Source: Calditrichota bacterium (GTDB taxonomy: Bacteria; Calditrichota; Calditrichia; Calditrichales; J004). Taken from it: 50,371 nucleotides of DNA. The stretch is from the NCBI GenBank assembly GCA_024277115.1, contig JAJRVW010000128.1, positions 1-50,371 on the forward strand. Direction: 5' to 3'. The notes under the pieces are model-generated. The model was given only the letters and a program-made list of their open reading frames with translations. It made no database searches and was not told the DNA's origin. This document shows positions 1 to 50,371 of the stretch, piece by piece; the first letter of the stretch is position 1, and every line of letters starts with the position of its first letter. Both the position numbers and the translations under genes were made by a program.

Positions 1-100
1 ACAGCGAAAATGGAAGGCGTATTACCCGAAAAAAAATTTCAGCAGCGCTGCTGAAAAACAAGAACAAGAACAGCCCTTTTTAATGTAAAAAACACATTAA

Positions 101-412
101 AAAGCGTTAAAAACAGTCAACCTTTTTCAGGACGCTTCAGTATGTGCCTGCGAAAACACATTGGTGAAATTTCTCGATAAAGACAAATATCATTTTATTA
201 TTTTTAGGCTAAACCAACCTCAGGCATCCTTTATAAAACTATTAAATAAAATATCTGCACATTACTCCTTTCTAAAAATTATTGTTCTTAGTTCCTTTAA
301 TTTAGATGAGCTCCAAAAAGATATCGACCATACCAATATTAAAAGTATTTTAACCAAGCCTATTAAAAAAGAAGCCTTCCTAAATTGTTTCACTAATTCC
401 CCGTCCCTGTAA
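101..412 (+). pseudogene. Remnant of a response-regulator receiver domain
   Basis: The open frame from 101 (possible TTG start at 161) to 412 reads like the second half of a receiver domain. A hydrophobic strand (HFIIF) is followed by a helix, then the strand/Ser motif IIVLSSF and a C-terminal Lys-Pro pair (LTKPIKK), which match the beta3, beta4 and beta5 parts of the fold. The phospho-acceptor Asp expected after the HFIIF strand is replaced by Arg (FRLNQP), and the acidic N-terminal strand is absent because the frame is closed upstream by stops at 86-88 and 98-100. I infer a decayed receiver. It may have been the tail of a hybrid kinase cut by the window edge, since a second frame over 2-88 ends in a WKAYYPK-like segment resembling a kinase C-terminus. 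A short standalone pseudo-receiver is the alternative. Confidence 0.4.
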
Positions 413-522
413 ACGATCAAAACACCAAATTATAACAGCCCGTTTTTGTTTTATATTGATCCGGGAAACAACCCTAAAAATACCCTAAAATCATGCTATT
501 TTTTTATTTATAAATTCATGTT

Positions 523-551
523 TTGCCAAAAATATTATTCTATATTATATT
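523..551 (+). promoter_or_regulatory. Possible housekeeping promoter for the propeller kinase operon
   Basis: TTGCCA at 523-528 and TATATT at 546-551 are separated by 17 bases. They sit about 50 bases before the ATG at 602, in a leader with no other gene. The region is very AT-rich, so chance matches are common. Confidence 0.3.
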
Positions 552-601
552 TTTAAGTTCCCTATATTAATTTAGTGTCCAGATAAAACCCTCTCCTATA
601 T

Positions 602-3600
602 ATGTATATTCGTTTCATCTTAGCTTTGCTCCTCTTTATCCTAATCTCGGCCATCAAGGCGGAAGTACGGACCTTTCCGGAACTAAATGAATATAAAGTA
701 AATGTTTTTTCAAAAATTTCGGCATCACAAGTACTTGCAGGGACGTGGGATGGCAACCTTTTAGAATGGCAAGGGGGAACGTGGCATAAATTTAGCCCCG
801 CCCTGCCAGCCAAAATGCTACTTACCAAAATTGTAGCGCGGTCAATTAAAAATATTTGGGTATTCTATCAAAAAGATGACCATTATTATAAAACTGAGGC
901 CTGGCATTTTAATGGAGTTAAATGGGTAAATGTAAAACTGAACCAACCCTCTCTTTTAAATACCTTTTCTTTTCTGAGTGACTCCACTTTTTTTGCGGGT
1001 GGTGACTGGGGCACATTTATTTATTTTAACGGCAAAAAGTATGTGAACATTGCCACACCCGTAAACTCTAGCCCGCGAATGATAAAAGCTCTTTCCCCAA
1101 CGGAATGTATTGTTGTTTTTAGCCTTCGTAGCGGTGACTATAACAAAAACATTGTCTATCATTTTAAAAGTGGTTCTTGGCAAAGGGTATTTGACATGCC
1201 AGCTAAGACCATAAAACTCAAAATCATAAATCAAGATTCTGTTTTAAGTTTTAACACCCGGGGAGAATTGACCCTGAATACCCTTTCCGGAAGTCAACTA
1301 CTTTCACAGCCCAAATTTGATCAATTGTTAAGCAAGACAGATGGGGATCATATTTTTTACACCCGGGGCGATTCACTTTTTAAAAATGATTACTATCAGG
1401 AAATATACGCAGGAAAAGCACTCCCTATAAGCATAATTATGGAACTAGGCAAATATGAGCAATTGTTTTTACAAAACAGGACAATCTATTATAGTGGGCC
1501 CAAAAAATTAGGAGTTCCACTCAACAAAAGACTATCTATCTATATTCAGGATTATGGTACCATGCGTGGCTTCCTTTCATCAATTGCCGTTTACAAAAAC
1601 AGGGACGGGGAACCTGAGTTATACATGGCCGGCTTTGAAACACCAAATGCTTTTTACTCCACCAAAAAACATATGCTTGATATAAACCATAAAAGAAACC
1701 TTATTGGTTCGCCCATCGACCCAAACACTTCCTGGGATTCGGCAGTCACCTTTGCGGATATGGACAATGACGGCGATCAGGATGCAATTATGGCAGCGCT
1801 ACGTGGTAAATGCAAGGTATATGAAAACACTGGGAACGACCGGTTTACCAATATCACCGAAATAAGCCACTTTGAATTGAAAGGCCGGATCAATGAAATC
1901 CAAGCCGTAGACTTAAACAAGGATGGCTGGCTGGATTTGGTGGCAGGCGACGAAACAGGAAAACTTTCGATCTTAAAAAACAAGACGTTCTGGCATTTTG
2001 AAAACCTTAAGGATGTACCAGGCCTCCCCACAAAAAAAATAGGGGCTAAAACCGCTTTGGCCGATATGAACAATGACGGACTACCCGACTTATTTTTGTT
2101 CAGCTGGTTTGCGCCGCTACGTTATTTTGAGAATATTTCAGATAAAGACAGCATTAAGTTTATCGAAAGAAGCAGCCTCTCCCCACAATTAACTTCCCGT
2201 TTCGATTTTTTTACACAGTCCATTTCCTTTGCCGATTTTGACAATGACGGCCTTACAGATTTTTTACTTCTAAACCGGGCCAGCCCCACAAAGTTATTTA
2301 AGAATATCGATGGGCAAACCTTTAAAGATGTAAGCGCCCCTTCTGGCTTAAACCAATCCTGGCTTGCCTATAGCGCTGCCTGGGGCGATATTGATCTGGA
2401 CGGCTGGCAAGATGCATATATTACCACCCTTGGTAAAAATTATATTTGTTGGAATATTAAAGGGGAAACATTTTTAATCGATTCACTCGCCCTTCCATTA
2501 AATGATTTAACCTACTCGGTTACAGGCCTATTGGAAGACCTTGATAATGACGGTGATTTAGAGCTGGTAACGGTCAATAATTATATCGGGCAGAGTAACA
2601 TTCTGGAAAATGGTTTAAATACAGGTAATTATATAGGAATCGAACTTGAGAACCGTTTGGGCAACACAAAAGCCATTGGGGCTCAAGTTAAGCTATACGC
2701 GATAAATGATTGTGGCATCAGCCTGGCGGGATATAAAGAGATCCGTAACCATAACGGCTATAACGCTAACATCTATCCCAATGCGCACTTTGGGGTAAAC
2801 AAAAAAAACAAGTACAAAGCCATAGTCACTTTCCCTGATGGTACCATCATTGAGAAAGAGAACCTTCCCATCGGGCAAAGAACACTAATTACATACCCAG
2901 TTTCTTTTGAGACCGGCTTTCTTTACAGATTAAACAATTACATGCAAAAGTTGTTTTTTAGCCCGCGTTTGAAAGACTATACAATCAATACCACTCTCTT
3001 CTTCTTTTTACTTGCCCTAAGTTTTCTTCTGATAAAAAAATACACGGTTTGGAGAAACTATCATTTGTTATTTTTCTTTTTTAGCGCAACAGTTGTTTTC
3101 GTCACAACACTAATGCTTATCGATCCGGGTACAGGTTCACATATCATTTATTTGGCAGCTTATATTTCTGTTATTATTGGCTTGTTGCTCTTTATGGTTT
3201 TAAACAGATATATTAAAATCAGTTATGAAGAGATTGCCAATGATAAACTTTCCGATTTATTGGCACAATTTAGGCACAGCCGCTCAGGGCTTAACAATAT
3301 TGACCACCTGCTATTTATCATTAATAACCCTAGCAACCTTGGAATAGATTTAGAGGATGAATGGGCGTATTTTCGGGACATCACACTGCCCAATATAAGT
3401 GCTATTTACAGGTTAGCAATTAAACTGTTAAAAAATAAAACCCCGGCATATGCTTTAAAAAAGTCGTACCTAAAACTTAGAAATAAAAAATCCCTGTATG
3501 TAAAAAGCAGGACATTCTTCTTTGGACTTTTTTCAGCAAAAGTTCTTCCCAAAGAAAACACGATATTTATTGGGAATGAGTTTAAAACAGTAAAGAACCT

Positions 3601-4060
3601 TTTAAAAGAAGTCCAGACTGAGGTTGACAAAGAATTTACGATTGCCGTTGTCCCGGAAATTAATCGTGTTTTCCAAAATTACACCTTATTTAAAAATGTT
3701 GCCATCAACAATAGAACCAATCGGGAAAATATAAATGTTATCATACGGAAGACCGATCTTGCACAGGTCTTAGAAAACCTTCTTCAAAATTCGGTACAAG
3801 CCGGCGCGGAAAATATTTGGATAACAATTGAGAAGGATAAAGGCATCTTTTGTAATCTAATTATTCGTGATAACGGTCAAGGCCTTAAAAAAGGTGACCA
3901 TGAAAATATATTTATCGAAGGCTATTCAACTAAAGGATCATCGGGATTAGGGTTGGCCCATAATAAAAAACTATTAAAAAAATGGGGCGGTGATATTTCA
4001 GTTTCCATAAACCAACCAACCCTAGGCGCAGAATTTACAGTACAGTTAAAAATGGTTTGA
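602..4060 (+). CDS. Membrane histidine kinase with exported FG-GAP/UnbV propeller sensor
   Basis: A 1152-residue sensor kinase. Residues 1-20 are a signal peptide. Residues about 20-370 look like beta-propeller blades. Residues about 385-660 carry at least six FG-GAP/VCBS calcium-loop repeats of the form D-x-D-x-D-G-x-x-D (DMDNDGDQD, DLNKDGWLD, DMNNDGLPD, DFDNDGLTD and others). Residues about 690-765 match the ASPIC/UnbV domain. Three or so hydrophobic segments follow at about 790-870. The cytoplasmic part has a possible phospho-acceptor His892 (FRHSRSG) and a HATPase domain with an N-box (ENLLQNSVQAG), DNGQG and GSSGLGLA. Orthodox sensors rarely use FG-GAP/UnbV, which is usually found in secreted adhesins or sugar-binding proteins. 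A polymer or surface ligand is therefore inferred, not shown. The response regulator begins one base after the stop, so the two are almost certainly a pair. The dimerisation/His region is divergent, so the acceptor His is tentative. Confidence 0.88.
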   Translation: MYIRFILALLLFILISAIKAEVRTFPELNEYKVNVFSKISASQVLAGTWDGNLLEWQGGTWHKFSPALPAKMLLTKIVARSIKNIWVFYQKDDHYYKTEAWHFNGVKWVNVKLNQPSLLNTFSFLSDSTFFAGGDWGTFIYFNGKKYVNIATPVNSSPRMIKALSPTECIVVFSLRSGDYNKNIVYHFKSGSWQRVFDMPAKTIKLKIINQDSVLSFNTRGELTLNTLSGSQLLSQPKFDQLLSKTDGDHIFYTRGDSLFKNDYYQEIYAGKALPISIIMELGKYEQLFLQNRTIYYSGPKKLGVPLNKRLSIYIQDYGTMRGFLSSIAVYKNRDGEPELYMAGFETPNAFYSTKKHMLDINHKRNLIGSPIDPNTSWDSAVTFADMDNDGDQDAIMAALRGKCKVYENTGNDRFTNITEISHFELKGRINEIQAVDLNKDGWLDLVAGDETGKLSILKNKTFWHFENLKDVPGLPTKKIGAKTALADMNNDGLPDLFLFSWFAPLRYFENISDKDSIKFIERSSLSPQLTSRFDFFTQSISFADFDNDGLTDFLLLNRASPTKLFKNIDGQTFKDVSAPSGLNQSWLAYSAAWGDIDLDGWQDAYITTLGKNYICWNIKGETFLIDSLALPLNDLTYSVTGLLEDLDNDGDLELVTVNNYIGQSNILENGLNTGNYIGIELENRLGNTKAIGAQVKLYAINDCGISLAGYKEIRNHNGYNANIYPNAHFGVNKKNKYKAIVTFPDGTIIEKENLPIGQRTLITYPVSFETGFLYRLNNYMQKLFFSPRLKDYTINTTLFFFLLALSFLLIKKYTVWRNYHLLFFFFSATVVFVTTLMLIDPGTGSHIIYLAAYISVIIGLLLFMVLNRYIKISYEEIANDKLSDLLAQFRHSRSGLNNIDHLLFIINNPSNLGIDLEDEWAYFRDITLPNISAIYRLAIKLLKNKTPAYALKKSYLKLRNKKSLYVKSRTFFFGLFSAKVLPKENTIFIGNEFKTVKNLLKEVQTEVDKEFTIAVVPEINRVFQNYTLFKNVAINNRTNRENINVIIRKTDLAQVLENLLQNSVQAGAENIWITIEKDKGIFCNLIIRDNGQGLKKGDHENIFIEGYSTKGSSGLGLAHNKKLLKKWGGDISVSINQPTLGAEFTVQLKMV

Positions 4061-4061
4061 T

Positions 4062-5369
4062 ATGCAAAAAACAAAACTTATTATGATCGATGACGACCCG
4101 TTTTTTTTAAGGGCCTATAAAGCACAATTAAGTGATGAGTATATAGTCTTAACAGCCACAAGTAGCACAGAGGGTTTTGAGCGTATCCTGAAGGAAAAGC
4201 CCGGCGTTGCCCTTTTAGACATCTCCATGAAGACGGAGCAGGAAGGACTGGAGCTCTTAACCCGGATTAAAATAATTTCCCATAATACAATTTGTATTAT
4301 GGTCACAAACTTAGATTCGCACACAATTTATAAATCTGCCTTAAAGAGGGGCGCCGATGATTTTTTTGTAAAATCGGACAAGATAGAAAACCTAAAAAAG
4401 CTTCTTAAAAACCATATAGCCTTTTCAGAATTTATTCCAGGTCGTGATGTCAATTATATTGCCGAATCCCCTCTCAGTAAAAGTATGTTTTCACTGGCCC
4501 ACACAGCTTCACGCTCAATGGCCAGTGTAATTGTATATGGCGAAACGGGCAGCGGCAAAGAAGTAGTGGCACGTTTTATCCATGGCCAGAGCGCCAGGGC
4601 AAACAAACCTTTTATAGCAGTCAACTGTGCCGCTGTTCAGGATACTCTATTTGAGAGCACTTTTTTTGGCCACGAGAAAGGGAGCTTTACCGGCGCCTAT
4701 CAAAAACAGATCGGTAAGTTTGAGGCGGCAAACGGCGGCACTATTTTTCTGGACGAGTTGGAAGATTTATCGCCTAAAGGCCAGGCGGCGTTGTTGCGTG
4801 TTTTACAGGACAGTAGCTTTGAGCGGATTGGGGGGACGACGATGCTTTCTGTTGATGTGCGCATTATTGTCGCCTTAAAATCCGATTTGGCCCAACTTGT
4901 AATGGAGCAAAAATTTAGAGAAGATTTATATTACAGGTTGGCGGTTTTTACAATTTATGTACCACCTCTGCGAGAAAGATGTGAGGACATTATTCCCCTT
5001 ACACAACTTTTTTTAAAACAATCTTCGGAAAACGAAAAAAGGCTTGACGATAATTGCAACCGGTTGTTGAAGGCATATAACTGGCCGGGCAATATCCGTG
5101 AACTGCAAAATGTAATTGAGCGAGCGGCAGCACTTACGCCGAGTGATACCATCCGGCCAGTGCACCTTGGATTAGAAAAGAAAACCCCAAAAGAGCTTGC
5201 CGATTACCAGAGCGCACGCGAACAAGTTTTAACTGAATTCCAAAAAAAATTTTATAACGAGGCCCTTCTCAGGAACCAGGGCAATATTTCCAAAACGGCC
5301 AAAGAAATAGGTGTATCACGGCAAACCCTGCAAACTTTTTTAGCCGGGAAAAAGAAGGTAATTAATTAA
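4062..5369 (+). CDS. NtrC-family sigma-54 response regulator
   Basis: A 435-residue activator with three domains in the standard order. The receiver (1-120) has acidic residues DDD near residue 10, phospho-acceptor Asp53 (LLDIS) and a conserved Lys in FFVKS. The AAA+ domain (about 135-365) has Walker A GETGSGKE at about 160, the sigma-54 contact loop GSFTGA at about 207 (Ser in place of the usual first Ala), Walker B IFLDELE and the arginine-finger region LYYRLAVF. The Fis-type helix-turn-helix is at the C-terminus (NISKTAKEIGVSRQTL). Phosphorylation by the adjacent propeller kinase should license ATP-driven opening of sigma-54 promoters. A sigma-54-like site lies 220 bases downstream and a better one at 21581. 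The perfect hairpin right after the stop probably ends the operon. Confidence 0.95.
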   Translation: MQKTKLIMIDDDPFFLRAYKAQLSDEYIVLTATSSTEGFERILKEKPGVALLDISMKTEQEGLELLTRIKIISHNTICIMVTNLDSHTIYKSALKRGADDFFVKSDKIENLKKLLKNHIAFSEFIPGRDVNYIAESPLSKSMFSLAHTASRSMASVIVYGETGSGKEVVARFIHGQSARANKPFIAVNCAAVQDTLFESTFFGHEKGSFTGAYQKQIGKFEAANGGTIFLDELEDLSPKGQAALLRVLQDSSFERIGGTTMLSVDVRIIVALKSDLAQLVMEQKFREDLYYRLAVFTIYVPPLRERCEDIIPLTQLFLKQSSENEKRLDDNCNRLLKAYNWPGNIRELQNVIERAAALTPSDTIRPVHLGLEKKTPKELADYQSAREQVLTEFQKKFYNEALLRNQGNISKTAKEIGVSRQTLQTFLAGKKKVIN

Positions 5370-5400
5370 ACCTGCCAGGTATTGAAAACCTGGCAGGTTT
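5368..5400 (+). terminator. Perfect 13-bp hairpin after the regulator gene (terminator or REP-like palindrome)
   Basis: The arms at 5368-5380 and 5388-5400 are exact reverse complements and flank a 7-base loop. The left arm overlaps the last bases of the TAA stop. Only three T follow within the arm and the next bases are CC, so this is not a classic intrinsic terminator. The CCTGCCAGG/CCTGGCAGG core resembles palindromes dispersed in Bacteroidetes-related genomes, so a REP-like element is an alternative. Confidence 0.6.
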
Positions 5401-5588
5401 CCACTTTCTCCCCCCTGTAAAAATCATTTTACACCTTCTCAACCCCTTTGTTTATAAGTAGTTATGAATAATATAGCCCACATTTTATAAGTTATTTACC
5501 TTCCCTATTGTAAAACCGGTTTGACAGTTTGGATAACATTTTCAACTATAATTTTTATAACCCCTTAAGAAACATAATGTTATATTTT

Positions 5589-5604
5589 TGGCACCCTTTT
5601 TGAA
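5589..5604 (+). promoter_or_regulatory. Sigma-54-like promoter site
   Basis: TGGCAC, a 5-base spacer, then TTGAA. The -24 half is perfect. The -12 half has GA where GC is nearly invariant, so this is a weaker match. It sits 35 bases before the ATG of a small membrane ORF at 5639 and downstream of a sigma-54 activator gene, which makes local regulation plausible. Confidence 0.4.
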
Positions 5605-5638
5605 TTCAATAGGATCATTCCTAACCATTAAAATCACC

Positions 5639-5797
5639 ATGTTAGAAAAAATAAAATTTCTTTTAAAAATAAACAATGTTATTGGTTTCATTCTGATTGC
5701 CACAATCATTTTAAGCCCGGTTGGATTTATCCAAATCTTACTGGGCTATCTGGTTTCATTTGAGATAGAACGGCGGGAGAGTGGACGGATGTATTAA
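5639..5797 (+). CDS. Small hydrophobic protein, one or two membrane segments
   Basis: A 52-residue frame from ATG 5639. It begins with a basic stretch (MLEKIKFLLK), then about 30 strongly hydrophobic residues (IGFILIATIILSP... IQILLGYL), and ends with a charged tail rich in Glu and Arg. The frame is open upstream to 5588 without a good ribosome site. I do not recognise a family. The position behind the sigma-54-like site supports expression, but neighbouring DNA to 6118 holds decayed membrane-protein fragments. This could itself be the surviving front part of a broken gene. Confidence 0.35.
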   Translation: MLEKIKFLLKINNVIGFILIATIILSPVGFIQILLGYLVSFEIERRESGRMY

Positions 5798-5867
5798 CTA
5801 ATTTAGGTGACCATTTAATCCAAAAGGTCCTTTGAACCAATTTTAATACACCTAACAGAGAAGCGGG

Positions 5868-6118
5868 TATGGATATCAAAAACTATCCCAATTTATAATA
5901 GCCATAGGAGTACTTATTCTCATAGGAAGCAGCGTACTTTATTTTTATAAACAACCCTTAAGTGTATCTGATATTTAGTGCAATCCCCAATTAAAATAGA
6001 TAACACCAAATAGTTATTACCACGGGTTATAGAAAGGGAAACTGCAGGCAATGAATGGTAGCGTACGGGATCGTGCTGGTTGTTGGTATGGGCCTGTTTT
6101 TTCGGCTGAGATATAGCT
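5868..6118 (+). pseudogene. Decayed small two-segment membrane protein gene
   Basis: Three frames together read as one small membrane protein. 5868-5978 encodes a hydrophobic helix (SQFIIAIGVLILIGSSVLYF) ending in TAG. A second frame continues with PRVIERETAGNEW, interrupted by stops. A third frame ends with a second helix (YGIVLVVGMGLFFRLRYSF) and TAA near 6118-6123. No single frame joins them, and at least two stops and one frame change are needed. The two-helix layout is visible but I cannot name the family. Confidence 0.4.
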
Positions 6119-6130
6119 TTTAAATGTTGG

Positions 6131-6157
6131 TTGTCAATTACTCGGTTAAGGTATAAT
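6131..6157 (+). promoter_or_regulatory. Possible housekeeping promoter for the 6225 gene block
   Basis: TTGTCA at 6131-6136 and a perfect TATAAT at 6152-6157, with a short 15-base spacer. The site is 67 bases before the ATG at 6225 and is the only good -10 box ahead of the co-oriented 6225-18932 block. Confidence 0.4.
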
Positions 6158-6224
6158 ATGGAAAATACGTTTAAGTATTTTTGTTCCGGTTATGTTATAG
6201 ACCTTTTTTTAAAGGCAAAAGAAT

Positions 6225-6617
6225 ATGAAATATCGCTATAATTATGATGAAAGGCTGGATGACCCGCCTCATTTTATTGACGGATTTGATCCTGAAGATT
6301 GGAAAGAAATGGCCATTGCCCTGATTGAGAACGACGTCAACATTGTTCCGGATTCTATATTAGGCCAATTTGCAAAAAGCCTTATTTTAAAAAAAGAAAT
6401 TGAGGTTTATGGCCCTATTTTTCCGCGTTGCGTCAGGGCGATTATCAATAAAGATGATACACAGTTAAAACCAAAGCGCTTACTATTTCAATTTAGCAAG
6501 GCGCTTATCCGGCAGGATTCCATATGTGTTGAAGATAATGATTTACGGCTTATTGCAGATGCTATTATAACGGGCAACAAATGGCTTCTGGACGATTTGG
6601 GGACAGGTTCAATTTAA
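6225..6617 (+). CDS. Hypothetical protein, 130 aa, cytoplasmic
   Basis: The protein has no signal peptide and no membrane segment. It is acidic at the N-terminus (DERLDDPPHFIDGFDPEDW), then largely helical with alternating hydrophobic residues. An imperfect internal echo is visible (ILGQFAKSLILKKEI and LLFQFSKALIRQDSI, each followed by a short loop and an IADAI/VRAII-type helix), suggesting a two-repeat helical fold. The ribosome site AAAGGC lies just upstream of ATG 6225. I recognise no family. It is the first gene of the co-oriented block leading to the caspase-like proteins, with 19 bases before the next gene, so it may be a cytoplasmic member of that operon. Confidence 0.7.
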   Translation: MKYRYNYDERLDDPPHFIDGFDPEDWKEMAIALIENDVNIVPDSILGQFAKSLILKKEIEVYGPIFPRCVRAIINKDDTQLKPKRLLFQFSKALIRQDSICVEDNDLRLIADAIITGNKWLLDDLGTGSI

Positions 6618-6636
6618 TTATTATTGGAGAAAATAA

Positions 6637-7875
6637 ATGTTAAGACTATATAACAGGATAAGTAATAATACGATGAACACAGCAAAAGCTACAGTATTGT
6701 TTTTTTTGGCAGTTTTTTTTATGAACACACAATTAGATGCCCAAATTGCAGCTTTTAACCGTGAGAAAGAGAAGCTTTATATTTTAATAGAAGGGAACCC
6801 TGATGACAAAGATTTTCGATACCATGAAAATGAGGCTAAAAAGTTAAACGAAGAACTTCAACAAAAACTGTTTATAGGGTTAAAAAAGCGGTTTGATATT
6901 GTTTATAAAGAAGATTCAGCGGATAAAACCCTTAAAGTCGTTACGTCTTTCCATTATTATAAGGGTGATAAATCGTTTCGTATCTTTAGTTGTACCGTTA
7001 ATTTAATTGACCATAAAAACAATCGTTTGACTCCTCAAATTAATTTTTATGATCGCTCAGATTTAGATCGGATAATAGTAAACTACACTTTAGATAATTC
7101 CCCACTCATAGGAAGGATAATTTCAATTACTCAAAATGAAGTCCTATTGGATATTGGTAAGAAACATGGAATTGACATTGGACAACGGATGGGTGTTTAT
7201 TCCCTCGATCCGGATGCTATTGCTTTTGTAGAAGTAACTTCTTTAGATAATAACACCTCCATTGCAAAATTGGTTTCTGGTAAACCAGAAATTGGCATGA
7301 CTGTTCAGGAGATAAACTATCGTCTCAAAAACTTTCCTAAAGTTTCGGTGGTTATAGGCCAAACAGTTTCTGTAAAAAAGAACCCTCTATATGAGGAAAA
7401 TACTGGTAAAATATTTAAAAATGTTCAATCGGCAATTACAATAAATATCGATTATCTTTCCTATCACTATATGTCACATTATATGAGTTTAGGAGCATCG
7501 ATTGTCCTTGTAGACGATGTTTTTAGAATTTTTTATTTTAATTTTGAAATCGCTAAAAACATTGAACTTATTCCTGAAAGCCTAGAACTATATGTTGGTG
7601 TAAAAGCAGGACTTGGGAGACTTCTTTTTCGAAAATATTATAACACGGAAAAACAAAAAATAAGCCAGACACGTGGGGAAGCTACCTACATTTTCAAAGT
7701 TTTCTCTGGATTGCGTTATTTTATAAGCGAACACATGGCCTTAACTGCAGATATTGGATATAGTAACTTTTCATTTTCAAAAGATGATCTTGATGTATCA
7801 AATGATCAACTGCAATTCACCGATGTAGAAGTTGGAGGATTTGCCCCTCGTTTTGGGATTGATATTATTTTTTAA
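6637..7875 (+). CDS. Exported FlgT-like / outer-membrane barrel-like protein
   Basis: A 412-residue exported protein. A GGAG ribosome site 7 bases before ATG 6637 favours that start, although ATG 6673 begins exactly at a cleaner signal peptide (MNTAKATVLFFLAVFF...LDAQ). Residues about 40-150 are an alpha/beta region with a conserved FNREKEK segment. Residues about 150-225 match the small beta-barrel fold seen at the C-terminus of FlgT and related proteins (GRIISI...VLLDIGKKHGIDIGQRMGVY). Residues 235-412 are alternating aromatic/hydrophobic strands ending in GIDIIF, typical of an outer-membrane barrel with a terminal Phe. The next gene is a decayed tandem paralogue. I infer an outer-membrane-linked scaffold; enzymatic function is not suggested. 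Confidence 0.8.
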   Translation: MLRLYNRISNNTMNTAKATVLFFLAVFFMNTQLDAQIAAFNREKEKLYILIEGNPDDKDFRYHENEAKKLNEELQQKLFIGLKKRFDIVYKEDSADKTLKVVTSFHYYKGDKSFRIFSCTVNLIDHKNNRLTPQINFYDRSDLDRIIVNYTLDNSPLIGRIISITQNEVLLDIGKKHGIDIGQRMGVYSLDPDAIAFVEVTSLDNNTSIAKLVSGKPEIGMTVQEINYRLKNFPKVSVVIGQTVSVKKNPLYEENTGKIFKNVQSAITINIDYLSYHYMSHYMSLGASIVLVDDVFRIFYFNFEIAKNIELIPESLELYVGVKAGLGRLLFRKYYNTEKQKISQTRGEATYIFKVFSGLRYFISEHMALTADIGYSNFSFSKDDLDVSNDQLQFTDVEVGGFAPRFGIDIIF

Positions 7876-7922
7876 CTCCAACGATATTGTCCAAAAAGCT
7901 TGTTGAGGTGGGGGGATTAATT

Positions 7923-9131
7923 ATGACCAAGTCACAAAAACTTTTAATTTTTAATATACTGTTCTTATTTATTGTTCAGCTAGGCGCCCAGGAAGCCTCC
8001 TTTAACCGGGTGAAGGAAAAAATATTTAAAAGTGTGAGCGGTACCTATGCCAAGGATTTAAAAAATAAAATAGAAGAACTCAAAGAAAAGGAAAAAAATC
8101 TGGTAAATGAAATCCGTTCGTCACTCGGTAAACGCTTTATTCATGTACAAGACGAAAATGATGCAGACAAGTCCATCAAAAATTATAATCCGGTGGGAAG
8201 TGGGATCAATGATTATAAATGGTGATCCGACTGTTAATGCCACATACTTAATTGATTTATACGATTTAAAGAATAATGAGAATAAACTGGGATTTACCTT
8301 TAATAACCATTATTCCTTCGAGGACCCCAATATAAGGATCATTGAATACATAAAAGATAATTTGTCCTTACAGGCAAGGATAATTGATTCAAACTCAAAT
8401 AATTTTATAATCGATGCTGGTTCTGATCAAAACATAGAACTAGGGCAACGGTTTGGGGTTTATGACACAGAGGGCCGAATCGCGCTTATTGAAGTGGTCA
8501 GTACAAACGCGCAAAGCTCAGAGGCAGAGGTAATCCAAGGCAACCCACAAATTGGCGCCCTCGTTCAAAACAAAACTATTTATTAACATGCGCCTATCAA
8601 CCATCTTATATAATTGGTATTTCCGCCTCCGCCGATAGCAGGAATGAAGGCGGCGTTACAATAAACTCTGCGTCGATGATAAACCTCGATATTCTGAGCT
8701 AAAAATACGCTGACTATTACGCGAGTGCCGGTATCGGCGTTCTGTTGATCGAAGACGTCTTTACCCCGTTTTTTATTAATGTTGAAGCGGCTAAAAACAT
8801 TGAGTTGATCGCTGAGCAGCTGGAGTTTTTTATCGGTCTGGGCAGAGGAATTTGATTCGGTTTAACGCGTGACTTTTATGATGGAGTAGAAAGCGGCACT
8901 ACAGGCGCCGAGTTTGGATTTCAGTATAACTTTTTTACCCGTTTAAAATATTGGTTAGGCAGAAAGTTTGCCCTTTTTGCGGATTTTGGTTATCACAGAT
9001 TTTCTTTTTCAGACTCACCAAGCTATATGGAAAACGATAAGAAATATGAAGTATTGCAAGAATGACTGGAATATACAGATATAGAAGTTCGCGGGGCTGC
9101 AACCCGATTTGGAATTGATATAGTTTTTTAA
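7923..9131 (+). pseudogene. Decayed tandem paralogue of the FlgT-like/barrel protein
   Basis: The start is ATG 7923 after a G-rich ribosome site (GAGGTGGGGGG), with a signal peptide (MTKSQKLLIFNILFLFIVQLGAQ). The first frame runs to 8225 and the second carries on to 8586 with the FlgT-like segment (NFIIDAGSDQNIELGQRFGVYD). A third frame continues from about 8575 to 9131 with the barrel part (GIGVLLIEDVF, INVEAAKNIELIAEQLEFF, AATRFGIDIVF). Every block aligns in order with the intact gene at 6637-7875. At least two frameshifts (near 8180, beside an A-run, and near 8575-8590) and three in-frame stops (8700-8702, 8853-8855, 9063-9065) break it. The N-terminal fragments might still be translated. 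Confidence 0.88.
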
Positions 9132-9147
9132 AACGAATGGGATTATT

Positions 9148-12100
9148 ATGCATACAAAAAAGTGGTTAATAGTACCTCTGATTTTATCACTGGCAACCAC
9201 CATACTGTGTGGGGATAAAATATTGACAGGCCACAACTTTTGGGTAAATGGCGTATCTTTTAGTTCGGACAGTAAGTTGCTTGCCACGGGAGGTGGATCA
9301 AACCTAATAATTTGGGAGGGCGTAAATGGTTATTTCCGGCAAAATAAAAAAATTCAGGCCCACCGGGATTATATCAGCGATGTTGCTTTTAAACCAAATT
9401 CCACTATTGTTGCTTCCGCCAGTTGGGATAAAACTATTAAAGTCTGGGATGGTCCTTCTTACCGGTTGCTATCTACATTAAAGGGGCACAAGCAACGGGT
9501 TACTGATATTGCTTTTACCCCCGATGGAAAGGTACTTGCTTCCTGCAGTTCTGATAAGGCCGTGATGCTTTGGGATACAGATAGCTGGTCCATCCAAAAT
9601 ACCTGGCAGGCAAGTTCCGCACCTATAAACTGTATTAGCTTCTCCCATAATGGCTCTGTAATTATCACAGGCAGTGAGGATGAAGAAATAAAAATGTGGA
9701 ATACAAAAACTGGTAAATTATTAGCTGCACATAACGAGCACTCGGCGCCTGTTACTACTGCTATTTTTTCAAATGACGACACCCGGATTATTTCCGCTGA
9801 TAAAGATGGTACTATAATTGTCTACGATATTGCGACGAAAAATGTAATAAAATCCTTTAGGCAAAGTGAATTGAGTGTAAACGCCCTGGCATTATCACCA
9901 GACAGCAAGCACCTATTTAGCGCCAACAGGCTTGGACAAATAAACATTTATAACTTTTATGACCTGCGACAGCAAGCCACTCTTAGTGCTTCATCTGTTA
10001 ACGTACTTTCAATGGGTATAAGCCCGGATGGCCAATACCTTGCGTGTGGTTTTAGTAATAACAAAGCTGAAGTATGGGATTTAGAAGAAGTCCCCACAAT
10101 AAAAGAAGCTCGAAGCCTACCCGCGTCCCTCTCTTTAGATGTTACCTTTAATGATAAAAAAAGCTTTTTCCCAAATAATATATTAGACGGAGGAGAAAAA
10201 GCATTTCTGGACATAAAAATAAAAAACAGTGGCAAGGGTGCCGGATACGATGTGAAATTAATGATAGAAAAGAACAACCATGATATCCAAATTACCGATG
10301 TAAAAAGTATTGGAAATATCCCATCCGCTAGTGAAAAAGAATATTCCATCCCTCTTTTGGTTGATTTAAACGCTAAAGATGGAAAAGCTCTGTTTTCAAT
10401 AAAAGCCATCGAAAAACGCGGATGGGATTCCAAGATTATTAACCTACATGTTAATGTTAAACATCTGAACAAACCAATATTTGAAATTGTATCAATCGAT
10501 ATTAACGATGCCCATACAGGCCGCGCAAAAGGAAATGGAAATGGAATCCCAGAAAATGGAGAAACAGTAGAGTTAAATATTTACGTTAAGAATAGCGGTG
10601 TCGGTAAAGCTATAAATTCAAAGTTAAAAACAGATTTTTTATCCCGGCAAATAAACTCTATTTCAAACCAGGTTAACCTTGGGACCATTATGCCGGGGCA
10701 AACAAAAAAGGGAAAAGTTGTATTTAGTACTCCTCAAACCTTTGACAAAACCAGTATAGATTATAAAGTTCAAATTTCAGAAGAACTCGGATCAGCATTT
10801 CTAAATCAGATCGAATCTTTGACAACAGCAATAAACACACCATTGCTGACATATAAAGTTGAAACACCTCAATATATTAATAATGGACAGAATTTTATTA
10901 TTAAAATAATTCCGGTCAATAAAGGCCTACTTGATGCTACAAGAGTAAAAATGACAGTTGACGCCGTCGGCGCGATCATAAGAAAAAACAATTATTCTTA
11001 TGATCTAATAAAGAAGAATTCTAAAGGAAATACAGAAGATATTTTGATTGAGATTCCTCGGACATATAATAAAAAAATCCTGCCTGTTAAGATAGAACTA
11101 ACACAAACTAATTTTAACGGATTTACCAATAACGAGAATATCCCGGTACATTTAATAGAGCCCAAATTATATATTGAATCCACAATTATTGCCGCGAACC
11201 GCTCTGCTACTATTGAGCAAGGTGAGTCGGTAGAACTTACTGTTAAAATAAAAAACAAAGGTGGTTTGGACGCCAACGATGTACAACTGATTGTTTCTAC
11301 TAATAATTCTTTACTGCAATCTCAATTTCCAAAAAAGGAAGTACTTGGCAATATCCCTCCGAGCGGAATGGAAACACGAACACTGCTTTTCGATGTTCCT
11401 TCCGGAATGAAAGCAGGAAAGTATAATTTGCAAGCACGAGTAAATCAAGCAGACTTTTCGTCGGTAAATAAAATTGCCCCATTTACTATTAAGCAATTGG
11501 GCGCGATAACGAAAATAATTGAGGGGACTCAACTACCATCGTTAACGGCTTTTTCGCCAAATTTACAAAACAATAACAAGTCACCGGAAATTAGTTTTAA
11601 CAATTATGTAAAAAGGGTATCCACATCCAAGTACATCCCGGAAATTTCAGTGCGTGATGATGATGAGCTGCGACAAGTTAAAATTATTTTTAACGGCCAA
11701 ACCCGGGAAGATAAAAAATTATCAGAATGGTATTATGACTTCCGTGGCTCTTTAAATTTGCGAAAAGGGAAAAATATAATACGTATATTTGCCGTTGACA
11801 ACCAAAATAAACCGAGTGAAAAAATATATGAAATTTTTTATGACCCAATAGCCGAAGGTTTGGCGGGCATTTCTTTAGACCCCTATAATATTGATATTGA
11901 AGAAATACCCAAAAGAAATATTTCGGGAAATGATATTTTAGCAATAATTATTGGAATTGAAAATTACAAAGATGCATTACCCGTTGTAACATACGCTAAA
12001 CGTGACGCATATGTAGTTTCTGAATACATTAAAGAGTTTTTTGGCGTACCTGAAGAAAATATTAAAATCCTACTGGATAGCGACGCTACTTATTCCGGAT

Positions 12101-12681
12101 TGAAAAAAAACTTTGGCAGTAAGTTAAAAAAGAAGCTCCGCAACAATCCTGAAATTAAAAAAATATTTATTTATTATGCGGGACATGGCACGCCGGTTAA
12201 GCTAGATGATAATTGGAAAAATTATTTAATCCCCTGGGATGGGGATGCACAAGCGCTAGAAGATACCGGTTATTTACTGAGCGATCTTTATAAACAACTT
12301 TCACGATATAGCTCTCATAAAATATATCTGGTACTTGACGCTTGCTTTAGTGGTAAAAACGGGAGAAACAAGAGAATTGAATATATTGCGAAAGGCACAC
12401 GGGCCGTCCAATTATCCATGGAAAAACCTTTGGCCTCTTCAAACACATTTGTCTATTCAGCCGCAACAAAAGATCAAGTCAGTTACCCTCTTGAGTCAAT
12501 GAAACATGGGTTATTTACTTACTATTTTTTAAAAGGGTTAAAAGATGGAAAATTAACCAATAGTCAATTACAGGAATATCTAAAACACGAAGTCCCAAAG
12601 GCAGCAGACAAATATATTGGGGGTAATCAGAACCCGGACTTTCAGGGCTCATTTAGTCAGGATATTGAATTCTTAAAATAA
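9148..12681 (+). CDS. Exported WD40 / CARDB-like / caspase-fold peptidase
   Basis: A 1177-residue protein with a signal peptide (1-22, ending ATTILCG) and seven WD40 blades over about 27-320 (endings IIWEG, KVWDG, MLWDT, KMWNT, IVYDI, NIYNF, EVWDL). Residues about 335-780 are several CARDB-like immunoglobulin-type repeats (motifs ILDGGEKAFLDIKIKNSG, GNGNGIPENGETVEL, IEQGESVELTVKIKNKGG). Residues about 925-1177 are a C14 caspase-like domain. Its catalytic pair is intact: His1013 in YYAGHG and Cys1066 in DACFSG. Such peptidases usually cut after Arg/Lys or Asp in the cytosol; an exported one with a propeller and adhesive repeats is unusual. The following gene is a paralogue with the same CARDB and caspase domains but no WD40. 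Substrate unknown; envelope location inferred from the signal peptide. Confidence 0.92.
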   Translation: MHTKKWLIVPLILSLATTILCGDKILTGHNFWVNGVSFSSDSKLLATGGGSNLIIWEGVNGYFRQNKKIQAHRDYISDVAFKPNSTIVASASWDKTIKVWDGPSYRLLSTLKGHKQRVTDIAFTPDGKVLASCSSDKAVMLWDTDSWSIQNTWQASSAPINCISFSHNGSVIITGSEDEEIKMWNTKTGKLLAAHNEHSAPVTTAIFSNDDTRIISADKDGTIIVYDIATKNVIKSFRQSELSVNALALSPDSKHLFSANRLGQINIYNFYDLRQQATLSASSVNVLSMGISPDGQYLACGFSNNKAEVWDLEEVPTIKEARSLPASLSLDVTFNDKKSFFPNNILDGGEKAFLDIKIKNSGKGAGYDVKLMIEKNNHDIQITDVKSIGNIPSASEKEYSIPLLVDLNAKDGKALFSIKAIEKRGWDSKIINLHVNVKHLNKPIFEIVSIDINDAHTGRAKGNGNGIPENGETVELNIYVKNSGVGKAINSKLKTDFLSRQINSISNQVNLGTIMPGQTKKGKVVFSTPQTFDKTSIDYKVQISEELGSAFLNQIESLTTAINTPLLTYKVETPQYINNGQNFIIKIIPVNKGLLDATRVKMTVDAVGAIIRKNNYSYDLIKKNSKGNTEDILIEIPRTYNKKILPVKIELTQTNFNGFTNNENIPVHLIEPKLYIESTIIAANRSATIEQGESVELTVKIKNKGGLDANDVQLIVSTNNSLLQSQFPKKEVLGNIPPSGMETRTLLFDVPSGMKAGKYNLQARVNQADFSSVNKIAPFTIKQLGAITKIIEGTQLPSLTAFSPNLQNNNKSPEISFNNYVKRVSTSKYIPEISVRDDDELRQVKIIFNGQTREDKKLSEWYYDFRGSLNLRKGKNIIRIFAVDNQNKPSEKIYEIFYDPIAEGLAGISLDPYNIDIEEIPKRNISGNDILAIIIGIENYKDALPVVTYAKRDAYVVSEYIKEFFGVPEENIKILLDSDATYSGLKKNFGSKLKKKLRNNPEIKKIFIYYAGHGTPVKLDDNWKNYLIPWDGDAQALEDTGYLLSDLYKQLSRYSSHKIYLVLDACFSGKNGRNKRIEYIAKGTRAVQLSMEKPLASSNTFVYSAATKDQVSYPLESMKHGLFTYYFLKGLKDGKLTNSQLQEYLKHEVPKAADKYIGGNQNPDFQGSFSQDIEFLK

Positions 12682-12749
12682 AAATCAAGTAGATAAAACG
12701 AAAACAGCAGTTAAATATTATTGAACATAATATCTATAGGTGAAAGCAA

Positions 12750-12982
12750 ATGTTTAAAATTAAAAATATTATTTTACACTTATGGGAATAATATTACTTA
12801 TTGGATGCACTTCCTATCAACGAATATTGTCCCAAACTGGCCAAAAAAACACAAAGATTAAGACTATTGGAGACAAAACCACCTTTAACGTAATTTCAAA
12901 ACCTACTGTAGAAAATCCAGTTCTAAAAATTCAAATTTATAAAGCTGCTAATAAAAGAACAGACGGATCAGGTTATATATGA
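12750..12982 (+). pseudogene. Frameshifted 5' end of the second caspase gene (lipoprotein leader)
   Basis: ATG 12750 follows AGGTGA and gives MFKIKNIILHL before a stop. The next frame, from 12782, gives GIILLIGCTSYQ, a clear lipobox (LIGC), and runs to 12982. Joined, they form a good lipoprotein signal peptide. The downstream frame of the caspase gene is already open from 12927, so a second frame change lies within about 12927-12980, near AAAAG at 12953. Two one-base changes would restore one continuous lipoprotein. Whether these are mutations, errors or phase-variable sites cannot be told from one sequence. Confidence 0.65.
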
Positions 12983-13025
12983 TGCTTATGAATATAATCC
13001 TTTAAGTATTTTTTCAGCAGGGGCC

Positions 13026-16000
13026 TTGATTGTTGCTGGAGGGCTAGCATTAAATGAGTATGCTTTAAATGAAAATCAACACTGGATTGGTTACACATTA
13101 TCAGGAATAGGGATATCTTCTACTATCATTATGTCTCTTGAAATGGTAGGTGTAAAAATATTAGATAAAGACTACGCACTACCTAAAAAAATAAAAATCA
13201 ATGGTAATGGTAAATCCCACAGTTATATAGACGCTTTTGATGTAAAAAGTTTACTTCGAAATACTAAAATTAATATAAAAGCAAATAATACAAAGCAATG
13301 GGAAGTTATTACGGATAATAAAGGAATATTTGAAATCGATTTAGTACCTTTCAATAACACATCTCCACGAGCAAAAGTTATATCCTTCCAATTTAATATT
13401 GCAAATAAAAATTTAGGGAAAACTACGGTTCCTGTCAGTTTTTTTTCTGAACTAAATGAATATTATTCATCAATAAAACCACCGACACTACAAATTGACT
13501 GTATGTTTGATGATAGTAAATCATGGAATCCTAATAAAATTATTGATGGTGGAGAAAACTCTCTGATTATCGTAAAGACAGAAAATATTGGTGAAGGAAA
13601 AGCTTTAGATGTAAATCTAATTTTAAAAAGTAATTACATGGGAATAATATATGATCAAATTATAAATATCGGTACTATTTTACCCCAGAATAAAATTAAA
13701 AAGAAATTTAAAATATTTGCACCTATTACTATTTCTGATGGAATAGCCAATTTTTTTATTCAAGCTGAAGAAAAGCGTGGTAATCATTCACGACCTGTAA
13801 ATATGAAAATTTCAACGCACCATTTGGATAAAGCTAAGTTTAAAATTGAAACTGTAGATATTAATGACGCTAATATTGGACAAGCAATAGGAAACGGAAA
13901 TGGAATCCCTGAAAATGGCGAGACAGTAGAAATTATTGCTTATATAAAAAATACTGGCGTTGGAAAAGCCATTAAGTCAAAACTTAAATTGAAATTATTT
14001 TCATCTGGACTAAAAAGTGTTTCTTTGATAGATAATCTGGGTACAATCTTACCTGGGAAGACACAAAAAGGGAAAGTAGTTTTTATGATACCTCAAACTT
14101 TTAGTGGAAAGAAGATTGATTACCAGCTAACTGTTAGTGATGAACTCGGAACACACAAATTTAATAAAGATTACAGTGTGCCAACAGCTATTAATGTACC
14201 AGTACTTTCTTATGATTTTAAAACCCCTGATATTATTAATAACGGTAAGTCTTATCCAATTAGAATTAAACCTAAAAATATCGGCAGATTGGATGCAAAA
14301 AACGTACAACTTAAAGTGACTACAACATCAGGAATAAAACTAAGCAATAACAATCTCTCCTTAGGAACAATAAAAAAGAGTGATAGCATGACTGCACAAA
14401 AAATATATATTAATATTCCGAGGTCATTTCAAGAACCTGATATAAAACTTCAAATTGAAATGAAACAAGCAAATTTTGAGGGTTTAACAAAAACAGAAAT
14501 ACTTAAACTGGATAAAATATCACCCCAATTAAACCTTAGCGATAAAGTGCTTGATTTTAACCAATCAGGGACGATTGAGCAAGGAGAGACTATTGATTTG
14601 GAATTTACTATAAGAAATCAAGGAAAACTTGAAGCCCAAAATGTGCAGTTTACATTAAATACAAAAGCACCCATGTTACAGTCATATTTTCCAAAAACAA
14701 ATAGAATCGGTACAATTCCACCAGGAGGTAGCGAAAGTCGTAAGTTTACATTCACAATTCCATCAGGTATGCCCACAGGAAAATTAATATTTTCCGCTCA
14801 TATTTCTCAGGCGGATTTTCCAAGTATGCAAAAATCAATAAACTACCGAATACATGAACAGACGACGATTACACAGATTGTAAAGGGAAAAAACATTCCA
14901 GTTGCGAATCCTATGGTTGGTATTACTGGCACCCGGGGTAATACAGAGCCGGAAATATTCTTTGACAATTATCAACAGATTGTAACACAGCCAAACTTTA
15001 CACCGGATATTTTAATATTTGACGACCAGTCATTAAATCAGATTAAAATAACGCTTGACGGAAAAGTACAAAGCGCGCTCAATCCCGGAAACAGACGATA
15101 TACTTTCCGAGAGAATATTTTCCTTAATTCAGGTGAGAACAGGCTTAAAATATTTGCCGTGGATAATAATAATGTACCATCAGAAAAGGAATTTAAAATT
15201 ATTTATAAACCAGGCTCTACAAATTTCGCAGGGATGAGACTGGACCCCTATAATATCGAAATAGAAAAGGTGCCGCAAAGAGACGTTGATGGCTCGGATA
15301 TTTTAGCGATAATTATTGGGATTGAAAATTACAAGGATGCATTACCTGTTGTTACATTCGCCAAACGCGACGCCTTTGTAGTTTCCGAATATATGAAAGA
15401 TTTTTTTGGCGTACCGGAAGAAAATATAAAAGTTCTTCTGGATAGTGACGCTACTTATTCCGGTTTAAAAAAAAACTTTGGCAGTAAGTTAAAAAAGAGG
15501 CTCCGCAATAATCCGGAAATCACAAAAATATTTATTTATTATGCCGGCCATGGCACGCCGGTTAAATTAGACGATGATTGGAAGAATTATTTGATTCCCT
15601 GGGACGGGGACGCCCAGGCGCTGGAGGATACCGGTTATTTATTAAGCGACCTTTATAAACAACTTTCACGGTTTAGCTCTCATAAAATATATCTGGTATT
15701 TGACGCCTGCTTTAGTGGAAAAAGCGGTAGAAATAAAAGTATCGAATATATCACGAAAGGTACGCGGGCGGTCCAAATATCCATGGAAAAACCTATGGCC
15801 TCTTCAAACACTTTTGTCTATTCAGCCGCTACGAAGGATCAGGTAAGTTACCCCTTTGAACTTATGAAACATGGGCTATTTACATACTATTTTTTAAAAG
15901 GGTTAAAAGATGGAAAGCTATCTAATAACCAGCTTCAGGAATATCTTAGCAGTGAAGTCCCCAAGGCGGCAGATAAATATATAGGGGGCACCCAGAACCC

Positions 16001-16046
16001 TGACTTTCAGGGTTCCTTTAATAATAACGAAGAATTTCTTAAATAG
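13026..16046 (+). CDS. CARDB-like / caspase-fold peptidase, probable lipoprotein, 5' end frameshifted
   Basis: The frame is open from 12927; 13026 is only a TTG convenience start, and the true N-terminus is probably the lipoprotein leader at 12750. Residues 1-45 are hydrophobic and Gly-rich, and about 60-110 resemble a carboxypeptidase-regulatory-like beta domain. CARDB-like repeats follow to about 640, with motifs shared with the upstream paralogue (GNGNGIPENGETVE, IEQGETIDLEFTIRNQG). The caspase-like domain fills the last 250 residues, with His842 (YYAGHG) and Cys895 (DACFSG) intact. The caspase part is almost identical to that at 9148-12681 while the repeats have diverged, and there is no WD40 propeller. 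I infer two surface or periplasmic peptidases with different targeting modules. The gene may be functional only if frame is restored. Confidence 0.85.
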   Translation: MIVAGGLALNEYALNENQHWIGYTLSGIGISSTIIMSLEMVGVKILDKDYALPKKIKINGNGKSHSYIDAFDVKSLLRNTKINIKANNTKQWEVITDNKGIFEIDLVPFNNTSPRAKVISFQFNIANKNLGKTTVPVSFFSELNEYYSSIKPPTLQIDCMFDDSKSWNPNKIIDGGENSLIIVKTENIGEGKALDVNLILKSNYMGIIYDQIINIGTILPQNKIKKKFKIFAPITISDGIANFFIQAEEKRGNHSRPVNMKISTHHLDKAKFKIETVDINDANIGQAIGNGNGIPENGETVEIIAYIKNTGVGKAIKSKLKLKLFSSGLKSVSLIDNLGTILPGKTQKGKVVFMIPQTFSGKKIDYQLTVSDELGTHKFNKDYSVPTAINVPVLSYDFKTPDIINNGKSYPIRIKPKNIGRLDAKNVQLKVTTTSGIKLSNNNLSLGTIKKSDSMTAQKIYINIPRSFQEPDIKLQIEMKQANFEGLTKTEILKLDKISPQLNLSDKVLDFNQSGTIEQGETIDLEFTIRNQGKLEAQNVQFTLNTKAPMLQSYFPKTNRIGTIPPGGSESRKFTFTIPSGMPTGKLIFSAHISQADFPSMQKSINYRIHEQTTITQIVKGKNIPVANPMVGITGTRGNTEPEIFFDNYQQIVTQPNFTPDILIFDDQSLNQIKITLDGKVQSALNPGNRRYTFRENIFLNSGENRLKIFAVDNNNVPSEKEFKIIYKPGSTNFAGMRLDPYNIEIEKVPQRDVDGSDILAIIIGIENYKDALPVVTFAKRDAFVVSEYMKDFFGVPEENIKVLLDSDATYSGLKKNFGSKLKKRLRNNPEITKIFIYYAGHGTPVKLDDDWKNYLIPWDGDAQALEDTGYLLSDLYKQLSRFSSHKIYLVFDACFSGKSGRNKSIEYITKGTRAVQISMEKPMASSNTFVYSAATKDQVSYPFELMKHGLFTYYFLKGLKDGKLSNNQLQEYLSSEVPKAADKYIGGTQNPDFQGSFNNNEEFLK

Positions 16047-16062
16047 AAACAAGGGCTATCTT

Positions 16063-16887
16063 ATGAAAGCTATCATTATATTATTATTAATATTTTCAAC
16101 TTTACAGGCACAAAGCTGGGTAAAAGCAACATCCGAACCTGTCGTCATCCAAAATATTACGCCTGAGCAAGCTTTTTACCGCGCTAAACAAAACGCACGA
16201 AAAAAAGCTATTCGAAAAGTCCTTGGAACACATATTCAGCAAAGCACGATTGTACAGAATGCCACTTTTGCCGGGGAATTTATTCATGCTTTTTCTTATG
16301 GCCATATATTAAATGAGAATGTAGAAAACGTTGATATAAAAATCCGCCAACGCTCTTCCGGGCAAATGCCAACGCTTACTTGTGAAGTCACTATGAATTG
16401 TGAAGTTATTGAAGAAAAAGGTAAGCCAGACCTGTCTTTTAAAGTAAAAGCTGAGTTGAACTCCCTTTCATTTACTGACGGTGATGAAATGATTATCCGG
16501 GTGAAGAGTACAAAAGAATGCTATATCACCGTTCTGAATATAACAGCGACGGATGATATATATGTTCTTTTTCCAAACCAGTACAGAAGAAAAAACAAAG
16601 TCTTAGCTGACGAAACCATTGAAATCCCATCGGTTGATGACAGGCAGCGCGGATTACATTTCCGGGTAAGTAGCTTGCCGGGGCATAAAGAAGATACGGA
16701 ATACATAAAAGTACTGGCAACCCGCCAGCCTATTGGTTTTTTAGAAGATATTGATGAAGAAAGCGGTTTTAAAAAATTTAAAAACAATAAATATGCGTTA
16801 ACCGAATTAGCGCAATGGCTAACTATGGTACCGGCCAATGAACGCGCAGAAGATTTTGTAAGTTATATAATTGTAGCACAAAAATAG
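16063..16887 (+). CDS. Exported DUF4384 protein with FlgT/LPP20-like N-terminal domain
   Basis: A 274-residue protein with a signal peptide (MKAIIILLLIFSTLQAQS). Residues 25-125 resemble the FlgT N-terminal/LPP20 fold: a helix rich in Ala, Arg and Lys (AFYRAKQNARKKAIRKVLG), then TIVQNATFAGEFI and strands with a conserved Cys (LTCEVTMNCEV). Residues about 130-240 match DUF4384 (FTDGDEMIIRVKSTKECYITVLNI...DIYVLFPNQY), a beta-sandwich often encoded beside caspase-like genes. It begins 16 bases after the second caspase stop, so co-transcription is likely. Known association plus synteny suggests a partner, adaptor or ligand-binding module for the exported peptidases; no catalytic residues are seen. 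Confidence 0.85.
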   Translation: MKAIIILLLIFSTLQAQSWVKATSEPVVIQNITPEQAFYRAKQNARKKAIRKVLGTHIQQSTIVQNATFAGEFIHAFSYGHILNENVENVDIKIRQRSSGQMPTLTCEVTMNCEVIEEKGKPDLSFKVKAELNSLSFTDGDEMIIRVKSTKECYITVLNITATDDIYVLFPNQYRRKNKVLADETIEIPSVDDRQRGLHFRVSSLPGHKEDTEYIKVLATRQPIGFLEDIDEESGFKKFKNNKYALTELAQWLTMVPANERAEDFVSYIIVAQK

Positions 16888-16925
16888 TTTTTAAACGAAC
16901 TTTTTAGATATTTAAGAGGCGCTCA

Positions 16926-17996
16926 ATGAGAATTTTCTTTCTTATCCTATTTATGGATTTGTTTATCCTGACCCAATTTAATTTTGCCCAGGATATTTTT
17001 GACGAAATAGACAAGGAGTTTGACCAACTGACACAGGAACAAGACGATTTGTGGAAAACGTATGCTGCCGAAATCGAAAAAACCTGGGGTGACTTTGAAA
17101 GATCCACCGAGAAAAAATGGGTTGAGTATGGGCAAAACAGACGCGCTAAAAGCCGTATAGAATTTGAAAAAGGCAACGTAGAGGTCGCTGCGGTTGCCGA
17201 CACTAAATCCGGCTCGGATATGGACAACGCCCGTAAAAACCTTATAAACCAAATAAAAAAGATATTATCAGACGACAATGAAAGTAAAACCAACGTTCTT
17301 GAGAACCAGGTCAAATTCAGCGACGGACGTATTGTTACCAAAGAAAATTTAGAGGATTTTATTAAAGTGGAAATTCTGCCCAAACTATCCTCTGATGAAA
17401 CTGTTACCGGAAAGGACGGCCGAAAACGTTATATTCTTAAAGCAAAATTGCCAGTTGTAAAAAACCATGTGTTGGTACGCGCAAAAAAATATCTGCCCAT
17501 TGTTTTAAAATATGCCAATAAATATCTGCTAGACCCAAAGTTTATCTTAGCTGTAATTTATACAGAATCAGCTTTTAACCCGCTGGCAAAATCATGGGCA
17601 AACGCTTTTGGCTTAATGCAACTTGTACCGCGCTTTGGCGGCTTAGAATCCTTCGAGTTTGTCTTTGGCTATAAACAGAAACCATCGCCGGCTTATCTCT
17701 TCCAACCGGAAAAAAATATTGAGCTTGGCACAGCCTATTTCCACTTAATCTTTAACAAGCATTTTAAGGATGTTCCGGACAGTAAAAAGAAAACGTATAT
17801 GGCAATAGCGTCCTACAATTGGGGGCCGCACCGTGTACGTAAATACATTATAAATAAATATGACGCGAAAAACCTTTCGGATGATGAAGTATATAATATC
17901 ATTCGTTACCGCTCACCCAATGTACCAAAAGAAACACAGAATTATTTAGAACGCGTTACCAAACGAATGCCAATGTTTAACCCATTTTTTAAATAA
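16926..17996 (+). CDS. MltC-like membrane-bound lytic transglycosylase
   Basis: A 356-residue exported protein with signal peptide 1-22. Residues about 23-175 resemble the MltC N-terminal domain (DUF3393): helical, with paired Trp-containing segments (LWKTYAAEIEKTWGDF). Residues about 190-350 are an SLT goose-lysozyme-like domain with catalytic Glu214 in YTESAFNP, then AFGLMQLVP, a long loop, AYFHLIFNKHF and the C-terminal SYNWGP. It would cleave peptidoglycan glycan strands to 1,6-anhydro products. There is no lipobox, unlike Escherichia coli MltC, so it is probably soluble in the periplasm. Lying between DUF4384 and LPP20-like genes, it may open the wall for assembly of the envelope complex encoded here. 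Confidence 0.9.
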   Translation: MRIFFLILFMDLFILTQFNFAQDIFDEIDKEFDQLTQEQDDLWKTYAAEIEKTWGDFERSTEKKWVEYGQNRRAKSRIEFEKGNVEVAAVADTKSGSDMDNARKNLINQIKKILSDDNESKTNVLENQVKFSDGRIVTKENLEDFIKVEILPKLSSDETVTGKDGRKRYILKAKLPVVKNHVLVRAKKYLPIVLKYANKYLLDPKFILAVIYTESAFNPLAKSWANAFGLMQLVPRFGGLESFEFVFGYKQKPSPAYLFQPEKNIELGTAYFHLIFNKHFKDVPDSKKKTYMAIASYNWGPHRVRKYIINKYDAKNLSDDEVYNIIRYRSPNVPKETQNYLERVTKRMPMFNPFFK

Positions 17997-18014
17997 TTAT
18001 CTTTAGGAGGAACC

Positions 18015-18932
18015 ATGTTAAAGAATAATGCTATAGCAGTTATCGCTTTATTGATTTTCGTATCAATTCTGAATGCGCAGGAATGGTGGCAGCAAGCGCC
18101 ACCTGCACAACGAGGAAATTTCGCCTATCAGTATAACGGCAATGCCGGAGGCAGCCAGTACAGCGCCCTAGCAAATTTCCAACACCAGTTTATGGAGTTT
18201 GAAGCGGAAGCATCGGTTGATATGACTGAAATGAAAAATGATGTTCAGGCAGAAATTATGGCCCAGAGCGCTGCCGAATTACGTGCTTATGCGCAGGCCG
18301 CAAAATTTATAACTGGTTTATTAATTCAGGGGGTTTATTCAGAGAGAATGGCCGTTGCAGAGAAAGAAGTAGTAGCCGGAAAGCTCAAAAAAACTATTGT
18401 AAAACATGCCCGTGTAATCGACAAATCTGTTCATTGGGACCGCGGCGCTCCAAGGGGAAAAGTAAAAATTGGCATCCTTTTCAGAAATCAGGGTGGGATA
18501 ATCGAGATGGCTATTCCCGTTTGGCAGGAGCAGGCAAAACAATACGGCATTACACCTTATAAGCCGGTAACCGACAATGTCCCATCCCGTGAAAAATATA
18601 CAGGCCTGATTATTGTTGCAAAAGGTTTGCAGATCATTCCGTCTATTTCCCCCCTTATTTTAAGTTTGGACGGTAAAAAAGAAATTTATGGCACAATGAC
18701 AATTGAGCCAAAATACGCGGTTGAAAAAGGAATCATCGGTTATCATAAAACGCTGGATTCTGCAAAAAAAGATACGCGTATTGGAAATAATCCACTGATA
18801 ATAAAAGCACAGAAAGGTTTTATTAATAACCATTCTGTAGGTGTTTCAAACAATGATGCAGCAAAAATATTTTTAAGTGATTTAAACGCCCACTTTTTAG
18901 CAGAGTGCAGTGTCATATTTGTTGGTGATTGA
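18015..18932 (+). CDS. Exported LPP20-like hypothetical protein
   Basis: A 305-residue protein behind a strong AGGAGG ribosome site, with signal peptide MLKNNAIAVIALLIFVSILNAQ. Residues 25-60 are rich in Gln, Gly and Ala. Residues 70-175 have the helix-strand layout of the LPP20/FlgT N-terminal fold: an Ala/Glu-rich helix (MAQSAAELRAYAQAAKFITG), a segment around YSERMAVAEKEVV, then strands ending with KVKIGILFRNQGG. The rest is strand-rich with no recognised motif. It is the last gene of the exported block, 18 bases after the transglycosylase. The family call is from fold pattern only. It may be a third FlgT/LPP20-type component alongside the 6637 and 16063 products. Confidence 0.75.
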   Translation: MLKNNAIAVIALLIFVSILNAQEWWQQAPPAQRGNFAYQYNGNAGGSQYSALANFQHQFMEFEAEASVDMTEMKNDVQAEIMAQSAAELRAYAQAAKFITGLLIQGVYSERMAVAEKEVVAGKLKKTIVKHARVIDKSVHWDRGAPRGKVKIGILFRNQGGIIEMAIPVWQEQAKQYGITPYKPVTDNVPSREKYTGLIIVAKGLQIIPSISPLILSLDGKKEIYGTMTIEPKYAVEKGIIGYHKTLDSAKKDTRIGNNPLIIKAQKGFINNHSVGVSNNDAAKIFLSDLNAHFLAECSVIFVGD

Positions 18933-19074
18933 ATGTGCCAATTGAGAATAGTAGTGTCATAATATCAAAAAAACATGAATTACCAATTCATATATGTAAC
19001 TTAAAAACATGAAAGGAAAAGAAAGAGCAATCTGAATTAACTAAGGTATAAACCATAAAAGGGAGGAAGTTACA

Positions 19075-19257
19075 ATGACTATATTCAGAAAACTAATATT
19101 CAGGATCACAATGGGAGGTTCTTATATTGGCAACACTTTTTTAATTGTAGCTCCGGTTTTATGGTTTCAGGATTATTTTGATACCGTAGTATTCGGTGTT
19201 GCGGGATTTACACTAGGTGATATTAATTTGGTTATGGGGATGCGGGATGAATTATGA
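19075..19257 (+). CDS. Small membrane protein, 60 aa
   Basis: A GGGAGGAAG ribosome site lies 6-7 bases before the ATG. The product has a basic start (MTIFRKLIFRI), two hydrophobic stretches and an acidic end (MRDEL). I recognise no family. It is 142 bases after the exported block and precedes a sorting-domain remnant. The strong ribosome site is the main reason to believe it. Confidence 0.4.
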   Translation: MTIFRKLIFRITMGGSYIGNTFLIVAPVLWFQDYFDTVVFGVAGFTLGDINLVMGMRDEL

Positions 19258-19281
19258 AAATTCATTGAATCCAAACACAAT

Positions 19282-19487
19282 TATTAAATATGAATTTAAA
19301 TGTCTAAAAGTAATTTTTCTTGACTTTTATGATATTTCAGGACGAGCTAAATATTTTGGTGTGCAAAAAACAAAACACTAGGGCACACTCAATTCTTTGA
19401 TCCATCAGATTTATCCAGCGGGATTTATATTTACCAATAAAAGCAGGTACCTTTATTGAAAGCCGCAACATGTTGTTACTGAGATAA
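19282..19487 (+). pseudogene. Remnant of a type IX/FlgD-type C-terminal sorting domain
   Basis: Three short frames in order give LKVIFLDFYDISGRAKYF, then FDPSDLSSGIYIYQ, then KAGTFIESRNMLLLR followed by TAA at 19485-19487. This is the signature of the type A C-terminal domain of secreted proteins (YDISGR, then SSGIY, then AGTF and a Lys/Arg-hydrophobic tail). Two frame changes and stops separate the parts and the body of the protein is missing. The remaining intergenic DNA to 19673 shows only a weak 8-bp hairpin (19625-19632 with 19643-19650). Confidence 0.6.
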
Positions 19488-19673
19488 ATTATAAACCAAA
19501 AAAAATAGTTTGCCCCTGTCCAACCTATTTATCGTTGTACAAAAACCTTTTTCCTTTATGAAATAAGATTCTTACAGAATGATAACCGGAATGCGCAAAT
19601 TATTTATTGAAGAATATTACCCCCAAACAATCCGGGCATTTAGATTGTTTCCACTATATCAGGCCGGACGTTT

Positions 19674-21434
19674 TTATATCCGTGCCTGGTAAGTGTACAA
19701 GCGGTGATAGCGGCCTTCTTTTTTGATCAGATCGTCGTGCGTACCCCTTTCTACAATCTTGCCTTCTTCGATTACCAAAATTTGATCGGCCTGGCGGATG
19801 GTACTAAGCCTGTGGGCAATTACAAAAGTCGTCCGCCCTTTCATTAATTTCTCTAAAGACTGCTGGATATATTTTTCGCTTTCTGTATCCAAATTGGATG
19901 TCGCCTCGTCCAATACCAATATTTTAGGGTTGGCCAAAATGGCTCGGGCAATAGCAATCCTTTGGCGCTGCCCACCGGAAAGTTTTACGCCACGCTCGCC
20001 GATTAAAGTATCCAAGCCATCATCAAAGCGATCCGTAAATTCATTTACATAAGCGGCTTTTACGGCCAAATCTACATCTTTGTCTGTAGCGTTTGGTCGT
20101 GGAAATAAGATATTTTCTTTGATGGTACCCTCAAACAGAAAATCATCTTGCAGAACAACGCCCAGGCGAGAGCGGTAACTCTCTAAAGTCACTTTACTTA
20201 GGTCAAAGCCATCAATCGTAATTATCCCACTATTCGGTTTAAAATATGAAGCCGCCAATCCGGCAATTGTTGTTTTGCCCGAGCCGGAACTCCCCACCAA
20301 TGCCGTAACCGTACCAGCCGGCGCGTCGAAGGTAATATCGTGCAATACTTTTGTACCTTCATCATACGAAAAATGTACATTCTCAAAATGAATATCCCCG
20401 GAAATGTCCTCCACTTTAATGGTACGGTCTTTATCCTGGTTTTCTTTTTCCATCTGGAAAATTTCATCCATACGATCCAAACCGGCAAAAGCCTCGGTAA
20501 TTTGGCTGCCAATATTGCTCATCTGAACAATTGGCGCAATGAGAAATGCCAGGTATAAAATAAAAGCTACAAAATCGCCGGTGGTCATTTCACCATTTAT
20601 AATTAAATTACCGCCAACGCCCATAATGGCTACCGAAGTCACTCCCATCAGCAATGTGGCCGAACTTGTAACAAGGCTGGATGAAGTCAGTGATTTCTTC
20701 ACATTCAAAAACAGTTTCTCAACCCCTTTTTCAAAAACTGTCATTTCTTGCCTCTCGGCATTAAAGCCTTTTATCACCCGAATGCCACTTAAAGATTCTG
20801 TCAACCGACCGGTTACATCAGCTGTAATCACACTACGTTCACGGAAAATGGGCCGGATAAATGCAAAAGCCTTCATGGAGATTAATCCGAACAAAACTAA
20901 AGGTACTATGGCTATTAAGGTCATTATTACATTTATTTTTATTAAAATTATCAAAGCAATAATTGATGTTAACACCCCGCCAAAAAGCTGGACAAGCCCT
21001 GTACCTACAAGGTTTCGCACACCTTCCGCGTCGCTCATAATCCGGGAAACCAGAGCACCGGACTTACTGTTATCAAAAAAACGTACAGGTAAGAAAAGTA
21101 TCTGTTTCTGTACCTGTGTCCGCAAAAGGGAAATTAAGTGGTGGGCTTCTACACTTAATAAACGCACCAGCGAAAAAGAGGTGATTGCCTGAAGGGCAAC
21201 CGCGCTAAGAACGGCCACCAATAAAATCTTAAGCAGGTCGTAATCGGCATTGAGAATAACACTATCCAATAAATATTTGCTTGCGCCGGGCAATACCAAA
21301 CCGGAGAGGCGGTTAATTACGATTAATAGAAGTCCAATAAAAAGGATTTTTTTTCTGGGTAATAGAATTTCCCTAAATACATATTTTAATGAATTACGAC
21401 GATTTTTGCGCTCTGTTGTGTTTTTTTTGCTCAT
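19674..21434 (-). CDS. ABC exporter half-transporter, MsbA/lipid A exporter type
   Basis: A 586-residue homodimer-type exporter. The N-terminal half holds about six membrane helices (first at about 32-55). The C-terminal ATPase has Walker A (GSSGSGKT), the Q-loop GVVLQDDFLF, signature LSGGQRQR, Walker B ILVLDEAT with the D-loop SNLD, and the H-loop AHRLS. Length and order match MsbA and the wider lipid/multidrug exporter group; substrate cannot be deduced. Lipid export is favoured only because this is a Gram-negative-type genome and the gene is single. It stands alone, divergent from the MYG1-family gene. Confidence 0.93.
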   Translation of the reverse strand: MSKKNTTERKNRRNSLKYVFREILLPRKKILFIGLLLIVINRLSGLVLPGASKYLLDSVILNADYDLLKILLVAVLSAVALQAITSFSLVRLLSVEAHHLISLLRTQVQKQILFLPVRFFDNSKSGALVSRIMSDAEGVRNLVGTGLVQLFGGVLTSIIALIILIKINVIMTLIAIVPLVLFGLISMKAFAFIRPIFRERSVITADVTGRLTESLSGIRVIKGFNAERQEMTVFEKGVEKLFLNVKKSLTSSSLVTSSATLLMGVTSVAIMGVGGNLIINGEMTTGDFVAFILYLAFLIAPIVQMSNIGSQITEAFAGLDRMDEIFQMEKENQDKDRTIKVEDISGDIHFENVHFSYDEGTKVLHDITFDAPAGTVTALVGSSGSGKTTIAGLAASYFKPNSGIITIDGFDLSKVTLESYRSRLGVVLQDDFLFEGTIKENILFPRPNATDKDVDLAVKAAYVNEFTDRFDDGLDTLIGERGVKLSGGQRQRIAIARAILANPKILVLDEATSNLDTESEKYIQQSLEKLMKGRTTFVIAHRLSTIRQADQILVIEEGKIVERGTHDDLIKKEGRYHRLYTYQARI

Positions 21435-21468
21435 CTTAGCCTTAGTGATTTTATGAAATTTTAATTAA

Positions 21469-21497
21469 TATAAAGATACGTGAAACTAAAACATCAA
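21469..21497 (-). promoter_or_regulatory. Possible housekeeping promoter for the ABC exporter
   Basis: On the minus strand TTGATG (21497-21492) and TTTATA (21474-21469) are separated by 17 bases, 35 bases before the ATG at 21434. Both boxes depart from consensus by one or two bases. Confidence 0.35.
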
Positions 21498-21580
21498 AGT
21501 GCGGTCTAATATTTCTGATTTATGGAAAGTTAAACCAGTTTTTATCCATTTTTAAAACTATTATTGCTTTTGCAAATAAA

Positions 21581-21596
21581 TGGCACGAATAGTGCA
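21581..21596 (+). promoter_or_regulatory. Near-consensus sigma-54 promoter
   Basis: TGGCAC, 5 bases, then GTGCA. The invariant GG and GC are exactly 10 bases apart, as sigma-54 holoenzyme requires. Only one base of the -12 element departs from consensus. Transcription would start near 21608, about 50 bases before the GTG start at 21659. The NtrC-type activator at 4062-5369 is the only sigma-54 activator seen in this window. Confidence 0.65.
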
Positions 21597-21658
21597 TAAG
21601 TTTGAGAAAATTATTACCTCGAAAATAGATTGTTTAATCTAAGAAAAGGAATTTCTTT

Positions 21659-22471
21659 GTGAACACTGAAAAAATAATTACCCATAACGGGCATGCACAT
21701 TTTGATGAATTTTTAGCGATATCTCTTATTTTGGCCCGACATGAACACACCCATTTCTTTATAGAAAGACGCGAACCAACTAAAAATGAACTTAATGATC
21801 AAAATATCTGGGTGGTTGACATTGGGCATAAATACCAACCTGGCCTGAAAAATTTTGATCACCACCAGGACTTAAGTTTACCTGCAAGCTTTGTGCAAGT
21901 TGCCGAACACCTGGAATTAAAAAATATTTTAGAAAATACACCGTGGTGGTCTTTTAAAGACAAGATAGACCGTCGCGGTGGATTTAATATGGCCAAAGAG
22001 CTCGGGATAAAATCTTTAGATGTTCTCAACAGCCCCCTGGAAAATTTTATCCTCAAATTATTTTCTGAAAGCCCTATCTCCGTTTATCAACAAATGAAAT
22101 TATTTGGGAAAAATTTAATCGATACGGGATACCGGTTAAAAGAACAAATTTCTTTCTGGGAAAACTGTGAACAGCTTAAGGTAAAAAATAAAAAAGTAAT
22201 TATTGGCTATACCGAAGAAACACTTGGTTCAATCCAATATTGTGAATCCTTAGAAAACCCACCTGAAGTGCGAATTAATTATGACGGACGTGGGGACGGC
22301 TGGAGTATGTCGACAATAAAAGATACAGAAGGAATTAATTTTTTTAAAATAGAAAACCATGAACATATTAAATTTGCACACCGCAATGGTTTTATCGCAA
22401 AAACAAAAGAGCGTATTCCTTTGGAAAATGTTTTGCAGCTTGTCGAAATGGCAATTGTACAAAATGAATAA
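21659..22471 (+). CDS. MYG1/UPF0160 family metal-dependent nuclease-like protein
   Basis: 270 residues from a GTG start, with AAAAGGA 8 bases upstream. The N-terminus carries the family's DHH-like metal site: HNGHAHFDEFLA near residue 10, VVDIGHKYQPG near 50 and NFDHHQ near 65. The eukaryotic homologue MYG1 is a 3'-5' RNA exonuclease; bacterial members are poorly studied. Later conserved stretches include NYDGRGDGWS and a C-terminal HRNGFIAKT. It is a little shorter than eukaryotic members. The gene is a single unit that converges on the TonB-like gene with 11 bases between stops, and a sigma-54 promoter lies just upstream. Confidence 0.88.
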   Translation: MNTEKIITHNGHAHFDEFLAISLILARHEHTHFFIERREPTKNELNDQNIWVVDIGHKYQPGLKNFDHHQDLSLPASFVQVAEHLELKNILENTPWWSFKDKIDRRGGFNMAKELGIKSLDVLNSPLENFILKLFSESPISVYQQMKLFGKNLIDTGYRLKEQISFWENCEQLKVKNKKVIIGYTEETLGSIQYCESLENPPEVRINYDGRGDGWSMSTIKDTEGINFFKIENHEHIKFAHRNGFIAKTKERIPLENVLQLVEMAIVQNE

Positions 22472-22482
22472 ATTTCAACTTG

Positions 22483-23937
22483 TTAAAACTCGAAGAAAAT
22501 ATTGCTGTAAAAACGAACGGGTTGTCCTTTAATTATTACTGGCTTGTATTTAAATTTTAAGGCTGCTTCTTCAGAAATTTTGTCAAAATATGGATTTAAT
22601 CCTTTTATCACCGAAGCGGATTCTACACTCCCATTTTTACCCACTACCACACGTACAATTATTTGCCCTTTTTCACCCCGGCCAAGTTGCCGCTTCGTAA
22701 TTTGTGGAGCTACTTTTTTCACGATCTCGCCTTTTTGGGCTTCTGTAAAATATTCTAAAAATATTTGATCCAGGTTTAATTTAGGTTTGGACGGCTCTCT
22801 TACTTTTTTCTGTGCAGGTTCTGTATTGATTGTCCCCACTTTGCCTGTGGCATTCAACTTTGCTTCTTCACCTTTCTGATTGGATGCAAGCGAAGATATC
22901 TCTTTTTGAACTGGGGCCGTTTCTACGGTCGGGGCCGGCGTGTCTTGGGGTTGTGCCTCTTGCCCAACAGGCTGTTCAACCACAGAACTTTGACCGGATT
23001 GATCAATCTCAGAAATAGGTAGCTGTCCTGTCTCTGCTGAAAGCTGGGAGATTTGTAAAAACTCATCAAGGTTTGCTTTTTTATAAATTGGGAGAAAATC
23101 GATATTGCCATATTTACTGTCATCTGTTCCGTCATACAGTCGTAATGCGATGGATGCTGTAACATTATTATCACCCCAGGAGTTGTTTTCTGCCATAAGT
23201 GGAAGGTTTGTATGATTATAAATATCATACTCACTGTTTTCAAAAATATTATTTCTACCCTGATTAACTTTTTTGGAGTTGTTTAGATTTCCCAAATTAG
23301 GCTGGGAAAGGCTTAATGCAATAAGCCCAATCTGATTTGCGGCAATAAGGTTATCCGCCAGGATTGGTTTAGCACCAAGGCTGGTAATTACCCCGGCATA
23401 ACCATTTTCCGAGATAATATTTTTACTGATCTTAGGTTCTGCTTTTACCTCTATTAAAATCCCGGCATTATAATTTAGTGTAATTTGGGAATTACGGATA
23501 ACAGGGTTACTTTTCTTTATGGAAATCCCATTAAAAGCATATTCCACAACACAATAATCAATCACGGATATTTTTTTGGGATTCATTAAGCGCAGGCCAT
23601 ACCAATCGCCAAGCCTTGGCTTTTTTGCTGCAGAGGAAAATATAACTTTATTTTCCAATTGCCCTTTAACGATTATAATACCTAACACAATTAATTCTGA
23701 TCGGGTCTTATCTTCGCCACTTTGTATTTTGTCAAGGTGTGGTCTAAATAAAATGCGGGAGCCTGCTTCAATAATTAAGCGGCCTTTTTTTGCAACCGTT
23801 ATGTCGCCTTCAACAATCACCGTGCCCGACCAGGTTGTTTTCTTATCAATTATTAAGCCCGAAACAACCCGCTGTTGTGCAAAAATATTTTGAACGAAGA
23901 TTATTAGAAAGATATAAGTTAGAAGTCTATTTATCAT
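22483..23937 (-). CDS. Exported beta-helix protein with TonB C-terminal domain
   Basis: 484 residues. A signal peptide or uncleaved anchor occupies 1-21. Residues about 25-270 are a right-handed parallel beta-helix of the NosD/PbH1 type (repeats such as NPVIRNSQITLNYNAGI and EPKISKNIISENGYAG). A Gln/Pro/Glu-rich linker spans about 285-385, and residues about 395-484 are a TonB C-terminal domain (KGQIIVRVVVGKNGSVESA...LKFKYKPVIIKGQPV). TonB normally has an inner-membrane anchor and proline-rich stalk; a beta-helix in the periplasm in front of it is a rare arrangement. No ExbB/ExbD is nearby. It lies 47 bases after cheA on the same strand and could be the last gene of that operon. Confidence 0.85.
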   Translation of the reverse strand: MINRLLTYIFLIIFVQNIFAQQRVVSGLIIDKKTTWSGTVIVEGDITVAKKGRLIIEAGSRILFRPHLDKIQSGEDKTRSELIVLGIIIVKGQLENKVIFSSAAKKPRLGDWYGLRLMNPKKISVIDYCVVEYAFNGISIKKSNPVIRNSQITLNYNAGILIEVKAEPKISKNIISENGYAGVITSLGAKPILADNLIAANQIGLIALSLSQPNLGNLNNSKKVNQGRNNIFENSEYDIYNHTNLPLMAENNSWGDNNVTASIALRLYDGTDDSKYGNIDFLPIYKKANLDEFLQISQLSAETGQLPISEIDQSGQSSVVEQPVGQEAQPQDTPAPTVETAPVQKEISSLASNQKGEEAKLNATGKVGTINTEPAQKKVREPSKPKLNLDQIFLEYFTEAQKGEIVKKVAPQITKRQLGRGEKGQIIVRVVVGKNGSVESASVIKGLNPYFDKISEEAALKFKYKPVIIKGQPVRFYSNIFFEF

Positions 23938-23984
23938 GGTACTTTTTAGATGGAACAGCAGAATAATTTGTTACTGGAAAACAA

Positions 23985-26900
23985 CTATTCTATTTCTATA
24001 AATTCGGCCATTGATTGTAACAGGTCTTTTTCTTTAAAGGGTTTTACAATAAATGCGTTGGCGCCAAGTTCCTCACCGGTTTGGCGGTGTTTCATCCCTG
24101 CACGGCCTGTTAAGATAATTATCGGAAGGCTATCATGCTTTTTTTGTCCCCTAATGTTACTAATCAGGTCAAAGCCATGCATCTTCGGCATTTCTAAATC
24201 TGTAATCATTAGGTCTGCTTTTTCTGATTTCATTTTTTCCAGGGCATCGGCGCCATTTGTTGATTTAATGGTGAGGAATCCATTTCTTTCCAAAATCGAC
24301 CCAACAAAATTTCGCACACTGTTCGAATCATCTACAATTATTACTTTAGGTTTGCGGTTTTTTATAATTTTTTTCTTAACAACAGAACCTTTTGTCTCAG
24401 TTTCGGGCTCCTTCATTTCAGCTTTCTTTTTGGGCTTTTCACTGGTTTTAGAAGGTTTCTTCCTGGCTTTTGCAGTAGCACTCTTCTCCAGTTTTTGGGT
24501 TGCTTCTATTTTTCTGGTTACCTTTTTAGCGCCCGCCCTCTCAGAAACCTTGCCAAAAAAGTGAAGCTCAATCGTCCGGATAACAAGGGCATAATCTAAA
24601 ATAAGTGCCACATCACCATTTGCCAGTATCGTACCGCCGGCAATATAATCTACATTTTGCAAATGGCTTCCCAATGATTTTATAACAACTTCCTGACGTC
24701 CAACAAGTTCAGTAATACCCAAGGCCATACTAATTCCGGCATCATAAATAACAACCGCCATTTGTTGCCCGGCTTGTTTGCTTTCGTTCTCTTCCTTGTT
24801 AAATTTTAAAATATCACCAAGATAAATATAAGGCAGCAAACGGCCTCTAACCCGGATATATTTTTTATCATCATCCGTAATAATATCTACTGTTTTAAAT
24901 TGAATTGTTTCCTGAACGGCAATGACCGGGATAGCAACCGACTGCTGTTCCACTTTAACCATTAGTGCTTGCGAGATAATTAAAGTTAACGGAACACGCA
25001 GGCTGAAAGAGGCCCCTTTTCCTTGTTCCGTTTTGATCCGAATATTACCTTTCAATTTTTGAATCTGGTTAGATACGGAATCCAGGCCAATACCCCGCCC
25101 GGATATTGCTGTTGCTTCATCACGCGTTGAAAAACCGGCCACAAAAATATAATCAAGAATTTCTGCCTCGCTCATTTTGTCTACCTGCGCTTTTTCGACC
25201 AGGCCTTTTTCAACAATTTTATTTCGGACATTTTCAACATCGATGCCCCTGCCATCATCCGCAATATCAATTACAATTTGGTTTTTCTCCTGGCGCGCTT
25301 TTAAAAACAAAGTACCCGTTTCCGATTTGCCCTGCTCCAACCGTTCTTTGGGCGACTCCAGACCATGATCAATTGCGTTCCGTATAATATGAAGAATGGG
25401 TTCGGCCAAACCTTCAACCATGGCCCTATCCATTTCAGTGTTATTGTCCTCAATGATCAGGTTTACTTTTTTCTTCTGTTTCTGAGCCATGTCCCTTACT
25501 GCACGTGGATAGCGGTTAAATAAATTATCCACTGGTACCATACGGGTTTTTAGCATGTCGCTATGTAAAAGTTTACTGATGCTGGAAAGCCTGCCGATAT
25601 TTTGCTCAAAACCTTCGGATAGTTTATTAAGGTCCGTATGGATCACATTAACAGCACGTACAACGTCTTTAATATTCTCCGACATTTTCTGAATCTGCTC
25701 TTTCTTTTCAGAATCCTTCATATTCGAAGAATCGTCACTTAACAGCCCATATTCCAAGGCATCTTCAAGTACGTTTTCGGCGCCATGTATTTGTTTTTTC
25801 TCGCCTTCAATATCATTTAAAACACTCTTTAAAGATTGAAGGTGGGCGCCAAGCTGTGTTTGGTTAATCATCAGCTCCGAGGCCATGTCTACAAGCTTAT
25901 CCATGTACTCGGTACTAATTTTAATAATATTTTCTTCGCCACTTCTGGTTTTAGGGCCGGAAGCAGGCTTATCTTCAGATTTTACTTCTTCAGCAACCAC
26001 ACTTATTGCCGATGGCTCGCCAAAACTTTGGAACGCAAATATTTTATTGTCAATCTCTGCCAGCCGGGTTGTATATTGCGCCACTTCTTCTGTGCCCTCT
26101 TTTTCAATAGAATCGACCATATCGCTGGTCAGGTCAAGTGCAAGAAAAGCTGTATCGATCATCGTGTTTTTTGTAGAACTGTCTTTTTGTATATAGAGGG
26201 TAAAAAAGTCTTCCAGCTTATGCGCCAGATCGCCAATTAAATTATATTTAGAGATATAAGCACTGCCTTTTAACGTATGCAAACGGCGCAAAACATTGGA
26301 GTGGATCATCTCGCTCTCAGGCATTTTTTCGAGCTCAAGATAATCATCGTTCAGGCCGGCAACCAGTTCCCTGGCTTCCTCAACAAAAATGGTAACCATA
26401 TTTTCCGGCAAGGCATCTTCGGTAATTTCTTCGTCATTCACATCTTTGGAGATAGTCCAGTTCTCCAATTCTAAATCATAAATGATCCCGGAAATATCTT
26501 CTGTATCAAGCTCCACGCCCCGGCTTAATTTTTCGAGAATTACCACGGCATCATTTATTTTATCATTTAGCTCTGGTGAAGACACAATATTATTGTTGAG
26601 TACACCATCCGCAACCTGTTCCAGGCTATCAGTTATTTGAGAAATTTCACGGAAGCCCAGCATCTTTGCCGCTGATTTTAGCGAGTGCGAAGCATAACTA
26701 ATATTTTTCGCCCCATCCAGATTATTAGGATTATCTCTTAATTGCTGGTTTGATTCTGAAATATTGGCCAAAAAGGTTGTTGATTCTTCACGGAATATTT
26801 CCAGTAGTTCTTCATCATCTTCCGAGCCTTCTGCAAACAAAGGTTTCTCTTCTACAGTTGGTTTAGGTACAACTTGCTCTTTTTCTATACTTTCAAAACC

Positions 26901-28829
26901 AAATTGATCTTCACCTTTTTCCCCAACATCTTCGATTGCGATATTGTCCAATAAATCTTCCAACTTTTCCACAATCGCATCAAATGCCGTTGCCGGTTCA
27001 GCAATGAGGGTTTCCAAAGTTGCCGCACCTTTTAAAAGCGTCCCAGAGAGATCGCCCGGGATTGGAAACTCACTTTTGCCAAAAAGTTCTGCCGCTTCTT
27101 CGATGGCTGTTGCCAGTTTTGAAACATCTTTTAAATTAAGATAATGTGCCGATGAGCGTATCGCATGGCTGGAGTTTTCTACTTCTACAAGATTTTTCCG
27201 CTCACTACCAATATTAAACTGTTCCAAGTTTTCATAGATAATTTTTAAATGCCCCTGCGCTTCCTCCCTAAACAGGGCCATATCTTCATCAAGTTCTTCC
27301 ACAGGTTCCGATTTTTCTGCTTCCAAATCTACCGGCGCAGGCTCTTCTATAATCTCCGGTACTTCTTCGATTATTTTTTCTTCCGTTTCCACTTCTGATT
27401 CTGTAATATCGTTTAGCACAGCCAAAATATCTGTACAATCACCATTTTTACCATGGTGTTGCATTCGGTCAAAAAAGAGTTTGAAGGCATTTTCAATTTC
27501 CGAGGCTATATCCTTCTCAAGCGGGGTTTCAAAAGATTTATCGAATAAAGTTTGTATAAAATCCAGATAAGGCAGATAGTTGGAGAATTCAATAAGGGTT
27601 AGATTTTCTTTAAGTGAGGCTAAATAATCCGCGGCTTTTTCACGGTCGCCCGTGGCGCTTAATACATCCACCAGGTTTTCTTTTTGAATAGCCCATTCTT
27701 TAATGGCCGTTTCGATAAAGGCCTTCTGTGCCTGCTCATCGCCAAAACCAAAACTATCTTCTTTCGCAATGGTAGTTAATTCTGAAAGGGTTGTTTTAAA
27801 TAATTCAAAATCAATAGCGCTTATTTCTTTTTCGGCAAAGGTGGTCCAAACAGATTCGAGGACATCAATAGTTTCTGGAGTGGGTTGCTCTTTTGTCTCA
27901 TAAATCGAGTTATAATAATTTTTTAGGGGTTCGCTGACGCTGGTTAAAAGTTGCTCGTGGAAATAGTCCGCATTGGATTCAAACAATTCCAGGCTATCCA
28001 TAATAGTTTTTTGCGATTCATCCGAGAGAATATCTTTGTGGGCGTTAATAACTTTCGTGGATATTGTTTCAAAAAATGACTTAATTACTTTTTCAAAACC
28101 TTCACGGTCTGTCATCGCAAAAACGGCTTCGGCCTCTTCAACAACAGGCTCTTGTACCACTGCGGGTTCAGTCTGTGTGGGCTCCGGTTCTTGTACAGGT
28201 TCGCTTGCTTTAAACGAGTTTTCGAGCTGATCTACCTTCTCTTTTATCGCTTCCACATATTTCTTGCCATGGCTCTTATCGGCATAGTTTTCGACGGACA
28301 ATAAATCACTATAAATCTCGTGAAGAAGATCAATGCTTTTCTTGGTAAAGCCCAATTCGGAACCACTTAAACCTGAGATTTTTGAAGTTAATATTTGGGC
28401 AACATATTCTAATCCACTATAGCCGTGGATCATGCTTACCTCTTTAAGGGACTTAAACTTCTTAACCAAAAGCTGGATATTCTCTTTTTGGTTTAGTTCA
28501 TCCACACCTTTTTCAAGAAATGATTTTAAATCATTATACCCATCCTCAACCTCTGATTTAAAATAGAGCACCAATAAAGAATCTAATTCAGATTTTTCTG
28601 CAACGGATTTTTCTGCTGGCGCCTTAGCCGGTTCTTCGGTGATATCCTGAGATTTTACTGCCATTATTTTACCCGTAGCGGCAATATTCTCAAACTCAGC
28701 TTTGTCCTTTTTTTGAAAATCACGCACAAGCGATGCAATATTTGCAGCATTCGTTTCCAGATGCCCATGAAGAGATAAGCCGGAGCTATTTTCATCCGGC
28801 AATAAAGTTTTTACGGATGCAAAAACCAT
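23985..28829 (-). CDS. cheA: Very large CheA-type hybrid kinase (ChpA/PilL-like)
   Basis: 1614 residues from ATG 28829. The N-terminal two fifths are helical, Glu-rich, histidine-phosphotransfer-like modules. Recognisable Hpt sites are HAIRSSA (about 554), HSLKSAA (about 715) and the canonical HTLKGSA (about 850). Next come the CheA dimerisation region, a HATPase with N-box HIIRNAIDHGLE (about 1146) and DDGRGID, a CheW-like domain, a Lys-rich linker and a C-terminal receiver (about 1490-1614; DLMITDLEMP, ILTGR, KPF). Multi-Hpt hybrids of this size in Pseudomonas control twitching and surface sensing. ATG 28829 has no ribosome site, and the same frame is open and coding-like back to 28949, where a TAA separates it from the 28950-29447 frame. 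The true gene probably began at 29447. Confidence 0.93.
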   Translation of the reverse strand: MVFASVKTLLPDENSSGLSLHGHLETNAANIASLVRDFQKKDKAEFENIAATGKIMAVKSQDITEEPAKAPAEKSVAEKSELDSLLVLYFKSEVEDGYNDLKSFLEKGVDELNQKENIQLLVKKFKSLKEVSMIHGYSGLEYVAQILTSKISGLSGSELGFTKKSIDLLHEIYSDLLSVENYADKSHGKKYVEAIKEKVDQLENSFKASEPVQEPEPTQTEPAVVQEPVVEEAEAVFAMTDREGFEKVIKSFFETISTKVINAHKDILSDESQKTIMDSLELFESNADYFHEQLLTSVSEPLKNYYNSIYETKEQPTPETIDVLESVWTTFAEKEISAIDFELFKTTLSELTTIAKEDSFGFGDEQAQKAFIETAIKEWAIQKENLVDVLSATGDREKAADYLASLKENLTLIEFSNYLPYLDFIQTLFDKSFETPLEKDIASEIENAFKLFFDRMQHHGKNGDCTDILAVLNDITESEVETEEKIIEEVPEIIEEPAPVDLEAEKSEPVEELDEDMALFREEAQGHLKIIYENLEQFNIGSERKNLVEVENSSHAIRSSAHYLNLKDVSKLATAIEEAAELFGKSEFPIPGDLSGTLLKGAATLETLIAEPATAFDAIVEKLEDLLDNIAIEDVGEKGEDQFGFESIEKEQVVPKPTVEEKPLFAEGSEDDEELLEIFREESTTFLANISESNQQLRDNPNNLDGAKNISYASHSLKSAAKMLGFREISQITDSLEQVADGVLNNNIVSSPELNDKINDAVVILEKLSRGVELDTEDISGIIYDLELENWTISKDVNDEEITEDALPENMVTIFVEEARELVAGLNDDYLELEKMPESEMIHSNVLRRLHTLKGSAYISKYNLIGDLAHKLEDFFTLYIQKDSSTKNTMIDTAFLALDLTSDMVDSIEKEGTEEVAQYTTRLAEIDNKIFAFQSFGEPSAISVVAEEVKSEDKPASGPKTRSGEENIIKISTEYMDKLVDMASELMINQTQLGAHLQSLKSVLNDIEGEKKQIHGAENVLEDALEYGLLSDDSSNMKDSEKKEQIQKMSENIKDVVRAVNVIHTDLNKLSEGFEQNIGRLSSISKLLHSDMLKTRMVPVDNLFNRYPRAVRDMAQKQKKKVNLIIEDNNTEMDRAMVEGLAEPILHIIRNAIDHGLESPKERLEQGKSETGTLFLKARQEKNQIVIDIADDGRGIDVENVRNKIVEKGLVEKAQVDKMSEAEILDYIFVAGFSTRDEATAISGRGIGLDSVSNQIQKLKGNIRIKTEQGKGASFSLRVPLTLIISQALMVKVEQQSVAIPVIAVQETIQFKTVDIITDDDKKYIRVRGRLLPYIYLGDILKFNKEENESKQAGQQMAVVIYDAGISMALGITELVGRQEVVIKSLGSHLQNVDYIAGGTILANGDVALILDYALVIRTIELHFFGKVSERAGAKKVTRKIEATQKLEKSATAKARKKPSKTSEKPKKKAEMKEPETETKGSVVKKKIIKNRKPKVIIVDDSNSVRNFVGSILERNGFLTIKSTNGADALEKMKSEKADLMITDLEMPKMHGFDLISNIRGQKKHDSLPIIILTGRAGMKHRQTGEELGANAFIVKPFKEKDLLQSMAEFIEIE

Positions 28830-28949
28830 TTTACTCGCAGGCGCGCAACTCTCATCAATATTTTCTGTATTTATCAGTGTTTTACAAACTTTTAGAAAAG
28901 CATCTTTCTCTTTAGCACGATTGAGGTTTAGTGCAATATTCTTTAATAA

Positions 28950-29447
28950 TTATGTGCTATAAAATTCATTAAATGAAATCTCGCCCTCGGGCTTTTCATC
29001 AACATTTGGCTTTTGAGGCGTTTCAATGGTTTCGGCAGTTTTTATAGCAGGTGTTTTATTAATTTCGCCAAATTTTTCTTTAAATGAATCGACCACCTTT
29101 TGCAACGTATCAACACATTCGTCATCCTCTACCATCAATGCGTACAGGCTCAGAAAATCATCGGCCAGGTCCGGAAGCGTGTTATAAACAATTTTAGGGC
29201 CATAATCGTTTGCCCGTTCCACCATATCAAATAAGAAAATTGCAAGATCATTGGTTTGTTGAAACTTTGCCAGTTTCTCAAGCCCATCTACAATATTTTC
29301 TTCGCGCACAAGATACGAACTAATGTTTTCCAGTACTTCAAAATGAGTTTTTGCTACCTTTCCTTCGATCTTCTTTAAGGTGATATTTAAAAACTCATTT
29401 AAATAAAAGACATTAAAAGAAATTGCTTCCGTAGAAGTAATATCCAT
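28950..29447 (-). CDS. N-terminal piece of CheA, split off by an in-frame TAA
   Basis: 165 residues from ATG 29447 (TTGGAG at 29459-29454 is its ribosome site, overlapping the MCP stop). It is all-helical, with an acidic middle and a Pro/Glu/Thr-rich tail before its end, ISFNEFYST. It is in the same frame as cheA. Directly after its TAA (28950-28952) 40 sense codons lead into the annotated CheA start. Its opening motif ISFNVFY...LNITL recurs at the break (ISFNEFY...LKNIAL), so the stop falls inside the start of a second copy of a repeated helical module. I infer that this and the 23985-28829 frame were one protein of about 1820 residues. As a separate protein it has no recognisable function. 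Confidence 0.75.
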   Translation of the reverse strand: MDITSTEAISFNVFYLNEFLNITLKKIEGKVAKTHFEVLENISSYLVREENIVDGLEKLAKFQQTNDLAIFLFDMVERANDYGPKIVYNTLPDLADDFLSLYALMVEDDECVDTLQKVVDSFKEKFGEINKTPAIKTAETIETPQKPNVDEKPEGEISFNEFYST

Positions 29448-29459
29448 GTTATACTCCAA

Positions 29460-31253
29460 TTATCTTTCAACCAACCTAAATTTTTCCACGGCCTGGTTTA
29501 AGTTTTTAGACAAATATTCTAACGACGCCGCTGACTCTTTTGATTGTTTCGCACCTTCCGCAGTTTCTTTGGCGATACCTGCAATACGCTCCATGGCGGC
29601 AACAATATCCGAGCTTATTTTTGTTTGCTCTTCAGTGGCATTATAAATATCAAGGGTAGAATGGGCAGAAATATCCACACTCTGGATCACATCTTTAAAT
29701 GTATCGCCGGCATCATCTACAAGCTTGGCGCCAACAGCTACTTCGCTTTCGCCTTTTTCAATAGCGTCAATTGTTTCCGCGTTACTTGTATTTATATCCT
29801 CAATGAGCTGAGAGATTTCATCAGCCGATTTGCTTGATCGTTCAGATAAATTTCTAATCTCATCGGCCACAACCGAGAACCCTCTGCCGGCTTCACCTGC
29901 CCGGGCTGCTTCAATAGAGGCATTAAGGGCCAGTAAATTTGTACGGCTGGCTATCTCTGCAATAAAATCTGTTATCTCGCTGATACGCACAGAATTATCG
30001 CTTAGCACTTTCATCTGCCGCACAGCTTCTCGAACGGAACTTCTTATTTTCTGCATTCCATCAGTAGATTTTTGGACAATCTTTCCACCACTCTCGGCTA
30101 CCTCTTTTGCCTGCATGGCAGCCTGTGAGGCACGTTGGGCATTTTGGTTGGTATTAAAAATAAGCTCTGCCAGCCCTTTTGCCAGTTCTGTGATGGTTTC
30201 GGTTTGCGATGCTTGTGCTACCGATCCGTTGGCCATGGTATCCGTGTTTTTTGAAATATCCTGCGTAGTGGTCGCAACTTGGTCTGATGCATTTTTAACA
30301 TCTTTAATGAGTTCGCTCAAATCGCTGATCATGATATTAAAGGAATCGGACAAGGCGCCAAGTGCATCGGCGGTCACTTCTGCTTTTTGGGTAAAATCCC
30401 CATCTGCCGCAGAAGAAACAATCTTCAACAAATCTTTTATTTGTTTCTGGACTTTTTCTTTTTCTTCTTTCGATTCTTTTGTTTCTTTTAAACTTGTTTC
30501 CAGGTTTTTTAAATGTGATTGTAGTTCCGATAAATAGGCATTTCGTTTATCACCAAAAGAAACCGTTTTATTCTGTTCCAAGCGGCTTAAATTAAGCTCA
30601 ACATCATTCATACTTCGGTTAAAATTATTAAGCTCCAAAACTAAAATCAACAAACTTAAAACAAATAAGATGGACGTAAAAATAATAGGCAGGGAATATA
30701 AATCCCACACACTGCTATCTATATTGGAATATTTTTTTGATAAAACAAGCAAATAACTTTGTGAATTATTTAATGGTGCAAATGCATAGAGGTTTTTTGT
30801 GCCATCGCTACCCTGCTGATCAATTTTAACTTCAACCGTTTTCTCATTTAAAGCCTTTGTCAGCTCAGGATATGAGTCAAAATCTTCCCCAATATGGTTT
30901 GCTTCATCACCTGTCATTATAATTTTATTTACCGGGCTGCCTTTTTTTACAAGCGTTAATTTAATCTCAGGGTCATTAATAGACTTCTTGAGCATTTTCA
31001 TTTGGGCAGCAACCTTTGCATACCAGGAAGAAGATTTATAGTCATTAGAAGATTCTATGTACGAAACATCATTCTCATTTATCAGGGCCGCAGCCGTTTT
31101 AGAAATATTGCTCATTTGCGTTATCTGATCCTGAATATGCATCTCTGCATCGTGTTCCCTATCCAGGTATGCCCAAATAAGTACAACTACCAATGAAGCA
31201 GGAATCATTTTTTTAAGATAATTTTTTGCGAACTTTATACCGGTTTTACCCAT
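29460..31253 (-). CDS. Methyl-accepting chemotaxis protein
   Basis: 597 residues. A membrane helix at about 14-30 is followed by a periplasmic sensor of about 155 residues of cache-like size, a second helix at about 190-212 ([19 protein letters not shown]), a coiled-coil linker and a long signalling domain. The highly conserved hairpin tip is present near residue 440 ([21 protein letters not shown] followed by [12 protein letters not shown]). Its ATG overlaps the CheW stop (TAATG), so the two are translationally coupled. It is the only receptor in the operon, so it probably feeds the CheA next to it. Ligand unknown. Confidence 0.95.
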
Positions 31254-31729
31254 TATGCCCCCAACAAATAGCTATAACTAACTATTTCTTTTGCGTTAAA
31301 CAACGTCTCCAAATCCAGCAAAAATACCTTCCCTAGCCGTTTGTGATTATAGTATCCATTACAATACTGGATTAGGCTAAGTGGCATTTCTCGCGTTGGT
31401 ATTTGGATTTTACTTCCTTCAATCGAGAACACGTCCAATACTTTTTCCACAACAATCCCGAGTTTGGTTTTCTGATGTTCAACAATCACGACGAATGACT
31501 CCTCTGTAATTTTTTCGACAGGCAGGTTTAAAAAACCGCGGATATCTATTACAGATTGGATTTGGCCGCGCATATTAAAAACACCTAAAACGCAAGCATG
31601 TACATTGGGGATTTTTGTTATTACAGGCAACAACTGAACTTCCTGAACATATTTAACTTCTACACCAAAGTAATGCCCGGATATGCACAAAATTGAATAT
31701 CTGTATTCTGAATGAGAGGTATTTTTCAC
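31253..31729 (-). CDS. cheW: CheW-type coupling protein
   Basis: 158 residues, a single CheW domain of two beta-barrel subdomains ([21 protein letters not shown], then [18 protein letters not shown] and [11 protein letters not shown]). It bridges the receptor and CheA. The C-terminus is somewhat extended (about 30 residues), with aromatic residues and a hydrophobic end. It is placed between the receiver protein and the MCP, overlapping the latter by one base. Confidence 0.93.
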
Positions 31730-31754
31730 GTTATTTTAATATTTTAACTAAATA

Positions 31755-32012
31755 CTAAATTAATTTCTTGATTTTTTCTACAAGGTCATCATCCTTAAAC
31801 GGCTTAGGTAAAAACTCTTCTGCACCTTCATTTTTTGCAGTTTCTATCATCTGGGGCGAGTCTTTCCCTGAAAGCATAATTACAGGAATGCCTTTTGAGG
31901 CTTTAATTGTTTTTAATATTTCGATGCCATTAATATCCGGCAACATCATATCAAGGATAACCAAGTCCGGGTTTGTCTGATCCATAACTTCAAGGCCTTC
32001 TTTGCCGCTCAC
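31755..32012 (-). CDS. C-terminal two thirds of a receiver domain, cut off by an in-frame stop
   Basis: 85 residues from a GTG (VSGKEGLEV). It contains the phospho-acceptor Asp (LVILDMMLPD), the Ser site (IMLSGKD) and the Lys (LPKPF) but lacks the acidic N-terminal strand. It is in frame with the gene at 32019-32792, which ends at TAA 32019-32021 exactly in the alpha1-beta2 part of the same domain. Either a nonsense mutation, a sequence error, or two complementing chains. No ribosome site supports the GTG. Confidence 0.7.
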   Translation of the reverse strand: MSGKEGLEVMDQTNPDLVILDMMLPDINGIEILKTIKASKGIPVIMLSGKDSPQMIETAKNEGAEEFLPKPFKDDDLVEKIKKLI

Positions 32013-32018
32013 AGCCGT

Positions 32019-32792
32019 TTAGATAGTCAACTCTTCTTCTTCCAGCGCTATTTCAACCATTTTTCTAATCACGAGGCTATCATCGATAACAAGTATTTTT
32101 TTGTATCCACTTTTATCCGGGCCTTCTTCTTGTGTTTCGGCTGGTGGTTCCGGTGTTTCTACTTTTTCTTCTGTCTTTTCATCACCGGTCAGGTTAAAAT
32201 TGAATTCCATATCGTCTGAGATATCATCACCCTCAGCGATATTTATTTCAATTTTTTCTTCTTCCAATTCCGGTTCAGTAGCAGCTTCTTGCTCTGGTGT
32301 TTCTTCAAGAAGATCATCTAAAATATTATCTTCCTCAGTTTCCATAAGCAAGTTCTCAGGCTCAACTGTTTCCACAGGAATGGTCTCTTCAAATAGTTCT
32401 TCACCTGCTGTCTGTGGTTCTGATTCCTGCAGAAGTTCATCTAGAACTTCAGTAGCCTCACTTTCTTCCACAACTTCTTCAGCTATTTTCTCCTTGGTAG
32501 CTTCAGGTGCCGCTTTAGTTTCAACAGGGGCTTCTTCAATATCACTTTTCGGGCCTTCTGTTTCACCCAACACAACTAGGCCATTATCGGCCAATAATTG
32601 CATTGATTTTGAAACGGCGTATTCCTCTGTTTCCAGTAAATCGGCTATCCCCTGGCTTGTTGCATTCTTGTTAACAAGAAAAAGTACCTTCCAGGCCAGG
32701 TACGGTAATTTGACGGACCTTATGAGTTCATCCAGGTTTTCAACACGGTTATACAAGTTTTCCACGTCTGAATCCTTTCCTATTACGATCAA
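32019..32792 (-). CDS. Winged-helix / acidic-linker / receiver protein, truncated by TAA
   Basis: 257 residues from TTG 32792, which overlaps the TGA that would end full-length ParA (TTGA). Residues about 10-75 look like a small winged-helix or DUF4388-type domain (ISQGIADLL-like, TEEYAVSKSMQLLADNG). Residues 80-225 are very acidic (Glu/Thr/Pro), and residues about 228-257 begin a receiver domain (KKILVIDDSLVIRKM). The frame stops at TAA 32019-32021, then continues in the same frame with the rest of the receiver. Restored length would be 345. I infer a CheY-like output protein for the adjacent CheA; in its truncated state it lacks the phosphorylation site. Confidence 0.85.
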   Translation of the reverse strand: MIVIGKDSDVENLYNRVENLDELIRSVKLPYLAWKVLFLVNKNATSQGIADLLETEEYAVSKSMQLLADNGLVVLGETEGPKSDIEEAPVETKAAPEATKEKIAEEVVEESEATEVLDELLQESEPQTAGEELFEETIPVETVEPENLLMETEEDNILDDLLEETPEQEAATEPELEEEKIEINIAEGDDISDDMEFNFNLTGDEKTEEKVETPEPPAETQEEGPDKSGYKKILVIDDSLVIRKMVEIALEEEELTI

Positions 32793-32880
32793 CTTTGCTC
32801 TTTTTTAATAATTTCTTCAGCTAAATTTATATAACTTATGGCTCCGGCAGAATTGATATCATGTAATGCCACCGGTTTTC

Positions 32881-33555
32881 CTACAGATGGTGCTTCCGAT
32901 ATTTTGAGTTTCTAGGTATTTTCGTCTGAAAAAGTAAATCTTTGAATGATTTTGACATATCATTTGCGATTTCACGGCTTTTTTTTAGGCGTTTGTCGTA
33001 CATTGTTATCAAGATACCTAATATGCTTAATTTTACGTTAAACTTATTTCCTATATTTTTAACAGATCTTAAAAACTTCCCTAATGATTTTAATGAATAA
33101 TATTCGCATTGAATCGGGATAATCACAGAGTTTGCCGCTGCGAGCGCATTCATTGTAAGGGTTCCAAGATTTGGGGGACAGTCAATTAGAATATAATCGT
33201 ACAAATCGATATATGGCTGTAATACATTACTTAAAAGTTTGATATGAAATGCGCTTGTGTACAATTCAACCTCATCTTCTTCATCACGCACATTTGAAGG
33301 AACAATTTCGAAATTTTCTAAGCCAATATCCATTAATGCTGAAGATAATGGGATTTTTTTTACAAAAATATCAAAAATGCCATATTCAATTTCAAACTCA
33401 TTCAAATGAAAAGTTTCTGCAATACTTCCCTGAGGGTCCATATCTATAACTAAGGTTTTTTTTTGAAATATAGCAAGACTAACACCCAGGTTAATTGCGG
33501 TTGATGTTTTTCCTACGCCACCTTTTTGGCTTGCAATTGCAACAATTTTTCCCAT
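32881..33555 (-). CDS. ParA/Soj-family ATPase with frameshifted C-terminus
   Basis: 224 residues. The deviant Walker A (KGGVGKTS, residues 10-17), MDPQGS and the Walker B region (YILIDCPP) are intact. After IPRNSK the frame runs off into KYRKHHL and stops at 32881-32883. One extra A in the AAAA run (plus-strand TTTT at 32902-32905), or a -1 slip at AAA, gives the family's normal ending: ISEAPSVGKPV, DINSAGAISYINLAEEI, then TGA at 32789-32791. Restored length is about 255, normal for Soj. ParA proteins beside chemosensory genes often place chemoreceptor arrays (ParC-like), which fits this operon. The gene begins 15 bases after hutU. Confidence 0.9.
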   Translation of the reverse strand: MGKIVAIASQKGGVGKTSTAINLGVSLAIFQKKTLVIDMDPQGSIAETFHLNEFEIEYGIFDIFVKKIPLSSALMDIGLENFEIVPSNVRDEEDEVELYTSAFHIKLLSNVLQPYIDLYDYILIDCPPNLGTLTMNALAAANSVIIPIQCEYYSLKSLGKFLRSVKNIGNKFNVKLSILGILITMYDKRLKKSREIANDMSKSFKDLLFQTKIPRNSKYRKHHL

Positions 33556-33570
33556 TCGTCCGCGCCGAGT

Positions 33571-35217
33571 TTAAAGCATAGGTATCTTAACCTTATGTTC
33601 CTTAGCAAAATCAATGGCAATATCATAACCTGCATCCGCATGCCTAAATATGCCCATACCGGGATCATTTGTTAAAACAGCTTTTATTCTTTTATCCATC
33701 ATTTCAGTTCCATCTGCTACAATTACCTGTCCTGCATGTTGTGCAAAACCCATCCCAACACCGCCACCATGGTGAAACGAAGCCCAGGAAGCACCCGAAG
33801 CGACATTGCTCATTACGTTTAATAAGGGCCAATCACTTATTGCATCACTGCCGTCTTTCATAGCCTCTGTTTCTCTGTTTGGCGAAGCAACCGAACCTGT
33901 ATCCAGATGGTCCCGACCGATTGCAATGGGTGCCCTAATTTCGCCGGAACGCACCAGTGCATTGATAGCCAAACCCATTTTTGCACGCTCGCCATAACCC
34001 AGCCAGCAAATACGTGATGGCAATCCTTGAAATGCAACTTTTTCCCGTGCCAGTGTGATCCAGCGGATCAATGATTCGTTCTCAGGGAAAAGCTCGAGGA
34101 TCAAATCATCTGTGCGCTCAATATCTTTTGGATCGCCAGAAAGTGCCGCCCAGCGGAAGGGGCCTTTTCCTTCACAAAATAAGGGCCTGATATAGGCTGG
34201 CACAAAACCTGGAAAATCAAAAGCATTTTCTATTCCGGCTTTTTGTGCCTGAGCCCGCAAATTATTACCATAATCAAAAGTAATTGCTCCTTTTTTTTGC
34301 ATATCCAGCATCGCCTGGCAATGTACTGCCATCGCTTTATACGATTTTTCAATATATAAATCAGGATCTGATTTCCTTAGCTCGAGGGCATCACTAAAAG
34401 ATATTCCATTAGGTACATAACCATTTAGCTCATCATGTGCCGATGTTTGATCAGTAACAATATCAGGAATAATATTGCGCGCTACCATTTCCGGCAAAAT
34501 ATCTGCTGCGTTTCCTAACAGGCCCACTGAAAATGGTTTTTTTTGTGTAATCGCTTGCTTGCACATTTTTAAGGCCTGATCAAGAGTGGTAGCTTTTTCA
34601 TCAAGATATTTAAACTCAATGCGTTTATCAATGCGCGATTCGTCAATTTCAATACAGAGGGCAACACCACCATTCATGGTAACTGATAAGGGTTGGGCAC
34701 CGCCCATGCCACCTAAACCAGCGGTAACGATAAATTTTCCTGTTAAATCTTTTAAACCCTGCTGACGTGCAATTTCTGCAAATGTCTCATAAGTGCCCTG
34801 TAAAATTCCCTGTGTGCCAATATAAATCCAACTTCCCGCAGTCATTTGGCCAAACATTATCAAACCTTTTTTTTCCAGTTCTCTAAAATTTTTCCAGGTA
34901 GCCCAATTGGGCACCAGATTAGAATTTGCAATCAATACTGTTGGAGAATAGTCATGTGTACGGATTATGCCGACCGGTTTCCCGGATTGAACAAGTAGTG
35001 TTTCATCGTTCTCAAGCGTTTTAAGGGATTTAATAATTGCATCAAATGATTCCCAGTTTCTGGCCGCTTTTCCATTGCCTCCATAAACAACCAGTTCATC
35101 AGGATTCTCAGCAACTTCCGGGTCAAGATTATTCATTAACATGCGAAGCGCTGCTTCCTGTTGCCAGCCTTTACATGTTATTTTAGTCCCACGTGGTGCA
35201 CGGATAACTCTTTTCAT
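33571..35217 (-). CDS. hutU: Urocanate hydratase
   Basis: 548 residues, full length. It converts urocanate to imidazolonepropionate in histidine breakdown, using tightly bound NAD+ as an electrophile. Visible features are the NAD-binding glycine run ([14 protein letters not shown]), the catalytic-Cys segment ([10 protein letters not shown]) and [21 protein letters not shown] followed by [10 protein letters not shown]. No hutH, hutI or hutG is nearby. Its ATG overlaps the stop of the GHL10-like gene (ATGA), and parA follows 15 bases later, an odd setting for a catabolic enzyme. Confidence 0.97.
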
Positions 35218-36305
35218 TTTTGTAAATCTCTATTTTTTAATAACGAAAATAAATATTTATTTTTAATAATATAATTATAAGAGAACAGAACCCACTCATT
35301 AAAATAATTATTTACAATATTTATTCTTTGTAATACCTCAGCGGGTTTTATGTTATAAGTTGCAATGCCAACCATTACTTTACTATCCAGGTTGATTTCT
35401 TTTAGCATTTTTATATTATTCACAAATTTAGGCATTTTTGGGTTATAATTCATTAAAACAACAAAATCACATAAATCATTTTTTATCCAACTAAGCCAGT
35501 CTTGCATAAATCTATGTTTTGATGTTACCATATCAGGTTTTACTGCGACACTTAATTTTAAATTTTCATCAATGAGATGCGTCTGTTCTCGAATATAAAC
35601 TAAAGCAGAATTTAACTCATTCCTTAGGTATTCATGATATTTGTTTTGAAAATATTGATATGATTTATAGCCCCTGTTTTGTACAAATTCTTTTGGGTTA
35701 GACAATGGTAACAATGGATCTAACCCATATTTGATCAAAAACTCTGTCCGTGCCCTTTTTGATGTATGTTTTTCATCTTTGGGATAACGGAAATAATCTA
35801 AGTGAACGCCACTGATATTATATTTTGTTTTTATTTCTTTTATAACAGCTATAAGTTCGGATAAATTTGCACTATCATTAGGATGCAAAAAATAACCTTC
35901 CGACTTTATATTGTCGGGAATGGTCTCAATCTTTGATAAAATGCTTTTATAATAAATATGATTTATTTGTTTTGGAGGTTCAGTTTTTTGCCAAATATAA
36001 CAAACATTTAACCAGGCATGTATTTCTATATTGTTTCTTTGGGCCTCCTCAAACAACAGTAACAATTGGCGTTCGTTCACCTCGTAATTAGGAATATTTA
36101 ATTTTGTTGGATAATACACCTTCCCTAATGCACGAAACTGTAAAAATATTTTTTTACAGTTCAATTCCTTGGCAGTGGATATAATCTGTAAAATATTTTT
36201 ATCTGATTTTAAGGCATCTCTTACAACCCATATTCCATTAGAAAAGGAAAATACATTATGATAAAATAAAATTGTAAAAAAAAATATTTTAAAAAAAACT
36301 ACCAT
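35214..36305 (-). CDS. Exported GHL10/DUF187-type glycoside hydrolase-like protein
   Basis: 363 residues from ATG 36305, giving a signal peptide ([20 protein letters not shown]). A TTG start at 36362 is possible but coincides with the -35 box of a good promoter, so it is rejected. The fold is a predicted TIM barrel. The family motif [10 protein letters not shown] is present at about residue 165 of the mature region, and HAWLNV and VVLMNYN mark other strand ends, as in YngK-like proteins. Substrate is probably a glycan, unproven. The stop overlaps the hutU start. Confidence 0.85.
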
Positions 36306-36333
36306 CGTTTTTCTTTTTAATAAAAACAATAAA

Positions 36334-36362
36334 AATATAGGTTTAGCCCACCTAGTATGCAA
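36334..36362 (-). promoter_or_regulatory. Housekeeping promoter for the GHL10-hutU-chemosensory run
   Basis: On the minus strand TTGCAT (36362-36357) and TATATT (36339-36334) are 17 bases apart, just below the rplQ terminator and about 30 bases before ATG 36305. No other promoter is obvious before 33555. Confidence 0.5.
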
Positions 36363-36381
36363 GGGATAGAATAGTCTATAT

Positions 36382-36416
36382 ACAAAAAAAGGGTTATTTC
36401 TGATGAAATAACCCTT
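36382..36416 (-). terminator. Intrinsic terminator of the alpha operon
   Basis: On the minus strand a perfect 12-bp stem (36416-36405 with 36400-36389) with a 4-base loop is followed by a run of seven T. It lies 25 bases after the rplQ stop and cleanly separates the ribosomal operon from the GHL10 gene. Confidence 0.93.
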
Positions 36417-36441
36417 CTATAAATACATATACTTTTAAAGA

Positions 36442-36903
36442 TTATGCAGAAGCTTCTTTCTTCTCCACATTTTCTTTCTTTTTGATATTTTCTTTCTTTT
36501 TAATATTTTCTTCTTTTTTCTTAGCCCGCTTTTCGGCCGTATATGTGCTAAAATCTACAAGTTCAAGCATACTGATTGCGGCCGCATCGCCTTTTCTAAA
36601 ACCTAACTTGATAATGCGTGTATATCCGCCAGGACGCTCTGCACATGCGGGCCCAATCTCACCAAACAAAGTTTTAACAGCCTCTTTATTTTGTAAAAAT
36701 TTAAATGCAAGCCTTCTGTGATGCATAGAACCCTTTTTAGCATACGTTATTAGTTTCTCAGCATATCTACGCACTTCTTTGGCTTTTGCATCAGTCGTTT
36801 TTATTGACTTATGCTCAAATAAATTTGCTACCATATTACGCATTAGTGCCTTTTTATGGCTGGTAGTACGTCCTAAATGCGTACCTTTTTTATTATGTCT
36901 CAT
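36442..36903 (-). CDS. rplQ: Ribosomal protein L17 with Lys/Glu repeat tail
   Basis: 153 residues. The core (1-120: THLGRTTSHKKALMRNM, RRLAFKFL, RPGGYTRI) is normal L17 of the large-subunit tunnel exit region. The last 30 residues are a low-complexity tail with a six-residue unit (ENIKKK) repeated about three times, encoded by 18-bp tandem repeats near 36469-36522. The tail is likely lineage-specific and disordered. Last gene of the run, 21 bases after rpoA. Confidence 0.97.
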   Translation of the reverse strand: MRHNKKGTHLGRTTSHKKALMRNMVANLFEHKSIKTTDAKAKEVRRYAEKLITYAKKGSMHHRRLAFKFLQNKEAVKTLFGEIGPACAERPGGYTRIIKLGFRKGDAAAISMLELVDFSTYTAEKRAKKKEENIKKKENIKKKENVEKKEASA

Positions 36904-36924
36904 TTTGGGTTTCCTTCTTCGGCA

Positions 36925-37914
36925 CTATTGTTTTTCTTCTGGTTTAACATAACTTTCAATATTCATTCCAAATTGCAAGCCTCGCTCTTCAAGAATTTTT
37001 CCAAGTTCCATTAAAGACTTACGACCAAAGTTTTTAAACTTTAACATTTCACCCTCTTCACGCCTTACCAAATCACCAATATTTTTAATATTAGCAGCTT
37101 TTAGGCAATTATGGGAACGAACAGAGAGTTCCAGTTCATCAACACTCATTTTTAATAGTTTCTTGATACGAAGAGTTTCTTCATCGATCTCTGCAACCTC
37201 GTCATCCTCTGTATCAATATCAAAATTAATAAATAATTGAATATGATCTTTTAAAATTTTGCCCGCATAAGTTAAAGCATCATCTGGCGTTACACTACCA
37301 TCCGTTTCAACCTCGAGAATTAATTTTTCAAAATCAGTTTTTTGACCAACACGTGTATTTTCGATAAAATATTTCACATTAATAACAGGTGTAAATATTG
37401 AATCTATTGCAATAACACCGATTGACTGGTCACTTTGTTTATTTTCTTCAGCAGTTACATAACCACGCCCTTTGCCAATTTGTAATTCAATATCCAAATT
37501 AGCGCTTTCATTAAGTGTGGCAATATGCAGGTCAGGATTTAATATTTCGAAATCATTACTATTATCCTGAATCATACCCGCTGTAAATTCTTGTGGGCCG
37601 GATAAAGATAAACAGATTTTTTCGGGTCTCTTGTTAATTAACTTAAGACGTACCTGTTTAAGATTTAATATAATTTCAGTAATATCTTCGTAAACACCCT
37701 CAATTTGTGTAAACTCATGCTGTACATTATTTACTTTAATTGAAGCTATTGCAGCACCATGCAAAGAGGATAACAAAACCCTTCTTAGCATATTTCCTAC
37801 TGTGACACCGTAGCCTTTTTCGAGGGGCTGAACAAAAAATCGTCCAAATGTGTCAGTATACGTTGATTCTTCTAATTCAACTCGTTCTGGCATTTGTAAA
37901 TTTGACCAGCTCAT
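36925..37914 (-). CDS. rpoA: RNA polymerase alpha subunit
   Basis: 329 residues, normal length. The N-terminal dimerisation domain includes GYGVTVGNMLRRVLLSS. The C-terminal domain has the two helix-hairpin-helix stretches for UP-element and activator contact (SHNCLKAANIKNIGDL, FKNFGRKSLMEL). The linker at about 225-245 is acidic. It lies between rpsD and rplQ, as in the standard alpha operon. Confidence 0.98.
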   Translation of the reverse strand: MSWSNLQMPERVELEESTYTDTFGRFFVQPLEKGYGVTVGNMLRRVLLSSLHGAAIASIKVNNVQHEFTQIEGVYEDITEIILNLKQVRLKLINKRPEKICLSLSGPQEFTAGMIQDNSNDFEILNPDLHIATLNESANLDIELQIGKGRGYVTAEENKQSDQSIGVIAIDSIFTPVINVKYFIENTRVGQKTDFEKLILEVETDGSVTPDDALTYAGKILKDHIQLFINFDIDTEDDEVAEIDEETLRIKKLLKMSVDELELSVRSHNCLKAANIKNIGDLVRREEGEMLKFKNFGRKSLMELGKILEERGLQFGMNIESYVKPEEKQ

Positions 37915-37938
37915 TCTCCACCTATGTATTTAAATTAT

Positions 37939-38553
37939 TTATTTTGAATACAATTCTACTATCATATTTTCTTGAATATTAACAGGTATTTCTTCGCGGT
38001 TTGGTGCATAAAGAAACTCACCCGTCAACTGGGACTTATCAAGATTTAACCAGGCATACATATTTTCTGCACGTACTTTTTTTAGCGATTCATGAAATAC
38101 AGATAATTTTCTGCTTTTTTCACGAACTTGAACTGTATCCCCTTTTTCCAAAATATACGAGGGTATATTTACAGATTTTCCATTCACAGTAATATGTCTG
38201 TGAAGAACCAACTGTCGTGCCTGCGTACGCGAAACAGCTAATCCTAAACGAAAAACGGTATTATCCAAACGGCTCTCTAAAAGCATTAACAAGTTTTCAC
38301 CTGTTACGCCTTTCATTTGCTCAGCTTTTTTAAATGTTTTTCTAAACTGGCGTTCAAGAAGTCCATACATGAACTTTAATTTTTGTTTCTCTTTTAGCTG
38401 AATACCATAATCAGAAACTTTCTTACGTCCCATTCCGTGTTGCCCGGGGGGGTAAGGTTTATTACTTAAAAGCTTATCAAATTTTGGATTGCCAAATATA
38501 TTTTCTCCAAATTTACGAACAAGCTTTCCTTTTGGACCCGTGTTACGTGCCAT
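37939..38553 (-). CDS. rpsD: Ribosomal protein S4, zinc-free type
   Basis: 204 residues. The N-terminus lacks the zinc cysteines found in C+ forms. An S4 RNA-binding domain lies at about 95-155 (SRLDNTVFRLG, ARQLVLHRHITVNG). S4 is a primary 16S binder and in other bacteria represses the alpha operon. Confidence 0.97.
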   Translation of the reverse strand: MARNTGPKGKLVRKFGENIFGNPKFDKLLSNKPYPPGQHGMGRKKVSDYGIQLKEKQKLKFMYGLLERQFRKTFKKAEQMKGVTGENLLMLLESRLDNTVFRLGLAVSRTQARQLVLHRHITVNGKSVNIPSYILEKGDTVQVREKSRKLSVFHESLKKVRAENMYAWLNLDKSQLTGEFLYAPNREEIPVNIQENMIVELYSK

Positions 38554-38577
38554 TTATTAAACTCCAAATAATATTTT

Positions 38578-38967
38578 TTATACGCGTCTTTTCTTAGGAG
38601 GCCTACAGCCATTATGCGGAATAGATGTTACGTCTCTTATAGAAATAACTTCTAAACCTGCTGCCTGTAGTGAACGGATCGCAGCTTCGCGACCAGAACC
38701 TGGACCTTTTACTTCAATATCTACGGATTGAAGCCCCATATCTTTTGCAATTTTTGTTGCATTTTCCGCTGCAACCTGTGCTGCAAATGGTGTATTTTTC
38801 CGCGAACCTTTAAAGCCAACTTTGCCCGCTGTTGCCCAAGAAATAACATTACCATAATTATCTGTAATTGAAATTATAGTATTGTTAAATGTAGCTTTTA
38901 TATGTGCCTTACCGTGAGGCTCGACAGTTTTTTTCTTTGTGCGTTTTTTAACCTTTGGTGATGCCAC
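38578..38967 (-). CDS. rpsK: Ribosomal protein S11
   Basis: 129 residues, full length. Recognised by [30 protein letters not shown] and the C-terminal [11 protein letters not shown]. It sits in the 30S platform near the mRNA exit. 16 bases after rpsM. Confidence 0.97.
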
Positions 38968-38983
38968 CCATTACCTCCAATAC

Positions 38984-39352
38984 TTATTTTTTCTTTCCAC
39001 CTACAAGACGTTTACGACCTTTTCTTGTCCGGGCATTAGTTTTTGTTCTTTGCCCATGAACAGGTAAACCTCTGTGATGTCTGTACCCACGAACTGAGTT
39101 AATATCCATTAATCGCTTAATGTTCATATTTATTTCAGTTTTAAGGGCACCTTCTACTTTATATTCATCCTGTATCTTTTTTCGGATTTTTGTTACGGCA
39201 TCTTCAGATAGATCCTGAACACGGGTATTTACATCTACGCCACATTCGTTACAAATTTTTTGTGAAGATGTTTTGCCTATACCGTAAATATAGGTCAATC
39301 CGATAATTACTCTTTTGTTTTTGGGTAAATCTACGCCTGCTATACGTGCCAA
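38984..39352 (-). CDS. rpsM: Ribosomal protein S13
   Basis: 122 residues: [10 protein letters not shown], a helix-two-turn-helix (LTYIYGIG), and the basic tail [16 protein letters not shown] that reaches the P-site tRNA. First of the alpha operon set, 17 bases after rpmJ. Confidence 0.97.
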
Positions 39353-39369
39353 TCTATTTCTCCTTAAAT

Positions 39370-39486
39370 TTAACCCTGACGCTGCTTATGCCGTGGATTT
39401 TTACTGCATATTACGCGAACAATACCTTGTCGGCGAATTACCTTGCATCCGTCGCAAATCTTTTTTACCGAAGCTTGTACTTTCAT
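39370..39486 (-). CDS. rpmJ: Ribosomal protein L36, zinc type
   Basis: 38 residues: [17 protein letters not shown] then [16 protein letters not shown]. The three Cys and one His of the zinc ribbon are all present. It lies between infA and rpsM as expected. Confidence 0.95.
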
Positions 39487-39496
39487 AATAAAGCCC

Positions 39497-39718
39497 TTAT
39501 TTATATCTGTAAACTATTCTACCGCGAGTTAAATCGTATGGAGATAGTTCCATACTTACTTTATCACCCGGTAAGATTTTTATAAAATGCATTCTCATTT
39601 TACCAGAAATATATGCTAAAACTTCATGCCCATTTTCTAGTGTAACAATAAATGATGCATTTGGTAGTGTTTCTTTAATTATTCCGTCTACCTTTATCGC
39701 CTCTTGCTTTTTTGCCAA
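39497..39718 (-). CDS. infA: Translation initiation factor IF-1
   Basis: 73 residues from TTG 39718, chosen because it gives the family's start (M-A-K-K-Q-E) and has AGGAAGAGG upstream; longer in-frame starts would overlap secY. S1/OB fold with [15 protein letters not shown] and [14 protein letters not shown]. Binds the 30S A site. The adk and map genes often found between secY and infA are absent here. Confidence 0.95.
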
Positions 39719-39734
39719 AAGAGAACCTCTTCCT

Positions 39735-41063
39735 TTATGCCCTGCGGCTTTTAATTGCACCAGACTTCATAAAGCCATCATAATGCCGTTCAAATAATTG
39801 CGATTCAACCTGCTGTAGAAAATCGAGTGCAACACCAACAATAATCAATAGTCCCGTTCCGCCAAAAAAGGATGCGAGGCTAAAGGGAATACCAAACCAT
39901 TTTGCAAGCATGGCAGGGACGATCGCAATTAAACCAAGAAAAACAGATGCCGGTAATGTAATACGTGTCAAAATATTATCAAGAAATTCTGAGGTTTTTT
40001 TGCCCGGACGAACACCTGGAATAAACCCACCCTGTTTTTTTAAATTATCAGCAACATCCACAGGATTTAATGCTATGGCCGTGTAAAAATATGTAAAGAA
40101 TACTATTACGAAGAAGTAAAATATCCAATAAAACCATGAGTCGTACGAGAACAAGCTTTGTACATAACCTGTAAAGTCACTTTCAGGTAAAAATGTTAGC
40201 ATTGTTTGGGGTACAAACATTAAAGCCTGTGCAAAGATAATTGGCATTACACCTGCTGTTAATACCTTCATAGGAAAGTGTGTATTGACACCACCATATA
40301 CCTTCCGGCCAACAACTCTTTTGGCATACTGAACCGGGATTTTACGTGTACCTTGTGTTAATAACACTACAACATATATAATCCCAAAGGCCAAGGCAAT
40401 TAATGCAAACTCTGTTAATAAGCCACGCTGTCCACTCGAAAACTGAATAAACTCTTGATTTAAAGCTGACGGCAACTGGGCAATAATCCCTATAAAAATT
40501 ATAAGAGAAATACCATTTCCAATGCCACGATCATCTATTTGCTCACCCAGCCACATTATAAGCATCGTACCCGATGTCATAGATAACACGGTCATTAACA
40601 CAAAGCCAATACCTGGATCCGGAACGGCAAGCCTGCCATCCGAAATTTGAATACTTTGTAAAAAGAAAGCCACGCCTGCAGCCTGTGCTGCTGAAATACC
40701 CAAAGTTCCATACCGTGTAAATTGTGTGATTTTCTTTCGTCCTTCATCACCCTCTTTTTGCAGCTTTTGAAAATAAGGAAAAACAGCCCCGAGCAATTGG
40801 ATAATAATTGATGCGCTAATATAAGGCATAATACCCAAACCAAATATGGCGGCTTTTTTAAAGGCCCCACCGGCAAACAGATCATACAAACCAAACAAGG
40901 TACCTTGCAGGTTTCTAAACCCTTCAGCAAGCACGGCTGTATCGATACCCGGAGTTACAACATGCGTACCAATACGTTCGATACCTAATATCATAATTGT
41001 GAATAAAACACGTTTCCGTAAATCGGCAATTTTGAAAATATTACTGAATGATTGCAAGATCAT
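39735..41063 (-). CDS. secY: Protein translocase subunit SecY
   Basis: 442 residues, about ten membrane helices. SecY motifs [18 protein letters not shown] and the conserved cytoplasmic loop ([11 protein letters not shown]) are visible. It is the channel of the Sec system that would export the signal-peptide proteins encoded in this window. Start overlaps the rplO stop by four bases (ATGA). Confidence 0.98.
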
Positions 41064-41500
41064 GATAAAGTAACTGAGCCTCCTGCTTTTTCAACTTTTT
41101 CCTTTGCAGATTTACTAACAGAGTTTACTATAATGTTCACTTTTTTATCCAAATCCCCATTGCCAAGCAATTTAACAGGAACACTTTTTTTCCGGATAAT
41201 TCTTTTTTCATAAAGGGTTTCGATAGTGATCTCTTCACTCATATCCAAATCTTGCAGGTCAGCAACATTAATAATTTGGTAATAAATTTTATTAATATTG
41301 GTAAATCCAAATTTTGGTAAACGTCTTTGGATAGGCATTTGCCCGCCTTCAAACCATGCCCTTTTTTTGCTACCACCACGCGAGCCATAACCTTTGTGTC
41401 CACGCCCTGCTGTTACACCAAGGCCAGAACCTTCGCCACGTCCACGTCTTTTTGTTTTCTTTGTTGAACCTTTGTTAGGTTTTAAGCTACTTAAATCCAT
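41060..41500 (-). CDS. rplO: Ribosomal protein L15
   Basis: 146 residues. Gly/Arg-rich N-terminal arm (RRGRGEGSGLGVTAGRGHKG) and a globular C-terminus (SAKEKVEKAGGSVTL). Overlaps secY by four bases. Confidence 0.97.
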   Translation of the reverse strand: MDLSSLKPNKGSTKKTKRRGRGEGSGLGVTAGRGHKGYGSRGGSKKRAWFEGGQMPIQRRLPKFGFTNINKIYYQIINVADLQDLDMSEEITIETLYEKRIIRKKSVPVKLLGNGDLDKKVNIIVNSVSKSAKEKVEKAGGSVTLS

Positions 41501-41517
41501 GAGTATTCCTAATTGAG

Positions 41518-41715
41518 TTAATTCACGTCCTCGACGGAAACTAAATGTTTTACTTTATAAACCATTCCTTCGATTTGCGCATTACTAACTTGTACAACGG
41601 AATGATTCAGTTTACGTATGCCCAGAGCTTCCAATGTCCTTTTTTGCTTAACATTGTAACCTATAGCGCTTTTAATTTGCGTTATTTTAATTTTTGTTTC
41701 TTTTTTCTTTGCCAT
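41518..41715 (-). CDS. rpmD: Ribosomal protein L30
   Basis: 65 residues: IKITQIKSAIGY, QKRTLEALGIRKLNHSVV, VYKVKHLVSVE. Short bacterial form. Normal place between rpsE and rplO. Confidence 0.96.
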   Translation of the reverse strand: MAKKKETKIKITQIKSAIGYNVKQKRTLEALGIRKLNHSVVQVSNAQIEGMVYKVKHLVSVEDVN

Positions 41716-41738
41716 CGATATTATCCTTTACAACCATT

Positions 41739-42245
41739 TTAGCCATGAAACATTGTACTTAACGAGATACCGCGACTCTTGGCGACATCTTCTGCACTAA
41801 TCATTTCACGAAGGGCGTAATACGTTGCTTTACTTAAATTATGTGGATTAGAAGACCCATTGGATTTGGTCAAGATATTTTGCACACCGGCCATTTCACA
41901 AACAGCCCTTACAGGACCCCCCGCAATTACACCTGTACCAGGAGATGCCGGTTTTAACATTACTTTAGCAGCGCCATATTTTGCATTTACAGCATAAGGT
42001 ATAGTTCCATTAAGCAATGTAACACGTCCAAGGTTCTTTTTTGCTTGGTCAGTTGCTTTCGAGATAGCATTAATTACTTCCCCGGCTTTACCAAGCCCAA
42101 GGCCAATAATTCCATTTCCATCACCAACAACAACAATGGCATTAAATGAGAACCTTCGGCCCCCTTTAAGTACCTTTGCCACACGGTTGATAAATATTAC
42201 CTTTTCTTTTAAATCTAACTCACCTGGATTAATTCTTTCCAGCAC
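41739..42245 (-). CDS. rpsE: Ribosomal protein S5
   Basis: 168 residues. Double-stranded RNA-binding N-domain ([19 protein letters not shown]) and C-domain (APGTG-like [31 protein letters not shown]). Part of the mRNA entry and decoding fidelity site. Confidence 0.97.
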
Positions 42246-42260
42246 GACAATTCTCCTAAT

Positions 42261-42587
42261 TTAAAACTTAAGTCCGCCTTCTCTTGCACCATCCGCTAAG
42301 GCTTTTACACGACCATGATAAATATATCCGTTTCTATCAAAAATCACTTTTTCAATCTTTTTATCTTTGGCCTTTTCTGCTATAGCCTTACCAATAATAG
42401 AGGCAGCTTCTGTTTTTGATTTTGCCTTTTCTACTTGAGCAGAAACATCTTTTGATTTATTCATTAGACCAATAAGAACCGTATTGGTAGTATCATCCAC
42501 AATTTGGGCATGAATATAACGCAAACTACGATAAACTACCAAGCGTGGTCTTTCTGCTGTTCCGACAACTTTTCTTTTTTTACTCAT
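42261..42587 (-). CDS. rplR: Ribosomal protein L18, short N-terminus
   Basis: 108 residues. The core is intact (GTAERPRLVVYRSLRYIHAQ, YHGRVKALADGAREGGL). The basic N-terminal arm is about ten residues shorter than usual. Binds 5S rRNA. Confidence 0.96.
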   Translation of the reverse strand: MSKKRKVVGTAERPRLVVYRSLRYIHAQIVDDTTNTVLIGLMNKSKDVSAQVEKAKSKTEAASIIGKAIAEKAKDKKIEKVIFDRNGYIYHGRVKALADGAREGGLKF

Positions 42588-42606
42588 TTCTCATCCTGAA
42601 ACTAAT

Positions 42607-43146
42607 TTATTTACCTGCTGTTTTGCCAGCCTTACGTCTAATATATTCACCTTCATACTTAATGCCTTTGCCTTTATAAGGCTCAGGTTTACGAAAGCTT
42701 CTTATTTTCGCAGCAATTTTACCTACAATTTCTTTATCAATACCACTAATCTCAATGGATGTTGGCGTAGGCGTTTTTATAGTAATCGAATCTGGAACCG
42801 CTACAACTATCGGGTGCGAAAACCCTATTGTGAGCAACAGGTTCTTACCCTTCATCTCTGCCTTGTATCCAATACCAACTATTTCAAGTTTTTTTATATA
42901 ACCCGAATTAACACCTTCAACCATATTGGCAACAAGTGCACGTGTTAAACCATGCAAACTCCTGCTCTCTTTAAGATCATTACTTCTGGTTATAACAATT
43001 TGGTTGTCCTTATAATCCATCGTCATTTTTGGATGGAATTTTTTTGACAGCTCACCTTTGGGCCCTTTTACTATTAAAAAGTTATCCGAAAGGCTTATGT
43101 TTGTATTTGCCGGAATATCTACAGGCATTTTTCCGATTCTTGACAC
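42607..43146 (-). CDS. rplF: Ribosomal protein L6
   Basis: 179 residues from GTG 43146 (V-S-R-I-G-K, read as Met), with AGGGG upstream. The longer start at 43173 would overlap rpsH and give nine non-homologous residues. Contains YKAEMKG and the C-terminal PEPYKGKGIKYEGEYIRRKAG. Near the GTPase centre. Confidence 0.96.
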   Translation of the reverse strand: MSRIGKMPVDIPANTNISLSDNFLIVKGPKGELSKKFHPKMTMDYKDNQIVITRSNDLKESRSLHGLTRALVANMVEGVNSGYIKKLEIVGIGYKAEMKGKNLLLTIGFSHPIVVAVPDSITIKTPTPTSIEISGIDKEIVGKIAAKIRSFRKPEPYKGKGIKYEGEYIRRKAGKTAGK

Positions 43147-43166
43147 TTTAATTTCCCCTAATTTAA

Positions 43167-43565
43167 CTACCAAACTTCACAAAGGACTTCACCACCAACA
43201 TTTTGCCTTCTGGCTTCGGATGCTGTAATAATTCCTTTGGGAGTAGTTAGGATTGAAATCCCTAAATTATTTTTAACCCTTGGTAAATTTTCTACTGATA
43301 CATACAGTCTTCTACCAGGCTTACTAATTCTTTTAATATTATGAATTACAGGGCTACCAAGTTCATCATATTTTAACCAGATTCTGATAAATCCCTGAAG
43401 GCCATCATCGATAATAATATACTTTTTTACAAAACCCTGCTCGAAAAGAATACGCGAAATTTTTCTTTTCATATTAGAAGCAGGTACATCTACATAGGTC
43501 TTTTGTGCATGTAAACCATTACGCACACGCGTTAAATAATCTGCAATTGGATCAGACATTGACAT
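43167..43565 (-). CDS. rpsH: Ribosomal protein S8
   Basis: 132 residues. DPIADYLTRVRNG at the start, and RRLYVSVENLPRV and GISILTTPKGI before a normal EVLCEVW-type end (GGEVLCEVW). S8 is a primary 16S binder and represses the spc operon in Escherichia coli. Confidence 0.97.
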   Translation of the reverse strand: MSMSDPIADYLTRVRNGLHAQKTYVDVPASNMKRKISRILFEQGFVKKYIIIDDGLQGFIRIWLKYDELGSPVIHNIKRISKPGRRLYVSVENLPRVKNNLGISILTTPKGIITASEARRQNVGGEVLCEVW

Positions 43566-43585
43566 AATACTTTATTCCTCCACCG

Positions 43586-43771
43586 CTACCAGCTTGCTTT
43601 TGTAATTCCAGGTATTTCACCCTGGAGAGATAACTGACGAAAACATATTCTGCAAATTCCGAATTTGCGCATATATGCCCTCTGACGCCCACAACGGTTG
43701 CACCGGTTGTATTCACGTACTTTAAATTTTTGTTTTCTATTTGCTTTAACAACTAAACATTTCTTAGCCAA
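43586..43771 (-). CDS. rpsN: Ribosomal protein S14, zinc (type Z) form
   Basis: 61 residues, the short zinc form: [15 protein letters not shown] and CRICFRQL provide four Cys. Ends in [11 protein letters not shown]. With L36 also zinc-binding and S4 zinc-free, the zinc-protein set is mixed. Confidence 0.97.
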
Positions 43772-43786
43772 TTTTAACCTCTTGTG

Positions 43787-44347
43787 CTAATTCACATTTT
43801 TCTTAAATGGAAAACCCATGGCCAATAACAACTCATACGCTTCTTCATCTGTGTTTGCAGTTGTCACAAACGTAATGTTTAAGCCTCGGATTTTATCAAT
43901 TTTATCAACATTTATTTCAGTAAAAATAATTTGTTCTCTCACACCCATCGAGTAATTTCCGCGTCCGTCAAAAGATTTATCAGGATATCCCCTAAAATCC
44001 CTTACCCGTGGCGAAGTAACAGAGATGAACCTGTCCAAAAATTCGAACATTCTTTTTTGCCTTAATGTAACCATACATCCAATTTTCATTCCTTCACGTA
44101 ATTTGAAGTTTGAAATTGATTTGCGCGCTTTCCGTACAGATGGTTTCTGACCGGAAATTATGGTTAGTTCGTTAATGGCCGACTCAATGTGTTTTGAATC
44201 TTGAATTGCTTCACCAACGCCCATATTTAAGTTGATCTTAACTAACTTTGGAACCTGGTGAATATTTTTATAACCAAATTTTTTAATAAGAGCAGGTATA
44301 ACCTCCTCTTTATATTTTGTCGCTAAGCGTGGAATAACTGTAGACAT
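43787..44347 (-). CDS. rplE: Ribosomal protein L5
   Basis: 186 residues. [54 protein letters not shown] and a C-terminal [18 protein letters not shown]. Binds 5S rRNA and contacts P-site tRNA. Confidence 0.97.
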
Positions 44348-44366
44348 TTTTCCTCATCCTGCCGAA

Positions 44367-44687
44367 TTAATTTATTACTTCACCCTGACAATCAGAATTT
44401 TTACAATATCTGACTTTAGAGCCATCATCTAAAATTTTATAGCCAATTCTTGTAGGTACATTAAATTTTGTTGAATAGTACATAACCTTAGAAACATGAA
44501 TCGGTGCTTCCTTTTCCAAAATTCCACCTTGTGGATTTTTTTGTGAAGGTTTGGTATGGCGTTTAACAATATTAACACCCTCAACAATGATTTTCTCATC
44601 TGTGGGAAAAACTTTTAAGACTTTGCCCGTTTTTCCACGATATTTACCTGAAATTACTTTTACCGTATCGTTTTTAATTATCTTCAT
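44367..44687 (-). CDS. rplX: Ribosomal protein L24
   Basis: 106 residues. KOW motif ([16 protein letters not shown]) then [14 protein letters not shown] and a C-terminal segment with two Cys ([11 protein letters not shown]). Early assembly initiator protein of the 50S. Confidence 0.97.
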
Positions 44688-44701
44688 CTTATTTTCCGTT
44701 A

Positions 44702-45070
44702 TTAAAGTACTTCCGGTGCAAGAGAAACAATTTTCATAAATTTCTTCTCTCTTAGCTCACGCGCTACAGGTCCAAAAATCCTTGTGCCGCGCGGTTCGTT
44801 CTGGTCATCTAAAATCACTGCCGCATTTTCATCAAAACGAATATATGTTCCATCGGTACGTCTTATTTCTTTTTTTGTTCTTACCACTACCGCCTTATGA
44901 ACCGTTCCTTTTTTTACATTACCACCAGGAATGGCACTTTTTACAGTTACGACGATAATATCCCCAATTGAGGCATATTTTTTCTTTGACCCACCTAACA
45001 CGCGGATACATTGCACCTTTTGTGCGCCCGAATTATCTGCAGAGATAAGTCTTGTTTCTTCTTGAATCAT
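44702..45070 (-). CDS. rplN: Ribosomal protein L14
   Basis: 122 residues. [59 protein letters not shown] (start and end of this stretch match the family). Forms the intersubunit bridge with 16S. Confidence 0.97.
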
Positions 45071-45090
45071 TGTAGTTCCCTATCGGAGTT

Positions 45091-45348
45091 TTATTTAGCT
45101 TTTTCTACGATCTCAATTAAACGCCAGCATTTCTTTTTACTTAGAGGCCGGGTTTCCATAATTTTTACAACATCGCCTTCAGTGCATGTATTTTCAGCGT
45201 CATGTGCATACAGCTTTAAGGTCTTTTTAATAAATTTGCCGTAAATCGGATGTTGAATTCTTCGTTCCACACCAACTGTAATAGTTTTATCCATTTTATT
45301 GCTTAACACTTTTCCAACACGTGTTTTTCTTAAATTACGATCACTCAT
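45091..45348 (-). CDS. rpsQ: Ribosomal protein S17
   Basis: 85 residues. OB fold with [29 protein letters not shown] and [13 protein letters not shown]. One base after rpmC, implying coupling. Confidence 0.97.
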
Positions 45349-45349
45349 T

Positions 45350-45556
45350 TTAACTTTCCTGGTTAATCATGTTGTGTTGATGAATAAACGTTTTAATCCG
45401 CGCAATATCCCTTCTTACAAAACGGATACGAAGTGGATTGGTAATTTGATGTGTCGCCTGTTGCATTCTTAGATTCTCTAATTCTTCAACACGCTCATCT
45501 AGTCTTTCATTCAACTCTTCTACAGATAATTCTTTGTAATTTTCTTGCGATTTCAT
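45350..45556 (-). CDS. rpmC: Ribosomal protein L29
   Basis: 68 residues, two long helices: [18 protein letters not shown] and [15 protein letters not shown]. The ATG is preceded by sequence shared with the rplP end. Docks factors at the tunnel exit. Confidence 0.96.
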
Positions 45557-45567
45557 CTCGTGCCCGC

Positions 45568-45981
45568 TTATTGAATTTCGTTATGAATAAATTTTGTCTT
45601 AATTGGTAGTTTGTGCGATGCTAAGCGCATAGCTTCTTTGGCGATTGCAAATGTAATACCTTCAATTTCAAATAAAATTCGTCCTGAGCGTACAACTGCA
45701 ACCCAGTATTCTGGTGAACCTTTACCTTTTCCCATACGTGTTTCGGCTGGTTTGTTTGTAACAGGCTTATCAGGAAATATCCGAATCCATACTTTTCCTT
45801 CACGTTTCATGTGCCTTGTAATTGCAATACGAGTTGCTTCTATTTGGCGGCTCGTAATCCATCCTGATTCCATTGCTTTCAAAGCAAAAGTACCAAAGGC
45901 GATTGAATTACCACGCTGGGCATTGCCTTTCATTTTTCCACGTTGTTTTTTCCGGTACTTAACTCTTTTGGGCATTAACAT
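45568..45981 (-). CDS. rplP: Ribosomal protein L16
   Basis: 137 residues. [35 protein letters not shown], then [19 protein letters not shown]. Near the A-site tRNA elbow. Confidence 0.97.
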
Positions 45982-46011
45982 TTAATATTCTCCTAAAACC
46001 TCTCTTATATA

Positions 46012-46644
46012 CTATCTTTTACCGATTACTTCGCCTGTAAAAATCCAAACCTTTACACCTATGGCACCATATGTAGTATGTGATGTATAGGAAGCATAAT
46101 CAATATCTGCACGTAATGTATGTAATGGAATCCGACCATCTTTATATTGCTCCTGGCGTGCCATTTCTGCACCACCAAGGCGGCCTCCACACATAATTTT
46201 TATGCCTTCTGCGCCTAAACGCATTGTTGAAGTAATTGCTTTTTTCATTGCTCGCCGGAAGCTTATTTTACCTTCCAATTGGCGCGCTATATTCTCGGCC
46301 ACTAAATATGCATCTAATTCAGGCTTTTTAATTTCATTGATATTAATCTGAACTTCTTTTCCGGTCAAGGCTTTAAGTTCTTCCCTTAATTTATCAACCT
46401 CAGAACCCTTTTTACCAATCACAATACCCGGACGTGCCGTATGTATTGTTAAAATTACTCTTTTAACTGTACGTTCAATTTCAATTTTCGAAACGGCTGC
46501 CTTACGCAAACGGCTTTTAATGTACTTTCGTAGCCTCAAATCTTCTTCAAGTTTGGCTGCAAAGTTTTTTTCATCAAACCAGCTGCTGTTCCAAGATTTA
46601 ATAATTCCAAGTCGTAATCCGACGGGATGTACCTTCTGTCCCAA
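46012..46644 (-). CDS. rpsC: Ribosomal protein S3
   Basis: 210 residues: [22 protein letters not shown] domain ([16 protein letters not shown]), and [20 protein letters not shown] then [10 protein letters not shown]. Part of the mRNA entry helicase. Confidence 0.97.
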
Positions 46645-46663
46645 AATAAACTCCTTAAACTAT

Positions 46664-47002
46664 CTATAATTCAACTATTACAGTTATGTGAGATGTTCTT
46701 TTTCTTATTTTTCCAGCTCTCCCCATAGACATAGGGCGAAATCTTTTTGCTGATGGACCACCGTCAACAAAAGCAGTTTTAACAATCACATCCTGCATAT
46801 CAAAACGCTCGTTTTCTTCTTGGTCTACAAGATTTGAATAAGCCGTATGAATTGTCTTATAAAGCGGTGAAGCTGCATCTTTTCGTGTAAAGTGCAAAGT
46901 ATCCAGCGCTTGTTGCACTGTTTTCCCTTTTACTAAACTTAAGACCCTTCTAACTTTAAATGGCGACATTTTTAAGAACTTTGTACTTGCTGTTGCCTGC
47001 AT
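46664..47002 (-). CDS. rplV: Ribosomal protein L22
   Basis: 112 residues. FLKMSPFKVRRVLSLVKGK, and the tunnel-reaching loop AKRFRPMSMGRAGKIRKRTS. Lines the exit tunnel. Confidence 0.97.
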   Translation of the reverse strand: MQATASTKFLKMSPFKVRRVLSLVKGKTVQQALDTLHFTRKDAASPLYKTIHTAYSNLVDQEENERFDMQDVIVKTAFVDGGPSAKRFRPMSMGRAGKIRKRTSHITVIVEL

Positions 47003-47017
47003 TTTAAATCCCTCAAT

Positions 47018-47305
47018 TTACCTGATTTTTGTCATTCTTTCGGCCAACTTACCTCCATGGCCACGGAATGTGCGTGTTGGAGAAAATTCACCTAATTTAT
47101 GGCCAACCATATTTTCTGAAATATAGACAGGAATAAATTTAATCCCATTATGAACAGCAATAGTATGTCCAACAAACTCAGGCGGTATAGTACATCTTCT
47201 TGCCCAGGTTTTAACTACAACCTTTTTATTTTCTTCGTTCAATTTATTGATCTTGCTATCTAAATTCGGATCAATATAAGGCCCTTTTTTTATCGACCGT
47301 GCCAT
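47018..47305 (-). CDS. rpsS: Ribosomal protein S19
   Basis: 95 residues. [51 protein letters not shown]. 30S head, contacts S13. Confidence 0.97.
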
Positions 47306-47318
47306 TGCTTAGCTCCTA

Positions 47319-48146
47319 TTACTTGGTACGCCTTTTAACAATAAATTTATTAGATTGCTTATTCTTTTTACGTGTTTTTAACCCTTTTGCTAACTGACCC
47401 CACGGTGAACATGGATGCCGTCCCCCAGAAGTCTTTCCTTCACCACCACCCATTGGATGATCAACCGGGTTCATTGCAACACCACGAACTTTAGGACGTT
47501 TGCCAAGCCATCTGGACCGCCCCGCTTTACCGATAGAAATATTCATATGGTCAATATTGGACACAACACCAATCGTGGCATAACAATTTTTTGCCACACG
47601 ACGAACTTCACCCGAAGGCAATTTTACCAAGGCATACTTACCTTCTTTGGCAAGTAATTGTGCGGATGTACCGGCACTTCTTGCTAATTGCGCCCCTTTT
47701 AACGGCTTCATTTCAATGGCGTGGATTGTAAGTCCAACAGGAATTTTCTCTAAAGGTAAAGAATTTCCCGGTTTAATCTCTGCTGTCTCCCCGGTTTTAA
47801 TTATGTCACCTTTGTTGAGTTTATCCGGCGCTAAAATATATCTTTTTTCACCATCAGCGTAGATCAACAATGCAATACGCGCTGTCCTGTTTGGATCGTA
47901 TTCAATAGAATCCACAGTTGCCGGTATGTCAAATTTATTTCTTTTAAAATCGATAATCCTATAGCGTCTTTTGTGGCCACCACCGATATGTCTTGCAGTT
48001 ACCCGACCATTATTATTTCTACCACCACTTTTTTTAATCGGCAATAATAACGATTTTTCTGGTTTATCTGTGGTTACTTGTGCAAAATCACTAACCGTTT
48101 TAAAGCGTTGGCCCGGTGTGATTGGTTTAAAACTTTTGATACCCAT
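47319..48146 (-). CDS. rplB: Ribosomal protein L2
   Basis: 275 residues, full length. [37 protein letters not shown] and the conserved [17 protein letters not shown] with the functionally important His. Central to 50S-30S association and the peptidyl transferase centre. Confidence 0.98.
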
Positions 48147-48166
48147 TTATCTTCTCCGCAGAAATC

Positions 48167-48466
48167 TTAGGCGTTGTCAAATAATTCAAGTTTATAATCT
48201 GCTTCAAGCGTAACAATGGCTTTTTTCCAAGCAGGCCTGCGTCCGGAAAACCGTCCCTGCTTTGTCATTTGCTGCCGCATTTTGCCAACAACATTCATTG
48301 TTCTTACAGACTGTACTTTCACTTCGAATTTCTTTTCAATTGCTTTTTTTATTTCAATCTTATTGGCATTGTTTGCAACTTTAAATGCATATTTATTTAA
48401 CGCTTCTTGTTGAATTGCCATTTTTTCAGTATATAAAGGCTTCACTATAATTGCGCGTGTTTTCAT
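48167..48466 (-). CDS. rplW: Ribosomal protein L23
   Basis: 99 residues. [44 protein letters not shown]. Docking site for trigger factor and SRP at the tunnel exit. Its start overlaps the rplD stop by one base. Confidence 0.97.
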
Positions 48467-49092
48467 TATCCCAACACCTCATTAATTTTATTTAAAGCGC
48501 CTACTTGAATAATAATAGTATTGGCTTTTAACAAATCATATGATGAAAAAGTAATATCTTGTTTTACATCAACTTGATATAAATTTTCTGCTGATTTATA
48601 TAACTCGGGAGAATAACCAGACGTTAGCAGCAGCACTTTTTTAGCTTCAACTTCCAAGGAGTTCATAAAATTAATAAAGTCTTTTGTCTTTGGCTCATTG
48701 AAATTAAAATCTTCAACAATATAAATTTGTTTTTTATTTAGTTTATCAGTTAACACTGATTTCCTGGCAAGCTTCTTGACCTTCTTATTAATCTTCGAGG
48801 TATAATCTCTCGGACTAGGCCCAAACACACGCCCACCACCAACATGATGCGGTGCACGGATTGTACCCTGACGGGCACGGCCTGTACCTTTTTGCTTAAA
48901 GGGTTTACGACCGCCACCAGAAACAGAAGAGCGTCCCTTAGTGGAGTGCGTTCCCTGACGCTTATTGGCCAAAATAGTTTTTACATCAAACCATACAACG
49001 TGCTCATTAATTTCACAAGCAAATACCGAATCATTTAATTCAGCTTTTTTTGTTGTTTTTTTACCTTCTTGGGTATAGATGGGTAAATTCAT
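48466..49092 (-). CDS. rplD: Ribosomal protein L4
   Basis: 208 residues. The loop [20 protein letters not shown] then [19 protein letters not shown] reaches into the tunnel. L4 represses the S10 operon in gammaproteobacteria; whether it does here is unknown. Confidence 0.97.
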
Positions 49093-49111
49093 TTTTAAAA
49101 ATCCAGTTATT

Positions 49112-49729
49112 CTAATTAATAATCTCTAATAAAGAGTTTTTTGATCCAGGAACCGATCCACTAAGGAACAGTAGGTTGTTTTCAGTATCTACTTTTACAA
49201 TTTGAATACTTTTCAAGGTTATACGATCATTACCCATGCGCCCTCCCATTTTAATGCCTTTATATACTCGGGATGGACTTGAGCCCTGGCCGATTGAACC
49301 CGGGGCACGCAATCTGTCAGACTGGCCGTGAGTTTTTCTTCCGCCACCAAAGTTATGGCGCTTTACCACACCCTGAAAACCCTTTCCTTTGGAAACACCT
49401 GAGACAACTACAAATTCACCAGCTTGAAAGCGATCAACTTTTATCTCTGCACCAAGCTCTAAATCAGACTGATCTGAAAATTGAAACTCTTTTACTTTTT
49501 TCTTGGGGCTGACTTTTGCTTTTTCGAAATGTCCTTTTTCAGGCTTACTTGTACGCTTTTCTTTTTTATCACGAAAAGCAATCTGGACACTTTCGTAACC
49601 ATCATTTTCTTTCGTTTTTAGCTGGGTTACATAACACGGACCCGCCTCAACAATTGTTACAGGAACCAATAAACCAGAATCATCAAACACCTGGGTCATT
49701 CCTTTTTTGATACCTAAAATACCTTGCAT
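49112..49729 (-). CDS. rplC: Ribosomal protein L3
   Basis: 205 residues: GILGIKKGMTQVFDDSG, then GVSKGKGFQGVVKRHNFGGG and a basic Gln/Ser-rich region (SIGQGSSPSRVYKGIKMGGRM). Assembly initiator of the 50S. Confidence 0.98.
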   Translation of the reverse strand: MQGILGIKKGMTQVFDDSGLLVPVTIVEAGPCYVTQLKTKENDGYESVQIAFRDKKEKRTSKPEKGHFEKAKVSPKKKVKEFQFSDQSDLELGAEIKVDRFQAGEFVVVSGVSKGKGFQGVVKRHNFGGGRKTHGQSDRLRAPGSIGQGSSPSRVYKGIKMGGRMGNDRITLKSIQIVKVDTENNLLFLSGSVPGSKNSLLEIIN

Positions 49730-49753
49730 TTTACTCTCCTACTAATCGCCTTG

Positions 49754-50062
49754 TCAGGTTTTTATCTCAATATCAACGCCAGCGGGTAGCTCTAACTTCA
49801 TAAGTGCGTCAACTGTTTTCCCAGTAGCATTTAATATATCGATCAACCTTTTATGAATCCGGCTTTCGAATTGCTCTCTAGATTTCTTATCTACGTGCGG
49901 AGACCTTAAAACCGTATATACTGAACGATCCGTTGGTAATGGTATCGGTCCAGAGATTAGTGCTCCCGTTGACCTTGCTGTTCTAATAATTTTGTCAGTC
50001 GATTTATCAATCAGGTCATGATCGTAGGCTTTTAACCGAATGCGTATATTTTGATTCGCCAC
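49754..50062 (-). CDS. rpsJ: Ribosomal protein S10
   Basis: 102 residues: [52 protein letters not shown]. First S10-operon gene and also the NusE antitermination partner. Preceded by tuf with 14 bases between. Confidence 0.98.
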
Positions 50063-50076
50063 AATTCTTATCCTTT

Positions 50077-50371
50077 TTACTCAATTATTTCAGATACAAC
50101 GCCGGCGCCTACTGTACGGCCACCTTCACGAATCGCAAAACGCAATTCTTTTTCCATTGCTATTTCTTTTCCCAGTGTAATCTCTACACTGATATTATCA
50201 CCAGGCATTATCATCTCTACGCCATCAGGCAATTTTATCGAACCGGTAACATCTGTTGTACGGAAGTAAAACTGGGGACGGTAACCATCAAAAAACGGTG
50301 TATGACGACCACCTTCTTCTTTTTTCAACACGTACATCTCACCTTTAAACTTAGTGTGCGGGGTAATAGAA
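50077..50371 (-). CDS. tuf: Elongation factor Tu, C-terminal part (cut by window edge)
   Basis: The last 98 codons or so of EF-Tu domain 3, running off the right edge. [49 protein letters not shown] and the C-terminal [17 protein letters not shown] leave no doubt. Upstream str genes (fusA, rpsG, rpsL) are expected just outside. Confidence 0.97.

Follow-up and report, generated by a model that had tools for sequence, protein, structure and literature searches.

An in-frame TAA at codon 166 of a Pil-Chp-like hybrid cheA from Calditrichota is one of about 24 similar internal stops and most likely reflects a base-level error or else a change that is very recent and unselected

The closest described counterparts of the gene analyzed here are hybrid CheA proteins of the ChpA/PilL type, in which several Hpt domains, a kinase, a CheW domain and a C-terminal receiver follow N-terminal modules devoid of the phosphotransfer histidine, and whose genes have CheW, methyl-accepting chemotaxis protein (MCP) and response-regulator neighbors. 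The ChpA of P. aeruginosa contains eight potential Hpt domains, and a separate protein homologous to its N terminus, FimL, matches its first 563 residues (PMC3019171). Two further precedents bear on in-frame stops: in Blastocrithidia UAR is read as glutamate and UGA as tryptophan, with UAA doubling as terminator (PMC12153298), and Shulgina and Eddy (2021) described in-frame stops of pseudogenes that had been mistaken for changes of the genetic code (PMC8629427).

The window, that is the whole 50,371-nucleotide stretch of DNA analyzed here, belongs to a Calditrichota assembly of 4.97 Mb in 255 contigs (95.6% complete) and carries a cheA frame of 1,820 codons (29447-23985, minus strand, as are all features of this operon). 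Hpt, kinase, CheW and receiver domains are found in one chain: three Hpt domains at 26043-27302 (27302-26925, 26822-26445 and 26420-26043; Pfam Hpt 1.1e-27 in three stretches), the HATPase_c kinase domain at 24984-25400 (Pfam 6.6e-15), a CheW-like domain at 24573-24971 (Pfam CheW 2.3e-19) and the C-terminal receiver at 24012-24344 (Pfam Response_reg 1.1e-26), with H-kinase_dim scoring slightly under its Pfam cut-off. As in Pil-Chp-like systems, cheA adjoins genes for an MCP in a PilJ-like position (29460-31253; Pfam MCPsignal), a CheW-like protein in a PilI-like position (31253-31729; domain search) and a response regulator (31758-32795), beyond which lies a ParA-like gene (32792-33555). The last two are themselves broken: the former by a TAA (32021-32019) inside a receiver domain otherwise almost identical to that of the sister species, which has GAA (Glu) at this position, and the latter by a one-base deletion near 32903, close to the C terminus, where an A run is one base shorter than the sister's. 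Its domains and neighbors identify it as a large hybrid CheA of ordinary build, encoded in a chemosensory operon of Pil-Chp-like layout. The organism, a member of Calditrichota, is one difference from the known systems. The protein further differs from P. aeruginosa ChpA in having three Hpt domains and a fourth that is degenerate rather than eight potential ones (PMC3019171), and from ChpA/PilL-type proteins in that its first two N-terminal modules have no Pfam match.

These N-terminal modules are three in number. Module 1 (residues 8-135; 29043-29426) is a well-conserved ISFNxFY helical unit, 76% identical to the sister; module 2 (residues 157-275; 28623-28979) is a fast-evolving unit of the same kind with the TAA in its first helix and 33% identity to the sister after the stop; and module 3 (residues 286-425; 28173-28592) is Hpt-like by profile match (E 2.5e-5 to 9.6e-5 against true Hpt domains) but reads KEVSMIHGY at the site where those domains carry the phosphotransfer motif HTLKGSA. 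The repetition of ISFNxFY at residues 9 and 158 noted in the sequence-only reading is real, as the profiles of modules 1 and 2 match each other (HH E = 7.3e-6). Because a Foldseek search of the PDB returned no match with E below 0.2 for these two modules, they are not callable as Hpt domains on structure. A search of viral contigs with the N-terminal piece found no match, and a search of genome contigs yielded one full-length relative, from Calditrichaeota bacterium J004.

The single internal stop of the cheA frame is the TAA at 28952-28950 (codon 166). It separates an upstream piece of 165 codons (28953-29447), starting at ATG 29447 behind a GGAG, from a downstream open frame of 1,654 codons (23985-28949), the ATG-started part of which (28829-23985) would encode 1,614 residues. 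That same sequence-only reading had described the frame as continuous but for this TAA, the 40 codons behind it as coding-like, ATG 28829 as lacking a ribosome site, and the break as explicable by one GAA to TAA change. Our analysis bears out both this observation and the local explanation, which are correct: the frame reads through from end to end with one stop; the 40 codons can be aligned in frame to the relatives, have a coding-like score (mean log-odds of 0.15 for the first 15 of them) and contain no ATG, GTG or TTG before ATG 28829; and that codon is preceded by a mere GAG triplet, compared with the GGAG at ATG 29447. It is important to note that the weak site proves little by itself, since 36% of shared start codons in the source genome lack even a 3-base ribosome-site match.

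Comparison with relatives points to a formerly continuous gene. Nineteen of the 40 genomes of the class yielded a strong CheA match, and internal stops occur only in the window's own. All 17 aligned Calditrichota relatives read through the stop position, with Glu in 13, Phe in 2, Gln in 1 and Ser in 1; the 13 glutamates are encoded by GAA or GAG, and the sister species (G001), whose CheA is 66% identical overall, has GAA, one base from TAA. One base change, from GAA to TAA, in a frame that used to be uninterrupted is thus a supported account of the stop. No close relative carries the two pieces as separate genes; all are fused. Two distant relatives deviate, one (G029) by a frame change in module 2 and the other (G039) by an N-terminal region lying in separate frames with several frame breaks. 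Module 2 evolves fast in all lineages, and relaxed evolution in the window's own was rejected, with 27 derived residues there against 29 in the sister. As module 2 shows no acceleration, the stop would have to be very recent, silent in effect or absent from the cell, and, up to a very recent time, constraint on the frame was normal.

The stop is not an isolated event. We compared the source assembly with the sister over 338 paired genes (117,228 codons; 352 kb out of ~5 Mb) and counted 25 internal stops, one of which (on C219) lies in an upstream extension, leaving 24. Glutamate stands opposite 16 of these (TAA 14, TAG 2); the other TAA stops lie opposite Lys (2), Ser (2), Gln (1) and Asn (1), and the remainder are a TAG opposite Asp and a TGA opposite Trp. 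Split-frame matches numbered 13, and, with one (C125) lying upstream of its gene, there are about 12 frameshifts, nearly all of them single-base deletions. The coding sequence compared contains approximately one break per 10 kb, and the breaks are even over contigs (χ2 8.1 for 21 df), which led us to reject local decay of the che operon, while the reverse comparison found no convincing internal stop or frameshift in the sister. The genes hit, named from their motifs, include DnaA-like (TQ*EFFHTFN), FtsH-like (LVN*AALLAAR) and thioredoxin-reductase-like ones, and on an unpaired contig a TAA replaces the Walker B glutamate of an ABC ATPase (IILAD*PTGNLD). Domain searches likewise revealed in-frame TAA codons in receiver and ABC domains of the source genome and none among the listed domains of the sister. 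Since the cheA stop is one of about 24 alike, its cause is to be sought in the entire assembly or genome rather than in cheA itself.

The spectrum of these breaks is distinctive. Plain random error would be expected to place about 17% of stops opposite Glu, where 16 of 24 are observed; Glu-to-stop affects 0.28% of conserved sites, and stops opposite Lys, Gln, Leu or Tyr are rare or absent. Models of uniform or transition-biased error fit the aligned residues 13 to 17 nats worse than a model in which all were Glu, and the residue spectrum led us to reject sequencing error of either of these two forms. Under a permissive setting, Asp-to-Tyr replacements number 12 and their mirror images 2, an excess that is weak under a strict setting, whereas the missense G-to-T classes Gly to Cys or Trp, Gly to Val, Arg to Leu and AGN to ATN are level with the mirrored background; with most such classes at background, general G-to-T damage at all sites is unsupported. 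In a UvrB-like gene (G000 C67:6352) the aspartate of the DESH motif reads Tyr, with GAT in the sister and TAC in the source assembly.

Because this spectrum looks codon-specific, we tested whether UAR is read as glutamate. According to such a reading UAA and UAG would sometimes specify Glu (and UGA Trp) while UAA also terminates, leaving cheA, the response regulator and other genes intact. Blastocrithidia offers the precedent for both the assignments and the dual-meaning UAA (PMC12153298), and resembles the present case in having UAA and UAG opposite Glu, a UGA (here one) opposite Trp and UAA retained as terminator. In-frame UAR opposite conserved Glu recurs in many genes, the non-Glu remainder (Lys, Ser, Gln, Asn, Asp) consists of common exchange partners of Glu, and 'all Glu' is the best fit to the 25 aligned residues. 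Unlike in Blastocrithidia, the share of GAA codons affected would be no higher than about 0.5%, no cognate tRNA was found, release factors are unchanged and base-level deletions are present as well. Specifically, three approaches turned up no suppressor tRNA: the 39 tRNAs of the 95.6% complete assembly, where tRNA candidates were partly scored, include no UUA, CUA or UCA anticodon, and a UUA-anticodon tRNA pattern gave six matches against six for a reversed control, hence no excess. RF1 and RF2 are both full length and have their motifs in common with those of the sister, TAA ends 200 of 323 genes (62%) with C-terminal lengths unchanged, and the one-base deletions and Asp-to-Tyr changes would require a separate cause. 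We therefore consider this reading very improbable, and assign marginally less credence to the claim that this Calditrichota reads a minor fraction of its UAA and UAG codons as glutamate with UAA ending most genes, which would amount to a dual-meaning stop in a bacterium. The pseudogene cases of Shulgina and Eddy (PMC8629427) are similar in that stops fall at a preferred residue and no suppressor tRNA accompanies them, but theirs lie at Trp via transitions and ours at Glu via G to T. Least probable of all is a functional two-gene arrangement, in which the N-terminal modules would form a free FimL-like protein and translation restart would make the kinase. FimL shows that a stand-alone equivalent of a CheA N terminus exists, as the 165-residue fragment would be, and in G029 and G039 the N-terminal region lies in separate frames; the latter is nevertheless poor evidence because of its several frame breaks. 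The fusion in all close relatives, the stretch of 40 start-free codons and the bare GAG before ATG 28829 argue against such an arrangement. So does the location of the stop, which interrupts a module 2 helix (residues 159-174 in the predicted structure of the sister's CheA) instead of falling between modules; FimL, in contrast, matches ChpA over its first 563 residues (PMC3019171). The likeliest origin of the stop is either an error at the base level or an unselected change of very recent date, and not a designed protein split; as biology the CheA break is probably not a real split.

Between the two leading explanations, a real and recent nonsense mutation within a burst of unselected mutations in the strain ranks second and is, in our estimate, unlikely without being far-fetched. 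The cell would then produce the 165-residue fragment. Were ATG 28829 or some other start functional, it would also make a shortened CheA with the three Hpt, kinase, CheW and receiver domains retained, as the catalytic domains all lie downstream of ATG 28829; two neighboring genes are also broken, as expected from decay of a dispensable system, and the class relative G029, a single contig, likewise has a one-base frameshift in module 2. The breaks are, however, spread evenly over the genome and reach DnaA- and FtsH-like genes instead of being concentrated in the che operon, and natural mutational spectra are rich in transitions, yet only one stop lies opposite Gln and only one opposite Trp. We regard it as probable, ahead of the nonsense mutation and of recoding, which is unlikely, that the break is an assembly-level base error and that the cell makes an intact CheA of 1,820 residues. 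A genome-wide base-level process would convert G to T where A follows (GAA/GAG to TAA/TAG, and some GAY to TAY) and would also drop single bases within short runs; the errors would sit in the assembled sequence while the living cell keeps its CheA whole. Loss of a single base from a run is characteristic of sequence error. A base-level process is favored because the Asp-to-Tyr excess, the DESH aspartate included, is inexplicable by recoding, and its placement in the assembled sequence is suggested by how evenly the breaks are spread, by the one-base deletions and by the essential genes hit, from which we infer sequence error rather than real mutation as the cause. True stops at the DnaA-like, FtsH-like and Walker B sites would be very costly, in keeping with error, whereas the narrowness of the spectrum, from which Glu-to-stop stands out, speaks against a plain one. 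If error is the cause, many proteins are split in the assembly, and gene calls and pseudogene claims drawn from it need correction genome-wide; if not, an explanation is needed either for a burst of G-to-T nonsense changes that reached essential genes or for a UAR-to-Glu assignment in a bacterium. The cheA stop is useful as a flag on the assembly and as a cheap test for an unusual code.

Several minor observations were made along the way. The frame change in G029 (L054 7309-12808) is of one base and splits the N-terminal modules from the kinase. Elsewhere in the source assembly (L205 13700-14614, on C61), two tandem small frames, which we take to be GIY-YIG-like, follow a tRNA-Glu gene, and each copy ends in a 3' tRNA-Glu fragment and a copy of the terminator; the two additional tRNA-Glu-like stretches are accordingly 3' fragments with no 5' half, and the same search did not find the array in the sister genome. 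An incomplete duplicate of tRNA-Pro (CGG), degenerate in its 5' half, lies at L192 3426-3508. Within the window, a ribosomal-protein-type cluster (36442-50371) is mostly 80-98% identical to the sister and has zero breaks, and an outer-membrane-protein-like stretch (8107-9140, plus strand) continues in another frame after 8586, has TAA 8700 and TGA 8853 in frame, and looks like a further broken gene.
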